Shown here in pieces: positions 1 to 48,163 of a stretch of 48,163 nucleotides of DNA; the stretch's first letter is position 1; every line of letters begins with the position of its first letter. The stretch is from assembly GCF_900218015.1 (NCBI RefSeq), contig NZ_UFQQ01000033.1, forward strand, positions 1-48,163, given 5' to 3'. The translations under genes were made by a program, and so were the position numbers. The stretch comes from Rhodopseudomonas pentothenatexigens. Lineage in GTDB: Bacteria; Pseudomonadota; Alphaproteobacteria; Rhizobiales; Xanthobacteraceae. The notes below the pieces were generated by a model that worked only from the letters and a program-made list of their open reading frames with translations, had not been told where the DNA came from and made no database searches.

Positions 1-77
1 TCGTACTCGGCCATCAGAAACCGCCATTTCTGGATGTAATTCCGCTCGATCGTCCGGTCGAAACTGTTGTCGCGCAT
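1..77 (-). CDS. Unidentified protein, N-terminal fragment cut by the window edge
   Basis: An ATG at 77-75 on the minus strand is preceded by a good ribosome binding site (AGGGAGG about 5 bases away) and opens a frame that runs off the left edge. The visible 25 residues begin MRDNSFDRTIERNYIQKWRF and are polar and charged, with no signal peptide. I do not recognise the family from this stub. The reading frame is supported only by the start and the binding site, so the call is tentative. Confidence 0.5.
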   Translation of the reverse strand, partial: MRDNSFDRTIERNYIQKWRFLMAEY

Positions 78-170
78 CGAAGCCTCCCTGATGGGTGGAT
101 TCGATCACCGAATTATTGAACTTGCACAGCAATGACGGGGAGGGGTTGTCTGAATGGCTTTATGCCACGC

Positions 171-2288
171 TCACGCTTCGGCGTCAGCCTTACCGACGGC
201 CCACAGCGCGAACGCATAGACGATCGCGATTTCGTCGAGGCGGCTGAAGCGGCCGGAGGCGCCGCCGTGGCCGGCGCCCATGTTGATGCGCAGCAGCACC
301 GGGCCGCCGCCGGTCATGGTGGCGCGCAGCCGCGCGACCCATTTGGCGGGCTCCCAATAGGTGACGCGCGGATCGGTGAGGCCACCCATCGCCAGGATCG
401 CCGGATAGTCCTTTGCGGCGACGTTGTCGTAGGGCGAATACGACAGGATGGTCTTGAAGTCGGCTTCGCTCGCAATCGGATTGCCCCACTCCGGCCACTC
501 GGGAGGGGTCAGCGGCAGGGTGTCGTCCAGCATGGTGTTGAGCACGTCGACGAACGGCACCTCGGCGACGATGCCGGCGAACAGTTCTCCGGCGCGATTG
601 GCGACGGCGCCCATCAGCATGCCGCCGGCGCTGCCGCCGTGGGCGACGATGCGCTTGGGCGAGGTGTAGTTCGCAGCACACAGCGCGCGGGCACTGGCGG
701 CGAAGTCGTCGAACGAGTTGGTCTTCTTCTCGCGCTTGCCGTCGAGATACCAGCCCCAGCCCTTGTCGGCGCCGCCGCGGATATGGGCGATCGCATACAC
801 GAAGCCGCGATCGACCAGCGACAGCGCGTTGGCCGAAAAGCCGGCGCCCATCGCATGGCCGTAGGAGCCGTAGCCATACAGCAGCAGCGGCGCCTTGCCG
901 TCGAGCTCGAGGCCGGCCCGATGCAGGATCGACACCGGCACCTCGGCGCCGTCGTCCGCCTTCGCCATGATCCGGGTGGTGACGTAATCGGCCGGGTTGT
1001 GGCCGGACGGAATCTCCTGGCGCTTGCGCAAGACGCGCTGCCGCGTCGCCATGTCGTAGTCATAGACTTCCGACGGCGTCGTCATCGACGAATACGAGAA
1101 CCGTAAGTTGGTGGTGTCGAACTCGTAGCCGCCGATAGTGCCGAGCGAATACGCGGTCTCGGCGAACGCGATGGCGTGTTCGTCGCCACTCTTGAGATCG
1201 CGGATGGTGATCGACGGCAGCGCATTGGCGCGCTCCAGCCGGATCAGGTGGCCGGTGGTGAGATCGAAATCGATCACATAGATGCCGGCGCGATGCGGGA
1301 TCAGGTCACGCCAGTTGTTGCGGGTCGGCTCAGCCAGCGGCGCGGTGACGATCTTGAAGTCGATCGCGCCGTCGGCATTGGTCAGGATGAACAGTTCGTC
1401 GCCGCGGTCGCCGAGCGAATACTGCACGCCGAGTTCGCGCTTGGCGACCAGACGCGGCGGCGCGGTCGGATCGGAGACGTCGATCAGTCGCTGCTCGGAA
1501 GTCTCGTGATCGCCGCCGGCGATGACGCAGAACCGGCCGCTGGTGCTCTCGTGGATGTGAGTGAACCAGCCGGAATCCGGCTCTTCGTAAATCAGGAGGT
1601 CGTCGGCCTGCTTCGTGCCGAGCTTGTGCAGCCACACCTGCATCGGGCGGTGGTTGTCGTCGAGCTTGACGTAGAAGAACGCGCTCGAATCCGCGGTCCA
1701 CACCAGGCCGCCGTCGGTCTCCTCGACCACGTCGGGCAGGTCCTGCTTGGTCGCCCAGTCGCGGACGCGGATGGTGTAGTATTCGGAGCCCTTGGTGTCG
1801 GCGCTCCAGCCTTCGAGCTTATGATCGAGCGAATGCCGGCGGTCGCCGAACTGGAAGTAGTCGTGGCCCTTGGCGAGCTCGTCGCCGTCGAGGATGATGT
1901 CGATCTCGCCGCTGCCGTCGCGCGCGACGCGGCCGTACAGCGGATGCTGGCCGCCCTCGCGATATTTGCGCAAGTAAGCGTAAGGCCCATCCGGCGACGG
2001 GACGCTGGAATCGTCCTCCTTGATCCTGCCGCGCATCTCGGCGACCAGCTTCTTCTGCAAACTCGTGGTGTGGCCGAGCACGCTGTCGGTGTAGCCGTTC
2101 TCGGCCTCGAGATAGCTGCGGATGTCCGGCTCGAGCAGCGAGGGATCGCGCAGCACCTCCTGCCAGTTCGGATCCTTCAGCCAGGCATAGTCGTCGGTCA
2201 GCGTGATGCCGTGGGTGGTGAAGCTATGCGGACGGCGCGGCGCGACCGGCGGTTGCTGGTTGGCGGCACGGGGCAGGGCAGAGGTCAT
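171..2288 (-). CDS. ptrB: Oligopeptidase B (S9A prolyl oligopeptidase family)
   Basis: Serine peptidase of the S9A family; members cut short peptides, in oligopeptidase B after Arg or Lys, and act in the cytoplasm or periplasm. The 705-residue length fits the family. The N-terminal two thirds is the beta-propeller lid. The alpha/beta-hydrolase domain carries the nucleophile in GGSAGG (Ser553), an Asp in the TDPRV motif (Asp639) and a His in GAGHGG (His674), a complete triad. No signal peptide is apparent, so a cytoplasmic location is likely. The start at 2288 leaves 129 bases to the divergent DapA-family gene at 2418. The gene seems intact and monocistronic. The exact peptide specificity is inferred from the family, not visible in the sequence. 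Confidence 0.9.
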   Translation of the reverse strand: MTSALPRAANQQPPVAPRRPHSFTTHGITLTDDYAWLKDPNWQEVLRDPSLLEPDIRSYLEAENGYTDSVLGHTTSLQKKLVAEMRGRIKEDDSSVPSPDGPYAYLRKYREGGQHPLYGRVARDGSGEIDIILDGDELAKGHDYFQFGDRRHSLDHKLEGWSADTKGSEYYTIRVRDWATKQDLPDVVEETDGGLVWTADSSAFFYVKLDDNHRPMQVWLHKLGTKQADDLLIYEEPDSGWFTHIHESTSGRFCVIAGGDHETSEQRLIDVSDPTAPPRLVAKRELGVQYSLGDRGDELFILTNADGAIDFKIVTAPLAEPTRNNWRDLIPHRAGIYVIDFDLTTGHLIRLERANALPSITIRDLKSGDEHAIAFAETAYSLGTIGGYEFDTTNLRFSYSSMTTPSEVYDYDMATRQRVLRKRQEIPSGHNPADYVTTRIMAKADDGAEVPVSILHRAGLELDGKAPLLLYGYGSYGHAMGAGFSANALSLVDRGFVYAIAHIRGGADKGWGWYLDGKREKKTNSFDDFAASARALCAANYTSPKRIVAHGGSAGGMLMGAVANRAGELFAGIVAEVPFVDVLNTMLDDTLPLTPPEWPEWGNPIASEADFKTILSYSPYDNVAAKDYPAILAMGGLTDPRVTYWEPAKWVARLRATMTGGGPVLLRINMGAGHGGASGRFSRLDEIAIVYAFALWAVGKADAEA

Positions 2289-2408
2289 CGGCAGGTCTCG
2301 TTCAGGGTGGGTCGGGCAGGCTTAGCACGTTTCCGCCTTGCGGCGCCGGGCGGATTGCGCTGGATAGGCGCCGGGCGCCGGTTCCGGCGGCCCGATGTGG
2401 ACAAGTGA

Positions 2409-3296
<888 letters not shown>

Positions 3297-3318
3297 GTAC
3301 GCCACGCGTCGCAGCGCG

Positions 3319-3473
3319 CTCCCCTCCCCCTTGCGGGGAGGGGTAGGGGGTGGGGGTCCCCAGGCACGGCTTGTCTTTGGGTCGTTCAACTCTGCCGTTG
3401 TCACGTTGACGGTCGCACCGCTTCGCTCGTGGCACCCCCACCCCCGCCCCCTCCCCGCAAGGGGGAGGGGAGA
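3319..3473. repeat. Long GC-rich inverted repeat between dapA-like and coxL-like genes
   Basis: The 250-base gap holds two arms of about 40 bases, at about 3319-3359 and 3433-3473, that are near-perfect reverse complements. Each arm also contains its own small stem (CTCCCC...GGGGAG around CTTGCGGGGAG). The arms enclose about 73 bases with no gene. This looks like a dispersed palindromic intergenic element of the Bradyrhizobiaceae rather than a simple terminator. It could still stop transcription from the upstream gene. Confidence 0.75.
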
Positions 3474-3547
3474 AGAGGCACCCCTCTTGGCGTACCGCTC
3501 GGTTCTCCGCTAAAACTGCGGTCAAGCAAGCAACAAAAGGAAACGGC

Positions 3548-5878
3548 ATGAACATTCTCCCCGGCTCGATGCGGTTCGGCGCGGGTCAGCCCGTCAAGCG
3601 TCTGGAAGATCAGCGCCTGCTCACCGGGCACGGCGGCTATCTCGACGACAAGGCCGCCGACGGGGCGTTGTGGCTGGTGGTGATGCGGTCGCCGCATGCG
3701 CATGCCGATATCGTTTCGATCGACACCGAGGCGGCGAAGGCGATGCCGGGCGTCGAAGCAGTGCTGACCGGCGCCGATCTCGTCGCCGACGATGTCGGCA
3801 CCATCCCGACGCTGCCGATCTTCAAGCGGCCGGACGGCTCGCCGATGGCGCTGCCGCTGCGCCGGCTGCTGGCGCACGAGAAAGTCCGCTTCGTCGGCGA
3901 GCCGGTCGCCGCCGTGGTCGCGACCTCGCAGCTCGCCGCGCAGGCGGCGATCGAGGCGATCGCGGTCGAGTACCACGAACTGCCGGCGGTGACCGATCCG
4001 ACCGCGGCGATCCAGCCCGGCGCGCCGGCGGTGTGGGCCGAGACACCCGACAACATCGTGGCCGCGATGAGCTATGGCGATGCCGCCAAGGTCGATGCTG
4101 CGTTTGCCAGCGCCGCCCACACCGTGTCGCTCGATCTCGTCAGCCAGCGGCTGATCCCGTCGGCGATGGAGCCGCGCTCGACCATTGCGGAGATCGAGAA
4201 GAAGACCGGCCGGCTGATCCTGCACACCCAGTCGCAGACACCGGGCCAGACCCGCGACGCGCTCGCCGAGGCCATTCTGAAGCGGCCGAAGGACAGCATC
4301 CAGGTGCTGGTCGGCGACATCGGCGGCGGCTTCGGTCAGAAGACCGGGGTCTATCCGGAAGACGCGCTGGTCGCCTATGCGGCAGTGAAGCTGAACCGCA
4401 AGATCCGCTGGCGCGGCGACCGGACCGACGAATTCGTCGGCGGCACCCATGGCCGTGACCTGACCTCGACCGCCTCGCTCGCGCTCGACGCCAAGGGCAA
4501 GGTGTTGGCCTATCGCGTCACCTCGATCGGCGGCACCGGGGCCTATCTGGCCGGTGCCGGCGTGATCATCCCGCTGGTGCTCGGCCCGTTCGTGCAGACC
4601 GGCGTGTATCACCTGCCGGTGGTGCATTTCGACATCAAGGCGGTGATGACCCACACCGCGCCGGTCGGCGCCTATCGCGGCGCCGGGCGCCCGGAGGCGG
4701 TGTACATCGTCGAGCGGTTGATGGACGCTGCGGCGCGCAAGCTGAATATGGATCCGCGCGCGATCCGCAAGATCAACTACATCAAGCCGTCGCAACTGCC
4801 CTACACCAACGCGGTCGGGCAGGTGTACGACAGCGGTGCGTTTGCCCACATGATGGACCGCGCTGCCGAACTGTCCGACTGGGACGGCTTCAAGGCGCGC
4901 AAGAAGGCGGCGCAGAAGAAGGGCCTGCTCTACGGCCGCGGCGTCACCAGCTACATCGAATGGACCGGCGGCCGCGCCCACACCGAGAACGTCAAGCTGC
5001 ACGCCACCGCCGAAGGCCGCGTCGTGCTGCATTCCGGCACCCAGGCGATGGGGCAGGGGCTGGAGACCACCTACACTCAGATGATCGCTGCGGCGCTCGA
5101 GATTCCGCTCGACAAGATCGATGTCGTGCAGGGCAACACCGATTTGGCGGTCGGCTTCGGCAGCGTCGGCTCGCGCTCGCTGTTTGTCGGCGGCACCGCG
5201 GTGGCGGTGGGAAGCGCCGACATGATCACGAAGGCGCGCGAGAAGGCGGCCAACATCCTCGAAGCCTCGATCGAGGACATCGAGTATTCGGGCGGCATGC
5301 TGACCATCGCCGGCACCGACCGCAAGATCAGCCTGTTCGAGATCGCCGCCAAGGAGAAGGGCGCGCGCCTCAGCGTCGACTCCACCGGCGAAGTCGATGG
5401 CCCGAGCTGGCCGAACGGCGCGCATATCTGCGAAGTCGAGGTCGACCCCGAGACCGGCGTCAGCCGGGTGGTGCGCTACATCACGGTGGACGACGTCGGC
5501 AATGCGGTGAATCCGATGCTGGTCGCCGGCCAGATCCACGGCGGCGTCGCCCAGGGCGTCGGCCAGGCGCTGTACGAGAACGCCGCCTACAACGACGACG
5601 GCCAGCTCCTGACCGCGAGCTATCTCGACTACTGCATCCCGCGCGCCGACAATCTGCCGCCGATCAACGTTACGCTCGACCCGTCGGCGCCGTGCAAGAC
5701 CAATCCGCTCGGTGCCAAGGGCTGCGGCGAGTCCGGCGCGATCGGCGGTCCGCCCTGCGTGGTGCACGGCGTGCTCGACGCGCTGGCTCCGCTCGGCGTC
5801 ACCACGCTGAACACGCCGCTGACCCCGGAAAAGGTCTGGCGTGCGATCCAGGATGCCAAGTCGGCCCAGGCGGCTTAG
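3548..5878 (+). CDS. Molybdenum hydroxylase large subunit, CoxL-like form II (xanthine dehydrogenase family)
   Basis: Molybdopterin cytosine dinucleotide-binding large subunit of the xanthine dehydrogenase/CO dehydrogenase family, 776 residues. The active-site loop reads AYRGAGRPE (about residue 375); true form I CO dehydrogenase has AYRCSFR, so the Cu-binding Cys is absent and this is a form II member, more likely an aldehyde or N-heterocycle dehydrogenase. The catalytic Glu lies in GCGESGAIGG (about residue 727). These enzymes normally need a [2Fe-2S] small and an FAD medium subunit, but neither flanks this gene: upstream is a repeat and downstream is lemA. Partner subunits must lie elsewhere, or the gene is an orphan. 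A purine-rich binding site (AAAAGGAAA) precedes the ATG. Confidence 0.88.
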   Translation: MNILPGSMRFGAGQPVKRLEDQRLLTGHGGYLDDKAADGALWLVVMRSPHAHADIVSIDTEAAKAMPGVEAVLTGADLVADDVGTIPTLPIFKRPDGSPMALPLRRLLAHEKVRFVGEPVAAVVATSQLAAQAAIEAIAVEYHELPAVTDPTAAIQPGAPAVWAETPDNIVAAMSYGDAAKVDAAFASAAHTVSLDLVSQRLIPSAMEPRSTIAEIEKKTGRLILHTQSQTPGQTRDALAEAILKRPKDSIQVLVGDIGGGFGQKTGVYPEDALVAYAAVKLNRKIRWRGDRTDEFVGGTHGRDLTSTASLALDAKGKVLAYRVTSIGGTGAYLAGAGVIIPLVLGPFVQTGVYHLPVVHFDIKAVMTHTAPVGAYRGAGRPEAVYIVERLMDAAARKLNMDPRAIRKINYIKPSQLPYTNAVGQVYDSGAFAHMMDRAAELSDWDGFKARKKAAQKKGLLYGRGVTSYIEWTGGRAHTENVKLHATAEGRVVLHSGTQAMGQGLETTYTQMIAAALEIPLDKIDVVQGNTDLAVGFGSVGSRSLFVGGTAVAVGSADMITKAREKAANILEASIEDIEYSGGMLTIAGTDRKISLFEIAAKEKGARLSVDSTGEVDGPSWPNGAHICEVEVDPETGVSRVVRYITVDDVGNAVNPMLVAGQIHGGVAQGVGQALYENAAYNDDGQLLTASYLDYCIPRADNLPPINVTLDPSAPCKTNPLGAKGCGESGAIGGPPCVVHGVLDALAPLGVTTLNTPLTPEKVWRAIQDAKSAQAA

Positions 5879-5955
5879 AACCTCAACGCCCGCAATACCG
5901 ACAAAGACACACCGGCGCATGCTATGCTGCGCCGGTTCGCGTGCGGGAGAGATCG

Positions 5956-6570
5956 ATGCGGAAGTTTCTGACGGTGCTGGCGGCGCTCGCCACCCTGAGC
6001 CTGAGCAATTGCGGCTACAACACCATCCAGAGCGAAGACCAGGAGGTGAAGTCGACCTGGTCGGAGGTGGTGAACCAGTATCAGCGGCGTGCCGATCTGG
6101 TGCCGAACCTCGTCAATTCGGTGAAGGGTTTCGCGCAGCAGGAAAAGGACGTGCTGCTCGGCGTCACCAACGCCCGCGCCAAGGTCGGCAGCATCCAGGC
6201 GACGCCCGAGGTGCTGAGCGATCCCGCCGCATTCCAGAAATTCCAGCAGGCGCAAGGCGAATTGTCCAGCGCGCTGTCGCGGCTCCTGGTCGTCACCGAG
6301 AACTATCCGCAGCTCAAGTCGGATGAACTGTTCAAGAACCTGATGGCGCAGCTCGAAGGCACCGAGAACCGCATCACGGTGGCGCGCAACCGCTACATCA
6401 AGGCTGTAGCGGCCTACAACGTCACGGTGCGCTCGGTGCCGACCAATTTCACCGCAATGCTGTTCGGCTACAAGGAGAAGCCGAACTTCACGGTGGAGAA
6501 CGAGAAGGAAATCTCGACGGCGCCGAAGGTGGACTTCACTCCGGCGCCGGCCCCGGCTCCGGCCAAGTAA
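5956..6570 (+). CDS. LemA family lipoprotein
   Basis: LemA proteins are membrane-anchored alpha-helical proteins found beside TPM-domain proteins; their role is unsettled. The chosen ATG at 5956 gives 204 residues, the usual family length. It starts with a charged/hydrophobic signal ending in a lipobox (LSNC) at about residue 19, so it is probably lipid-anchored. The conserved LemA core RRADLVPNLVNSVKGF and NARAKVG follows. The C-terminus is a short Pro/Ala tail. The same frame is open far upstream, but that part is antisense-like shadow within the coxL-like gene. It is followed 4 bases later by a TPM-domain gene, so the two are surely co-transcribed. Confidence 0.9.
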   Translation: MRKFLTVLAALATLSLSNCGYNTIQSEDQEVKSTWSEVVNQYQRRADLVPNLVNSVKGFAQQEKDVLLGVTNARAKVGSIQATPEVLSDPAAFQKFQQAQGELSSALSRLLVVTENYPQLKSDELFKNLMAQLEGTENRITVARNRYIKAVAAYNVTVRSVPTNFTAMLFGYKEKPNFTVENEKEISTAPKVDFTPAPAPAPAK

Positions 6571-6574
6571 GGCG

Positions 6575-7483
6575 ATGATCGCGACGATGCGCGCCGTCCG
6601 CGCCGCGGGCCTCGCGCTGCTGCTGTGCGTGATCGCCGCGGCGCTGGCTCCGTTCGCGCGGGCCGAGGTCGCGGTGCCGGCGCTGACCGGTCGCGTCGTC
6701 GATCAGACCGGCACGCTGTCGGCCGATGCGGTGGCACGGCTCGATCAGAAGCTGAAGGCGTTCGAGGCGCGGAAGGGCAGCCAGATCGCGGTGCTGATTG
6801 TGCCGACGACGCAGCCCGAGGCGATCGAGCAGTTCTCGATCCGGGTCGCCGAAATCTGGAAGATCGGCCGGAACAAGGTCGATGACGGCGCGATCCTGCT
6901 GATCGCCAAGAACGATCGCAAGCTGCGTATCGAGGTCGGCTACGGCCTCGAAGGCGCGCTGCCGGACGTCACCGCCAAACGCATCATCGACGAGATCATC
7001 ACGCCGAAATTCAAGGCCGGCGATTTCGACGGCGGCGTCGAGGCCGGCGTCGACCGGATGATCGGCGTGATCGACGGAGAGCCGCTGCCGGCGCCGCAGC
7101 CGCAGCACGAGTGGTCGTCGCCGGAATCGATGGACGAACTGACCGGCTGGGCGATCCCGCTGTTGTTCGGCACGCTGGTACTCAATGGCTTCTTGAAGGC
7201 GGCGCTCGGCCGCGTCGCCGCCTCCGGGCTCACCGGCGTCATCGTCGGCGCGGTGGCGATGCTGTTCGGCCTGGTGTGGTACATCGCGCTGGTCGCGGGC
7301 TGCGCCGCGTTCCTGCTGGCGCTGTTCATCGATCTGTTCGGCGGACCGACGATCTCCTCCGGGCGCCGCGGCGGCTGGTCCGGCGGTGGGGGGGCGTGGT
7401 CGAGCGGGTCGGGCAGCAGCGGCGGCGGCTTCAGCGGCGGGGGCGGCAGCTTCGGCGGCGGCGGCGCCTCGGGCAATTGGTGA
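6575..7483 (+). CDS. TPM-domain membrane protein (YgcG family) with Gly/Ser-rich tail
   Basis: A 302-residue protein with an N-terminal signal peptide (cleavage near ARAEV, about residue 30), a periplasmic TPM domain (about residues 35-170, with GRVVDQTG and VGYGLEGALPD as family marks), two hydrophobic segments at about 190-255, and a tail made almost only of Gly and Ser ending in GASGNW. This is the standard YgcG layout. Known TPM domains have been linked to acid phosphatase activity or photosystem repair; the bacterial role is unknown. It starts 4 bases after the lemA stop. LemA plus TPM is a recurrent pair thought to act in the envelope. Confidence 0.9.
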   Translation: MIATMRAVRAAGLALLLCVIAAALAPFARAEVAVPALTGRVVDQTGTLSADAVARLDQKLKAFEARKGSQIAVLIVPTTQPEAIEQFSIRVAEIWKIGRNKVDDGAILLIAKNDRKLRIEVGYGLEGALPDVTAKRIIDEIITPKFKAGDFDGGVEAGVDRMIGVIDGEPLPAPQPQHEWSSPESMDELTGWAIPLLFGTLVLNGFLKAALGRVAASGLTGVIVGAVAMLFGLVWYIALVAGCAAFLLALFIDLFGGPTISSGRRGGWSGGGGAWSSGSGSSGGGFSGGGGSFGGGGASGNW

Positions 7484-7496
7484 GCGGAGATACGCG

Positions 7497-7994
7497 ATGG
7501 GCATCCGGCGGATCGGCAAGCACCTGTTCACCAGCCGCGGCAAGGTTCACCGCGCGTTCTCGCCCGATGCTTTCGACGCGATCGAACGCGCCATCAAGGC
7601 GAGCGAGACCCGCCACGCCGGGCAGATCCGCTTCGTCGTCGAGGGGGCGCTCGACGGCGCGCCGCTGTTCCGCGACCAGCCGGCGCGCGAACGCGCGCTC
7701 GACATCTTCTCGCAGCTTCGGATCTGGGACACCGAGCACAACAACGGTGTGCTGATCTATCTGCTGCTCGCCGACCACAACGTCGAAATCATCGCCGACC
7801 GCGGCATCGATGCGCGGGTCGGCGCCGAGGCGTGGGAAGCGATCTGCCGAGAGATGGAGGCGGAGTTTCGCCAAGGCCGGTTCGAGCAGGGCGTGCTGCG
7901 CGGCATCGACCGTATCACCGCGCATCTGGCCGAGCACTTTCCGCGTAACGGCCCCAACGACAACGAACTGCCCGACGCGCCGGTGGTGGTGTAG
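7497..7994 (+). CDS. Second TPM-domain protein, apparently cytosolic
   Basis: 165 residues from the ATG at 7497. The TPM fold marks are present (HAGQIRFVVEG, NNGVLIYLLLADHNVEIIADRGI) but there is no signal peptide, membrane segment or Gly-rich tail, so this copy seems to be soluble. It begins 13 bases after the stop of the membrane TPM gene, with GGAGA upstream of the ATG, making a lemA-TPM-TPM operon. A GC-rich hairpin follows at 7996-8020. Function is unknown; it may partner the membrane copy from the cytoplasmic side, which is inference. Confidence 0.85.
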   Translation: MGIRRIGKHLFTSRGKVHRAFSPDAFDAIERAIKASETRHAGQIRFVVEGALDGAPLFRDQPARERALDIFSQLRIWDTEHNNGVLIYLLLADHNVEIIADRGIDARVGAEAWEAICREMEAEFRQGRFEQGVLRGIDRITAHLAEHFPRNGPNDNELPDAPVVV

Positions 7995-7995
7995 A

Positions 7996-8020
7996 GCGGC
8001 TCTGCTTTAGATAGAGCCGC
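7996..8020 (+). terminator. Hairpin at the end of the lemA-TPM operon
   Basis: GCGGCTCT at 7996-8003 pairs perfectly with AGAGCCGC at 8013-8020 across a 9-base loop, starting just after the stop codon. No T-run follows, so it may only slow or protect the transcript. The gap to the next gene (7995-8186) otherwise shows only an AT-rich stretch before the Rrf2 gene and a minus-strand open frame discussed in the findings. Confidence 0.45.
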
Positions 8021-8169
8021 GCCGCGGCATGCCCTCCACGGGCAGCCTTGAGGTTGAGGAGGCGCGAAGCGACGTCCCGCCGCGTCGTCTCGGCCGCGGC
8101 CTTTTCGAACTTCTCGTTCATCATTCTGGAATGCGCTGGGCCGCGGCCCCTTGCGCTTGCGACTAATTC

Positions 8170-8186
8170 GTAATATTAAAAGTTAC
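8170..8186 (+). promoter_or_regulatory. Candidate operator of the Rrf2-type gene
   Basis: GTAA (8170-8173) and TTAC (8183-8186) form an inverted repeat with a 9-base spacer, directly in front of the ATG at 8187, in an AT-rich patch that stands out from the GC-rich surroundings. Rrf2 proteins commonly bind such short AT-rich dyads and repress themselves. No ribosome binding site is obvious in this stretch. Confidence 0.35.
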
Positions 8187-8627
8187 ATGAAACGAGACAG
8201 CCGTCTGTCGTCGGTGTTGCACGCGCTGCTGCATATGGCGGAGCGCGGCGAGCCGATGACTTCCGAAACGCTCGCGGTCTGCATGTGTACCAATCCGGTG
8301 GTGGTGCGGCGGACGATGGGCCTGCTGCGCGATGCCGGGCTGGTCGCGTCCGCCCGCGGGCCGTCTGGTGGGTGGCAGATCGTCGCCGATCTGAACTCGG
8401 TCACCTTGCGCGATCTCTACGATGCGCTCGGCGAGCCGACGGTGTTCGCGATCGGCAACCGCCACGAAGCGCCGCAATGTCTGGTCGAGCAGGCGGTGAA
8501 CGCCGCGCTCGACGACGCGTTCGCCGACGCTGAAGCGCTGCTGCTGGACCGGCTCGGCAAGATCACGCTGGCCAGATTGTCGGCCGACTTCAACCGCCGC
8601 TACGCTGCGCATCGGACGCGCGCCTGA
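8187..8627 (+). CDS. Rrf2 family transcriptional regulator
   Basis: A 146-residue winged-helix protein. Family marks are the N-terminal LSSVLHALLHMA helix, VVVRRTMGLLRDAGLVASARGPSGGW (helix-turn-helix and wing) and the LYDAL region. It has Cys in CMC (about residues 32-34) and one in QCLVEQ, but not the three-Cys cluster of IscR/NsrR, so it is closer to the cluster-less YwnA-like branch, where redox-active Cys or a small ligand may be sensed. It ends 10 bases before a CPYC flavoprotein on the same strand; Rrf2 regulators often control such a neighbour. The start at 8187 was chosen because earlier codons in frame have no family similarity. Confidence 0.85.
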   Translation: MKRDSRLSSVLHALLHMAERGEPMTSETLAVCMCTNPVVVRRTMGLLRDAGLVASARGPSGGWQIVADLNSVTLRDLYDALGEPTVFAIGNRHEAPQCLVEQAVNAALDDAFADAEALLLDRLGKITLARLSADFNRRYAAHRTRA

Positions 8628-8637
8628 GGGAGTTCAC

Positions 8638-9528
8638 ATGTACCACGACGTCATTGTCATCGGCGGCTCCTATGCCGGAATGGCCGCCGCGCTCCAGCTC
8701 GTTCGTGCGCGCCGCAGCGTGCGGGTGATCGATGCGGGCCGGCGCCGCAACCGCTTCGCCGCGCATTCGCACGGCTTCCTGTCGCAGGACGGCGCCGATC
8801 CGGCGGCGATTGCTGCCACCGCGCGCCGGCAGCTCGAAGCCTACCCGACGCTGAGCTGGGTCGACGATACCGCGCACGCAGCGAGCGGCCGCAAAGACGC
8901 GTTCGTGGTCGACACCGGCGACGGCGCACGACACCACGCCCGGCGGCTGTTGTTCGCCACCGGCGTCTCCGACACGCTGCCGGCGATCGCAGGGCTGCAG
9001 GAGCGCTGGGGCTTCAGCGTGTTTCTCTGTCCGTATTGCCACGGCTACGAGCTCGACAAAGGCCGCATCGCAGTGATCGCCACCGGGCCGATGTCGCTGC
9101 ATCAGGCGCAGTTGCTGCCGGAATGGGGCGAGGTGACGCTGTTCACCAACGCCGCGGTGGTGCTCGACGACGCCGGGCGGGACGATCTGGCCGCGCGTGG
9201 CGTCACCATCGACGAGACGCCGGTCGCGCGGGTCGACGGCCACGCCGATGTCGTGCTGAGCGACGGAAGGACGCTGCCGTTCGCCGGCATCTTCACCACC
9301 AGCCGCAACGCGCCGGCGACGCCGATCGCACAAGCGCTGGGGTGCGCGCTCACCGAAACCCCGTTCGGCACCCAGATTCAAACCGATGACGGCAAGCAGA
9401 CCAGCGTGCCCGGTGCGTTCGCCTGCGGCGACGCGGCACGGGTGCCGCATTCGCTGTCGCTGGCGATCGCCGACGGGGCCTGGGCCGGCGCCGGCCTGCA
9501 CCGGTCGCTGGTCTGGCCGGAGGCATGA
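8638..9528 (+). CDS. Thioredoxin reductase-like FAD/NAD(P) oxidoreductase
   Basis: 296 residues. The N-terminus VIVIGGSYAGMAAAL is the FAD-binding GxGxxG-type motif, and a redox pair CPYC lies at Cys131 and Cys134, the position of the CxxC in thioredoxin reductase. The C-terminal FACGDAAR motif closes the FAD site. A clear central NADPH GxGxxA motif is not visible (VIATGPMSLHQA stands in its place), as in the thioredoxin reductase-like proteins that use other electron donors. Co-transcribed with the Rrf2 regulator (10-base gap, GGGAG binding site). Likely role: thiol/disulfide or peroxide stress; substrate unknown. Confidence 0.85.
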   Translation: MYHDVIVIGGSYAGMAAALQLVRARRSVRVIDAGRRRNRFAAHSHGFLSQDGADPAAIAATARRQLEAYPTLSWVDDTAHAASGRKDAFVVDTGDGARHHARRLLFATGVSDTLPAIAGLQERWGFSVFLCPYCHGYELDKGRIAVIATGPMSLHQAQLLPEWGEVTLFTNAAVVLDDAGRDDLAARGVTIDETPVARVDGHADVVLSDGRTLPFAGIFTTSRNAPATPIAQALGCALTETPFGTQIQTDDGKQTSVPGAFACGDAARVPHSLSLAIADGAWAGAGLHRSLVWPEA

Positions 9529-9561
9529 GCGCCGTATAGCGCGCTCACGCCGGACCGGACG

Positions 9562-10173
9562 CTACGCCTTCGCCGATGGCCGGGCGTCGATCCGCTTGAA
9601 CCACTCCGCGATGGTGGTGTTGGCCGGATCGAGCGGCTGGCCGACCTTCGCGCCGAAATCGAGCCAGCCGTACAGCAGCAGATCGGCGAGCGTCAGCCGC
9701 GAGCCGCAGACGTAGTCCTTGCCCTGCATCTGCTGGTTCATCCACCGGATCCGGTCGGCCGCCATCTTCTTCAGGCCCGGCGCCGCCTCCGGCACGCACA
9801 CCATACGGTCCTGAAACATCTTCAGGCCTTCGGCGAAGCGGAAGCCGTTGGTCAGCGGCTCGCAGATGTAGAGGTCGATCCGCCGCGTCCACATCCGGCA
9901 TTCGGCGCGCTCTTCCGGCGTGGTGCCGATCAGCGGCGGCTCTGGATGCTTCTCCTCGAGATATTCGCAGATCGCGGTGACCTCCGCCAAGAAGCTGCCA
10001 TTGTCGAGTTCGAGAGTAGGAGTCTGGCCGTGGGGATTGCGCACGAGATGTTCGGGCTTTCGATTCTCGCCGGCGCGGATGTCGAGCGTTTGGGTCGGAA
10101 TCGTCAGACCCTTTTCGGCGATGAACATTCGCACCAGGCGCGGATTGGGTCCGATCGAATCGTACAGCTTCAT
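9562..10173 (-). CDS. Glutathione S-transferase family protein
   Basis: 203 residues with an N-terminal thioredoxin fold and C-terminal helical domain. The N-terminal site reads YDSIGPNPRLVRMFIAEKG, and the glutathione gamma-Glu contact motif reads FLAEVTAICEYLEE, where canonical GSTs have ES-A-I; the variant V-T may change glutathione contacts. PHGQTPTLELDNG contains the cis-Pro. No active-site Cys is visible, so a Ser/Tyr-type or noncatalytic member is likely. It converges with the flavoprotein gene and shares a promoter region with the divergent gene at 10383. AGGGAGA precedes the ATG at good spacing. Confidence 0.87.
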   Translation of the reverse strand: MKLYDSIGPNPRLVRMFIAEKGLTIPTQTLDIRAGENRKPEHLVRNPHGQTPTLELDNGSFLAEVTAICEYLEEKHPEPPLIGTTPEERAECRMWTRRIDLYICEPLTNGFRFAEGLKMFQDRMVCVPEAAPGLKKMAADRIRWMNQQMQGKDYVCGSRLTLADLLLYGWLDFGAKVGQPLDPANTTIAEWFKRIDARPSAKA

Positions 10174-10382
10174 GGTCGTCTCCCTGATCGGCGCTTGGCT
10201 GCGCCTTGTGATGATCGATCTGTCCTAGCCCGGGACACCGTGCGGTGCAAAGCCGCGCGGTGAGAATTCCTGTGCGCGCTCTTCACGATTCGTGAAATTT
10301 CCGTAACCGTCGGGGGAAGTAACGATTTCGCAAGTAATCAAAGTTAGCGATTAGTAGCAGTTTGATCCGGAGGATGAGAGAC

Positions 10383-11342
10383 GTGGACGAGCATCGCAAC
10401 GAGCCCATCGGCGAACAGCAGACCGGCCCGGCCGCCGCGGCCGAAGGAGCGCAGTCCGCTGCGTCCCGGGACGACAGCTCGGCCGCGGACCACGCGACGC
10501 CGGCCAACTCGCACGCCGCCACAGACGCCGCCAAGCCGGACGCCGGTCAGTCGGAGGCCGATGCGGCAGCCGGCGGCAGCCGTCCGCGTCCCGGAACGGT
10601 GACGATCATGGCGCCGTCGCGCCGTGAGGATCTGTATCGGCATTGGGACGACGAAATCGAAGTCGAGGCGCCGGACGAGGCCAGCCAATCCGCCGCTCAC
10701 CGCTTCGGTTTGCGCAAGCTCGCGGCCGTCGCCGCCGCGGTGATTCTCGCGGCGATCGCCGGCGCGGTCGGTGGCGCGCTCGCCACCGCCGGGCTGTCGC
10801 AGCGGAGCGACGCCGACACCACCGCGGCGTCGGCGCAGGTCAAGACTCTTGACACGCAGGTCGCCCAGTTGCAGACCGAACTGTCGGCGCTCAAGGCGGA
10901 TCTCGATCGCGCCGCCAAGCAGAGTTCGGCGCAGCTCGGCAAGACGGCGGACCGGATCGAAAAGCTGGAAAAGGCGCAGGCCGAACCGGCGGCGAAGCTC
11001 GCCAAGCTGACCGAGACGGTCGAGAAGCTGCGCACCGCGCAGGCGCAACCGGCCGCAACGCCGGCACCGGCCAACGTCGCAGCCGTCGCCGCCAAGGACG
11101 TCACCGGCTCGATCGCGCCCAAGCCCGAGCCGGCGAAGTCGCAGCCGGGCCGGTTGCCGACGATCGATGGTTGGGTGCTGCGCGACGTCTATGACGGTGG
11201 CGCGGTGGTCGAAGGCCGCTCCGGCACCTACGAAGTCTATGCCGGTGACCCGCTCCCGGGTGTCGGCCGGGTCGATGCGATTCGCCGGCAGGACGGTCGC
11301 TGGGTGGTGGTCACCAGCCGCGGGCTGATCGTCTCGCGCTGA
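10383..11342 (+). CDS. Membrane-anchored coiled-coil protein of unknown function
   Basis: I chose the GTG at 10383 because GGAGG at 10369-10373 lies 9 bases before it; an in-frame ATG at 10374 would touch the binding site. The 319-residue product has a disordered Ala/Gly/acidic N-terminus (to about residue 75), one membrane segment rich in Ala (about 111-140), a heptad-like coiled coil with many Lys/Leu/Ala (about 150-230), an Ala/Pro linker, and a conserved-looking C-terminal domain of about 55 residues (GWVLRDVYDGGAVVEGRSG to the end). The topology suggests a cytoplasmic tail and a periplasmic coiled coil plus domain. I do not recognise a named family. A strong terminator follows. Confidence 0.8.
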   Translation: MDEHRNEPIGEQQTGPAAAAEGAQSAASRDDSSAADHATPANSHAATDAAKPDAGQSEADAAAGGSRPRPGTVTIMAPSRREDLYRHWDDEIEVEAPDEASQSAAHRFGLRKLAAVAAAVILAAIAGAVGGALATAGLSQRSDADTTAASAQVKTLDTQVAQLQTELSALKADLDRAAKQSSAQLGKTADRIEKLEKAQAEPAAKLAKLTETVEKLRTAQAQPAATPAPANVAAVAAKDVTGSIAPKPEPAKSQPGRLPTIDGWVLRDVYDGGAVVEGRSGTYEVYAGDPLPGVGRVDAIRRQDGRWVVVTSRGLIVSR

Positions 11343-11370
11343 GCGCGCAGCGTCATTCCTAAAACTTTAG

Positions 11371-11404
11371 CGGCGCCGGCTGTAAGACAGCCGGCGCCGT
11401 TTTG
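11371..11404 (+). terminator. Intrinsic terminator
   Basis: A perfect 12-base stem (CGGCGCCGGCTG at 11371-11382 with its complement at 11388-11399), 5-base loop TAAGA, followed by TTTTGATTT. It ends the coiled-coil gene. An upstream AAAACTTT stretch gives partial bidirectional character, so it may also serve the convergent HEAT-repeat gene ending at 11452. Confidence 0.85.
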
Positions 11405-11451
11405 ATTTGGCTTCCCCGCGGAGCCTCGCTGCCACCGCGGGTTGTTTCAGC

Positions 11452-12429
11452 TCACGCCCCGGCTCTGGCCCTGCTCGCGGCGATCTGCTGGAGCGCCCAG
11501 CGGGCGTTCTTGCGGACATCCGGATCGAGGTCGTCGGCGATCAGCACCAGATAAGGCTCGCCGTCGGGGGAGGCGATCTCGCCCAGCGCGGCGGCTGCTT
11601 CTTTCCGGAGATTGGCCTGTTCGTGGGTGACGCATTGGCCGATCGGCCGCACCGCCTGCAGCGCCTTGAGCCGTCCGAGGCTGCGGATCGCCTTGAGCCG
11701 TACCTGCCAGAACTCGTCGGCGAGGCGTCCGATCAGCGGCTCGATGGCAATCGCTCCGCGGGCGTTGAGACCGAGTGTTTCCGCCGCCATTTCGCGTACC
11801 ATCCAGTCGGCATCCTCGAGCGCGCGGACGATGGTTTCGGCGGCGATCTTCATGTGCGAGAACGCCAGCGCGCTCACCGCGGCGCGGCGGACATGCGGAT
11901 CGGGATCGCCGATCAGCGCCGTCAGCGCCGGGATCGATTCCTCGAGTTTGAGGAAGCCGATCACGCCGATCGCCTGCACCCGCACCGCGGCGTCGCCGTC
12001 CTGCAACGCTTCGAGCGCCGGCTTCAGCGTATCCTTGCGCCGCAGCTCCTTCAGCGCCCGCAGCGCGCCGCTGCGGACGAAGGCGTGGCCGTGTTTGACC
12101 AGCGGCAGGATCGCGTCGGCCGCCGCCGGGTCCTTGAACTCGGCGAGGCTGTCGGCCGCCGCCGCGGCGACGATGCGCTCCGGATCGACCAGCAGGCGAA
12201 CCAGCGCCTCGGCGGCCTCCGGTCCGTCGAACTCGCCGAGCGCCATCGCGGTCTGCTGCCGAACGCCGGCGTCGGGATCCGCCACCATGTTGGCGAGGTG
12301 GCCGACGGCCGCCGGATCGCCGGAATGGCCGAGCGCGATGATCGCGACCCGTCGCTCCGCCGGGTCTGCCGCCTGCAGGCGGTCGTCGGCGTCGTCGAGA
12401 TCGTCGTAGGATTCGAACGGGCTCGACAT
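11452..12429 (-). CDS. HEAT-repeat protein of the AprBA-like cluster
   Basis: 325 residues made of about nine HEAT/PBS-lyase-type repeats of some 31 residues, each with a pattern like D-P--V---A---L--L (for example DPAERRVAIIALGHSGDPAA, DPDPHVRRAAVSALAFS, DEFWQVRLKAIRSLGRLKAL). Such solenoids bind proteins or help insert cofactors, and E-Z type HEAT proteins also attach bilins. The start at 12429 has GAGGTGATC in front. It follows the ferredoxin gene with a 2-base gap, so it is the last gene of the flavoprotein-ferredoxin operon. I infer an assembly or scaffold role for that enzyme; no catalytic motif is seen. Confidence 0.85.
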   Translation of the reverse strand: MSSPFESYDDLDDADDRLQAADPAERRVAIIALGHSGDPAAVGHLANMVADPDAGVRQQTAMALGEFDGPEAAEALVRLLVDPERIVAAAAADSLAEFKDPAAADAILPLVKHGHAFVRSGALRALKELRRKDTLKPALEALQDGDAAVRVQAIGVIGFLKLEESIPALTALIGDPDPHVRRAAVSALAFSHMKIAAETIVRALEDADWMVREMAAETLGLNARGAIAIEPLIGRLADEFWQVRLKAIRSLGRLKALQAVRPIGQCVTHEQANLRKEAAAALGEIASPDGEPYLVLIADDLDPDVRKNARWALQQIAASRARAGA

Positions 12430-12431
12430 GA

Positions 12432-12665
12432 TCACCTCAACAGATAGGGGATGTTGACGGTGACCGCCCCGGTGGGGCAATCGGCTTCGCACGGCATGCA
12501 GTACCAGCATTCGTCGTAGGCCATGTAGGCCTTGCCGGTCATGTCGCTGATCCGCAGGACGTCGAGCGGGCAGACGTCGACGCAGACGGTGCACCCCTTG
12601 TCGGCGATGCACTTGGCGTCGTCGACGACGACCGGCACCGTAGTCTGATAACTGGCGAGAGGCAT
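12432..12665 (-). CDS. 2x[4Fe-4S] ferredoxin, AprB-like
   Basis: 77 residues. The first cluster motif is Cys19-x5-Cys25-x2-Cys28-x3-Cys32-Pro; the second is Cys53-x2-Cys56-x2-Cys59-x3-Cys63-Pro. The DECWYCMPCEADCPTGAV stretch and the C-x5-C spacing match the electron-transfer subunit (AprB) of APS reductase better than generic bacterial ferredoxin. It lacks the long C-terminal tail of true AprB (about 150 residues), which in that enzyme wraps around AprA. The gene lies 29 bases after the AprA-like flavoprotein gene, on the same strand, and 2 bases before the HEAT gene. Likely role: pass electrons between Fpr and the flavoprotein. Confidence 0.9.
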   Translation of the reverse strand: MPLASYQTTVPVVVDDAKCIADKGCTVCVDVCPLDVLRISDMTGKAYMAYDECWYCMPCEADCPTGAVTVNIPYLLR

Positions 12666-12694
12666 GTGTCCGTTCTCCTGGTTGGGTGTGGGCG

Positions 12695-14437
12695 TCAGGC
12701 GGTGGCGCGGATGCGCTGCTTGTCGTAGAGGTCCTTCTCCTCGTCGGCGATCGGCACGACGTAGGGCTCGACCGCCCGCTTCTCGCTGGTCATCTTGTCA
12801 TTCTGCTTGCTGAGCAGCGTGTGGCAGAACCAGTTCTCGTTGTCCTTGTCGGGGAAATCGGTGCGCCAGTGATACAGGCCCCACCGGCTCTCCTCGCGAT
12901 AAAGCGAGGCGTGCGCGGCCATGTCGGCGCAGTCCATGATCGACGCCGTTTCCAGCGCGCGCAGCAGTTCGTGCGAGTTGCGCGCCATCATCCGCTGCTC
13001 CATGTCGTCGCGGACCTCGGCGAGCCGGCGCATGCCGAGCTCGTACTTCCGCGTCACCTTCGGCGGCTGCAGATAGTCGTTGACCAGGCGCCGGGCCTTG
13101 TACTCGATCTGGTTCGGCGGGATGCCGTCCTCGCGCCGCGTCGGCGCCAGCACCCGGTCGCGCTCGCGCGCGACCTCGGCGGCGTCGATGTCGGCGAAAT
13201 CGTGGTTGTCGGCGAACTCCATCGCGTCGAGCCCGGCGAACGAGCCGTTGGTGAAGGCGCCGAGCATGTAGTTGTGCGGCACGCTGGCCATGTCGCCGGC
13301 GGCGTAGAGCCCCGGCACCGTGGTGCGCGCATTGTCGTCGACGAACACGCCGGAGGCGCTGTGGCCGCTGCACAGGCCGATCTCGGAGATGTGCATCTCG
13401 ATCGATTCCTGGCGATAGTCGATGCCGCGGCCCTGCTGGAACAGGCCGCGGGTCGGTCGCTCGACCTTGTGAAGAGTCGATTCGATTTCCTCGATGGTCT
13501 TGTCGTGCAAGTGCTTGAGCTGCAGGAACACCGGGCCCTTGCCGGACAGCAGCTCGTTGTAGAACTCCAGCATCATCTGGCCCGACCAGTAGTCGCACTC
13601 GATGAAGCGGCGGTCCTCGTTATTGGCGGTGTAGGCGCCGAACGGGCCGGCCACATAGGCGCAGGCGGGACCGTTGTAGTCCTTGATCAGCGGATTGATC
13701 TGATAGCACTCGAGATTGGCGAGTGCGGCGCCGGCGTGATACGCCATCGCGTAGCCATCGCCGGAATTGGCGGCGTTCTCGTAGGTGCCGAACATGTAGC
13801 CCGAGGTCGGCAGCCCGAGCCGGCCGGCGGCGCCGGTGCACAGGATCACCGCCTTGGCCTTGAACACCAGGAACTCGGCGGTGCGGGTGTTGACACTGAC
13901 CGCGCCGGCGATCCGGCCGTCGGCGCCCTTCAGCAGCCGCGTCGCCATGTAGCGATTGGAGATCAAGATGCGCGCCCGCCGCAACTGCCGGTACAGCGCC
14001 TTCTTGACGGTCTCGCCGTTCGGCATCGGCAGCACATAGGTGCCGATGTGGTGCACCTTCTTCACCGCATAATCGCCGTTCTCGTTCTTGAGAAAGCGGA
14101 TGCCGAAGCTGTCGAGTTCCTCGATGATCGAGTAGCAATTCTGGGCGTATTTGTAGACGGCCTTCTGATCGACGATGCCGTCGTTGGCGATGGTGATTTC
14201 CTTGGTGTACTGCTCCGGTGTGGCGTAGCCCGGGATCACCGCGTTGTTGAGGCCGTCCATCCCCATCGAGATCGCGCCGGAGCGCTTGACGTTGGCCTTT
14301 TCCAGAAGGACGACGTTCGCCTTCGGGTTCTTCATCTTGGCCTTCAAAGCGGCCATCGGACCGGCGGTGCCGCCGCCGATCACCAACACGTCGCACGATA
14401 CTTCCGACAGTCCGTCGACTATCTCATCCATCGCCAT
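12695..14437 (-). CDS. AprA-like / fumarate reductase-family flavoprotein
   Basis: 580 residues. FAD-binding GGGTAG at 21-26; KRSGAISMG at 51-59 occupies the place where SdhA/FrdA carry the His that binds FAD covalently, and no His is there, so FAD is non-covalent, as in AprA (APS reductase alpha). SEIGLCSGHSASG around His359 also resembles the AprA active-site region more than the HxxTMGG loop of fumarate reductase. The C-terminus RTDFPDKDNENW is shared by the superfamily. It is shorter than true AprA (about 640) and no sat, qmo or dsr gene is near. I call it an AprA relative of unknown substrate. Head of an operon with ferredoxin and HEAT genes; a GCAACTAATTGC-like site lies 68 bases upstream. 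Confidence 0.85.
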   Translation of the reverse strand: MAMDEIVDGLSEVSCDVLVIGGGTAGPMAALKAKMKNPKANVVLLEKANVKRSGAISMGMDGLNNAVIPGYATPEQYTKEITIANDGIVDQKAVYKYAQNCYSIIEELDSFGIRFLKNENGDYAVKKVHHIGTYVLPMPNGETVKKALYRQLRRARILISNRYMATRLLKGADGRIAGAVSVNTRTAEFLVFKAKAVILCTGAAGRLGLPTSGYMFGTYENAANSGDGYAMAYHAGAALANLECYQINPLIKDYNGPACAYVAGPFGAYTANNEDRRFIECDYWSGQMMLEFYNELLSGKGPVFLQLKHLHDKTIEEIESTLHKVERPTRGLFQQGRGIDYRQESIEMHISEIGLCSGHSASGVFVDDNARTTVPGLYAAGDMASVPHNYMLGAFTNGSFAGLDAMEFADNHDFADIDAAEVARERDRVLAPTRREDGIPPNQIEYKARRLVNDYLQPPKVTRKYELGMRRLAEVRDDMEQRMMARNSHELLRALETASIMDCADMAAHASLYREESRWGLYHWRTDFPDKDNENWFCHTLLSKQNDKMTSEKRAVEPYVVPIADEEKDLYDKQRIRATA

Positions 14438-14505
14438 CTTCTGCTCCTGGTTCCTCGGCGGACCGCCGCTGTGGAGCAGAGTTGTTCAGACGCGCGCCGG
14501 ACGAT

Positions 14506-14519
14506 AGCAATTAGTTGTC
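14506..14519 (-). promoter_or_regulatory. Putative cluster operator, copy 1 (AprA-like promoter)
   Basis: On the minus strand this reads GACAACTAATTGCT, 68 bases before the flavoprotein start codon. It shares CAACTAATTG with the site before fpr and CAACTAAT with the site before the ABC operon. The core is an imperfect palindrome, GCAA-N4-TTGC in its ideal form. The in-cluster Crp/Fnr regulator is the obvious candidate binder (inference). Confidence 0.5.
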
Positions 14520-14546
14520 GCCGGCGCGCGATTTCCGAGCGGGGTG

Positions 14547-15320
14547 TCAGCGCTCGACGAACGCCTTCTCGACCACGAAGTGGCCAGGCTCGCTGTGATT
14601 GCCTTCGCGGAAGCCGCGCTCGCTCAGCATCGCCGGCAGTTCGGCGAGCATCGCCGGGTTGCCGCACAGCATCACCCGGTCGGATTCGAGGTCGAGCCCG
14701 GACTGGCCGAGATCGTCGAACAACTGGCCCGACGCGATCAGATCGGTGACACGACCGCGGTTGCGGAACGGCTCGCGGGTCACGGTCGGGTAGTAGTGCA
14801 GTTTGTCGCGGATCAGGTCGCCGAGGAACTCGTGGCCGCGCAGGCCTTCGACCAGCTGCTCGCCATAGGCCAGTTCGGGAATCTGTCGGCAGCCGTGGAC
14901 CAGCACGATGGATTCGTAGAGATCGTAGATCTCGGGATCCTTGATCAGGCTGGCGAAAGGGGCCAGTCCGGTGCCGGTCGACAGCAGCAACAGCCGCTTG
15001 CCGGGAATCAGATTGCCGGCGATCAGCGTTCCGGTCGCCTTGCGCCCGACCAGGATCTGGTCGCCTTGCTTGATTTTCTGCAACCGTGATGTGAGCGGCC
15101 CGTCGGGCACCTTGATGCTGAAGAACTCCAGCTCTTCCTCATGGTTGGCGCTGGCCATGCTGTAGGCGCGCAGCAGCGGCCGGCCGTCGACCTCGAGGCC
15201 GATCATGGCGAACTGCCCGCTCTGGAACCGGAAACCCGGATCGCGCGTCGCGGTGAAACTGAACAGCGAGTCGGTCCAATGCCGGACCGACAACACCGTT
15301 TCGGTTTGGAATGCACTCAT
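14547..15320 (-). CDS. fpr: Ferredoxin/flavodoxin-NADP+ reductase (Fpr type)
   Basis: 257 residues from the ATG at 15320, the normal length of bacterial subclass I Fpr. FAD-binding RAYSMASANHEEELEFFS (R-x-Y-S), NADP-binding STGTGLAPFAS, and VMLCGNPAM are present, and the C-terminus VEKAFVER has the alphaproteobacterial Fpr ending. It moves electrons between NADPH and ferredoxin. Here it sits 109 bases upstream of the AprA-like operon on the same strand, so NADPH to Fpr to ferredoxin to flavoprotein is a complete chain, in either direction. GAGGAGAAGAGG precedes the start. The frame is open further upstream to 15416, but those residues are not Fpr-like and would cover the promoter. Confidence 0.92.
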   Translation of the reverse strand: MSAFQTETVLSVRHWTDSLFSFTATRDPGFRFQSGQFAMIGLEVDGRPLLRAYSMASANHEEELEFFSIKVPDGPLTSRLQKIKQGDQILVGRKATGTLIAGNLIPGKRLLLLSTGTGLAPFASLIKDPEIYDLYESIVLVHGCRQIPELAYGEQLVEGLRGHEFLGDLIRDKLHYYPTVTREPFRNRGRVTDLIASGQLFDDLGQSGLDLESDRVMLCGNPAMLAELPAMLSERGFREGNHSEPGHFVVEKAFVER

Positions 15321-15412
15321 CCTCTTCTCCTCAAGCGCAGGCGTTCCTGCGTCCGATGAGAGGATGTCGCTGATCTTGGCCCCGTTTCGCAATTTCGAAA
15401 TCGCGGTCGCCG

Positions 15413-15425
15413 TCAATTAGTTGCA
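15413..15425 (-). promoter_or_regulatory. Putative cluster operator, copy 2 (fpr promoter)
   Basis: Minus strand reads TGCAACTAATTGA, 92 bases upstream of the fpr ATG. Ten consecutive bases (CAACTAATTG) match copy 1 upstream of the flavoprotein gene. Confidence 0.5.
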
Positions 15426-15434
15426 AAATTTCCC
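15417..15434 (+). promoter_or_regulatory. Second shared promoter element, copy 1
   Basis: TTAGTTGCAAAATTTCCC here matches TTAGAAGCAAAATTGCCC at 16726-16743 in 15 of 18 positions. Both lie about 115-125 bases before plus-strand start codons (DUF971 at 15550, binding protein at 16867). It overlaps operator copy 2. AT-rich in a GC-rich genome, so it may be an UP-like or second protein-binding site. Confidence 0.35.
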
Positions 15435-15481
15435 GAAGAACTCCTCCAAAAGGCGCGGCGTGCTGTTTTTCCGCGGGTCTG

Positions 15482-15495
15482 AGCAATTTGTTGCT
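15482..15495 (+). promoter_or_regulatory. Putative cluster operator, copy 3 (DUF971 promoter)
   Basis: AGCAATTTGTTGCT is a dyad of AGCAA and TTGCT with a 4-base spacer, the most symmetric copy of the cluster motif, 54 bases before the DUF971 ATG. It fits GCAA-N4-TTGC. The 229-base gap between fpr and the DUF971 gene therefore carries two copies, one near each divergent gene. Confidence 0.5.
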
Positions 15496-15549
15496 AGGCC
15501 CGATGCGGCCTCGTGCCTAGCCTGGGGCCCTTGCGACAGGAGGGATCTC

Positions 15550-15840
15550 ATGGTGACAGTGCACGCTTCCGGCGAAGTCGAGGCCGATCTCGCGTCCTTG
15601 ACTCTGCAGAGCGCGGACGGCCGCACAGCCTCCCTGCCTGCCGAGCGGCTGCGGCTCGCCTGCAAATGCGCCCACTGCATACGGGCGCGGATCGACGGCC
15701 GTTTCCCGGCCGAGTTTCCCGGCGCGGCGATCGTTGCAGTCCGCGATCTCGGCTACGGACTCAACCTGCAGTTTTCCGACGGCCACGATCGCGGCATCTA
15801 TCCGCACGCGTATCTGGCGTCGCTGATCGACGCCGACTGA
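15550..15840 (+). CDS. DUF971 (GBBH-like N-terminal domain) protein
   Basis: 96 residues forming a lone DUF971 domain, the small fold found at the N-terminus of gamma-butyrobetaine hydroxylase and in some Fe-S assembly proteins. Marks are ADGRTASLPAERLRLACKCAHC and IVAVRDLGYGLNLQFSDGHDRGIYPHAYL. The CxCxxC triplet (Cys38, 40, 43) with His75-80 region residues could bind Zn or Fe; in GBBH the equivalent site binds Zn. The start at 15550 has CAGGAGGG 8 bases upstream. It is divergent from fpr and 81 bases before the Crp/Fnr gene. The role is unknown; cofactor delivery to the Fe-S flavoenzyme is a guess from context. Confidence 0.85.
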   Translation: MVTVHASGEVEADLASLTLQSADGRTASLPAERLRLACKCAHCIRARIDGRFPAEFPGAAIVAVRDLGYGLNLQFSDGHDRGIYPHAYLASLIDAD

Positions 15841-15921
15841 GGCGGCACCGCTCATCGCGATTGCTGGCACGAACATTGCTCCGCGTGTGGTCGGTCTGAT
15901 CAACGCGAGAGGCAAATCATC

Positions 15922-16701
15922 GTGCTGCAGGCAGCCAAATCGGCAGCGGACTCGACGTCCACCCTTGGCCCGGCGCGTGTCGGAACGGGCCGGTCGCTTC
16001 TTCTCACCGAAAGCCACCAACCCACCGCCGGACCGCCTTCGCTGATCGACCGGCTCAGCCTGCGCGAGCGCGAGTTGGTCCTCAGGCAGGGCCGCCGCAA
16101 AGTCCTCAATCGCGGCCAGACGCTGTTCAGCCAGGGCGCGCGGCACGACGGCATCTTCCTGATCGAGAGCGGCCGAATCCGGGTGTTCTACACCTCGCCG
16201 CAGGGTCGCGAGATCACGCTGGCCTACTGGCACATCGGCAATTTCGTCGGCGGCCCGGAAGTGTTCGACACCGGCGTGCATCAATGGTCCGGCGTCGCCG
16301 CCACCAATGCGGCCGTCGTGCATCTGCCGGGGAGGGAACTACGCTCGCTGGTTGCCGAGGTTCCGAATCTCGCTATCGGCCTGATCGAGGGATTGAGCTT
16401 CAAGGGCAAGTGTTACTCGGCGCTCGCGCAGATGCTGGGAACGCGCTCGATCACCCAGCGGCTGGCGCATTTGCTGCTGCAACTGGTCGACCTTTACGGA
16501 GTGGATGATGCCGACGGCAAGGTGATTGCAGTCGCATTCACCCACGCCGACATCGCCCACCTGGTCGGTGCGACACGGCAATGGGTCACGATCAGTCTGC
16601 GGCGGATGCAGGAAAAGCGCATCGTCCAGACCCGGCGCTCGCAGATCGTGGTGTGCCGGCCCGACATCCTCGAGGAGATGCGCGGCCACGCCACCGACTA
16701 A
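15922..16701 (+). CDS. Crp/Fnr family transcriptional regulator
   Basis: 259 residues from a GTG start (binding site GAGAGG about 10 bases away). An N-terminal extension of about 40 residues precedes the cyclic-nucleotide-type beta-roll (LFSQGARHDGIFLIESGRIRVFYTSPQGREITLAYW, about 70-110), a long dimer helix (SITQRLAHLLLQLVDLYG) and a winged helix with recognition helix ATRQWVTISLRRMQEKRIV (about 213-231). There is no Fnr-like N-terminal Cys cluster; the effector pocket is not of the CRP cAMP type by eye. Placed between DUF971 and the ABC importer, it is the likely regulator of the shared operator sites, possibly sensing a small redox or sulfur/nitrogen signal. Confidence 0.88.
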   Translation: MLQAAKSAADSTSTLGPARVGTGRSLLLTESHQPTAGPPSLIDRLSLRERELVLRQGRRKVLNRGQTLFSQGARHDGIFLIESGRIRVFYTSPQGREITLAYWHIGNFVGGPEVFDTGVHQWSGVAATNAAVVHLPGRELRSLVAEVPNLAIGLIEGLSFKGKCYSALAQMLGTRSITQRLAHLLLQLVDLYGVDDADGKVIAVAFTHADIAHLVGATRQWVTISLRRMQEKRIVQTRRSQIVVCRPDILEEMRGHATD

Positions 16702-16725
16702 TCCCTCTGCCTATGCAAATGGCTC

Positions 16726-16743
16726 TTAGAAGCAAAATTGCCC
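16726..16743 (+). promoter_or_regulatory. Second shared promoter element, copy 2
   Basis: TTAGAAGCAAAATTGCCC, 15 of 18 bases identical to the element at 15417-15434, and 123 bases before the binding-protein start. It contains GCAAAATTGC, itself a small dyad. Confidence 0.35.
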
Positions 16744-16769
16744 AAGGAGTACGCAACCAGCGTTTTGGC

Positions 16770-16781
16770 GGCAACTAATCC
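16770..16781 (+). promoter_or_regulatory. Putative cluster operator, copy 4 (ABC operon promoter)
   Basis: GGCAACTAATCC lies 85 bases before the binding-protein ATG. It shares GCAACTAAT with the fpr copy and CAACTAAT with the flavoprotein copy, in the same direction relative to transcription, but its right half (CC in place of TG) is degraded. Confidence 0.45.
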
Positions 16782-16866
16782 ACCCGATGGCCCAGTCCGG
16801 ATTTGCTCTAAAGGACCGGGCTACCAATCATGGCGACATCAGCCATCCAAACGAACGGGGATGAGA

Positions 16867-18282
16867 ATGGTCAGCCGCTTTCAGAAACTTCTCGTATCGG
16901 TCACCTGCCTGACTTGGATCTCGGCCCTGCCGGCCGCAGCAGAAACGATCACCATCGGGATCGGCACCCAGGACACCACGACCAACACGGTGACCGCCGG
17001 CACGGTCATTCGGGAGCTTCACCTGCTGGAGAAATATCTCCCCACGACCGGCAAATACGCCAATGTGAAGTTCGAGATCGAGTGGCAGAACTTCACGTCC
17101 GGTCCGCCGGTGACCAACGGGATGATGGCGAACAAGCTGCAGTTCGGCATCATGGGCGACTATCCGCTGATCGTGAACGGCTTCACTTTTCAGAACAATC
17201 CCGAGAGCAAGAGCCGGCTGATCTCGATCGCCGCCTACAGCATGGCGGGATCCGGCAACGGCATCGTCGTCCACAAGGACTCGCCCTACTATGAGCTGTC
17301 CGACCTGAAGGGCAAGCTGGTCAGCGTTCCGTTCGGTTCGGCGGCGCACGGCATGGTGCTGAAGGCGCTGCAGGATCGCAAATATCCGTCCGACTTCTTC
17401 CAGCTGGTGAGCCAGAGCCCGGAAGTCGGCTCGACCAATCTGCAGGAAAAGAAGATCGACGCCCACGCCGACTTCGTCCCATTCGCCGAGCTGCTGCCGT
17501 TCCGCGGCTACGCCCGCAAAATCTTCGACGGCGTCGAAACCAACCTGCCGACCTTCCATGGCACGGTGGTCCGTACCGATTTCGCCGAAAAATATCCCGA
17601 AGTGGTCGTCGCCTACATCAAGGCGGAGATCGCCGCCAATAACTGGCTTCGCCAGGATCCGAAGGTCGCCGCCGAAAAGATCCAGGATTGGACCGGGATC
17701 AACAAGGAGGTGGTGTACATTTTCCTCGGACCGAGCGGCAACATGACCACCGACCCGACCATCAAGCCGGCGCTGATCGACGCCGCCGCGACCGACGTCA
17801 AGGTGCTGCAGAGCCTCGGGCGGATGAAGGAGTTCGATCCGAAAACGTGGGTCGACGACAGCTATGTCCGCAAGGCCTATGCGGAGCTGAAGCTGGACTA
17901 CGACAAGGATCTCGCCTCGACCGCCAACTACGAGATTTCCGGTCAGGACAAGTTCTGCAACAAGCCGATCGGCGAGCCGCGCAAGGCCGGCGAGGTCTGG
18001 GTCGATGGCGAAGGCATCCTGCCGTTCTCGAGCACGCTGTGCACGCTCGGCGCCTATGCGGACTTCAAGGCCAAGAGCAAGAAGATCAACGTCGCCTACG
18101 TGTTCGACGCTTCCCGCGGCATCAAGCTGTTCGCCGACCAGGCGTTCTACGCCGCCGGCAAGGGCGAGATCGTGCCGTTCCTGCTGAAGAAGGACGCCGA
18201 GGCCTACGCCGCCAAGGTCAGCGGCAAGGTCGTCGGCTTCGACGACGCACTGAAGCTGGCGGTGGCGGGAGACAAGACGTGA
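16867..18282 (+). CDS. NitT/TauT-type ABC substrate-binding protein fused to a NosL-like domain
   Basis: 471 residues; usual members of this family have about 330. A signal peptide (cleaved after LPAAA, about residue 24) leads to a periplasmic binding domain (about 25-345) of the SsuA/TauA/NrtA class, with SDLKGKLVSVPFGSAAHG as the typical segment. From about residue 360 comes an extra domain that resembles NosL, the copper-binding nitrous oxide reductase accessory lipoprotein: AYVFDASRG, then DQAFYAAG, VPFLLKKDAEAYA and GKVVGFDDA follow the NosL order. The NosL CxxCGM metal motif is not kept; only scattered Cys (FCNKP, TLCTLG) remain. ATG at 16867 is preferred over 16861 because GGGGAT gives proper spacing. 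First gene of the importer operon; substrate unknown. Confidence 0.85.
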   Translation: MVSRFQKLLVSVTCLTWISALPAAAETITIGIGTQDTTTNTVTAGTVIRELHLLEKYLPTTGKYANVKFEIEWQNFTSGPPVTNGMMANKLQFGIMGDYPLIVNGFTFQNNPESKSRLISIAAYSMAGSGNGIVVHKDSPYYELSDLKGKLVSVPFGSAAHGMVLKALQDRKYPSDFFQLVSQSPEVGSTNLQEKKIDAHADFVPFAELLPFRGYARKIFDGVETNLPTFHGTVVRTDFAEKYPEVVVAYIKAEIAANNWLRQDPKVAAEKIQDWTGINKEVVYIFLGPSGNMTTDPTIKPALIDAAATDVKVLQSLGRMKEFDPKTWVDDSYVRKAYAELKLDYDKDLASTANYEISGQDKFCNKPIGEPRKAGEVWVDGEGILPFSSTLCTLGAYADFKAKSKKINVAYVFDASRGIKLFADQAFYAAGKGEIVPFLLKKDAEAYAAKVSGKVVGFDDALKLAVAGDKT

Positions 18283-19166
18283 GCAGTCCCGCCCTGATGA
18301 CGTCGCGCGACCGGATGGCGGCGGCCGCCGCCCCGGTCGCCCCACGCGAAGCCGGCCCGCCGGCTTTCGCAACGCGCGCCTCGCGCTGGTACCGGCTCAA
18401 CCAGAACAGGCTGCGCGCCGGATTGATCGGCATCGTGTCGCTGCTGCTGTTTCTTCTGGCGTGGCATCTGCTGACGACCTACCGGGTCGTGATGTTTGTG
18501 AAGTTCACCAACGTCCCGACGCCGCTCGCGGTGTACGAGAGCTTCACCCGCGCGATGCACGATCCGAAATTCCTGATGCACGTGCTGCTGAGCTGCCGCC
18601 GGATCTTCTTCGGTTTCGCGCTGGCGGCGATCGTCGGGGTGCCGCTCGGCCTGATCATGGGACGCTTTCGCCTGGTGCACGAGTTCGTGTTTCCGGTCGC
18701 CGAGGTGATGCGGCCGATTCCGGCGATCGCCTGGGTGCCGATGGCGATCATGCTGTGGCCGACCAACGAGCAGAGCATCGTGTTCATCACCTTCATCGGG
18801 GCGTTCTTTCCGATCCTGGTCAACACGCTGCACGGCATGACGCTGGTCGATCCGGTGCTGGTGCGGGCCGCCAAATGTCTCGGCGCCCGCGAGGCGTCGA
18901 TCTTCCGCGAGGTGTATTTCCCGGCGGCGCTGCCGCACATCTTCACCGGACTGACCGTGGGGATGGGCGTCGCCTGGGTGTCGCTGATCGCCGCCGAGAT
19001 GATCTCGGGACAGTTCGGCATCGGTTACTTCACCTGGGAAGCCTACTCGCTGGTGCAGTATCCCGACATCGCGCTCGGCATGATCGCAATCGGCGTGCTC
19101 GGGCTCGGCTCCAGCCTGCTGATCCGCTCGGCCGGCACACTGGTGATGCCATGGAGGCTACGATGA
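18279..19166 (+). CDS. ABC importer permease (NitT/TauT, SsuC-like)
   Basis: 295 residues with about six membrane segments. The EAA loop that docks on the ATPase reads VRAAKCLGAREASIFREVYFPAALPHIFTG, with the conserved Gly. The GTG at 18279 overlaps the binding-protein stop (GTGA), giving translational coupling, with GGCGGGAGA upstream; an ATG at 18297 is a possible alternative. The first 40 residues are an Ala/Arg-rich cytoplasmic tail. It works with the binding protein and the ATPase encoded next, importing a small anion such as a sulfonate or a related solute by family analogy. Confidence 0.92.
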   Translation: MSSPALMTSRDRMAAAAAPVAPREAGPPAFATRASRWYRLNQNRLRAGLIGIVSLLLFLLAWHLLTTYRVVMFVKFTNVPTPLAVYESFTRAMHDPKFLMHVLLSCRRIFFGFALAAIVGVPLGLIMGRFRLVHEFVFPVAEVMRPIPAIAWVPMAIMLWPTNEQSIVFITFIGAFFPILVNTLHGMTLVDPVLVRAAKCLGAREASIFREVYFPAALPHIFTGLTVGMGVAWVSLIAAEMISGQFGIGYFTWEAYSLVQYPDIALGMIAIGVLGLGSSLLIRSAGTLVMPWRLR

Positions 19167-20035
19167 GCCAGTCTGCTTCCGAGGCCCGTCAGGGCCGGAT
19201 CGAGGTCCGCGATTTCGCGCTCCGCTACGAGACCATCGACGGCTCGGTGGAGGCGGTCACCGACACCCAGATCCATGTCGAGCCCGGCGAGTTCGTGTCG
19301 ATCGTCGGCCCGTCCGGCTGCGGCAAGTCCACGCTGCTGAATGCGGTCGCCGGCTTCCTGAAGCCGACCAGTGGCGTCGTCACCGTCGACGGCGAGAAGG
19401 TGACCGGGCCGAGCGCAGAGCGCGGCATGGTGTTCCAGCAATACTCGCTGTTTCCATGGAAGACCGTGCGCGAGAACGTCGAGTTCGGCCTGAAGATGCG
19501 CGGCATGTCCCGCTTCGAGCGCGAACGGGCGGCGCGCACGCTGCTCGGCCTCGCCGGGCTCGAGGCGTTCGAGAAGCACTATCCCGAGCGGCTGTCCGGC
19601 GGCATGAAGCAGCGCGTCGGCATCGTTCGTGCACTGGCGACCGGGCCGAAGGTGCTGCTGCTCGACGAGCCGTTCGGCGCGCTCGACGCCCAGACCCGGA
19701 TCATCATGCAGCAGATCCTCACCAACATGTGGCAGCGGCTGAAGATCTCGGTGCTGTTCGTCACTCACGACATCGACGAGGCGATCTTCCTGTCGGACCG
19801 GGTGTATTGCATGACGGCGCGGCCCGGCTCGATCAAGGCGGAGATCCGAATCCCATTGGAGCGGCCGCGGCAGCAGTCGATGATGATGTCGTCGGAATTC
19901 CTGGCGCTGCGGCGCGGATTGATGTCGCTGATCCGCGAGGAGAGCCTGAAGGCGATGGGCGGCGAGATCACCGATCTCGGCATGCAGGGGCTCAGCATCG
20001 AGCTGCAGGGCCATTCGCTGCCGGAGGTGCTTTAG
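19163..20035 (+). CDS. ABC importer ATPase (NitT/TauT, SsuB-like)
   Basis: 290 residues. Walker A GPSGCGKST (49-57), Q-loop VFQQYSLFPWKT, signature LSGGMKQR, Walker B LLLDEPFGALD and the switch His in VTHDIDEA are all intact. The ATG at 19163 overlaps the permease stop as ATGA, and GGAGG lies 6 bases upstream; an ATG at 19151 is less well placed. The C-terminal 40 residues after RPRQQ are a short tail seen in many SsuB/TauB proteins. Last gene of the three-gene importer operon. Confidence 0.93.
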   Translation: MSQSASEARQGRIEVRDFALRYETIDGSVEAVTDTQIHVEPGEFVSIVGPSGCGKSTLLNAVAGFLKPTSGVVTVDGEKVTGPSAERGMVFQQYSLFPWKTVRENVEFGLKMRGMSRFERERAARTLLGLAGLEAFEKHYPERLSGGMKQRVGIVRALATGPKVLLLDEPFGALDAQTRIIMQQILTNMWQRLKISVLFVTHDIDEAIFLSDRVYCMTARPGSIKAEIRIPLERPRQQSMMMSSEFLALRRGLMSLIREESLKAMGGEITDLGMQGLSIELQGHSLPEVL

Positions 20036-20061
20036 CGGGACAAGGCCGCTCCGAGAATCCC

Positions 20062-20094
20062 GGAGCCGGCCCGTCGAGCAAGCTCGGCGGCTCC
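20062..20094. terminator. Hairpin between convergent genes
   Basis: GGAGCCG at 20062-20068 pairs with CGGCTCC at 20088-20094, and an inner CGAGC/GCTCG stem closes on AA. It sits in the 58-base gap between the ABC ATPase and the convergent CoA-transferase gene. No T-run on either side, so the assignment is moderate. Confidence 0.45.
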
Positions 20095-21302
20095 TAGCCG
20101 ACGGCGCCGGAGGCGCGCAGCGCCTTGATGGCGGCGTCATCGTAGCCTGCGCTGCGCAGCACTTCGTCGCTGTGCTCGCCGATGCCCGGCGGCTTGCGCG
20201 GCCGCGTCTTGGTGCTGCCTTCGATCCAGATCGGGCTGTTGATGGTCAGCGTAGTGTCGTTCTCGAACGGCACCAGCACTTCGTTCTCGATCAACTGCTG
20301 GTCGGTGGTGATATCGTCGAGAATGCCAACGACGCCGAACACGATGCCGGTGCCGTCCAGCGCCTTGCGCCAGTCGGCGAGGTCGCGGGTGGCGAAAGTC
20401 TCGTCGAAGATGCCGATCAGTTCGATCGAGCGGGCGTGACGGTCCGCCTTGGTGGCGAAGCGCGGATCGTCGGTCAGATCCTCGCGGCCGAGACACTTCG
20501 TCAGAATCGGCCACTGCTTCTCTTCGTTGAGCAGCGACAGGATCAGCCAGCGGCCGTCGCGGCAGCGATAGTGGTTGGCCACCGCGTTGAGCGCGCGTTC
20601 GCGCGGCCGCCGCGGCTGGAACTCGGCGCCGACCAGCTTCGCCTGCGCCAGCACGCTGGTCGACCACAGCCCGTTGGCCATCAGGTTCGACTTCACCTCG
20701 CTGCCTTTGCCGGTGCGCTCGCGCTTGTACAAAGCGGTGACGATCGCGCCGAACAGCGACATCGCGCAGGGATGGTCGCCCATGCCGGCGACCGATCGCG
20801 CCGGGGTGGAGTCTTCGTCGGCCCGCACCAGGTCCATCATGCCCGAACGCGCCCACCAGGCATTGCTGTCGAAGCCTGGCTTGTTGGCTTCCGCGCCGCG
20901 TTCGCCGTAGCCGGTGAAGCTCGCATAGATCAGCCGCTCGTTCAGCGGCGCTAGGTCGGCATACGACACGCCGAGCCGCGCCCGCACCGGTGGCGGGAAG
21001 TTGGTGATGAACACGTCGGCCTCGGCGACCAGCTTGCGCAGCACCTCCTTGCCCTCTGGTTTGGCGAGGTCGAGGGCGAGGCTGCGCTTGTTGCGGGCCT
21101 CCAGCATCCACGCGTAGTTGCGGTCGCTGATCGGATAGCCCGGCAGGTTCGGCAGGTTGCGATAGGGATCGCCGGCACCCGGCGGTTCGATCTTGATGAC
21201 GTCGGCGCCGAAATCGGACAGCACGGTCGCGGCCGCCGGTGCAGCGATGAAACTCGCGCAATCGAGCACCTTGAGGCCGCTGAAGATGCCGTTGTCGTCC
21301 AT
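20094..21302 (-). CDS. CoA-transferase family III (CaiB/BaiF)
   Basis: 402 residues, the family length. N-terminal LKVLDCASFIAAPAAATVLSDFGADVIKIEPPGAGDPYR is the classic CaiB/BaiF opening, and NKRSLALDLAKPEGKEVLRKLVAEADVFITNF follows. The Asp of MMDLVRA (about residue 173) is placed as the catalytic carboxylate that forms the CoA-anhydride intermediate. Family members swap CoA between carboxylic acids such as oxalate/formate, carnitine or bile acids. Its acceptor is not evident. GGGAG lies 9 bases before the ATG. It is on the same strand as putA, 166 bases downstream of it, so co-transcription is possible. Confidence 0.88.
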   Translation of the reverse strand: MDDNGIFSGLKVLDCASFIAAPAAATVLSDFGADVIKIEPPGAGDPYRNLPNLPGYPISDRNYAWMLEARNKRSLALDLAKPEGKEVLRKLVAEADVFITNFPPPVRARLGVSYADLAPLNERLIYASFTGYGERGAEANKPGFDSNAWWARSGMMDLVRADEDSTPARSVAGMGDHPCAMSLFGAIVTALYKRERTGKGSEVKSNLMANGLWSTSVLAQAKLVGAEFQPRRPRERALNAVANHYRCRDGRWLILSLLNEEKQWPILTKCLGREDLTDDPRFATKADRHARSIELIGIFDETFATRDLADWRKALDGTGIVFGVVGILDDITTDQQLIENEVLVPFENDTTLTINSPIWIEGSTKTRPRKPPGIGEHSDEVLRSAGYDDAAIKALRASGAVG

Positions 21303-21468
21303 GCGCGTGAACTCCCTCGTGCTTTTGTTATTTCGTTATCCGGAAATTCGCGCGAAAGCGCGTCGATCCGTTCTCTGTCGCATATGAACCGGGTTATCAG
21401 CACGATGCAATATTGGAACCTGCATGGAGGTCTTCCGACGACGCGCGCAGGTTGAGGGGTGACGACGG

Positions 21469-24400
21469 CTAGTCGCCGTCCGTCAGCAGAGCGGCATTGC
21501 CACCGGCGGCTGCGGTGTTGATCGACACCATCTGTTCCAGCGCGAAGCGCGGCAGATAGTGCGGCCCGCCGGCTTTCGGCCCTGTGCCGGACAGGCCGGA
21601 GCCGCCGAACGGCTGCACTCCGACGACGGCGCCGACGATGTTGCGGTTGACATAGATGTTGCCGGTCGGCAGCCGCGCGATCACCCGTGCGATCGTGTCG
21701 TCGATCCGCGACTGCACGCCGAGCGTGAGCGCGTAGCCTGTCCCTGCGATGTCGCCGAGCAGATTGTCGAACTGCGTCGCCTTGTAACGCACCACATGCA
21801 GGATCGGGCCGAACACTTCCTCGGTGAGCTGCGAGGCACGGCTGAGCTCGAAGACGTGCGGCGCGACGAAGTTGCCACTGGCTGGTGCGGTGCCGGCGAA
21901 GTGCAGCCGCGCCGCGCGCGTCATCGCCGCGATATGGGCGTCGAGCCTGGCCTTCGCCTCTGCGTCGATCACCGGTCCGACATGCGTCGCCGGATCGCGC
22001 GGATCGCCTATTCGCAGTTCCCTGGCCGCGCCGGCGATCATCGCGATGACACGGTCCGCAACGTCCGCCTGCACGCACAAGAGCCGCAGCGCTGAGCAGC
22101 GCTGGCCCGCGGAGCGAAACGCGGAGGCGATCACGTCGTCGGCGACCTGCTCGGGCAGTGCGGTGGCGTCGACGATCATGGCGTTGATGCCGCCGGTCTC
22201 GGCGATCAACGGCACGATCGGACCGTCCTTGGCGGCGAGCGTGCGGTTGATCGTCCGCGCCACCTCGGTCGAGCCGGTGAAGACGACGCCGGCGACGTCG
22301 GGTTGCTCGACCAGCGTCGCGCCGATACTGCCGTCGCCCTGCACCAGATGCAGCGCCGTGCGCGGCACGCCGGCTTCGTGCAGCAGGCGGACCGCAAGAT
22401 CGGCGATCACCGGCGTCTGCTCGGCGGGCTTGGCGACCACCGCGTTGCCGGCGATCAGCGCCGCCGTGACCTGGCCGAGGAAGATCGCAAGCGGAAAATT
22501 CCACGGGCTGATCGCCACGAACACGCCGCGACCGCGCAAGCCGAGCGTATTGCGTTCGCCGGTCGGGCCGGGCAGGGCGAGCGGCTCGCCGAACAGCTGC
22601 CGGCCTTCGCTGGCGTAGTAGCGGCAGTAGTCGATCGCTTCGCGCACTTCCGCCACGCAATCGTCGAGCGTCTTGCCGCCCTCGTCTTGCAGGAGGGCGA
22701 CGAATGCCGCACGGCGCTGCTCCAGCAGATCGCCGGCGCGCTCCAGGATGGCCGCGCGGTGATCGACCGGGGTCAGGCTCCACGACTCGAAACCGCCGCG
22801 CGCGGCAGTGATCGCCGCTCCGACCTGCGCGGGCGTCGCGGCGGCGATGGTCGGCAGCGGCCGGCGCGCGGTCTCGATCTCGCCGAGCAGTTCGGCGAGC
22901 GCAGCACGATCGCCGAACTCGATGCCGCGCGAATTGAGCCGCTGCGGCTGATACAGATCGCACGGCAACGGGATCGCCGGGTTTCGCGCGGTCTCAGACC
23001 GGCCGATCAGTATGGCAGGTCGTGTCAGCAGCTCGGCGATCGGCACGTTGTCGTCGCCGGCCTGCGCGACGAAGGACGAGTTGGCGCCGTTCTCCAAGAG
23101 CCGCCGCACCAGATAGGCCAAGAGATCGCGATGGCCGCCGACCGGCGCGTAGATCCGGCACACCGCCTGCGGATGCTCGGCGAGCAGCCGCGCGTAAAGC
23201 GCTTCGCCCATGCCGTGCAGCCGCTGAAATTCGTAGCCGTCGCTGCCGTCGGAGAGTTCCAGAATGGTCGCGACCGTCAGCGCGTTGTGGCTGGCGAATT
23301 GCGGGAACAGTCGCGGCCGCAGCGACAGCAGCTTACCGGCACAGTTCAGGTAGTTGAGATCGGTCATCGGCTTCCTGGTGAACACCGGGTAGTCGACGAG
23401 GCCGCGTTCCTGCGCGCGCTTGATCTCGGTGTCCCAATAGGCGCCCTTCACCAGCCGCAGCATCACACGCCGATCGAGTGCACGCGCAAGGTCGGCGACA
23501 TGATCGATCACCGCAGCGGCGCGCTTCTGATACGCCTGCACGGCGAGGCCGTAGCCGTCCCAGCCGCTGAGCGATGGATCTGCGAAGCAGGCGGCGAACA
23601 CCTCGAGCGACAGTTCGAGCCGGTCGGCTTCCTCGGCGTCGACCGTGAAAGCGAGGTCGTGGCTCCTGGCGAGCCGCGCCAGCTCAAGCAGCCGCGGAGT
23701 CAGCTCACGCATCACGCGGTCGTGGCTGATCGCTTCGAATCGCGGATGCAGCGCCGACAGCTTCACCGAGATGCCCGGCCGCGCCGGCAGCGCGGCGTTT
23801 CTGGCGGCGCGGCCGATCGCCGTGATGGCGTCGGCGTAGGACTGATAGTAGCGCTCGGCGTCCTCGGCCGTGCGCGCGCCTTCGCCGAGCATGTCGTAGG
23901 AGTAGCGCGAGCCTTCGCCGGCGTGCGCCTCAGCGCGGGCGAGCGCGGCCGCGATGGTTTCGCCGAGGACGAAGTGATTGCCGATCAGCCGCATCGCCTG
24001 TCGGGTCGCCGCGCGTACCGCCGGAGCACCGATCCGCCTGGTCAGCGCCGCCAGCGTGCCTTGCGGCGTCTCGCCGGCGTGAACCAGGCGCGCCGACAGG
24101 CCGAGCGCCCAGGCCGAGGCGTTCACGAGCAGCGCGTCGGACTTGATGCGGTGATGCGCGAAATCGCCCTGGCCGAGCTTGTCCTCGATGAAGGCATCGG
24201 CCGTCGCCGCATCCGGAACCCGCAGCAGCGCTTCGGCCAGCACCATTAGGGCCAGCCCTTCCTTGGTCGACAGTGCAAATTCGCGCAGCATCGCGTCGAC
24301 GCCGCCGAAAGCGTGCTCACTGCCCCGGATCGCAGAGATCAGTTCGGTGGCGAGGCGGTCGATCCGCGCTTCGCGATCGGGCGGCAGCGCGGCGGTCGCC

Positions 24401-24477
24401 AGCAGATCCGCCGCCAGCGCGAGGTCATCGGGCGCATAGGCTGCAGTGAAGGTGGCAAGCGGCGAGTCGGATGGCAT
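21469..24477 (-). CDS. putA: Bifunctional proline dehydrogenase / P5C dehydrogenase
   Basis: 1002 residues from the ATG at 24477 (binding site GGGGA). The N-terminal half is the FAD proline dehydrogenase barrel (VKLSALHPRFEAI, FTVDAEEADRLELSLE, MLRLVKGAYWDTEIKRAQ, YAPVGGH), and the C-terminal half is an NAD aldehyde dehydrogenase (SPWNFPLAIFLGQV, FTGSTEVA, ETGG, GQRCSALRLLCVQ with the catalytic Cys, PFGGSGLSGTGPKAGG). It oxidises proline to glutamate at the inner membrane face. There is no N-terminal ribbon-helix-helix domain, so unlike E. coli PutA it is not a DNA-binding repressor. Its usual alphaproteobacterial activator PutR is not adjacent. The frame is open upstream to 24576 but those codons are not PutA-like. 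Confidence 0.95.
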   Translation of the reverse strand: MPSDSPLATFTAAYAPDDLALAADLLATAALPPDREARIDRLATELISAIRGSEHAFGGVDAMLREFALSTKEGLALMVLAEALLRVPDAATADAFIEDKLGQGDFAHHRIKSDALLVNASAWALGLSARLVHAGETPQGTLAALTRRIGAPAVRAATRQAMRLIGNHFVLGETIAAALARAEAHAGEGSRYSYDMLGEGARTAEDAERYYQSYADAITAIGRAARNAALPARPGISVKLSALHPRFEAISHDRVMRELTPRLLELARLARSHDLAFTVDAEEADRLELSLEVFAACFADPSLSGWDGYGLAVQAYQKRAAAVIDHVADLARALDRRVMLRLVKGAYWDTEIKRAQERGLVDYPVFTRKPMTDLNYLNCAGKLLSLRPRLFPQFASHNALTVATILELSDGSDGYEFQRLHGMGEALYARLLAEHPQAVCRIYAPVGGHRDLLAYLVRRLLENGANSSFVAQAGDDNVPIAELLTRPAILIGRSETARNPAIPLPCDLYQPQRLNSRGIEFGDRAALAELLGEIETARRPLPTIAAATPAQVGAAITAARGGFESWSLTPVDHRAAILERAGDLLEQRRAAFVALLQDEGGKTLDDCVAEVREAIDYCRYYASEGRQLFGEPLALPGPTGERNTLGLRGRGVFVAISPWNFPLAIFLGQVTAALIAGNAVVAKPAEQTPVIADLAVRLLHEAGVPRTALHLVQGDGSIGATLVEQPDVAGVVFTGSTEVARTINRTLAAKDGPIVPLIAETGGINAMIVDATALPEQVADDVIASAFRSAGQRCSALRLLCVQADVADRVIAMIAGAARELRIGDPRDPATHVGPVIDAEAKARLDAHIAAMTRAARLHFAGTAPASGNFVAPHVFELSRASQLTEEVFGPILHVVRYKATQFDNLLGDIAGTGYALTLGVQSRIDDTIARVIARLPTGNIYVNRNIVGAVVGVQPFGGSGLSGTGPKAGGPHYLPRFALEQMVSINTAAAGGNAALLTDGD

Positions 24478-24624
24478 GGCGATCGGTCCCCGAAGCCGGC
24501 CCGGAAGGTGTGGACGACCTGCATCAGCGTGGCCGACAAATGCGGTGCCGCCCGACTCCCATATTGGCACGACCATGCCGCCACGCTAGCGTCACCTCGT
24601 GAGGATCGCGGCCGAGGAATGCGA

Positions 24625-25272
24625 ATGAGGATGACGCGCGGTAAATCCAACCGATGGCGGCTCGGCGTCGTAGCGGCCGCGACGCTGGCTGCCGCCTGGT
24701 TCGGCGCGCCGGCCGGTGCCGCCGAGCTGAGTTCGCAGGTGTCGTATCTGTACAGTTCGGTGTCGATCTTCCCGCCGACCGTCAAGGGCATGACGGTGTG
24801 CTACGGCTTCGTCTGCCGCCGTCGCTACGAGCTGGCGTTCACGGCTGGAGATCGTGCCGCGCTGAGCAGGATCATGGCCGCGGGCAAGGCCTCCGCCGCG
24901 GCGGAGCGCGCCGCGGTGCAAAAGGCGGTGGTGTGGCTCGATCGCCGACTCGGGCCGGTGCTCGGCACCGACAAGCGGATCGCGCGCGCCGATTTCCGTT
25001 ACTTCGACGACAAGCACAATTTCGATTGCTGGGACACCACCCGCAACACCACCAGCCTGCTGCTGGTGATGCAGGAGTGGGGGCTGTTCAAGTATCACAG
25101 CGTCGGCGATCCGAAGTATCGCGGCAATGTGCTGGTGCTGCAGACCCCGCACAACACCGCGGTGCTGATCGAGCGCGCCACGGGCGTGCAATGGGTGGTG
25201 GACATGTGGACCCGCGCCTATGCGCAGAGTCCGGAAGTGATGCCCGTCGATCAGTGGGTCAAGCTCGACTGA
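24625..25272 (+). CDS. Secreted protein of unknown function
   Basis: 215 residues with a clear signal peptide (basic start MRMTRGKSNRWR, hydrophobic core, cleavage near AGAAE, about residue 34). The mature part has a Cys pair in VCYGFVCRRRYELAF, then RADFRYFDDKHNFDCWDTTRNTTSLLLVMQEWGLFKYH, which looks like a conserved core, and LQTPHNTAVLIERATGVQWVVDMWTRAYAQ, followed by a short end. I recognise it as a conserved hypothetical type of Bradyrhizobiaceae but know no function. The His/Cys/Asp residues suggest a possible papain-like or transglutaminase-like fold (Cys-His-Asp order not proven). GAGGAA lies 6 bases before the ATG. Divergent from putA. A strong hairpin follows. Confidence 0.75.
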   Translation: MRMTRGKSNRWRLGVVAAATLAAAWFGAPAGAAELSSQVSYLYSSVSIFPPTVKGMTVCYGFVCRRRYELAFTAGDRAALSRIMAAGKASAAAERAAVQKAVVWLDRRLGPVLGTDKRIARADFRYFDDKHNFDCWDTTRNTTSLLLVMQEWGLFKYHSVGDPKYRGNVLVLQTPHNTAVLIERATGVQWVVDMWTRAYAQSPEVMPVDQWVKLD

Positions 25273-25302
25273 ATTCGGCGTCAACCTCGGGTAGTTGTCA
25301 CG

Positions 25303-25337
25303 GAACTCCGGTTCCGGGTTGGCCGGAACCGGAGTTC
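25303..25337 (+). terminator. Hairpin terminator candidate
   Basis: A perfect 15-base stem (GAACTCCGGTTCCGG at 25303-25317 with 25323-25337), loop GTTGG, 31 bases after the secreted-protein stop and in the gap before a convergent gene. A T-run is lacking on both strands. Confidence 0.6.
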
Positions 25338-25399
25338 TGCCGTGCGCTTCGATCGCGACTCGCGGTTCTCACGCGTATCGGGTCGAGAGTCGGCGAAGC

Positions 25400-25648
25400 T
25401 TAGTCGCAGACGTTGAAGGTCCGCCAGCGCCAGCCGTAGGGCGTCGGGACGCGGCGGGTCACGTAGCAGCTTCCGTAGCCGTAACCGACATAGCCGATCC
25501 CGAGGGCCGGGCCGTGCCAGTGATGATGGCCCCAGCCGTGGTGATGGTGATGCTTCCAGCCGCCGCCGGCGGAGGCGGTGGTCGGCGCCAGCGCGACGGC
25601 GCTGAGCGATGCGGCGGCAAACAGCCCAAGGGCGATCTTGCGAAACAT
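25400..25648 (-). CDS. Small His/Gly-rich secreted protein
   Basis: 82 residues. A signal peptide (MFRKIALGLFAAASLSAVAL, cleavage near TASAG, about residue 27) is followed by a short mature peptide with a His-rich patch (KHHHHHGWGHHHWHG), a Gly/Tyr stretch and a C-terminal RRVPTPYGWRWRTFNVCD with one more Cys in GSCYV. This matches small conserved periplasmic proteins of Bradyrhizobiaceae with no assigned role; the His patch could bind Ni, Zn or Cu (inference). GGAGAACG precedes the ATG. The 200 bases upstream (25649-25850) hold no other gene that I can support. Confidence 0.75.
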   Translation of the reverse strand: MFRKIALGLFAAASLSAVALAPTTASAGGGWKHHHHHGWGHHHWHGPALGIGYVGYGYGSCYVTRRVPTPYGWRWRTFNVCD

Positions 25649-25850
25649 GGTCGTTCTCCTCGTGATACGCGCGATGCGCGGTTCATTGTGCGGTTCGATT
25701 CAAGTCTGCCTGGTCCGTCGATGGCCGATCGGACCCGCCCATCGCCCGTTCGTCGCAAGCCGTCGCGGACGGGTTCACGTTGTGCGAGCGGGATTTTTCG
25801 AGGATTTGGCGTTGAACGATCGGCCGTTCGGCGCGACCAAGGCCGCGCGC

Positions 25851-27623
25851 TCAGGCGAGCGCCAGCTCGCTGTCGTCGAGCGCCGCGGCGAGATCGCGCG
25901 ACCGCGTCACCACACAGACCAGCATCGGCTCGGTGCGACCGCGGATTTCGACCTGCTCGGTCGGCAGCGCGTCGTCGGCGACGCCGGCGGTGGCGCGTAG
26001 TTCGTCGGACAGCAGCGTCTCGCAGCCGAGCGTCTTGGTCATGTCCTGCAGTCGCGACGCGACGTTGACGGAGTCGCCGAGCGCGGTGAACACCATGTGG
26101 TCGCGGTAGCCGATCTCGCCGACCACGACTTCACCGCCGTGGATGCCGATGCCGAAGCGGATCGGCTCCGGCAGGTCGTGGCCGAGGAAGCTGTTGAGTT
26201 CGTCGATCGCGGCGGCGATCATGCTGGCGGCGCGGATCGCGTTGCGGCAGGCGTCGCGCGGCGAATGTTCGAGCCCGAACAGCGCCAGCAGGCCGTCACC
26301 GACGAACTGATTGGGCTGGCCGCCGCAGGCGATCACGCTGCGCGACACCGCGCCGAGGAAACGGTTGACGATGAACACGGTGTCGAACGGCAGCCTGGTT
26401 TCGCCGAGCTTGGTCGAGCCGCGCATGTCGACGAACATGCTGACCAGGTAGCGCTCCTCCCCGATCCGCGCGGCCCGCGCCGCACGCCGCGCCGCGGCCA
26501 CGTTGCGCGGCGGAAACACCGGGACGAAGTCGAGGTCGTGGGTCGGCCTGAGCTGACAGGCGAGGCGGATCGAGGGATCGTCGCCTGCGCCGATCGAGGC
26601 GAGCACGAACGCCTCACGGCTCGACGGCGGCGGCAACATCGCCGGATCGCCGAGCACGCGGATGCGGCAGGTCGAACAGCGGGCGCGGCCTCCGCAGGCG
26701 GAGGCGTGCGGAATGTTGTGGCGCAGGCTGGCTTCGAGCACGGTGAGACCCTTCCTCACCCGGATGCTGCGGTCGCCGCCATAGCTCAGCCGGATCATGC
26801 CGCCGCGCCGCTCGGCGATCGCACGCACCCCGCGGCCGAGCAGGGCCGATCCGATCAGGCCGAGATAGACCATCAGGAATCCGCCGCCGATTGCGTCCAG
26901 CGTCACTTGCTGCTGCGGAGTGCCGAGATTGGCCGGCCCGAGATTGGCGGCCTGCCATTGCGGCGAGGCGGACTCGCGCGCCACCTCGCGTCCGCCCTGG
27001 TAGAAGCCGAGCAGCGCCAGCGTCGGAATCAGCACCGCGGCCGCGAGCAGCCACGGCGTCGCGCGGCGGAACGCCGGCTTGATCCGCAGCCAGATGTACA
27101 GGCCGATGCAGCCGTGGGTCCAGGCGATCAGCATCACCGCCACCATCAGCCAGGCCCGATAGGGCGGAGCGGCGACGAAGTAGCTGTACAAGACCTGCGG
27201 ATACAGCCGGTCCTGGTCATACAGCACGTTGCCAAGGCGCATCGCGATGACGTGGCCATAGATCAGCAGTGGTACCGACAGGCCGAGCGCGAGCTGCAGC
27301 GGCTCCAGCGTCCTCCAGCGGAACTGGCGACGCTGATACAGCGCCCACAGCCCGAGCCCGCCATGGATCGCGACCGAGCCGTAGAACAGGATCGTCACCG
27401 GCAGAAACTGCCAGACCGCGAGATGCCACATCACGCCGTCGTGCAGCGCCTCGGCCGAGATGTTGCCGAGCGCGTGATTGAGGAAATGACTGAGCAGGTA
27501 GGCGAACAGCACCAGGCCGCAAAACATCCGCACCTGCCGAACGCCGATACGGCGGAGCCAGGCGGGGGCGGCTGCGTCCTGGTTGCTGTGCGGCTTCGCT
27601 CGCGTCGCCATGGATGACTGCAT
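25851..27623 (-). CDS. Cytochrome b-like membrane domain - [2Fe-2S] ferredoxin - class III adenylate/guanylate cyclase
   Basis: 590 residues in three parts. Residues 30-235: six or so membrane segments with His placed as in succinate dehydrogenase cytochrome b subunits (SHFLNHALG, VAIHGGLGLW, LIYGHVIAM, AWTHGCIGL), so likely heme-binding. Residues 280-370: plant-type ferredoxin with Cys310, Cys316, Cys319 and Cys356. Residues 385-560: class III cyclase with metal-binding Asp in FVDMRGST and FVGDGLLALFG and the N-x3-R pair in DSVNVASRLQ, so probably active. The design suggests that cAMP output responds to membrane redox state. Start may be 27623 or 27611; GAGGT is closer to ideal for the second. 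Monocistronic; a repeat lies upstream. Confidence 0.88.
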   Translation of the reverse strand: MQSSMATRAKPHSNQDAAAPAWLRRIGVRQVRMFCGLVLFAYLLSHFLNHALGNISAEALHDGVMWHLAVWQFLPVTILFYGSVAIHGGLGLWALYQRRQFRWRTLEPLQLALGLSVPLLIYGHVIAMRLGNVLYDQDRLYPQVLYSYFVAAPPYRAWLMVAVMLIAWTHGCIGLYIWLRIKPAFRRATPWLLAAAVLIPTLALLGFYQGGREVARESASPQWQAANLGPANLGTPQQQVTLDAIGGGFLMVYLGLIGSALLGRGVRAIAERRGGMIRLSYGGDRSIRVRKGLTVLEASLRHNIPHASACGGRARCSTCRIRVLGDPAMLPPPSSREAFVLASIGAGDDPSIRLACQLRPTHDLDFVPVFPPRNVAAARRAARAARIGEERYLVSMFVDMRGSTKLGETRLPFDTVFIVNRFLGAVSRSVIACGGQPNQFVGDGLLALFGLEHSPRDACRNAIRAASMIAAAIDELNSFLGHDLPEPIRFGIGIHGGEVVVGEIGYRDHMVFTALGDSVNVASRLQDMTKTLGCETLLSDELRATAGVADDALPTEQVEIRGRTEPMLVCVVTRSRDLAAALDDSELALA

Positions 27624-27634
27624 ACCTCGACCGT

Positions 27635-27735
27635 GTCATTCCGGGATACGCTGCACAAGCAGCGCAGGCCCGGAATCCCTAACCCCATCGGTGGTTTTGG
27701 ATACCGGGCTTGCTTGGTTCGCGCCCCGGAGTGAC
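27635..27735. repeat. Bradyrhizobiaceae-type intergenic repeat, copy 1
   Basis: Begins GTCATTCCGGG and ends CGCCCCGGAGTGAC, an inverted pair about 100 bases apart. The same ends occur at 33844-33983 and 42375-42415. It fills most of the 196-base gap between the cyclase gene and the DUF697 gene; nothing else is seen there. Confidence 0.7.
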
Positions 27736-27819
27736 GACGTTTGTGTCAGCAGGTGCCGATCAGCACAAGGAAAGATCAGCAGAGTGTGTTGCAGACGCGT
27801 GCAACATCCCGCCTGACCA

Positions 27820-28923
27820 CTACTCTTCCTTCTCGCGCTTCTTCATCAGGTCCTTGACGAGGTCGCCGAGCTGCGGGCGCGGCAGGGCGTCGAACGGCAG
27901 CGGGCGGGTGAGGTCGATCGCTGCGATTCCGAGCCTGGCCGTCAGCATGCCGTTGACAACGCCTTCGCCGAGCTTGGCCGACAGCCGCGACGCGAGGCCA
28001 TGGCCGAGCACGGACTGCATCACGCTGTCACTGAGCGCGATGCCGCCGGTGACCGCGAGGTGGGAGACCGTCTGCCGCATCAGCTTCATCATCCCGATCG
28101 CGCCGGGGCGGCCGCCATACAGCCGGGCGAGCTGGCCGATCAGCCTGGTCGCGGCGATCGCCACGAACAGCACGTCGATCAGCGCCTTCGGACTGATCGC
28201 GGTGACCAGCGAGACGCGCTGGGCGGCCTTGGAAATCAACGCACGCGCTTCGAGGTCGAGCGGCGTCATCAATTCACGCTCGGCGAGCCGGATCAGGTCG
28301 GCACCGTCGATGATGTCGTCGACGTGCTTCTGCAGCGTGGAGCGGCCGCGCGCGAGCTGCGGGTTGGGATGCTCGAATTTCAGCAGCTCGCGGACGATGG
28401 CGCGGGCTTCTGCGCTGTTGTCGGTCTGCAGCACCCGCGCGGCGCGGGCGTGGAGCTGTTCGATCCGCGCCAGCCGGATCAGCCCGAACGCCTCGCGGCC
28501 GATGATGATCGCCAGCGAGCCGCCGGCGAGCAGCGCCAGCACCATGCCGATGGTGCCGAGCGTCTGGCTCTGCGCGAACAGATCCTCGACCAGCTTGCTG
28601 ATCCACAGCCAGAACGCCAGCGTGGCGAGGCCGGTCGCAGCGCTCCAGAACAGCGTGCCCCAGCGAAAGCCCTTCTTCGGGTCGATGATGCTCTTCGGAG
28701 CTTTCGGCGCAGCGATCGGCGGCTCGGCCTCGCGGGCGAGTTCGATCCGGGCGCGCGGCGGCGGTGGCGGCGGCGGGGCCGCAGCGGCGGCGACGCTGGG
28801 CTTGGGCTCGGCCTTTGCGGCGGACTTGGCCGCGTGGCCGCCGTCGTCGGAATCGATCAGCACCACGCTCGGGTCGGTGAGCTTGAAGGTCGCCGGCCGG
28901 CGAGGAGGAACCCGCTCGGTCAT
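27820..28923 (-). CDS. YcjF-like DUF697 membrane protein
   Basis: 367 residues. A Pro/Ala-rich N-terminal region (to about 85) precedes two membrane segments (WGTLFWSAATGLATLAFWLWI and IGMVLALLAGGSLAIIIG, about 95-150), then the DUF697/TIGR01620 domain (ISPKALIDVLFVAIAATRLIGQLARLYGGRPGAIGMMKL). It ends in a Lys/Glu tail. The ATG overlaps the stop of the YcjX-like gene by 4 bases (28920-28923), so both are translated together. YcjX/YcjF are a stress-linked pair in Proteobacteria; the molecular job is unknown. Confidence 0.88.
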   Translation of the reverse strand: MTERVPPRRPATFKLTDPSVVLIDSDDGGHAAKSAAKAEPKPSVAAAAAPPPPPPPRARIELAREAEPPIAAPKAPKSIIDPKKGFRWGTLFWSAATGLATLAFWLWISKLVEDLFAQSQTLGTIGMVLALLAGGSLAIIIGREAFGLIRLARIEQLHARAARVLQTDNSAEARAIVRELLKFEHPNPQLARGRSTLQKHVDDIIDGADLIRLAERELMTPLDLEARALISKAAQRVSLVTAISPKALIDVLFVAIAATRLIGQLARLYGGRPGAIGMMKLMRQTVSHLAVTGGIALSDSVMQSVLGHGLASRLSAKLGEGVVNGMLTARLGIAAIDLTRPLPFDALPRPQLGDLVKDLMKKREKEE

Positions 28924-30389
28924 TGCAGTCTGTCTCCGATCAGGAACTGGAGCGCGCGGTCGAGGCGGATGTGAGGCAGCGCCGGCCCCTCCGGATCATG
29001 GCTGACGAGCCGCGGTGGCCGGAAGCGGAGGAAGCGGAAATCGGCCTCCTGGTGCGAGCCGGCCGCCAGCCCGCGGAAGGTGTCCTCGCCGCGAAACAGG
29101 CCCTGGAGGTTGGTCGGCAGATCGCCCGGGAAGGTGGCGACCTCGGTTTCGCCGTCGAACACCTCGCCCTCGGCTATTTCGCCGGCGATCGGGGTGCCGA
29201 CGATCGACGGCAGCCGGTCGCGGCCGCGCTGCACCTGGGCCTCGCGGGTGGCGCGGACGGCGGCCATCGCCACCACGTCGACCTTGGCGCCGGCGTACTC
29301 GGCGCGCTGCATTGCCTGCTCCACCAGCTTGCGCAGGATCGCCTCCAGCCGGTCGTGGCTGGAATGGTGCAGATGGTCGGCCTTGGTGGCGGCGAACAGG
29401 ATGCGATCGATCCGCGGCCGGAACACCGAGCTGAGCAGCGTCGAGCGGCCGACCCGGAAGCACTCGAGGATGCCGGTCAGCGCCGCTTCGAGATCCTGCA
29501 GCGCTTCGGGGCCGGCATTGAACGCCGATAGCGCGTCCGCCAGCACGATCTGGCGGTCGAGCCGGGCGAAGTGATCGCGGAAGAACGGCCGCACCACCGC
29601 GTCCTTGTAGGCTTCGAACCGGCGCCGCATCATCGCCCACAGCGAGCCGTCCGGCGCGGTGCCGTCCGCCGGCACGTCGAGCGGCGCGAAGGTCAGCGCC
29701 GGCGAGCCGGCGAGATTGCCGGGCATCAGGAAGCGGCCCGGCGGCAGCAGGCTCATCGCGAACTGCTCGTCGCGGCAGGCGCGCAAGTAAGCGGTGAACA
29801 GCCGCGCGGCTTTCAGCGTTTCCTGCTCGTTCTCGCGTCCCTTGGGATCGAGCGTGGCGAGATGGGCGTGCCATTCACGCGCCACCCGGGCCCGCGGGTC
29901 CTGCCGCGACAGTGCCAGGCTCTCGGCCGCCCAGCGCTCGTAAGTCTTGGTCAGCAGCGGCAGGTCGAGCAGCCATTCGCCCGGATAGTCGACGATGTCG
30001 AGCGTCAGCGTCTGCTCGGAACCGTTCTTGCGCTGATAGTCGATCACCAGCCGCAATTCGCTGATGTCGACCGTCGAGCTCGGCCATTGCCGCTGCTCGA
30101 TCAGCGTCGCCAGGAAATTCTCGTAGGCGAAACGCGGCACCGCGTCGTCGGGCTGCGGCGCCAGCCGCGCCGTGGCGATCCGCCCGGTCGACATCGACTC
30201 GAAGATCGGAAACCGGCCGCCGCGGCACAACCCATGCACGAGGGCGGTGATGAACACCGTCTTGCCGGCGCGCGACAGACCGGTGACGCCGAGCCGGATG
30301 GTCGGATTGAACAGGTTCTCGCCGTAGTCCTTGAGCGCCCGCGCCGACAGCCACGCATCTTCGAGCAGATTGGAAAAATTGAAGGCCAT
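28920..30389 (-). CDS. YcjX-like P-loop GTPase (DUF463)
   Basis: 489 residues from the ATG at 30389. The P-loop is GLSRAGKT (37-44), and VDYPGEWLLDLPLL is the switch II-like segment; WPSSTVDISELRL and LFAATKADHLHHSSHDRLE (the TKAD guanine motif) are characteristic of DUF463. It is a dynamin-like or stress GTPase of unknown target. A TTG three codons upstream is a weaker start. It is followed by the overlapping YcjF-like gene, which supplies a membrane partner. The 243 bases up to 30632 hold no gene or clear signal. Confidence 0.9.
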   Translation of the reverse strand: MAFNFSNLLEDAWLSARALKDYGENLFNPTIRLGVTGLSRAGKTVFITALVHGLCRGGRFPIFESMSTGRIATARLAPQPDDAVPRFAYENFLATLIEQRQWPSSTVDISELRLVIDYQRKNGSEQTLTLDIVDYPGEWLLDLPLLTKTYERWAAESLALSRQDPRARVAREWHAHLATLDPKGRENEQETLKAARLFTAYLRACRDEQFAMSLLPPGRFLMPGNLAGSPALTFAPLDVPADGTAPDGSLWAMMRRRFEAYKDAVVRPFFRDHFARLDRQIVLADALSAFNAGPEALQDLEAALTGILECFRVGRSTLLSSVFRPRIDRILFAATKADHLHHSSHDRLEAILRKLVEQAMQRAEYAGAKVDVVAMAAVRATREAQVQRGRDRLPSIVGTPIAGEIAEGEVFDGETEVATFPGDLPTNLQGLFRGEDTFRGLAAGSHQEADFRFLRFRPPRLVSHDPEGPALPHIRLDRALQFLIGDRLQ

Positions 30390-30632
30390 GCGCGCCAAGG
30401 TTCAATCTTCAGATGTCGCCGGCGAAACTAACCGGAAACCGCCGATTCGTGCGACAATCCGACCTGCCCGGCCGGTCTTGGCTTTGCCGCCTTCTGGGCG
30501 GAAAATTCGAGCTCCATCGGCGGCGGCCATGGCCGATCGTGTCGCCTTGCGTGTATCGCATTGCCACACCACGTCATGAATGCGCCAGATCAATTCAGAT
30601 AGGCTGTTCTCGAAAGGGATGCTTGCTCCGCA

Positions 30633-31328
30633 ATGACGATCTTCCGCCTGAAGCAAATCGTTTCGCATGCCAGGATCGACGCCAAGGGCGCGGTCCACTG
30701 GAACTACGATCGCGCCGAGCTGATCGCCGATGGCGTGGTGCATGTGCTGGGCCTCGTCGCCGGGTTGATCGCCGCCACCGCGCTGGTCACGCTGACCGGC
30801 GTGTTCGCCTCCACGCCCACGATAGTCTCGGTATCGGTGTATGTCGCCGGGCTGCTGGCGATGCTCGGACTGTCGGCCGCGTACAATCTGTGGCCGGTGT
30901 CGCCGCGCAAATGGCTGCTGCGGCGGTTCGACCATTCGGCGATCTACATTCTGATCGCCGCAACCTACACGCCGATCATCAGCCAGATCAAGGATCAGAT
31001 GTTCGGTCTGGCGCTGCTCGCCGGCGTCTGGGGCGTTGCGGTGGTCGGCATCCTGCTCAAGCTGTTCAAGCCCGGTAAGTTCGACAAACTGTCGGTCGGG
31101 CTGTATCTCGCGCTCGGCTGGAGCGGCATCATCGCTTACGATCAGGTGGTCGAGACATTGCCGACCACCGCGATGTGGTTCCTGGCGATCGGCGGACTGC
31201 TGTATACGCTCGGCGTGATCTTCCACGCCTGGCGGCGGCTGCGGTTCCAGAATGCGATCTGGCATGCCTTCGTGCTGGTCGCGGCCGGCTGCCACTACGT
31301 CGCGGTGATGGATCTGGTGCTGGCGTAG
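30633..31328 (+). CDS. Hemolysin III family membrane protein (TrhA/YqfA type)
   Basis: 231 residues with seven membrane segments. Family marks are the first-helix HVLGLV, RRFDHSAIYILIAATYTPI and the C-terminal HAFVLVAAGCHYVAV, whose His residues together with the Asp/His of the second motif form the metal site of the PAQR superfamily. Bacterial members affect membrane fluidity; the hemolysin name is historical. The N-terminal 35 residues are polar and cytoplasmic. The gene stands alone and ends 59 bases before an SDR gene on the same strand. Confidence 0.9.
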   Translation: MTIFRLKQIVSHARIDAKGAVHWNYDRAELIADGVVHVLGLVAGLIAATALVTLTGVFASTPTIVSVSVYVAGLLAMLGLSAAYNLWPVSPRKWLLRRFDHSAIYILIAATYTPIISQIKDQMFGLALLAGVWGVAVVGILLKLFKPGKFDKLSVGLYLALGWSGIIAYDQVVETLPTTAMWFLAIGGLLYTLGVIFHAWRRLRFQNAIWHAFVLVAAGCHYVAVMDLVLA

Positions 31329-31387
31329 CGGTCGCCGGATCTTTCCGATATGAACGCCCCCGCCAACAACAAGCGGGGGAAACAACC

Positions 31388-32188
31388 ATGCAGATCGCGG
31401 GCAAAGTCGTCGTCGTCACCGGCGGCGGCAATGGAATCGGGCAGGCGCTGTGCGAAGCCTTTCACAAGGCCGGCGCCGCCAAGGTCGTGGTCGCTGACCT
31501 CGATCAGGCCCGCGCCGAAGCGGTCGCCGCGTCGATCGGCGGCGCGGCTTTCAAGTGCGACGTGGCCAATGAGGCCGACATCAAGCATGTGATCGAGGAG
31601 ACCGAGCGCCAGTTCGGGCCGATCGACCTGTTCTGCTCCAATGCCGGAATCGGCGGCGGCTTCGATCCGGTGGCGGAGAACGCCGGCGGCTCCTCCGACG
31701 AGCCGTTCATGAAGAGCTGGATGATCCACGTGATGGCGCATGTCTACGCGGCGCGGCATCTGGTGCCGCGCTATCGGGCGCGCGGCGGCGGTTACTTCCT
31801 CAATACCATCTCGGCGGCGGGACTGCTGTCGCAGGTCGGCAGCCCGGCCTATTCGGCCACCAAGCACGGCGCGGTCGGCTTCGCCGAAAGCCTGGCGATC
31901 GCCCACAAGGCGCACAACATCCGGGTCTCGATCCTGTGCCCGCAGGGCGTCGCCACCAACATGCTGCGCGGCCTGCCCGAGGGGCCGCAATCCGCCGACG
32001 GCAATCTGTCACCGGAGCAGGTGGCGAAGGACGCGCTGCAGGGCATCGAGCAGGAAACCTTCCTGATCCTGCCGCACCCGCAAGTGATCGATTACATGCG
32101 CAAGAAGACCGAGAACTACGACCGCTGGATCGGCGGCATGGCCAAGATCCAGGCCAAGCTGCGCGAGACCTTCGGCGGCAAGGCGTAG
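31388..32188 (+). CDS. Short-chain dehydrogenase/reductase
   Basis: 266 residues, classical SDR. Cofactor motif TGGGNGIGQ (about 11-19), the acidic VADLDQ after beta-2 suggesting NAD preference, NAG in CSNAGIGGG, catalytic Ser in TISAAG and YSATKHG (Tyr-x3-Lys). The binding site GGGGGAAAC lies in front of the ATG. Substrate not evident; the C-terminal LLPHPQVIDYMRKKTENYDRWIGGM is typical of a common alphaproteobacterial SDR group in fatty acyl or aromatic catabolism loci. Probably its own promoter or read-through from the hemolysin III gene. Confidence 0.9.
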   Translation: MQIAGKVVVVTGGGNGIGQALCEAFHKAGAAKVVVADLDQARAEAVAASIGGAAFKCDVANEADIKHVIEETERQFGPIDLFCSNAGIGGGFDPVAENAGGSSDEPFMKSWMIHVMAHVYAARHLVPRYRARGGGYFLNTISAAGLLSQVGSPAYSATKHGAVGFAESLAIAHKAHNIRVSILCPQGVATNMLRGLPEGPQSADGNLSPEQVAKDALQGIEQETFLILPHPQVIDYMRKKTENYDRWIGGMAKIQAKLRETFGGKA

Positions 32189-32397
32189 CAGGCCGCGTTC
32201 GGATCGGCCGCGGGGCGGCAGCGCAGGCTGCCGGCCCGCTTCAGTATGTCGCGCCCGTCGTCAGGGTCCGGATCGGTCCCCGCGCGTTCCGCTCAGGTGC
32301 GATCATATCATTGCGGCTCGATCCGCCATTCTTTGCACGCCAGCGTACCGTCGATCGTGGCGGTGCGCGTTGTTCTCGGCAGCCAACGGAGATCTTC

Positions 32398-32679
32398 ATG
32401 ACTGATCATCCCCATCGTCGACCAAGCCTCGTGTCGCGCAGCCTCGCGGCGATCGTCCTCACCGGCATCTATTGCTTCAGCTTCGCCGGCGCGGCGGCGG
32501 TGGTCTCCGGCGTGACGAGTACGGAAGCGCAGGCGCAGCGCGGCCGCGGGCGTGGACGCGGCAGAGGCTATCGCGGCCGGGGCCGCGGGCGCGGCTGGCA
32601 GAGCGGTCGAGGACGCGGGCGCGGGAGTTACGGCCGCCGCTGCGTCGTCAACGCGGCCGGCGTCCGGATCTGCCTGTAA
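32398..32679 (+). CDS. Small secreted protein with Gly-Arg repeats
   Basis: 93 residues. A signal-like N-terminus (SLAAIVLTGIYCFSFAGAAAVVSG, cleavage near EAQAQ, about residue 47) leads to a mature region of repeated G-R-G units (residues 48-80, RGRGRGRG, YRGRGRGRGW, SGRGRGRGSYG), then CVVNAAGVRICL with two Cys at the end. Highly basic; it could bind nucleic acid, lipid A or cell-wall polymers. The two C-terminal Cys may pair. I do not know the family; similar short R/G-rich secreted proteins occur in Bradyrhizobiaceae. The 209 bases upstream show no gene. Confidence 0.65.
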   Translation: MTDHPHRRPSLVSRSLAAIVLTGIYCFSFAGAAAVVSGVTSTEAQAQRGRGRGRGRGYRGRGRGRGWQSGRGRGRGSYGRRCVVNAAGVRICL

Positions 32680-32682
32680 CCG

Positions 32683-33750
32683 TCAGGCTGCCCGCACGAT
32701 CTCGCGGACGTGGTCGAGGGTTTCCTCGATCATGTCCGTGTCGACGTCGAGATGCGTGCAGGCGCGGATTCGTCCGTCCATCATCGCGAGCACCACGCCG
32801 CGGGCGCGCAACCCGGCCACCAACGCAGGCCCGGAGACGCCGGCTCGGTCCGGCCTGAAAAACACCAGATTGGTCTGCGGCGTCTGCACCTCGACGCCGT
32901 CGATCTGCGCCAGTCCTGAGGCGAGGCGGCGCGCGTTGGCATGATCGTCGGCGAGGCGATCGACGTGATGATCGAGCGCGTACAGGCACGCCGCGGCGAT
33001 CACGCCGGATTGCCGCATCGAACCGCCGAGCCGCTGCTTCCAGCGCCACACCTCGTCGATGAAGTCGCGCGGCCCGGCCAGCACCGCGCCGACCGGGGCG
33101 CCGAGGCCCTTGCTGAAATCGATCCACACCGAATCCCAGCCCTTCGTCATCCGCTCGGTCGAGACGCCGGTGGCGACCACCGCGTTCATCAGCCGGGCGC
33201 CGTCGATGTGGGTCCACAGTCCGGAATCCTTGCCGGCGCCGGCGACCGCATCGAGCGTGGCCTGCGGCCAGATCGTGCCGCCGCCGATATTGGCGGTCTG
33301 CTCGGCGCTGACCATCACCTGCGGCGGCTCGTAGCGGTTCTTCGGATGCAGCGCGGCGCGAAACGCGTCCAGCGAGAACTGGCCGTCGTCGCCGTCCAGC
33401 CCGGTGATCTGGAAGCCGCCGAGCGCGGCGTGCGCGCCGCCTTCGCGCGACAGGATGTGCGCGGTGCGATGCGCGATGATCTCGTCGCCGGGGCGGCAGG
33501 TCGCCAGCGTGGTGGTGACGTTGCACATCGTCCCCGAGGGGAGGAACACCGCGGCCTGTTTGCCGAGCAACGCCGCGACGCGCTCCTGCAACAGGTTGGT
33601 GGTCGGATCGTCGCCGGTCTGCTCGTCGCCGACCTCGGCGCGCGCCATCGCCTCGCGCATCGCCGGCGTCGGCCGGGTCTGGGTGTCCGACAACAGATTG
33701 ATCCGCGCCGGCGGCGCGTTCGGATCGGGCGGGGAAGGGGTGTAGGCCAT
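32683..33750 (-). CDS. Low-specificity L-threonine aldolase (beta-eliminating lyase family)
   Basis: 355 residues from the ATG at 33750; an ATG at 33765 is possible, and neither has a strong binding site. PLP fold type I enzyme cleaving L-threonine or L-allo-threonine to glycine and acetaldehyde. Visible marks are LLSDTQTRPTPAMREAMA, FLPSGTMCN, the THIDGARL motif with the PLP Asp, and the Schiff-base Lys in IDFSKGLGAPVG. Length and motifs are normal. It converges with the Gly-Arg peptide gene with a 3-base gap. Confidence 0.9.
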   Translation of the reverse strand: MAYTPSPPDPNAPPARINLLSDTQTRPTPAMREAMARAEVGDEQTGDDPTTNLLQERVAALLGKQAAVFLPSGTMCNVTTTLATCRPGDEIIAHRTAHILSREGGAHAALGGFQITGLDGDDGQFSLDAFRAALHPKNRYEPPQVMVSAEQTANIGGGTIWPQATLDAVAGAGKDSGLWTHIDGARLMNAVVATGVSTERMTKGWDSVWIDFSKGLGAPVGAVLAGPRDFIDEVWRWKQRLGGSMRQSGVIAAACLYALDHHVDRLADDHANARRLASGLAQIDGVEVQTPQTNLVFFRPDRAGVSGPALVAGLRARGVVLAMMDGRIRACTHLDVDTDMIEETLDHVREIVRAA

Positions 33751-33843
33751 ACCCGAGGCTAACATGACGGGCGCGAAGCGGAAGGTATTTGCCCGGACAC
33801 GATCAGGTCAGCGGGATGTGATCGCTACCATCCCCCCACACAC

Positions 33844-33983
33844 GTCATTCCGGGGCGGTCGCGTCAGCGAGCGAATCCGGAATCCCGCAATTGTTGGACG
33901 CTGCGTTGCCACTCACCCCGCTGAACGGTCCTTCGCTATATCCTCCAGATTCCGGGTTCGCGCTTCGCGCGCCCCGGAATGAC
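33844..33983. repeat. Bradyrhizobiaceae-type intergenic repeat, copy 2
   Basis: GTCATTCCGGGGCG at 33844 and CGCCCCGGAATGAC at 33970-33983 form perfect inverted ends around about 110 bases with further internal complementarity (GAATCCGGAATCCCGC against GATTCCGGGTTCGCG). The 350-base gap 33751-34102 contains this element and the rpsD terminator, and nothing else. Confidence 0.75.
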
Positions 33984-34012
33984 AAGAACTCTTTCGAACA
34001 CACCGCGCAAAC

Positions 34013-34039
34013 AAAAAGGCCCCGGCGAACCGGGGCCTT
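34013..34039 (-). terminator. rpsD intrinsic terminator
   Basis: Read on the minus strand, AAGGCCCCGG and CCGGGGCCTT form a 10-base stem around TTCG, followed by TTTTTGT. It lies 63 bases after the rpsD stop. Confidence 0.85.
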
Positions 34040-34102
34040 GATGCATCGGACTGAGCAGCAATCAGTACGAAGAAAGCGCTTCGCCTTGCAGCGGAGCAGC
34101 TG

Positions 34103-34720
34103 TTAGCGCGAATAGAATTCGACGATCAGGTGCGGCTCCATCTGCACCGCGAACGGCACGTCGGAGAGAGCCGGGATGCGCGCGAACTTCGCGGTCATCT
34201 TGTTGTGGTCGACTTCGATGTAGTCGGGCACGTCGCGCTCGGCGAGCTGGCTGGCTTCGAGCACGAAGGCGAGCTGCTTGGAGGCTTCCTTGACCTCGAT
34301 CACGTCGCCGACCCGCACCTTGTAGCTCGGGATGTTGACGCGCTTGCCGTTGACCTTGATGTGGCCGTGATTGATGAACTGGCGGGCCGCGAACATCGTC
34401 GACACGAACTTGGCACGGTACACCACGGCGTCGAGACGGCGCTCGAGCAGGCCGATCAGATTCTCGCCCGAGTCGCCCTTCAGACGGGTCGCCTCGACAT
34501 AGATAGCGTGGAACTGACGCTCGGAAATGTTGGCGTAGTAGCCCTTCAGCTTCTGCTTGGCGCGCAGCTGGACGCCGAAGTCGGACAGCTTGCCCTTGCG
34601 GCGCTGGCCGTGCTGGCCGGGGCCGTATTCGCGGCGGTTGACCGGGCTCTTCGGACGGCCCCAGATGTTCTGGCCCATCCGGCGGTCGATTTTATACTTG
34701 GCTTCAGCGCGCTTTGTCAT
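34103..34720 (-). CDS. rpsD: 30S ribosomal protein S4
   Basis: 205 residues, the alphaproteobacterial S4 length. Begins [21 protein letters not shown] and contains the S4 RNA-binding domain ([45 protein letters not shown]). S4 nucleates 16S rRNA assembly. Alphaproteobacterial rpsD is typically a single-gene unit outside the main ribosomal operons, as here. An AGAGGACGCG binding site precedes the ATG. Two GC-rich hairpins lie in the 203-base region upstream (34839-34886). Its usual neighbour murI is some 2.2 kb away, with other genes between. Confidence 0.97.
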
Positions 34721-34838
34721 CGCGTCCTCTGGGGTTGGAGTTGTGAGGAAACGCGCCCTCCTGTGCTCGGGAAAATTCCCCAGCCGACAGGTCCGTCCTT
34801 AAAGCATAAGGGGAGGACCACGGGTCGCGAAACGCAAC

Positions 34839-34886
34839 GCGGGCCGAAACCGGCCCGCGAGCGGGGGCTTTCTAGGGGCAAAGCCC
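34839..34886 (-). promoter_or_regulatory. Two hairpins between the HicA-like pair and rpsD
   Basis: GCGGGCCG/CGGCCCGC-type stem at 34839-34858 (loop AAA) and GGGCTTT at 34865-34871 with AAAGCCC at 34880-34886. They follow the upstream minus-strand gene by 38 bases and precede rpsD by over 110. They may end the upstream transcript or form part of a leader; no T-run is present. Confidence 0.4.
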
Positions 34887-34923
34887 GGGGATGTCAATTC
34901 GGGCCGGGCAGTCGGAAGCGGGC

Positions 34924-35469
34924 TCAGGCCGCTTCGAGGGTCTGCTCGTACGCTCTCAGCCGCTGGGCGAGCGGCGCGGCCAGTGGCCGGTCGCCAGCAG
35001 CCAGCGCGGTATTGGCGAGCCGCACCGCCTCGGCTTCGACAGCGGCCTCGCGGCTCAACTTCCGCTGCGCGTAGAGCCATCGCGCCACCTTGGCCCAGTC
35101 CCATAGCGGGCTATCCGAGGTCACCCGGACGCTGGGCGCGGGGAAATCCCGGCTGCGCTGGCCCTTCGCGTATTGGGTCAGGGCTGCCCTGGTGAGACCG
35201 CAGCGCGCGGCGATGTCGGACAGATTGACCAGCGGGTCCGGTTCGATCCGCTCGACCTTGGCGCCCGCGGCCTCGACCGCGGCAACTGCCGAAGCGATCG
35301 CATCGCCCATCGACTCTGCCTCGCGCGCGAAGTCGAGCACGATGTGGCCCTTCTGGAACGCGATGGCGGCGTCGTCGCATCCGGCGTTGAAGAACCGGTC
35401 GGCGAAGTCTTCGGCCGCGGGGGAGAGACCGGAGGCAACGATACTGAATTCATAGGCCTTCACTATCAT
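34924..35469 (-). CDS. Helix-turn-helix antitoxin-like protein, partner of the HicA-like gene
   Basis: 181 residues. The N-terminal 80 residues (SIVASGLSPAAEDFADRFFNAGCDDAAIAFQKGHIVLDFAREAESMGDAIASAVAAVEAAG) form an alpha/beta HicB-like or ferredoxin-like domain; a helix-turn-helix follows (LVNLSDIAARCGLTRAALTQYAKGQRS, about 87-113) and then DFPAPSVRVTSDSPLWDWAKVARWLYAQ. The gene overlaps the end of the upstream small gene by 20 bases. The layout of small gene first, DNA-binding partner second matches a HicAB-type order. I infer an antitoxin and autorepressor; the family is not one of the named TA types that I can confirm. Confidence 0.7.
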   Translation of the reverse strand: MIVKAYEFSIVASGLSPAAEDFADRFFNAGCDDAAIAFQKGHIVLDFAREAESMGDAIASAVAAVEAAGAKVERIEPDPLVNLSDIAARCGLTRAALTQYAKGQRSRDFPAPSVRVTSDSPLWDWAKVARWLYAQRKLSREAAVEAEAVRLANTALAAGDRPLAAPLAQRLRAYEQTLEAA

Positions 35470-35704
35470 CCTCCTGCTTGGCGTGGGGACAGCGTGCGAT
35501 CTGGCGCAGCAGTTGCCGCGCATGGTTCTCCGGATTGCGCGGCGTCGACCAGATGAACAGCACACAGCCGTCGCGATCGTGATGCGGGCACAGCAATCGG
35601 CCCCACGCATGGCCGCCGACTTTGCTCCAGCTCCAGCCCAGCGCTTCGGCGTGGCTGACCGCCGCCTCGATTTCCTTGTTCGGATGGGACGGCCGCTTTG
35701 CCAT
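35450..35704 (-). CDS. HicA-like small protein, putative toxin
   Basis: 84 residues. The stretch KEIEAAVSHAEALGWSWSKVGGHAWGRLLCPHH resembles the HicA mRNA interferase fold, a small dsRNA-binding domain with a catalytic His after a Gly (here GGHAWG, about residue 31), then VLFIWSTPRNPENHARQLLRQIARCPH, where HicA has the P-x-x-x helix. It is a little longer than HicA (about 60-70) and has Cys/His pairs (CPHHDRDGC, CPH) that could hold Zn. It is the first gene of a two-gene unit with a 20-bp palindrome 22 bases before its ATG. Toxin activity is inference from size, layout and operator. Confidence 0.7.
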   Translation of the reverse strand: MAKRPSHPNKEIEAAVSHAEALGWSWSKVGGHAWGRLLCPHHDRDGCVLFIWSTPRNPENHARQLLRQIARCPHAKQEDDSEGL

Positions 35705-35725
35705 CCTGACGCCCGTGCTGGACGG

Positions 35726-35745
35726 CTGTTAACATATGTCAACAG
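35726..35745. promoter_or_regulatory. Palindromic operator of the HicA-like pair
   Basis: CTGTTAACATATGTCAACAG is symmetric at all but one base pair, with a perfect ACATATGT core. It sits in the 51-base gap between the putative toxin gene and the acyltransferase gene that lies upstream on the same strand. Its size, symmetry and AT-richness fit binding by a dimeric helix-turn-helix repressor, most simply the antitoxin-like protein encoded in the pair. Confidence 0.6.
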
Positions 35746-35755
35746 GCTTGCGAAT

Positions 35756-36532
35756 TCAAGGCCCGGCTGCGGTCCGGAGCGCCCGGGCTGGGCGGTCCAG
35801 GCGCTCGATCTCAGCCGCGATCGTGGTGTTCAGCACCTGTTCCAGCCGGGTCGTCAGCCGCGCGATCGGGGCAGCGTCGATCACCCGGTGGTCGAACCGG
35901 ACGATCACCTCCAGGCGGCCGTCGTCGGCGAGTCGGCCGTAGCTCAGGATGTAGGGACCGGGGCTGACCGGGTAGAGGTCGCCGGGACCGAAGGCCGACA
36001 CCGAGGACAGCCCAAAGCTGCCGAAGAAGTTCGCCCGCGGCCGGTCCAGCGACATCCCGGCCCACCAGGCGATCCGCCGCAGCGGCCATGGCATCCGGCT
36101 GATCCGCAGCAGCTTGCGGAACATCGGCACGCTGTCGATCGGCGCGGTGCTGGCGCTGCGGATGATCGCATCGACCTCGGGCAGCGGTAGCGTGTCGGCA
36201 GCAGTCACCTTCTGCATCAGCACGCAGTCTTCGCCGTCGATGCGGCGGGCGACCGCGATCATGCCGACGCTCTTCGGCACCTCGAAGAAGTGCGGCCACG
36301 GGAAGTCGATATACAGCGTGCGCAGCAGCGGCTCGTCGCGGGCCACCAGGCTGAACGCCTTGGCGAAGATCGCAGCGAAGCCGGGCGGCGACGCCGCCGC
36401 GGCCCGTGCCCGCGCCAGCGGGCCGAGATGTAAGGTGCGGCGATAGCTGATCAGCGGCACGCCCTGCGAGGCGCGCATCAGATCCACGATCAACCTTCGC
36501 GGTGCCGAGATCCGGCGAGTTTTGCCCCGCAT
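35756..36532 (-). CDS. Stand-alone 2-oxoacid dehydrogenase acyltransferase-type (CAT-fold) protein
   Basis: 258 residues with the catalytic-domain signature of E2/chloramphenicol acetyltransferase folds: VIVRFDHRVIDAAPIARL, where HRVID is the HxxxD active site; canonical E2 has Gly after the Asp, here Ala. No lipoyl or E1/E3-binding domain is present, so it is not an ordinary dehydrogenase E2. The substrate acyl group is unknown. The ATG at 36532-36530 overlaps the stop of the cupin gene as TAATG, giving translational coupling. Confidence 0.75.
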   Translation of the reverse strand: MRGKTRRISAPRRLIVDLMRASQGVPLISYRRTLHLGPLARARAAAASPPGFAAIFAKAFSLVARDEPLLRTLYIDFPWPHFFEVPKSVGMIAVARRIDGEDCVLMQKVTAADTLPLPEVDAIIRSASTAPIDSVPMFRKLLRISRMPWPLRRIAWWAGMSLDRPRANFFGSFGLSSVSAFGPGDLYPVSPGPYILSYGRLADDGRLEVIVRFDHRVIDAAPIARLTTRLEQVLNTTIAAEIERLDRPARALRTAAGP

Positions 36533-36927
36533 TACTTCGCGGGCGTCGCCAGCGGCTTGGTCTTGTCGACCACCCACACCGCCATCACCTTGGCGCCCTT
36601 GTCGCCGTGCACCTTGGCATCGTGCACCACGCCGGCCGGGATGACGTAGGAGTCGCCGGCCTTGAGGTGCTTGTCGGGTTCACCGTCGACGCTCATCACC
36701 GCTTCGCCCTCGAGCAGATAGCCGGTCTCGATGCCGGGATGGGTGTGGCGTCCGATGCTGCCGCCCGGCGGCAGCTCGGCGAGCCCGCTGACGGTGACGT
36801 AACCGTCGGGGAATTCGACTTTCTGCAGCGGCGTGCGTTTGATGCCGCTCTGCTGCGCGACGGCGGCGCCGCAGGCGGCGACCAGCGCGCACGCGACCAG
36901 GATGTGACGCGAGAATCTGATTGTCAT
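36532..36927 (-). CDS. Secreted cupin-domain protein
   Basis: 131 residues. A signal peptide (MTIRFSRHILVACALVAACGAAVAQ) and then a single cupin barrel: GGSIGRHTHPGIETGYLLEGEAVM carries the metal-binding H-x-H and the E, and GDSYVIPAGVVHDAKVHGDKGAKVMAVWVVDKT carries the second motif His. Small periplasmic cupins of this kind are common in Proteobacteria; ligand unknown. A good binding site (GGAGCCC) precedes the ATG. It lies 52 bases downstream of murI on the same strand. Confidence 0.85.
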   Translation of the reverse strand: MTIRFSRHILVACALVAACGAAVAQQSGIKRTPLQKVEFPDGYVTVSGLAELPPGGSIGRHTHPGIETGYLLEGEAVMSVDGEPDKHLKAGDSYVIPAGVVHDAKVHGDKGAKVMAVWVVDKTKPLATPAK

Positions 36928-36979
36928 TTGGGCTCCTCCGGCGCCGAAACTAGCAGCGTCGTCGCAGGCGGAAAAGCGC

Positions 36980-37774
36980 TCAGGCCGGAACCCGGCCGCC
37001 GAAGTAAGGCGCCAGCGCCGCGCACGCGCGCGGATGTCGTCCGGAGGTGAAGATCATCGTCGCCCCGGGGGCATCGGCATGGCCGGTGGCGGGCCCGAGC
37101 AAGGTGACGACGCGGCGGGCGATCGCGGGCGCCGGATCGATCCAGTCGACCGGCCAGGGGGCGAGGCGAACCAGCCGATCGAGCAGCAGAGGATAATGCG
37201 TGCAGGCCAGCACCACCGCATCGGTGCGGCCGCGTTTGGCGTCGGCTTCGACAAAGCACGGCGCGATCTCGGCGCGAATCGCCGCGTCGGTCACCTCGCC
37301 GCCGCCGAGCGCGGTTTCAGCCAGCGTGGCGAGCCGCACCGAGCCGACCAGCGACACCTCGCAGCCCTGGGCAAAATCGCGGATCAGCGCCCGGGTATAT
37401 TCGAGCCGCACCGTCGCACTGGTGCCGAGCACCGAGACCCGCTTGCTGTGCGATCCGGCGCAGGCCGGCTTGATCGCCGGCACGGTGCCGACGAACGGCA
37501 CCCGGTAGTTCGCCCGCAGCGGCGCCAGCGTCATGGTCGAGGCGGTGTTGCAGGCGATCACGACGAGGTCCGGCGCGTGCGCGGCGATCAACTCGCCCAT
37601 CAGCGGCACGACGCGGCCGATCACCGCTTCTTCGCTGCGCTGGCCGTAGGGAAAGAACGCGTCGTCGCCGACATAGACGTAGCGGGCGTCGGGGCGGGCC
37701 CGGACCACTTCGCGCAGCACGGTCAGGCCGCCGAGGCCCGAATCGAACACCAGGATTGTAGGGAGCGAGGTCAC
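36980..37774 (-). CDS. murI: Glutamate racemase
   Basis: 264 residues from a GTG start with AAGGTCG upstream. Interconverts L- and D-glutamate for peptidoglycan. The two catalytic Cys sit in ACNTAST (about residue 75) and [10 protein letters not shown] (about 190), and [10 protein letters not shown] and YPYGQ-type [10 protein letters not shown] segments are present. All key residues are there. It lies in the rpsD region, a common alphaproteobacterial neighbourhood. Confidence 0.95.
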
Positions 37775-37856
37775 GCGGCGACCTTACCCGATCTTGGTTA
37801 GCTTTCGGTTGTGTTTGCCGCGACGCTGACCTGCGGAGGCAGCAAGGCCGCGCCGG

Positions 37857-38345
37857 TCAGTGGCTGTCGGCGACCTCGGTCGGCGGCACCTTCCGCTTCA
37901 CGCGCTTGATCGTGCCGGAGAACGTGAACAGCGGCCGCTCGCCGCTCTTCAGAATCCCGCGGACGAAGATCAGCGACTTGCCGGCCCGGGTAACCTCGCC
38001 GGTCGCCTCGATCAGCTCGCCCTCGAATGCCGCGTCGAGGAATTCGGCGCCGAACGCCACCGTCACGCCCGGTCCCTGCAACTCGCGGACGGCGATTGCG
38101 AACAGGCAGTAGTCCGCGAAGGTCATGAAGCAGCCGCCGTGCACCGCCTTCATGCCGTTGAGGTGCTTCTTCTCGACCCGGAAGGCGCAGCGCACGCGGC
38201 CGTCGTCGTCGATCCGGTGCCAGAACGGGCCGTTATGGGATTCGAACGTGTCGCGGCTCCAGGTCCGCCAGCCGGCAAATTCGCCTTCGGTTGCAATCAG
38301 GAGGTCCGGGCGACCTGGGTGGATCGGTTCGGCGGTGGGCTGCAA
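37857..38345 (-). CDS. PaaI-type hotdog thioesterase
   Basis: 162 residues. The central hotdog helix reads [24 protein letters not shown], with the HGG of the 4-hydroxybenzoyl-CoA/PaaI thioesterase group, followed by [25 protein letters not shown]. It hydrolyses an acyl-CoA; substrate unknown. The longest frame starts with TTG at 38345, well placed behind AAAGGAT, and no ATG is available upstream of the domain. Its promoter region is shared with the divergent trpB2 gene. Confidence 0.85.
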
Positions 38346-38499
38346 GGGGTGTTATCCTTTGGTCTATCGTTTGGTCCATAAAACTGATGCCGCGCTGCAA
38401 TGCAAATCCACAAATCTAATTGACACTGCGCAATTGGCAGGCAGGTCGCCGCTGTATACCCTCCCGGGCCGCAAAACCGGCCGCGTGAGGGAGAATAGA

Positions 38500-39864
38500 A
38501 TGAGCGACCAGATCAAGTATGTGCTGGACGAGGAGAACATCCCGAAGTCCTGGTACAATCTCAACGCCGACTTCCCGACGCCGATGCCGCCGGTGCTGCA
38601 CCCGGGCACGCATCAGCCGGTCGGCCCGAGCGATCTGGAGCCGCTGTTTCCGATGGAGCTGATCCTCCAGGAGGTGGCGACCGAGCGCTACATCGAGATT
38701 CCCGAGCCGGTGCGCGACGTGTTCCGGATGTGGCGGCCGGCGCCGCTGATCCGCGCGCGGCGGCTGGAGCAGGCGCTCGGAACCCCGGCCAAGATCTACT
38801 TCAAATACGAAGGCGTCTCGCCGGCCGGTTCGCACAAGCCGAACACCGCGGTGCCGCAGGCCTGGTACAACAAGCAAGCCGGCATCAAGAAGCTGTCGAC
38901 CGAGACCGGCGCCGGGCAGTGGGGCAGTTCGCTGGCGTTCGCCGGCTCGCTGTTCGGGCTGGAAGTGCTCGTCTTCCAGGTCCGCGTGTCGTACGATCAA
39001 AAACCGTATCGCCGCGCGCTGATGGAGACCTACGGCGCCCGCTGCATCGCGTCGCCGTCGAACGAGACCGATTGCGGCCGCGCCATCCTGGAGAAGACTC
39101 CGAACAGCCCCGGCTCGCTCGGCATCGCGATTTCCGAAGCGGTCGAAGTCGCGGCGAAGAATCCGGACATCAAATACGCGCTCGGCTCGGTGCTCAACCA
39201 CGTGATGCTGCACCAGACCATCATCGGCCAGGAAGCCATCGCGCAATGCGAGATGGCGGGCGACGATCCCGACGTGATCATCGGCTGCGCCGGCGGCGGC
39301 TCGAACTTCGCGGGCCTCGCTTTTCCGTTCCTCGGCCTGCAGCTGCGCGGCGGCCGCAAGCGGCGCATCATCGCGGTCGAGCCGGCGGCGTGCCCGACGT
39401 TGACCCGCGGCACCTACGCGTATGATTTCGGCGACACCGCGCATCTCACCCCGCTGGTGAAGATGCACACGCTCGGCTCGACCTTCATGCCGCCGGGCTT
39501 CCACGCCGGCGGCCTGCGCTATCACGGCATGAGCGGGATGGTGTCGCACGCCTACGAGCTCGGCCTGATCGAAGCCCGCGCCTATCAGCAGGTCGGCTGC
39601 TTCGAAGCCGGCGTGCAGTTCGCCCGCACCGAAGGCATCGTGCCGGCGCCGGAATCGACCCACGCGGTGCGCTGCGCGATCGACGAGGCGCTGCGCTGCA
39701 AGGAGGAGGGCAAGTCGGAGACGATCCTGTTCAACCTCTCCGGCCACGGCCATTTCGACATGCAGGCCTACATCAACTACTTCGAAGGCAAGCTGGTCGA
39801 TCAGGACTACGACGAAGCCGACCTCGCCACCGCGCTGGCGGGCTTGCCGGCGGTCGCGGCCTGA
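38500..39864 (+). CDS. Tryptophan synthase beta chain-like protein (TrpB2 type)
   Basis: 454 residues, about 50 longer than TrpB1. PLP-enzyme with Schiff-base Lys113 in [14 protein letters not shown], the TrpB2 version of the motif, [13 protein letters not shown], and the PLP phosphate loop [11 protein letters not shown]. TrpB2 often does not pair with TrpA and can make Trp from indole plus Ser (or phosphoserine). No trpA or other trp gene is nearby, consistent with a TrpB2 salvage role. GAGGGAGAA precedes the ATG. The 154-base promoter region shows no clear leader peptide or T-box. Confidence 0.93.
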
Positions 39865-39906
39865 GCAGCACGGGCGTCCCCCTCGGACGCCCCATCCAAG
39901 AACGAC

Positions 39907-39991
39907 GTCATGCCCGGGCTTGACCCGGGCATCCACGTGTTCGGCCACGGTGCCCGCGGTCGTGGATGGCCGGGACGAGCCCGGCCATGAC
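39907..39991. repeat. Palindromic intergenic repeat of a second family
   Basis: GTCATGCCCGGGCTTGACCC at 39907 and CGAGCCCGGCCATGAC at 39976-39991 form inverted ends; inner stems GCCCGGGC...GCCCGGGC and CGTGGATGGCC add symmetry. This type (GTCATGGCCGGG / GCCCGGCATCCACG) is a dispersed intergenic repeat of Bradyrhizobiaceae. It occupies much of the 286-base gap before purL; the rest holds nothing clear. Confidence 0.7.
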
Positions 39992-40150
39992 GGATCGGGC
40001 AAGATCCTTCGCCAGATCAACGGGTTCGCAGCGATCGCCGGCCCCGAGCGCCATCCCCAGGCGCGCAGAAAAGCCTTTCCCCTTTGGGCCGATCTTTCTA
40101 CATAACAGCCATCGCGCCGGCCCCTCCGGCGTGCCGAGGAATGCTGCCCT

Positions 40151-42361
<2,211 letters not shown>

Positions 42362-42374
42362 CCGCAGTCGCCGT

Positions 42375-42415
42375 GTCATTCCGGGGCGCTCGCGCTCCGC
42401 GCGCCCCGGAATGAC
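42375..42415. repeat. Bradyrhizobiaceae-type intergenic repeat, copy 3 (minimal hairpin form)
   Basis: GTCATTCCGGGGCGC at 42375-42389 and its exact complement at 42401-42415, with an 11-base loop. It is 13 bases after purL, and A-rich sequence follows. It is a compact version of the element at 33844 and may serve as the purL terminator. Confidence 0.75.
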
Positions 42416-42452
42416 AAAAGAGAGAGAACATGTGGCCGAGCGGCACGGGCGA

Positions 42453-43121
42453 TTACTTCTGGTGCTCCCCGCGTTTCCAGCTCGCCAGAACGGCGTCGAT
42501 CACCATGCCGATCATCGGCTCGGTCTTCGTCCAAGCCATCGTCCGGGTGGCGTGGGGAAACCAGATCATGCCGTGGACAGCGGCGATCAGGCAATCCACC
42601 GCCGCCTTGGGGTCGACTTCGGATCGCGTGTGCTCCTGAAGAAACGCGCCGACGGCGCGCTCGAACACCGCATAGGCGCGCACCACCACGGCCGAACGGC
42701 CGAACGCAACGCCATCGCCGCTCTGCACGATCTGCATCGACGGCGCCAGCGCGAACAGCGTCTCGAAGTGTTCGAAATGATCGAGCCAGTAACGCATCGC
42801 GCCGAGCAACAATTTTCGCAGGCGCAGTTCGCTGTCCGATTCCGCTTCAGCGACGCGTTCCAGTGCGACTGTCGCTTCGAGCATGTCCTGTTCGCGGATT
42901 GCGAACAGCAGGTCGCGATGATCCGAGAAGTACTGATAGATCGTGCCTGGTGAGTAACCGGCGGCCGCCGCCACGGCACGTAACGAGTACGCTTCCGAGT
43001 TTTTGTTCGCGAGCAACTTTCGACCGGCGGCGACGAACGCAGCGCGGACCCGAGCCTTGGCTTCGGCTGATGTGGCGCGGCTGCGGACGGCGCCGCGAGC
43101 CGGGGGAGACCTTCTGAGCAT
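42453..43121 (-). CDS. TetR family transcriptional regulator
   Basis: 222 residues. The N-terminal helix-turn-helix reads SLRAVAAAAGYSPGTIYQYFSDHRDLLFAI (about residues 46-75). The C-terminal ligand domain (about 85-215) is alpha-helical and ends in a KRGEHQK tail. The first ATG (43121) has TAGGATCG in front. The divergent gene at 43376 encodes a binding protein and then P450, with a perfect palindrome in the 254-base gap, so repression of both directions is likely. The inducer is probably the same molecule that the binding protein handles. Confidence 0.88.
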   Translation of the reverse strand: MLRRSPPARGAVRSRATSAEAKARVRAAFVAAGRKLLANKNSEAYSLRAVAAAAGYSPGTIYQYFSDHRDLLFAIREQDMLEATVALERVAEAESDSELRLRKLLLGAMRYWLDHFEHFETLFALAPSMQIVQSGDGVAFGRSAVVVRAYAVFERAVGAFLQEHTRSEVDPKAAVDCLIAAVHGMIWFPHATRTMAWTKTEPMIGMVIDAVLASWKRGEHQK

Positions 43122-43176
43122 GCGCGATCCTATCGCGTTCGGCCGACGAAATCGCCTCCAGTGAAACTCACTTGCA

Positions 43177-43196
43177 TAATTGAACACGTTCAATTA
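43177..43196. promoter_or_regulatory. Palindromic TetR-type operator
   Basis: TAATTGAACACGTTCAATTA, arms TAATTGAAC/GTTCAATTA of 9 bases around a 2-base centre, 55 bases before the tetR start and about 180 before the binding-protein ATG. The spacing and length are typical of TetR operators. Confidence 0.75.
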
Positions 43197-43375
43197 CTGT
43201 CGATCCAAGTCCGAAAACGGACAGATGCGTTCAGCATCAAGATCAGGGAGGCTTGATTGATGGCGCTCATCTTCGATTCCCTTCATCGACATCTTCGTCA
43301 CTCGACCGCGCGGTCGGGCGGGACGTATGCCGCCACGACAGCTCGCTCCGGCGCATTCCGCGCGGGGCGGCGGGC

Positions 43376-44605
43376 ATGACCGGCCGACAGACGCGGCGCG
43401 AATTCGGCGTCACTGCGCTCGCCACCGTCCTTGCCTCGACACTGCCGGCGCCGTTCGTCCAGGCCGCCGGCAAGGCCTACGATCCGGGCGCCAGCGACAC
43501 CGAGATCAGGCTCGGCCAGACCGTGCCGCATTCCGGGCCAGGCTCGCTTTATGGTGTGCTCGGTCGTGTCGGCGAGGCGTATTTCCAGATGCTCAACGAG
43601 ACCGGAGGCATCAACGGCCGCAAGGTCAAATTCCTCAGCGTCGACGACGGCTACAGCGCGCCGAAATGCGTCGAGGCGACGCGGCGGCTGGTGGAGCAGG
43701 AGGAGGTGCTGGCGCTGTTCGGCTCGCTCGGCACCGCTCCGCAGACGGCCGTGCACAAATATCTCAATTCGAAAGGCGTGCCGCAGCTCCTGCTCAACAG
43801 CGGCGCGTCGAAATGGAACGACCCGAAGCAATTCAAATGGACCATGGCGGGCCTGCCGCTGTATCCGACCGAAGCGCGGATCCTAGCCCGGCACGTCCTT
43901 GCGACGAGGCCGAATGCCCGCATCGGCATTCTGTATCAGAACGACGATTTCGGCCGTGACTTCCTCGGCCCATTCAAGAAGGTGCTGCAGGATGCGGGCG
44001 GCACCGCGCAGGTGATCATCGAGCAGAGCTACGACCTCACCGAACCGACGGTGGATTCGCAGCTGATCAATTTGTCCAAGTCCGGCGCGGACGTGTTCTT
44101 CAACATATCGACCGGCAAGGCGGCGTCGCAGTCGATCCGCAAGGTCGCCGAGCTCGGCTGGAAGCCGCTGCATCTGCTGTTCTCGAGCTCGACCGGGCGG
44201 TCCATCCTGAGCGCCGCAGGGATCGCGAACGCCACCGGCGTCGTCGCGGTGCGCTACGCCAAGGAGGTCGGCGGCCCGACGTGGTCCAACGATCCAGACG
44301 TGCTGGCGTTCGAACAGCTGCGCAAGCGCTACCTCCCCAACGTCGATCCGGACAATACGATCGCGTTCGCGGGCTACGGCCAGGCGGTGACGATGGCGGA
44401 AGTGCTGCGCCGCTGCGGCGACGACCTCACCCGCGCCAACGTGCTCAAGCAGGCGATCGGGCTCTCCGGCTTCCGTCCGCCGTATTTCCTCGAAGGCATC
44501 AGTCACAGCTTCACGGCGGACGACTACACGCCGATGAAGACGCTGTTCGTATCGACGTTCAACGGCGCGGACTGGGACATTTCCGACAAGCCCGTCTCCG
44601 AATAG
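43376..44605 (+). CDS. Branched-chain amino acid-type ABC substrate-binding protein
   Basis: 409 residues from ATG at 43376. A twin-arginine-like signal (MTGRQTRREFGVTALATVLAS, cleavage near VQAAG) and a Peripla_BP_6 domain (TEIRLGQTVPHSGPGSLYG, INGRKVKFLSVDDGYSAPK, IGILYQNDDFGRDFLGPFKKVL). This class (LivJ-like) is expanded in Rhodopseudomonas, where members bind aromatic acids, fatty acids or other solutes. No permease or ATPase gene is here, so it must use shared components or act as a sensor. The frame is open from 43253, but those residues do not look like a signal peptide. First gene of a two-gene unit with the P450. Confidence 0.88.
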   Translation: MTGRQTRREFGVTALATVLASTLPAPFVQAAGKAYDPGASDTEIRLGQTVPHSGPGSLYGVLGRVGEAYFQMLNETGGINGRKVKFLSVDDGYSAPKCVEATRRLVEQEEVLALFGSLGTAPQTAVHKYLNSKGVPQLLLNSGASKWNDPKQFKWTMAGLPLYPTEARILARHVLATRPNARIGILYQNDDFGRDFLGPFKKVLQDAGGTAQVIIEQSYDLTEPTVDSQLINLSKSGADVFFNISTGKAASQSIRKVAELGWKPLHLLFSSSTGRSILSAAGIANATGVVAVRYAKEVGGPTWSNDPDVLAFEQLRKRYLPNVDPDNTIAFAGYGQAVTMAEVLRRCGDDLTRANVLKQAIGLSGFRPPYFLEGISHSFTADDYTPMKTLFVSTFNGADWDISDKPVSE

Positions 44606-44721
44606 CGGAGTGCGTCCATGCGCGCATCACCCAGCGTCCATTGGCGAGGTCCGCTGCGTGCGCGGGCCTGCCTCGTAGGCAACGACATCCGTTCAGATCG
44701 ACGGCGGGTTGGGAGATTGCG

Positions 44722-45966
44722 ATGAGCAGTGCAGGGATTGCGGTGACCGAGCTTCCGACCGCACCGGCCGGCATCCTGCCCGGCGACGGGCCATTCTGGG
44801 AACGCCTGCCGCCGCGCGATGCGCGCGCCCTGCGGTTGCCCGACGGCATTCTCCTGCAGGATCAGGATGACGTCCGCACGGCGTTTCGCGACAAACGCCT
44901 GGTCAATCTGGCGCTGGCGATGCTGCGATCGGATCCCGCGGTCGACCCGGCGTTCATCGAACGCCGCACCAAACAGCTCCTCAGTATGGAGGGGCCCGAT
45001 CATCTGCGGCTGCGCCAATTGACGATGACGGCGATGTCGCCGCGGGCCGTAGAGGGCTATCGCGCGCGCATGCGGTCTATCATGGAGAACCTGGTGGCGC
45101 CGGTGCTGCCGCAAGGCCGCTGCGAAGCGGTCGAGGCGCTGCTGCGGCCCTATCCGATCCCGGTGGTGTGCGCCTTGATGGGCATTCCGGATCAGGACAT
45201 TGATTTCTTCTCCCGCGTCTCCGCGGATTGGGTCGCGTTCATGCATATGGGCACCGGCGCTGCCGCCGTGTCCTATGCCGCGCATCTGGATATGGACGCC
45301 TATCTGCTTCCGGTGATCGAGCGCCGCGAGACGCGGCTCGGCGACGACATGCTCAGCCATCTGCTGCGCGCCGAAGAGGACGGCGACCGGCTGACGCGGC
45401 AGGAAATCGTCAACATGATCGGCGGCTTCCTCGCCGCCGGAACCGACACGACGCGCTATGTGCTGGGCAGCGGCCTGTATCTGTTCGCGCAGAATCCCGA
45501 CCAATGGCAGAAGCTGCGCGAGCGCCCCGAACTGGTCGGGCGCGCGGCCGACGAGATGCTGCGCTGCGCGCCGGCCGGCGGCTTCATCTCGCGCTACGCG
45601 TCGACCGACGTCGACGTCAACGGCATCGCCATTCCGAAGGGCACGGCGATCGCGCTGTCGCTGCTGGCGCTGAACTACGACCCGACCATCGTCGCCGAGC
45701 CGCACCGTTTCGACATCGAACGCCCGGTGGTGCGGGCGCCGCATCTGACCTTCGGCTTCGGCCCGCACACCTGTCTCGGTCTGCATCTGGCGAAAGCGGA
45801 GCTCGAGGAGGCGCTGCTGGTGCTGTCGCGCGCCTTCGTGACGCTGGAGCTCGACGGGCCGTGCGAATGGCGGCCGCCGCACGGCCTGCAGGGGCCGACG
45901 CGTCTGCCGATCGCCTTCACCGCCTCGACGGCGGCGAACGGCGAAGCGCGCCGGATGGCCGGCTGA
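44722..45966 (+). CDS. Cytochrome P450
   Basis: 414 residues, soluble bacterial type without membrane anchor. Heme-ligand Cys351 in FGFGPHTCLGLHLAKAELEE, I-helix oxygen motif FLAAGTDTTRY, and the ExxR of DEMLRCAPAG are all present. It should hydroxylate a small hydrophobic substrate with electrons from a ferredoxin that is not encoded nearby. It starts 116 bases after the binding-protein gene, GGGAGATTGC before the ATG, and probably shares the TetR control. Substrate unknown; CYP family not assigned here. Confidence 0.93.
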   Translation: MSSAGIAVTELPTAPAGILPGDGPFWERLPPRDARALRLPDGILLQDQDDVRTAFRDKRLVNLALAMLRSDPAVDPAFIERRTKQLLSMEGPDHLRLRQLTMTAMSPRAVEGYRARMRSIMENLVAPVLPQGRCEAVEALLRPYPIPVVCALMGIPDQDIDFFSRVSADWVAFMHMGTGAAAVSYAAHLDMDAYLLPVIERRETRLGDDMLSHLLRAEEDGDRLTRQEIVNMIGGFLAAGTDTTRYVLGSGLYLFAQNPDQWQKLRERPELVGRAADEMLRCAPAGGFISRYASTDVDVNGIAIPKGTAIALSLLALNYDPTIVAEPHRFDIERPVVRAPHLTFGFGPHTCLGLHLAKAELEEALLVLSRAFVTLELDGPCEWRPPHGLQGPTRLPIAFTASTAANGEARRMAG

Positions 45967-46017
45967 CCGGCGCATGTCGGCCGTGGGTGCGGTCTGCCGT
46001 AGGCGCCGCAGCTTGCT

Positions 46018-47169
46018 TCACAGCACCCGGTAGGCGCCCGGGATCCTCCGCAGCAGATAGGTCGTCGCCCAGCTCAGCAGCAGGCCGAGGGTGAACACGA
46101 TGGCGGCTTTGGCGATCGCCGGCAGATCGTAGTCGTACAGCCAGTATTGCAGCCACAGCATGTAGGCGTAGTGCACCAGGAAGATGCCGTAGGCGTCGTG
46201 CTGCAGCGGATCGAGCAGGCTCCAGCCGCCGCGGCGGAAGCGTAAGAAGACCGCCAGGATGGCGAAGATGATCGCGGCGCTGAAGGCGGTGAGCGCGACG
46301 CTGTAGCTCGCCTCGTACCACATCGGCAGGTCGTCCGGATTGCCGAGGATGCCGCGCTTAATGCCGATCAGGCCCCACATCCCGAGATACGGCACCAGCG
46401 CCACCAGCAGCAACACCCACCATTGCTTCGCCAGCCTGCCGCCGGCGCCGAGCACGCTCTGTTCGGGATGGCAGGCACCGATGCCGGCGCCGATGAAGAA
46501 ATACGCGGTGTACAGCAGCACCCGGCTGGCCTGCACCGCGAACGGGCCCCATTCGAACCAATAGGTCGAGCCGTAGTAGAGCCGCGACGGCACGTAGAGG
46601 ATCGCGGTGATCACGAACACTGCGCCGATGAACAGAGCCGGTGATTTGTAGCCGAGCTTGGCCAGATGATTGATCGGGTCGAGCGAATGCCGCGAAATCC
46701 GGTACAGCACGCCGCCGATCACGCTGAAGATGAACAGCACCCACAGAAACCACAACGGTCCGCTCGGCCACGGACCGACCGCGATCATGTGCTCGTAGAA
46801 CTGCGCGAAGGTCTCGGTCGGATTGGCGCGCAGCGCCAGCGCGTAATAGGCGATCGGGATCACAGTGAAGGCCGCGATCACGAACGGGATGCCGAGCCGG
46901 ATCAGCCGGTCGCGTGCGAGCGAGCCGAATTTCGGCCGGTGGTCCAGGCTCGGCCACAGAAACAGCCCCGACAGCATGAAGAACATCGCCATGAAGAAGC
47001 TGTCGGTGGCGAGCACTACGCAATCGAAGCCGATGAACGAGGTCGGATCGGTGTGGCCGAAATAGGTGTAGGGAATCACCGCATGGTGGATCAGCACCAG
47101 GATGGTGAGGAAGGTGCGGGTGCGGTCGAGCGACAGGTCGCGCACATGAGAAGCCGCGTGCGCGGTCAT
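46018..47169 (-). CDS. Acyltransferase family 3 membrane protein (OafA/YrhL type)
   Basis: 383 residues from ATG 47169; a GTG at 47199 is possible. About ten membrane segments. The N-terminal LDRTRTFLTILVLIHHAVIPY contains the conserved His pair, and SLDHRPKFGSLARDRLIRLGIPF is the Arg-rich loop of this family. It moves acyl groups (often acetyl or succinyl) onto sugars of surface polymers across the inner membrane. No glycan gene is close, so the acceptor is unknown. It converges with the P450 gene, 51 bases apart. Confidence 0.9.
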   Translation of the reverse strand: MTAHAASHVRDLSLDRTRTFLTILVLIHHAVIPYTYFGHTDPTSFIGFDCVVLATDSFFMAMFFMLSGLFLWPSLDHRPKFGSLARDRLIRLGIPFVIAAFTVIPIAYYALALRANPTETFAQFYEHMIAVGPWPSGPLWFLWVLFIFSVIGGVLYRISRHSLDPINHLAKLGYKSPALFIGAVFVITAILYVPSRLYYGSTYWFEWGPFAVQASRVLLYTAYFFIGAGIGACHPEQSVLGAGGRLAKQWWVLLLVALVPYLGMWGLIGIKRGILGNPDDLPMWYEASYSVALTAFSAAIIFAILAVFLRFRRGGWSLLDPLQHDAYGIFLVHYAYMLWLQYWLYDYDLPAIAKAAIVFTLGLLLSWATTYLLRRIPGAYRVL

Positions 47170-47273
47170 GCCGCCGGTGGTGGGATAGGTTACGGTCACG
47201 GAATTAGCCCCGCGCGATGCCGCCGGTGAACTACGATACTGCGCAATAGCTGAATCGCCTCTTCGGCGAATTG

Positions 47274-47636
47274 CTAGGGTTTGAATTCTTCGATTTGAAC
47301 CTTTTGCGGATAGAACGCCAGATAGCCGGCGATCTCCGCCATCGCCGGAAACGGCTCCTCATAGCTCCACACCGCGTTGGGCTGCGGCTCGCCGCCGGCG
47401 ACGATGCTGAAATAGCTGGCATCGCCCTTATAGGGGCAATGTGTGACACGCGTGGTCTTTTCCAGCAGGCTCATGTCCGCGTCTTCCCGCGGAATATACT
47501 GCACCGGCGGATAGCTCGCCTCCTGCAGCGTCAGCGCGCGGCGGGTCTCGGCGATCACCTTGCCGTCTGCGCTGATCCGGACGCCGTTGGGATTTGCCGT
47601 GATCGTGATCGGATGATCGGGGCCGGGGAGCTTCAT
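47274..47636 (-). CDS. DUF427 domain protein
   Basis: 120 residues forming one DUF427 domain: ADGKVIAETRRALTLQEASYPPVQYIPREDADMSLLEKTTRVTHCPYKGDASYFS is the family core (LxE...YxPxxD, TxCPYKGxAxYW). It binds metal or a small ligand in a beta-tent-like fold; function unknown. No signal peptide. Located between the acyltransferase gene and the divergent bolA. Confidence 0.93.
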   Translation of the reverse strand: MKLPGPDHPITITANPNGVRISADGKVIAETRRALTLQEASYPPVQYIPREDADMSLLEKTTRVTHCPYKGDASYFSIVAGGEPQPNAVWSYEEPFPAMAEIAGYLAFYPQKVQIEEFKP

Positions 47637-47799
47637 GGGCGGACCTCAGGGGTGTGTTTCGGGCCGGCGTCACGGTCACCTCGCCGCAATGTGCCGGCGT
47701 GGTGGCTTTGAAAGGGGCGCACTGCGATATAGGATGGCGGTTCAGGAATGCCACCGCGCGCCCCGCGCTGGCAGCCGCGACGATCTGGAGGACGACCGA

Positions 47800-48036
47800 A
47801 TGCCGATGGATGCCCGCGACATCGAGGCCATGATCAAGGCCGCGATCCCCGACGCGGAGGTGACGATTCGCGACCTCGCCGGCGACGGGGACCACTATGC
47901 CGCGACGGTGATCTCGGAGTCGTTCAGGGGCAAGTCGCGTGTCCAGCAGCATCAGATCGTCTATCAGTCGCTGCAGGGGCAGATGGGCGGCGTGCTGCAC
48001 GCGCTGGCCCTGCAAACCGGCGTGCCGGAAGCCTGA
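47800..48036 (+). CDS. BolA family protein
   Basis: 78 residues, alphaproteobacterial BolA (short IbaG-like form). Conserved IKAAIPDAEVTIRDLAGDGDHYAATVISESFRGKSRVQQHQIVYQSLQG, with the His of HQIVY that ligates a [2Fe-2S] cluster shared with a monothiol glutaredoxin. In alphaproteobacteria it usually lies downstream of purL and before grxD. Here about 5.4 kb of other genes separate it from purL, and an IS481-type transposase end follows it instead of grxD. CTGGAGGACGACCGA gives a GGAGG binding site at good spacing. Confidence 0.93.
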   Translation: MPMDARDIEAMIKAAIPDAEVTIRDLAGDGDHYAATVISESFRGKSRVQQHQIVYQSLQGQMGGVLHALALQTGVPEA

Positions 48037-48063
48037 CGCCCTCGTCCGACTGTCGCCGCGACC

Positions 48064-48163
48064 CTAGATGTGGAGCCTCAACAGGTTGTCCTCGGACAGG
48101 CCGAGGCGGCTGATGGGTATTTGTGACTTTATGCCGCCGTGGGGCCGGTGCCAATTGTATCGA
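48064..48163 (-). mobile_element. IS481-family transposase, C-terminal part
   Basis: The minus-strand frame ends in TAG at 48064-48066 and reads backwards from the right edge as RYNWHRPHGGIKSQIP, then ISRLGLSEDNLLRLHI. The YNxxRPHxxL motif holds the last part of the integrase catalytic core and the NLLRLH end is typical of IS481 transposases. An element end beginning TGTCGCCGCGACC may lie at about 48051, 15 bases after the bolA stop. The window shows only the last 32 codons, so intactness cannot be judged. Confidence 0.8.

Follow-up and report, generated by a model that had tools for sequence, protein, structure and literature searches.

We identified a co-inherited gene set in a 48,163-nucleotide stretch of DNA from Rhodopseudomonas pentothenatexigens (the window), the core of which comprises an AprA-like flavoprotein, a 2[4Fe-4S] ferredoxin with a CW site, a HEAT protein, a DUF971 protein, and an importer. 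We infer, as to both substrate and chemistry and with about even confidence, that a sulfonate-type importer feeds a ferredoxin-driven flavoenzyme that would free sulfite.

Gene set and co-inheritance

All nine genes were located with no further gene intervening (Table 1), which bears out the original prediction that no unrelated gene lies between them. An open reading frame at 11452 to 12612 was too long for the HEAT protein, and the real split is into the HEAT and ferredoxin genes. The ends of the Fpr, DUF971, substrate-binding protein (SBP), permease, and ATPase genes were set from the start codon, ribosome-site-like sequence, and homologues, and the family-profile searches were run on gene ends slightly different from the final coordinates.

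Table 1. Genes of the set, their positions in the window, and the basis of each assignment
Feature	Position	Strand	Basis
HEAT-repeat protein, 325 aa	11452..12429	-	HEAT_2 179 bits; fused to flavoprotein in PRK13800-type proteins
2[4Fe-4S] ferredoxin, 77 aa, AprB-like, CWYC site	12432..12665	-	Sequence; aprB 32 bits, cut-off 135.65
AprA-like FAD flavoprotein, 580 aa, PRK08275 family	12695..14437	-	NF006131 1050 bits, cut-off 587
Fpr-type ferredoxin-NADP reductase, optional	14547..15320	-	NF008178 151.6 bits, below cut-off 390
DUF971 (GBBH-like_N) protein, 96 aa	15550..15840	+	PF06155 54.4 bits
Crp/Fnr-family regulator, optional	15922..16701	+	PF00027, PF13545
NitT/TauT-type SBP with C-terminal NosL-like domain	16861..18282	+	SsuA_fam 113 bits, cut-off 163.5
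ABC permease	18279..19166	+	PF00528 89.6 bits
ABC ATPase	19163..20035	+	PF00005 119 bits

The original prediction had asked whether the genes separate in other genomes; when co-occurrence was searched for, the core clearly stayed together. Among 398 sampled genomes of the phylum, the SBP-NosL protein was present in 20 of the 21 genomes with the AprA-like protein and in none of the 377 without it, and in a sample of the family, the co-occurrence of the AprA-like protein and the SBP was 26/27 versus 3/122 genomes. The two genes are distant from each other on the same contig in at least four genomes, and both are retained. The complete nine-gene set was found in 73 of 80 loci; among the other seven, three short loci (L034, L109, and L111) were without the AprA-like gene, the HEAT gene was cut in L054, and three (L062, L064, and L095) were without Fpr. 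The module is spread among root-nodule bacteria, Burkholderiales, actinobacteria, cyanobacteria, and others, and it occurs on plasmids too. Besides, the HEAT protein is fused to the flavoprotein in Tsukamurella, and in four cyanobacterial loci the HEAT gene is followed by an Mrp/NBP35 gene, with no match to DUF971.

Fpr was present in 74/80 loci but in only 3/20 divergent genome regions and 2/19 plasmid-collection loci, and Crp was present in 7/20 and 6/19 of the latter two, respectively. Because so few of these regions and loci carry them, we place Fpr and Crp outside the general system. The idea of one redox and importer system thus holds for the co-inherited core, but not for Fpr and Crp, which are optional. 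In other lineages, GntR-UTRA or LysR-type regulators adjoin the cluster, and no non-core gene cluster except the GntR regulator was common to more than 5 of the 20 divergent genome regions. A count of palindromes upstream of the SBP and AprA-like genes, as a possible regulator binding site, gave nothing clear; the top counts at the AprA-like gene (45/159 and 43/159) may reflect coding or shared-ancestry sequence.

When five flanking genes (CoA-transferase, PutA, the 10362-11342 ORF, GST, and a TrxR-like gene) were compared with the 80 loci, the single match was PutA (50% in L034), and the borders are therefore sharp outside the closest kin. The 10362-11342 ORF also adjoins the HEAT gene in the near-identical genome G108 (L006).

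Flavoprotein and ferredoxin compared with known enzymes

Profile searches placed the flavoprotein in the fumarate reductase superfamily, and the solved structure closest to it is a PAPS reductase (8a8o, 214 bits); the structure model of the AprA-like protein (pLDDT 61.7) is too poor for active-site geometry. As in AprBA, an FAD flavoprotein of the fumarate reductase family is paired with a 2[4Fe-4S] ferredoxin, here with eight Cys and encoded by the adjoining gene, and both APS reductase AprBA and the PAPS reductase of Methanothermococcus have the same fold family and a two-cluster ferredoxin partner. The ferredoxin carries CW[YF]C in 158 of 159 loci (some loci cover the same gene twice), and hence the AprBA-like Trp beside a cluster Cys; we assume that Trp42 of PAPS reductase lies within such a CW motif and that the Trp of AprB is next to a cluster Cys.

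The substrate residues differ, as read from a 25-row alignment (A1) of divergent flavoproteins. Arg265, Trp234, and Gln145 of Archaeoglobus fulgidus AprA are replaced by Leu250, Tyr219, and Val135, each invariant in the 25 rows, with the Gln145/Val135 pair sitting next to alignment gaps; we take Arg265 and Trp234 to be substrate-site residues of that enzyme. Gln145 is named as a substrate-site residue, and Trp42 of PAPS reductase as an electron-transfer residue, in the available text of one report (PMC10322725). The flavoprotein also scored below the alpha-subunit cut-offs (aprA TIGR02061, 165.9 versus 641.75 bits; NF005331, 279.8 versus 557 bits), and, unlike AprBA/PAPS reductase, the cluster adds a dedicated importer and a HEAT protein. 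Of the earlier label "AprBA-like enzyme," the fold family and the ferredoxin pairing stand, but the substrate residues of APS reductase do not. Since Arg265 corresponds to Leu250 in 25/25 rows, a sulfo group would have to be bound differently or elsewhere, and this counts against the release of sulfite.

As a member of the fumarate reductase superfamily, the flavoprotein might instead act as a fumarate reductase or dehydrogenase on a C-C bond of the solute, sulfite release, if any, being a separate later step; indeed, once redox-activated, sulfonates can shed sulfite. We regard this as quite unlikely, because the His of SdhA QFHP is aligned with Asn248, the GANRLGG motif has no counterpart, and the partner is a two-cluster 4Fe-4S ferredoxin rather than an SdhB-like protein. 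The QFHP His and the GANRLGG Arg are presumably the catalytic residues of SdhA, and a further SdhA Arg, which we place near 286, falls outside the aligned stretch. Judged by its residues, the flavoprotein is thus predicted to be neither an APS/PAPS reductase nor a fumarate reductase. A pocket of the flavoprotein is invariant across the 25 divergent rows and for this reason looks like a substrate site.

Importer and exporter neighbors

In a fold search of the SBP model (pLDDT 88.3) among PDB structures, TauA and SsuA occupied ranks 1 to 8, and NrtA and CmpA (nitrate and bicarbonate) were at ranks 14 and 42. The four sequence matches of the SBP are sulfonate binders, one of which was deposited as a nitrate transport protein, and the SBP, permease, and ATPase each fell under all NCBIfam cut-offs listed. 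The C-terminal match to NosL is weak (22.9 bits; cut-off, 24), and a copper site was rejected, as no Cys or Met in this domain is conserved over 13 SBPs. The "SBP-NosL fusion" of the original prediction is therefore kept as a NosL-like domain and not as a copper site.

The best NCBIfam matches of the ATPase, permease, and ferredoxin are SaoA, SaoP, and HgcB, respectively, and MerB has the same fold as NosL-like domains; together, these would fit uptake and reduction of an organometal or metalloid. We consider this extremely unlikely, however, as the scores are well below the cut-offs (SaoA, 263/360; SaoP, 149/295; HgcB, 36/99), the C-terminal domain is without conserved Cys/Met, and a metal-efflux gene (chrA) is near the cluster in 1 of 18 annotated loci.

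The best functional clue lies outside the window, in sulfite/sulfate exporter-family genes (YeiH/TauZ and TauE) that stand by the cluster in several lineages; we take YeiH to be a member of TauZ's family. In 6 of 29 genomes, from four genera, a gene of the YeiH family (PF03601) lies no more than 10 kb from the AprA-like gene or the SBP gene, against a generous expectation of 0.25; the other 23 have none in this range. The family was picked once it had been noticed next to the cyanobacterial and Bradyrhizobium clusters, and the count is partly circular for that reason. PF03601 is also found in 54/80 loci. On three plasmids from two cyanobacterial genera, the operon is followed by both TauE and YeiH, and TauE alone adjoins the cluster in Rhodopseudomonas rhenobacensis and Aquabacterium. 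No exporter stands beside the cluster in the window, and the genome's sole PF03601 copy is on another contig. In the available text of two papers, TauE and TauZ are sulfite and sulfate exporters in taurine degradation (PMC5320631), and TauE may export other anions, sulfamate having been proposed (PMC10413263).

Organosulfur genes also adjoin the cluster in relatives. The earlier statement that no gene of a known pathway accompanies the cluster is true for the nine genes, but in relatives these genes and the exporters are adjacent. Because relatives carry such genes, sulfo-compounds seem likelier substrates than N-oxides, cyanate, or thiocyanate. As a side observation, amidase neighbors hint at an amide-bearing substrate.

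Proposed mechanism and the Asf, Ssu, and Tau systems

We suggest that the SBP, permease, and ATPase import a small sulfo-compound (R-SO3-) whose sulfur is attached to C, N, or S, and that the AprA-like FAD subunit and the 2[4Fe-4S] ferredoxin subunit would form a cytoplasmic AprBA-like complex. Electrons would reach the complex from NADPH via Fpr here and from other donors elsewhere, and the complex may break the bond to the sulfo group to give sulfite, for example, via a flavin-N5 adduct as proposed for APS/PAPS reductases. The HEAT protein probably serves as a scaffold or a dedicated subunit, DUF971 may aid Fe-S cluster maturation (a part perhaps played by Mrp/NBP35 in cyanobacteria), and the sulfite would then be assimilated or exported. 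That the enzyme is an O2-independent, ferredoxin-driven reductive desulfonase of the APS-reductase fold, cleaving an unactivated C-S (or N-S) bond via a flavin-sulfite adduct and equipped with a HEAT subunit and an Fe-S maturation factor of its own, is tentative and somewhat unlikely.

The nearest characterized analogue is the AsfAB system of arylsulfonate desulfurization (asfRABC in Pseudomonas putida S-313; AsfA/AsfB in Cupriavidus metallidurans), and it is distant. The only Asf sequence compared was a C. metallidurans candidate identified by interpolated locus-tag position alone: the pair is at ~928 kb, and Rmet_4334/5 interpolate to ~924 kb, between acx (Rmet_4104-07) and a sigma-factor gene taken as rpoJ by order. 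The replicon has 15 PF00890 matches, and of the three whose surroundings were viewed (790-930 kb), one is a flavoprotein-ferredoxin pair. This candidate likewise pairs a flavoprotein of the fumarate reductase superfamily with a 2[4Fe-4S] ferredoxin, and an SBP, an ATPase, and a permease are encoded next to them. Its AsfA and AsfB, however, are ~25% and 31% identical to the proteins here and are without most of the invariant pocket and the CW site, respectively, and no HEAT or DUF971 match was found in its 14-kb locus. Identity with asfABC was rejected, as the C. metallidurans asfAB replicon, which is included in the collection, gave no match at E ≤ 1e-50 (all 54 matching records viewed). No match of the cluster to a characterized operon was found; the original prediction had named such a match as fatal to it. 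A LysR regulator belongs to the Asf system, according to the available text of PMC4267179.

In the available text of PMC4267179 and PMC2864759, oxygenolytic aromatic desulfonation is said to use AsfA/AsfB as its reductase/ferredoxin chain, and the same role is proposed for AsfAB with Ssu. By analogy, the flavoprotein and ferredoxin here might only pass electrons to a separate oxygenase, which would be the enzyme that desulfonates the imported compound. Of the 18 annotated loci from the plasmid collection, four carry an oxygenase or oxygenase-like gene near the cluster. The neighbors in Cupriavidus and Paraburkholderia largidicola are luciferase-like monooxygenases, that in P. sprentiae is a Rieske-domain protein, and that in Sinorhizobium chiapasense is a TauD/TfdA dioxygenase. 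These neighbors are of three different families, however, the other 14 annotated loci have no oxygenase in the same position, and the invariant pocket resembles a substrate site, which together make this explanation unlikely.

No description of the gene set was found in the literature searched, which left out most subscription journals, in line with its having been called undescribed. Organic sulfur in soil consists mainly of sulfonates and sulfate esters (PMC4267179), and the desulfonation routes described for sulfur supply in the available text of PMC4267179 and PMC5320631 rely on the oxygenases SsuD and TauD. If sulfite release by the flavoprotein is true, desulfonation by an iron-sulfur flavoenzyme would be new chemistry, and a large family whose members currently go by no other name than "fumarate reductase/succinate dehydrogenase flavoprotein subunit" would gain a function. 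Such an activity might also help to tell whether the distantly related AsfA is an electron carrier or a desulfonating enzyme.

A search of the source genome with the Fer4_5 profile (PF12801) gave nothing useful. With the Ssu and Tau systems, the cluster has a NitT/TauT ABC importer in common, and TauE- and TauZ-type exporters adjoin it in relatives. In contrast, an SsuD-type monooxygenase, a TauD dioxygenase, and Xsc are absent from the nine-gene set, and the SBP is ~150 aa longer than TauA and carries the NosL-like domain.

Gene content and co-occurrence

All nine genes of the cluster originally predicted at 11452..20035 were found in the window. With the substrate-binding protein (SBP) as the query, all nine recurred in 73 of the 80 named loci (the best 80 of 156 that passed), nearly all of which derive from Bradyrhizobium and close kin and are thus not independent.

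Genes of the cluster and its surroundings in the window
Feature	Position	Strand
Thioredoxin-reductase-like flavoprotein (Pyr_redox_2), upstream	8638-9528	
HEAT protein	11452-12429	minus
Ferredoxin, 77 residues	12432-12665	minus
AprA-like flavoprotein	12695-14437	minus
Fpr	14547-15320	minus
DUF971	15550-15840	plus
Crp/Fnr regulator	15922-16701	plus
SBP, permease, ATPase	16861-20035	plus
CoA-transferase family III, flanking	20094-21302	
PutA (proline utilisation), flanking	21469-24576	

Among the 80 named loci, PutA had one match next to the cluster, at 50%, and the CoA-transferase and the thioredoxin-reductase-like flavoprotein had none there.

Co-occurrence of the AprA-like protein and the SBP, a check proposed with the original prediction, was assessed without this bias in whole genomes of two samples (phylum, 398; family, 149). 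In the phylum sample (AprA-like, E ≤ 1e-80; SBP, E ≤ 1e-60), the AprA-like gene occurred in 21 genomes and the SBP in 20, all within the 21 (Fisher p 8e-33, uncorrected for relatedness), G464 being the sole AprA-like genome lacking the SBP; outside the window's family, 12 of 13 AprA-like genomes had the SBP. In the family sample, the AprA-like gene (E ≤ 1e-100) was found in 27 of 149 genomes, the SBP in 29, and both in 26; G130 had the flavoprotein without the SBP, and G099, G117, and G132 had SBP matches only, all three truncated. Taken over both samples, the SBP was present in 41 of the 43 AprA-positive genomes, the two genes lying within 10 kb in 31, on separate contigs in 6, and distant on one contig in 4 (G060, G073, G094, and G176). 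Since both genes are kept even when distant or on separate contigs, more than linkage keeps them together.

Core and variable components

In 20 regions around divergent AprA-like genes, each gene was sought with one fixed query, so a gene scored as absent may have been missed, and part of the ATPase matches may belong to other ABC systems. Ferredoxin and HEAT were found in all 20, the ATPase in 17, the SBP and the permease in 15 each, DUF971 in 15 (all 20 at E ≤ 0.01), Crp in 7, and Fpr in 3. The initial reading of the nine genes as one redox-transport system is partly supported: it holds for a core kept together across genomes, but not for Fpr and Crp. In the plasmid-collection set (19 loci from 54 matching records, some chromosome-sized), ferredoxin was present in all 19 and HEAT in 18, with the fusion in addition; the permease was found in 18, the ATPase in 17, the SBP in 16, and DUF971 in 9, with one more annotated in the L156 record.

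An Mrp/NBP35 ATPase gene lies downstream of HEAT in four cyanobacterial plasmids, in which DUF971 was not found; neither DUF971 nor Mrp was seen in five further loci (L153, L158, L159, L180, and L182). Because DUF971 forms part of HCF101, an Mrp-type Fe-S carrier of plants, DUF971 and Mrp might conceivably be alternative Fe-S maturation factors.

The regulator varies by lineage: Crp in Rhizobiales, GntR-UTRA in many others, and, in cyanobacteria, a LysR protein with a fused NMT1-like domain. The LysR gene adjoins the operon in two cyanobacterial loci (L179:6646-8661 and L183:6388-8424); the L183 protein carries the NMT1-like substrate-binding domain, and that of L179 is equally long. Such a protein could act as a single-protein sensor of the solute that the importer takes up. 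Besides, in L143 the gene after the ABC ATPase encodes a cytochrome c (17745-18395), and a gene of the same sequence cluster holds this position in another genus of the window's family (L144:2302-2925). FdxA ferredoxin and then Fpr genes lie downstream of the importer in two loci (L184:16371-17502 and L129:16839-18157), Methylobacterium radiotolerans being among the carriers; FdxA might serve the system as an additional electron carrier. In Nostoc edaphicum (L157:8986-15141), five genes (two HAD hydrolases, methyltransferase, GNAT, and VOC) separate the flavoprotein from the ferredoxin gene.

The flavoprotein and its known relatives

By score, the flavoprotein clearly belongs to NCBIfam NF006131/PRK08275 (1050 bits against a cut-off of 587), a family with a generic name only. 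The window HEAT protein aligns to the C-terminal part of its sister model, PRK13800. That model scored 1568 bits against an 893-residue Tsukamurella plasmid protein, whose C-terminal part in turn resembles the window HEAT protein (29% over 274 residues; E, 1e-5). Judged from these matches, HEAT and the flavoprotein are natural fusion partners.

The closest solved relative is the alpha subunit of PAPS reductase (8a8o; 214 bits), followed by A. fulgidus AprA (139 bits). Residues were compared in pairwise alignments and in a 25-row alignment spanning Alphaproteobacteria to cyanobacteria and Tsukamurella. AprA Asn74 is retained (Asn64), and Arg265, Trp234, and Gln145 are replaced by Leu250, Tyr219, and Val135 (the last aligned beside gaps), all three invariant in 25 of 25 rows. 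Furthermore, Asn248 occupies the position of the SdhA catalytic His, and the GANRLGG stretch of SdhA is missing. Judged by these residues, the flavoprotein qualifies as neither an APS/PAPS reductase nor a fumarate reductase, and the 25 flavoproteins probably share one substrate class.

Among known systems, the arylsulfonate desulfurisation system Asf comes nearest to the cluster. According to PMC4267179, aromatic desulfonation requires asfRABC (SBP, ABC transporter, reductase/ferredoxin, and LysR regulator), and asfA mutants lose arylsulfonate use; PMC2864759 names Rmet_4334/5 as AsfA/AsfB of Cupriavidus metallidurans. The candidate pair, picked by position on the replicon, comprises a 549-residue fumarate-reductase-type flavoprotein and a 111-residue two-cluster ferredoxin, with SBP, ATPase, and permease genes nearby as in the window. 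Candidate AsfA is a distant homologue of the window flavoprotein (25% by BLAST; 99% probability by profile comparison) but lacks most of the invariant pocket of the latter's family, and candidate AsfB lacks the CW site of the window ferredoxin, which is kept in 158 of 159 fetched loci, some of them duplicates. The cluster is thus not that Asf, although by analogy its working is seemingly Asf-like in outline.

Substrate clues and proposed function

Among PDB structures ranked by Foldseek, TauA and SsuA fill ranks 1 to 8 for the SBP model (pLDDT 88.3); the nitrate and bicarbonate binders NrtA and CmpA come later, at ranks 14 and 42. By sequence, the SBP has four matches: TauA, SsuA in two entries, and 3e4r, an SsuA that was deposited under the name nitrate transport protein.

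A homologue of YeiH (PF03601), which belongs to the family of TauZ, occurs in 54 of the 80 named loci and adjoins the ATPase in L043. Across 29 of the 43 AprA-positive genomes, we recorded 35 copies of PF03601. Six of these 29 genomes (four genera) have a copy no more than 10 kb from the AprA-like or SBP gene, where a generous 40-kb target would predict about 0.25. This count illustrates more than it tests, since the family was picked after sightings next to the cluster in Bradyrhizobium and cyanobacteria, and an earlier neighbour survey had already shown two of the other three genera. A new case is G145, with the exporter 5 kb from the SBP and the flavoprotein on another contig. Against the exporter clue, no PF03601 gene was near the cluster in 23 of the 29 genomes, the window's own included. 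YeiH and TauE/SafE both lie downstream of the operon in three cyanobacterial plasmids of two genera, and neither was present in the stretch seen of a Nostoc plasmid. TauE/SafE adjoins HEAT in Rhodopseudomonas rhenobacensis and precedes the GntR gene in Aquabacterium. PMC5320631 describes sulfite/sulfate export by TauE and TauZ in taurine degradation, but, according to PMC10413263, TauE/SafE proteins may export other anions. Further organosulfur genes near the cluster are those for an SsuA-type importer and FMN monooxygenase (Cupriavidus), 3-mercaptopropionate dioxygenase and rhodanese (Paraburkholderia), and a TauD-family dioxygenase with sulfate/sulfonate importers (Sinorhizobium).

We propose, giving it about an even chance, that the importer takes up a sulfonate-type compound, from which the ferredoxin-linked enzyme would then release sulfite. 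For PAPS reductase, PMC10322725 describes attack of flavin N5 on sulfur to give a flavin-sulfite intermediate, and proposes a Trp of the ferredoxin subunit in electron transfer; the same N5 attack and intermediate, borrowed from that enzyme, could operate here. Since 4 of the 18 plasmid-collection loci that were annotated carry oxygenase or oxygenase-like genes close to the cluster, we leave room for the flavoprotein and ferredoxin acting as an electron chain instead of releasing sulfite themselves.

Amidases with 50 to 57% mutual identity are encoded near the cluster in three lineages, namely a genus of the window's family, Nostoc, and Methylocystis (L141:3275-4714, L142, L157:17017-18417, and L180:12761-14131), and may hint at an amide-bearing substrate.
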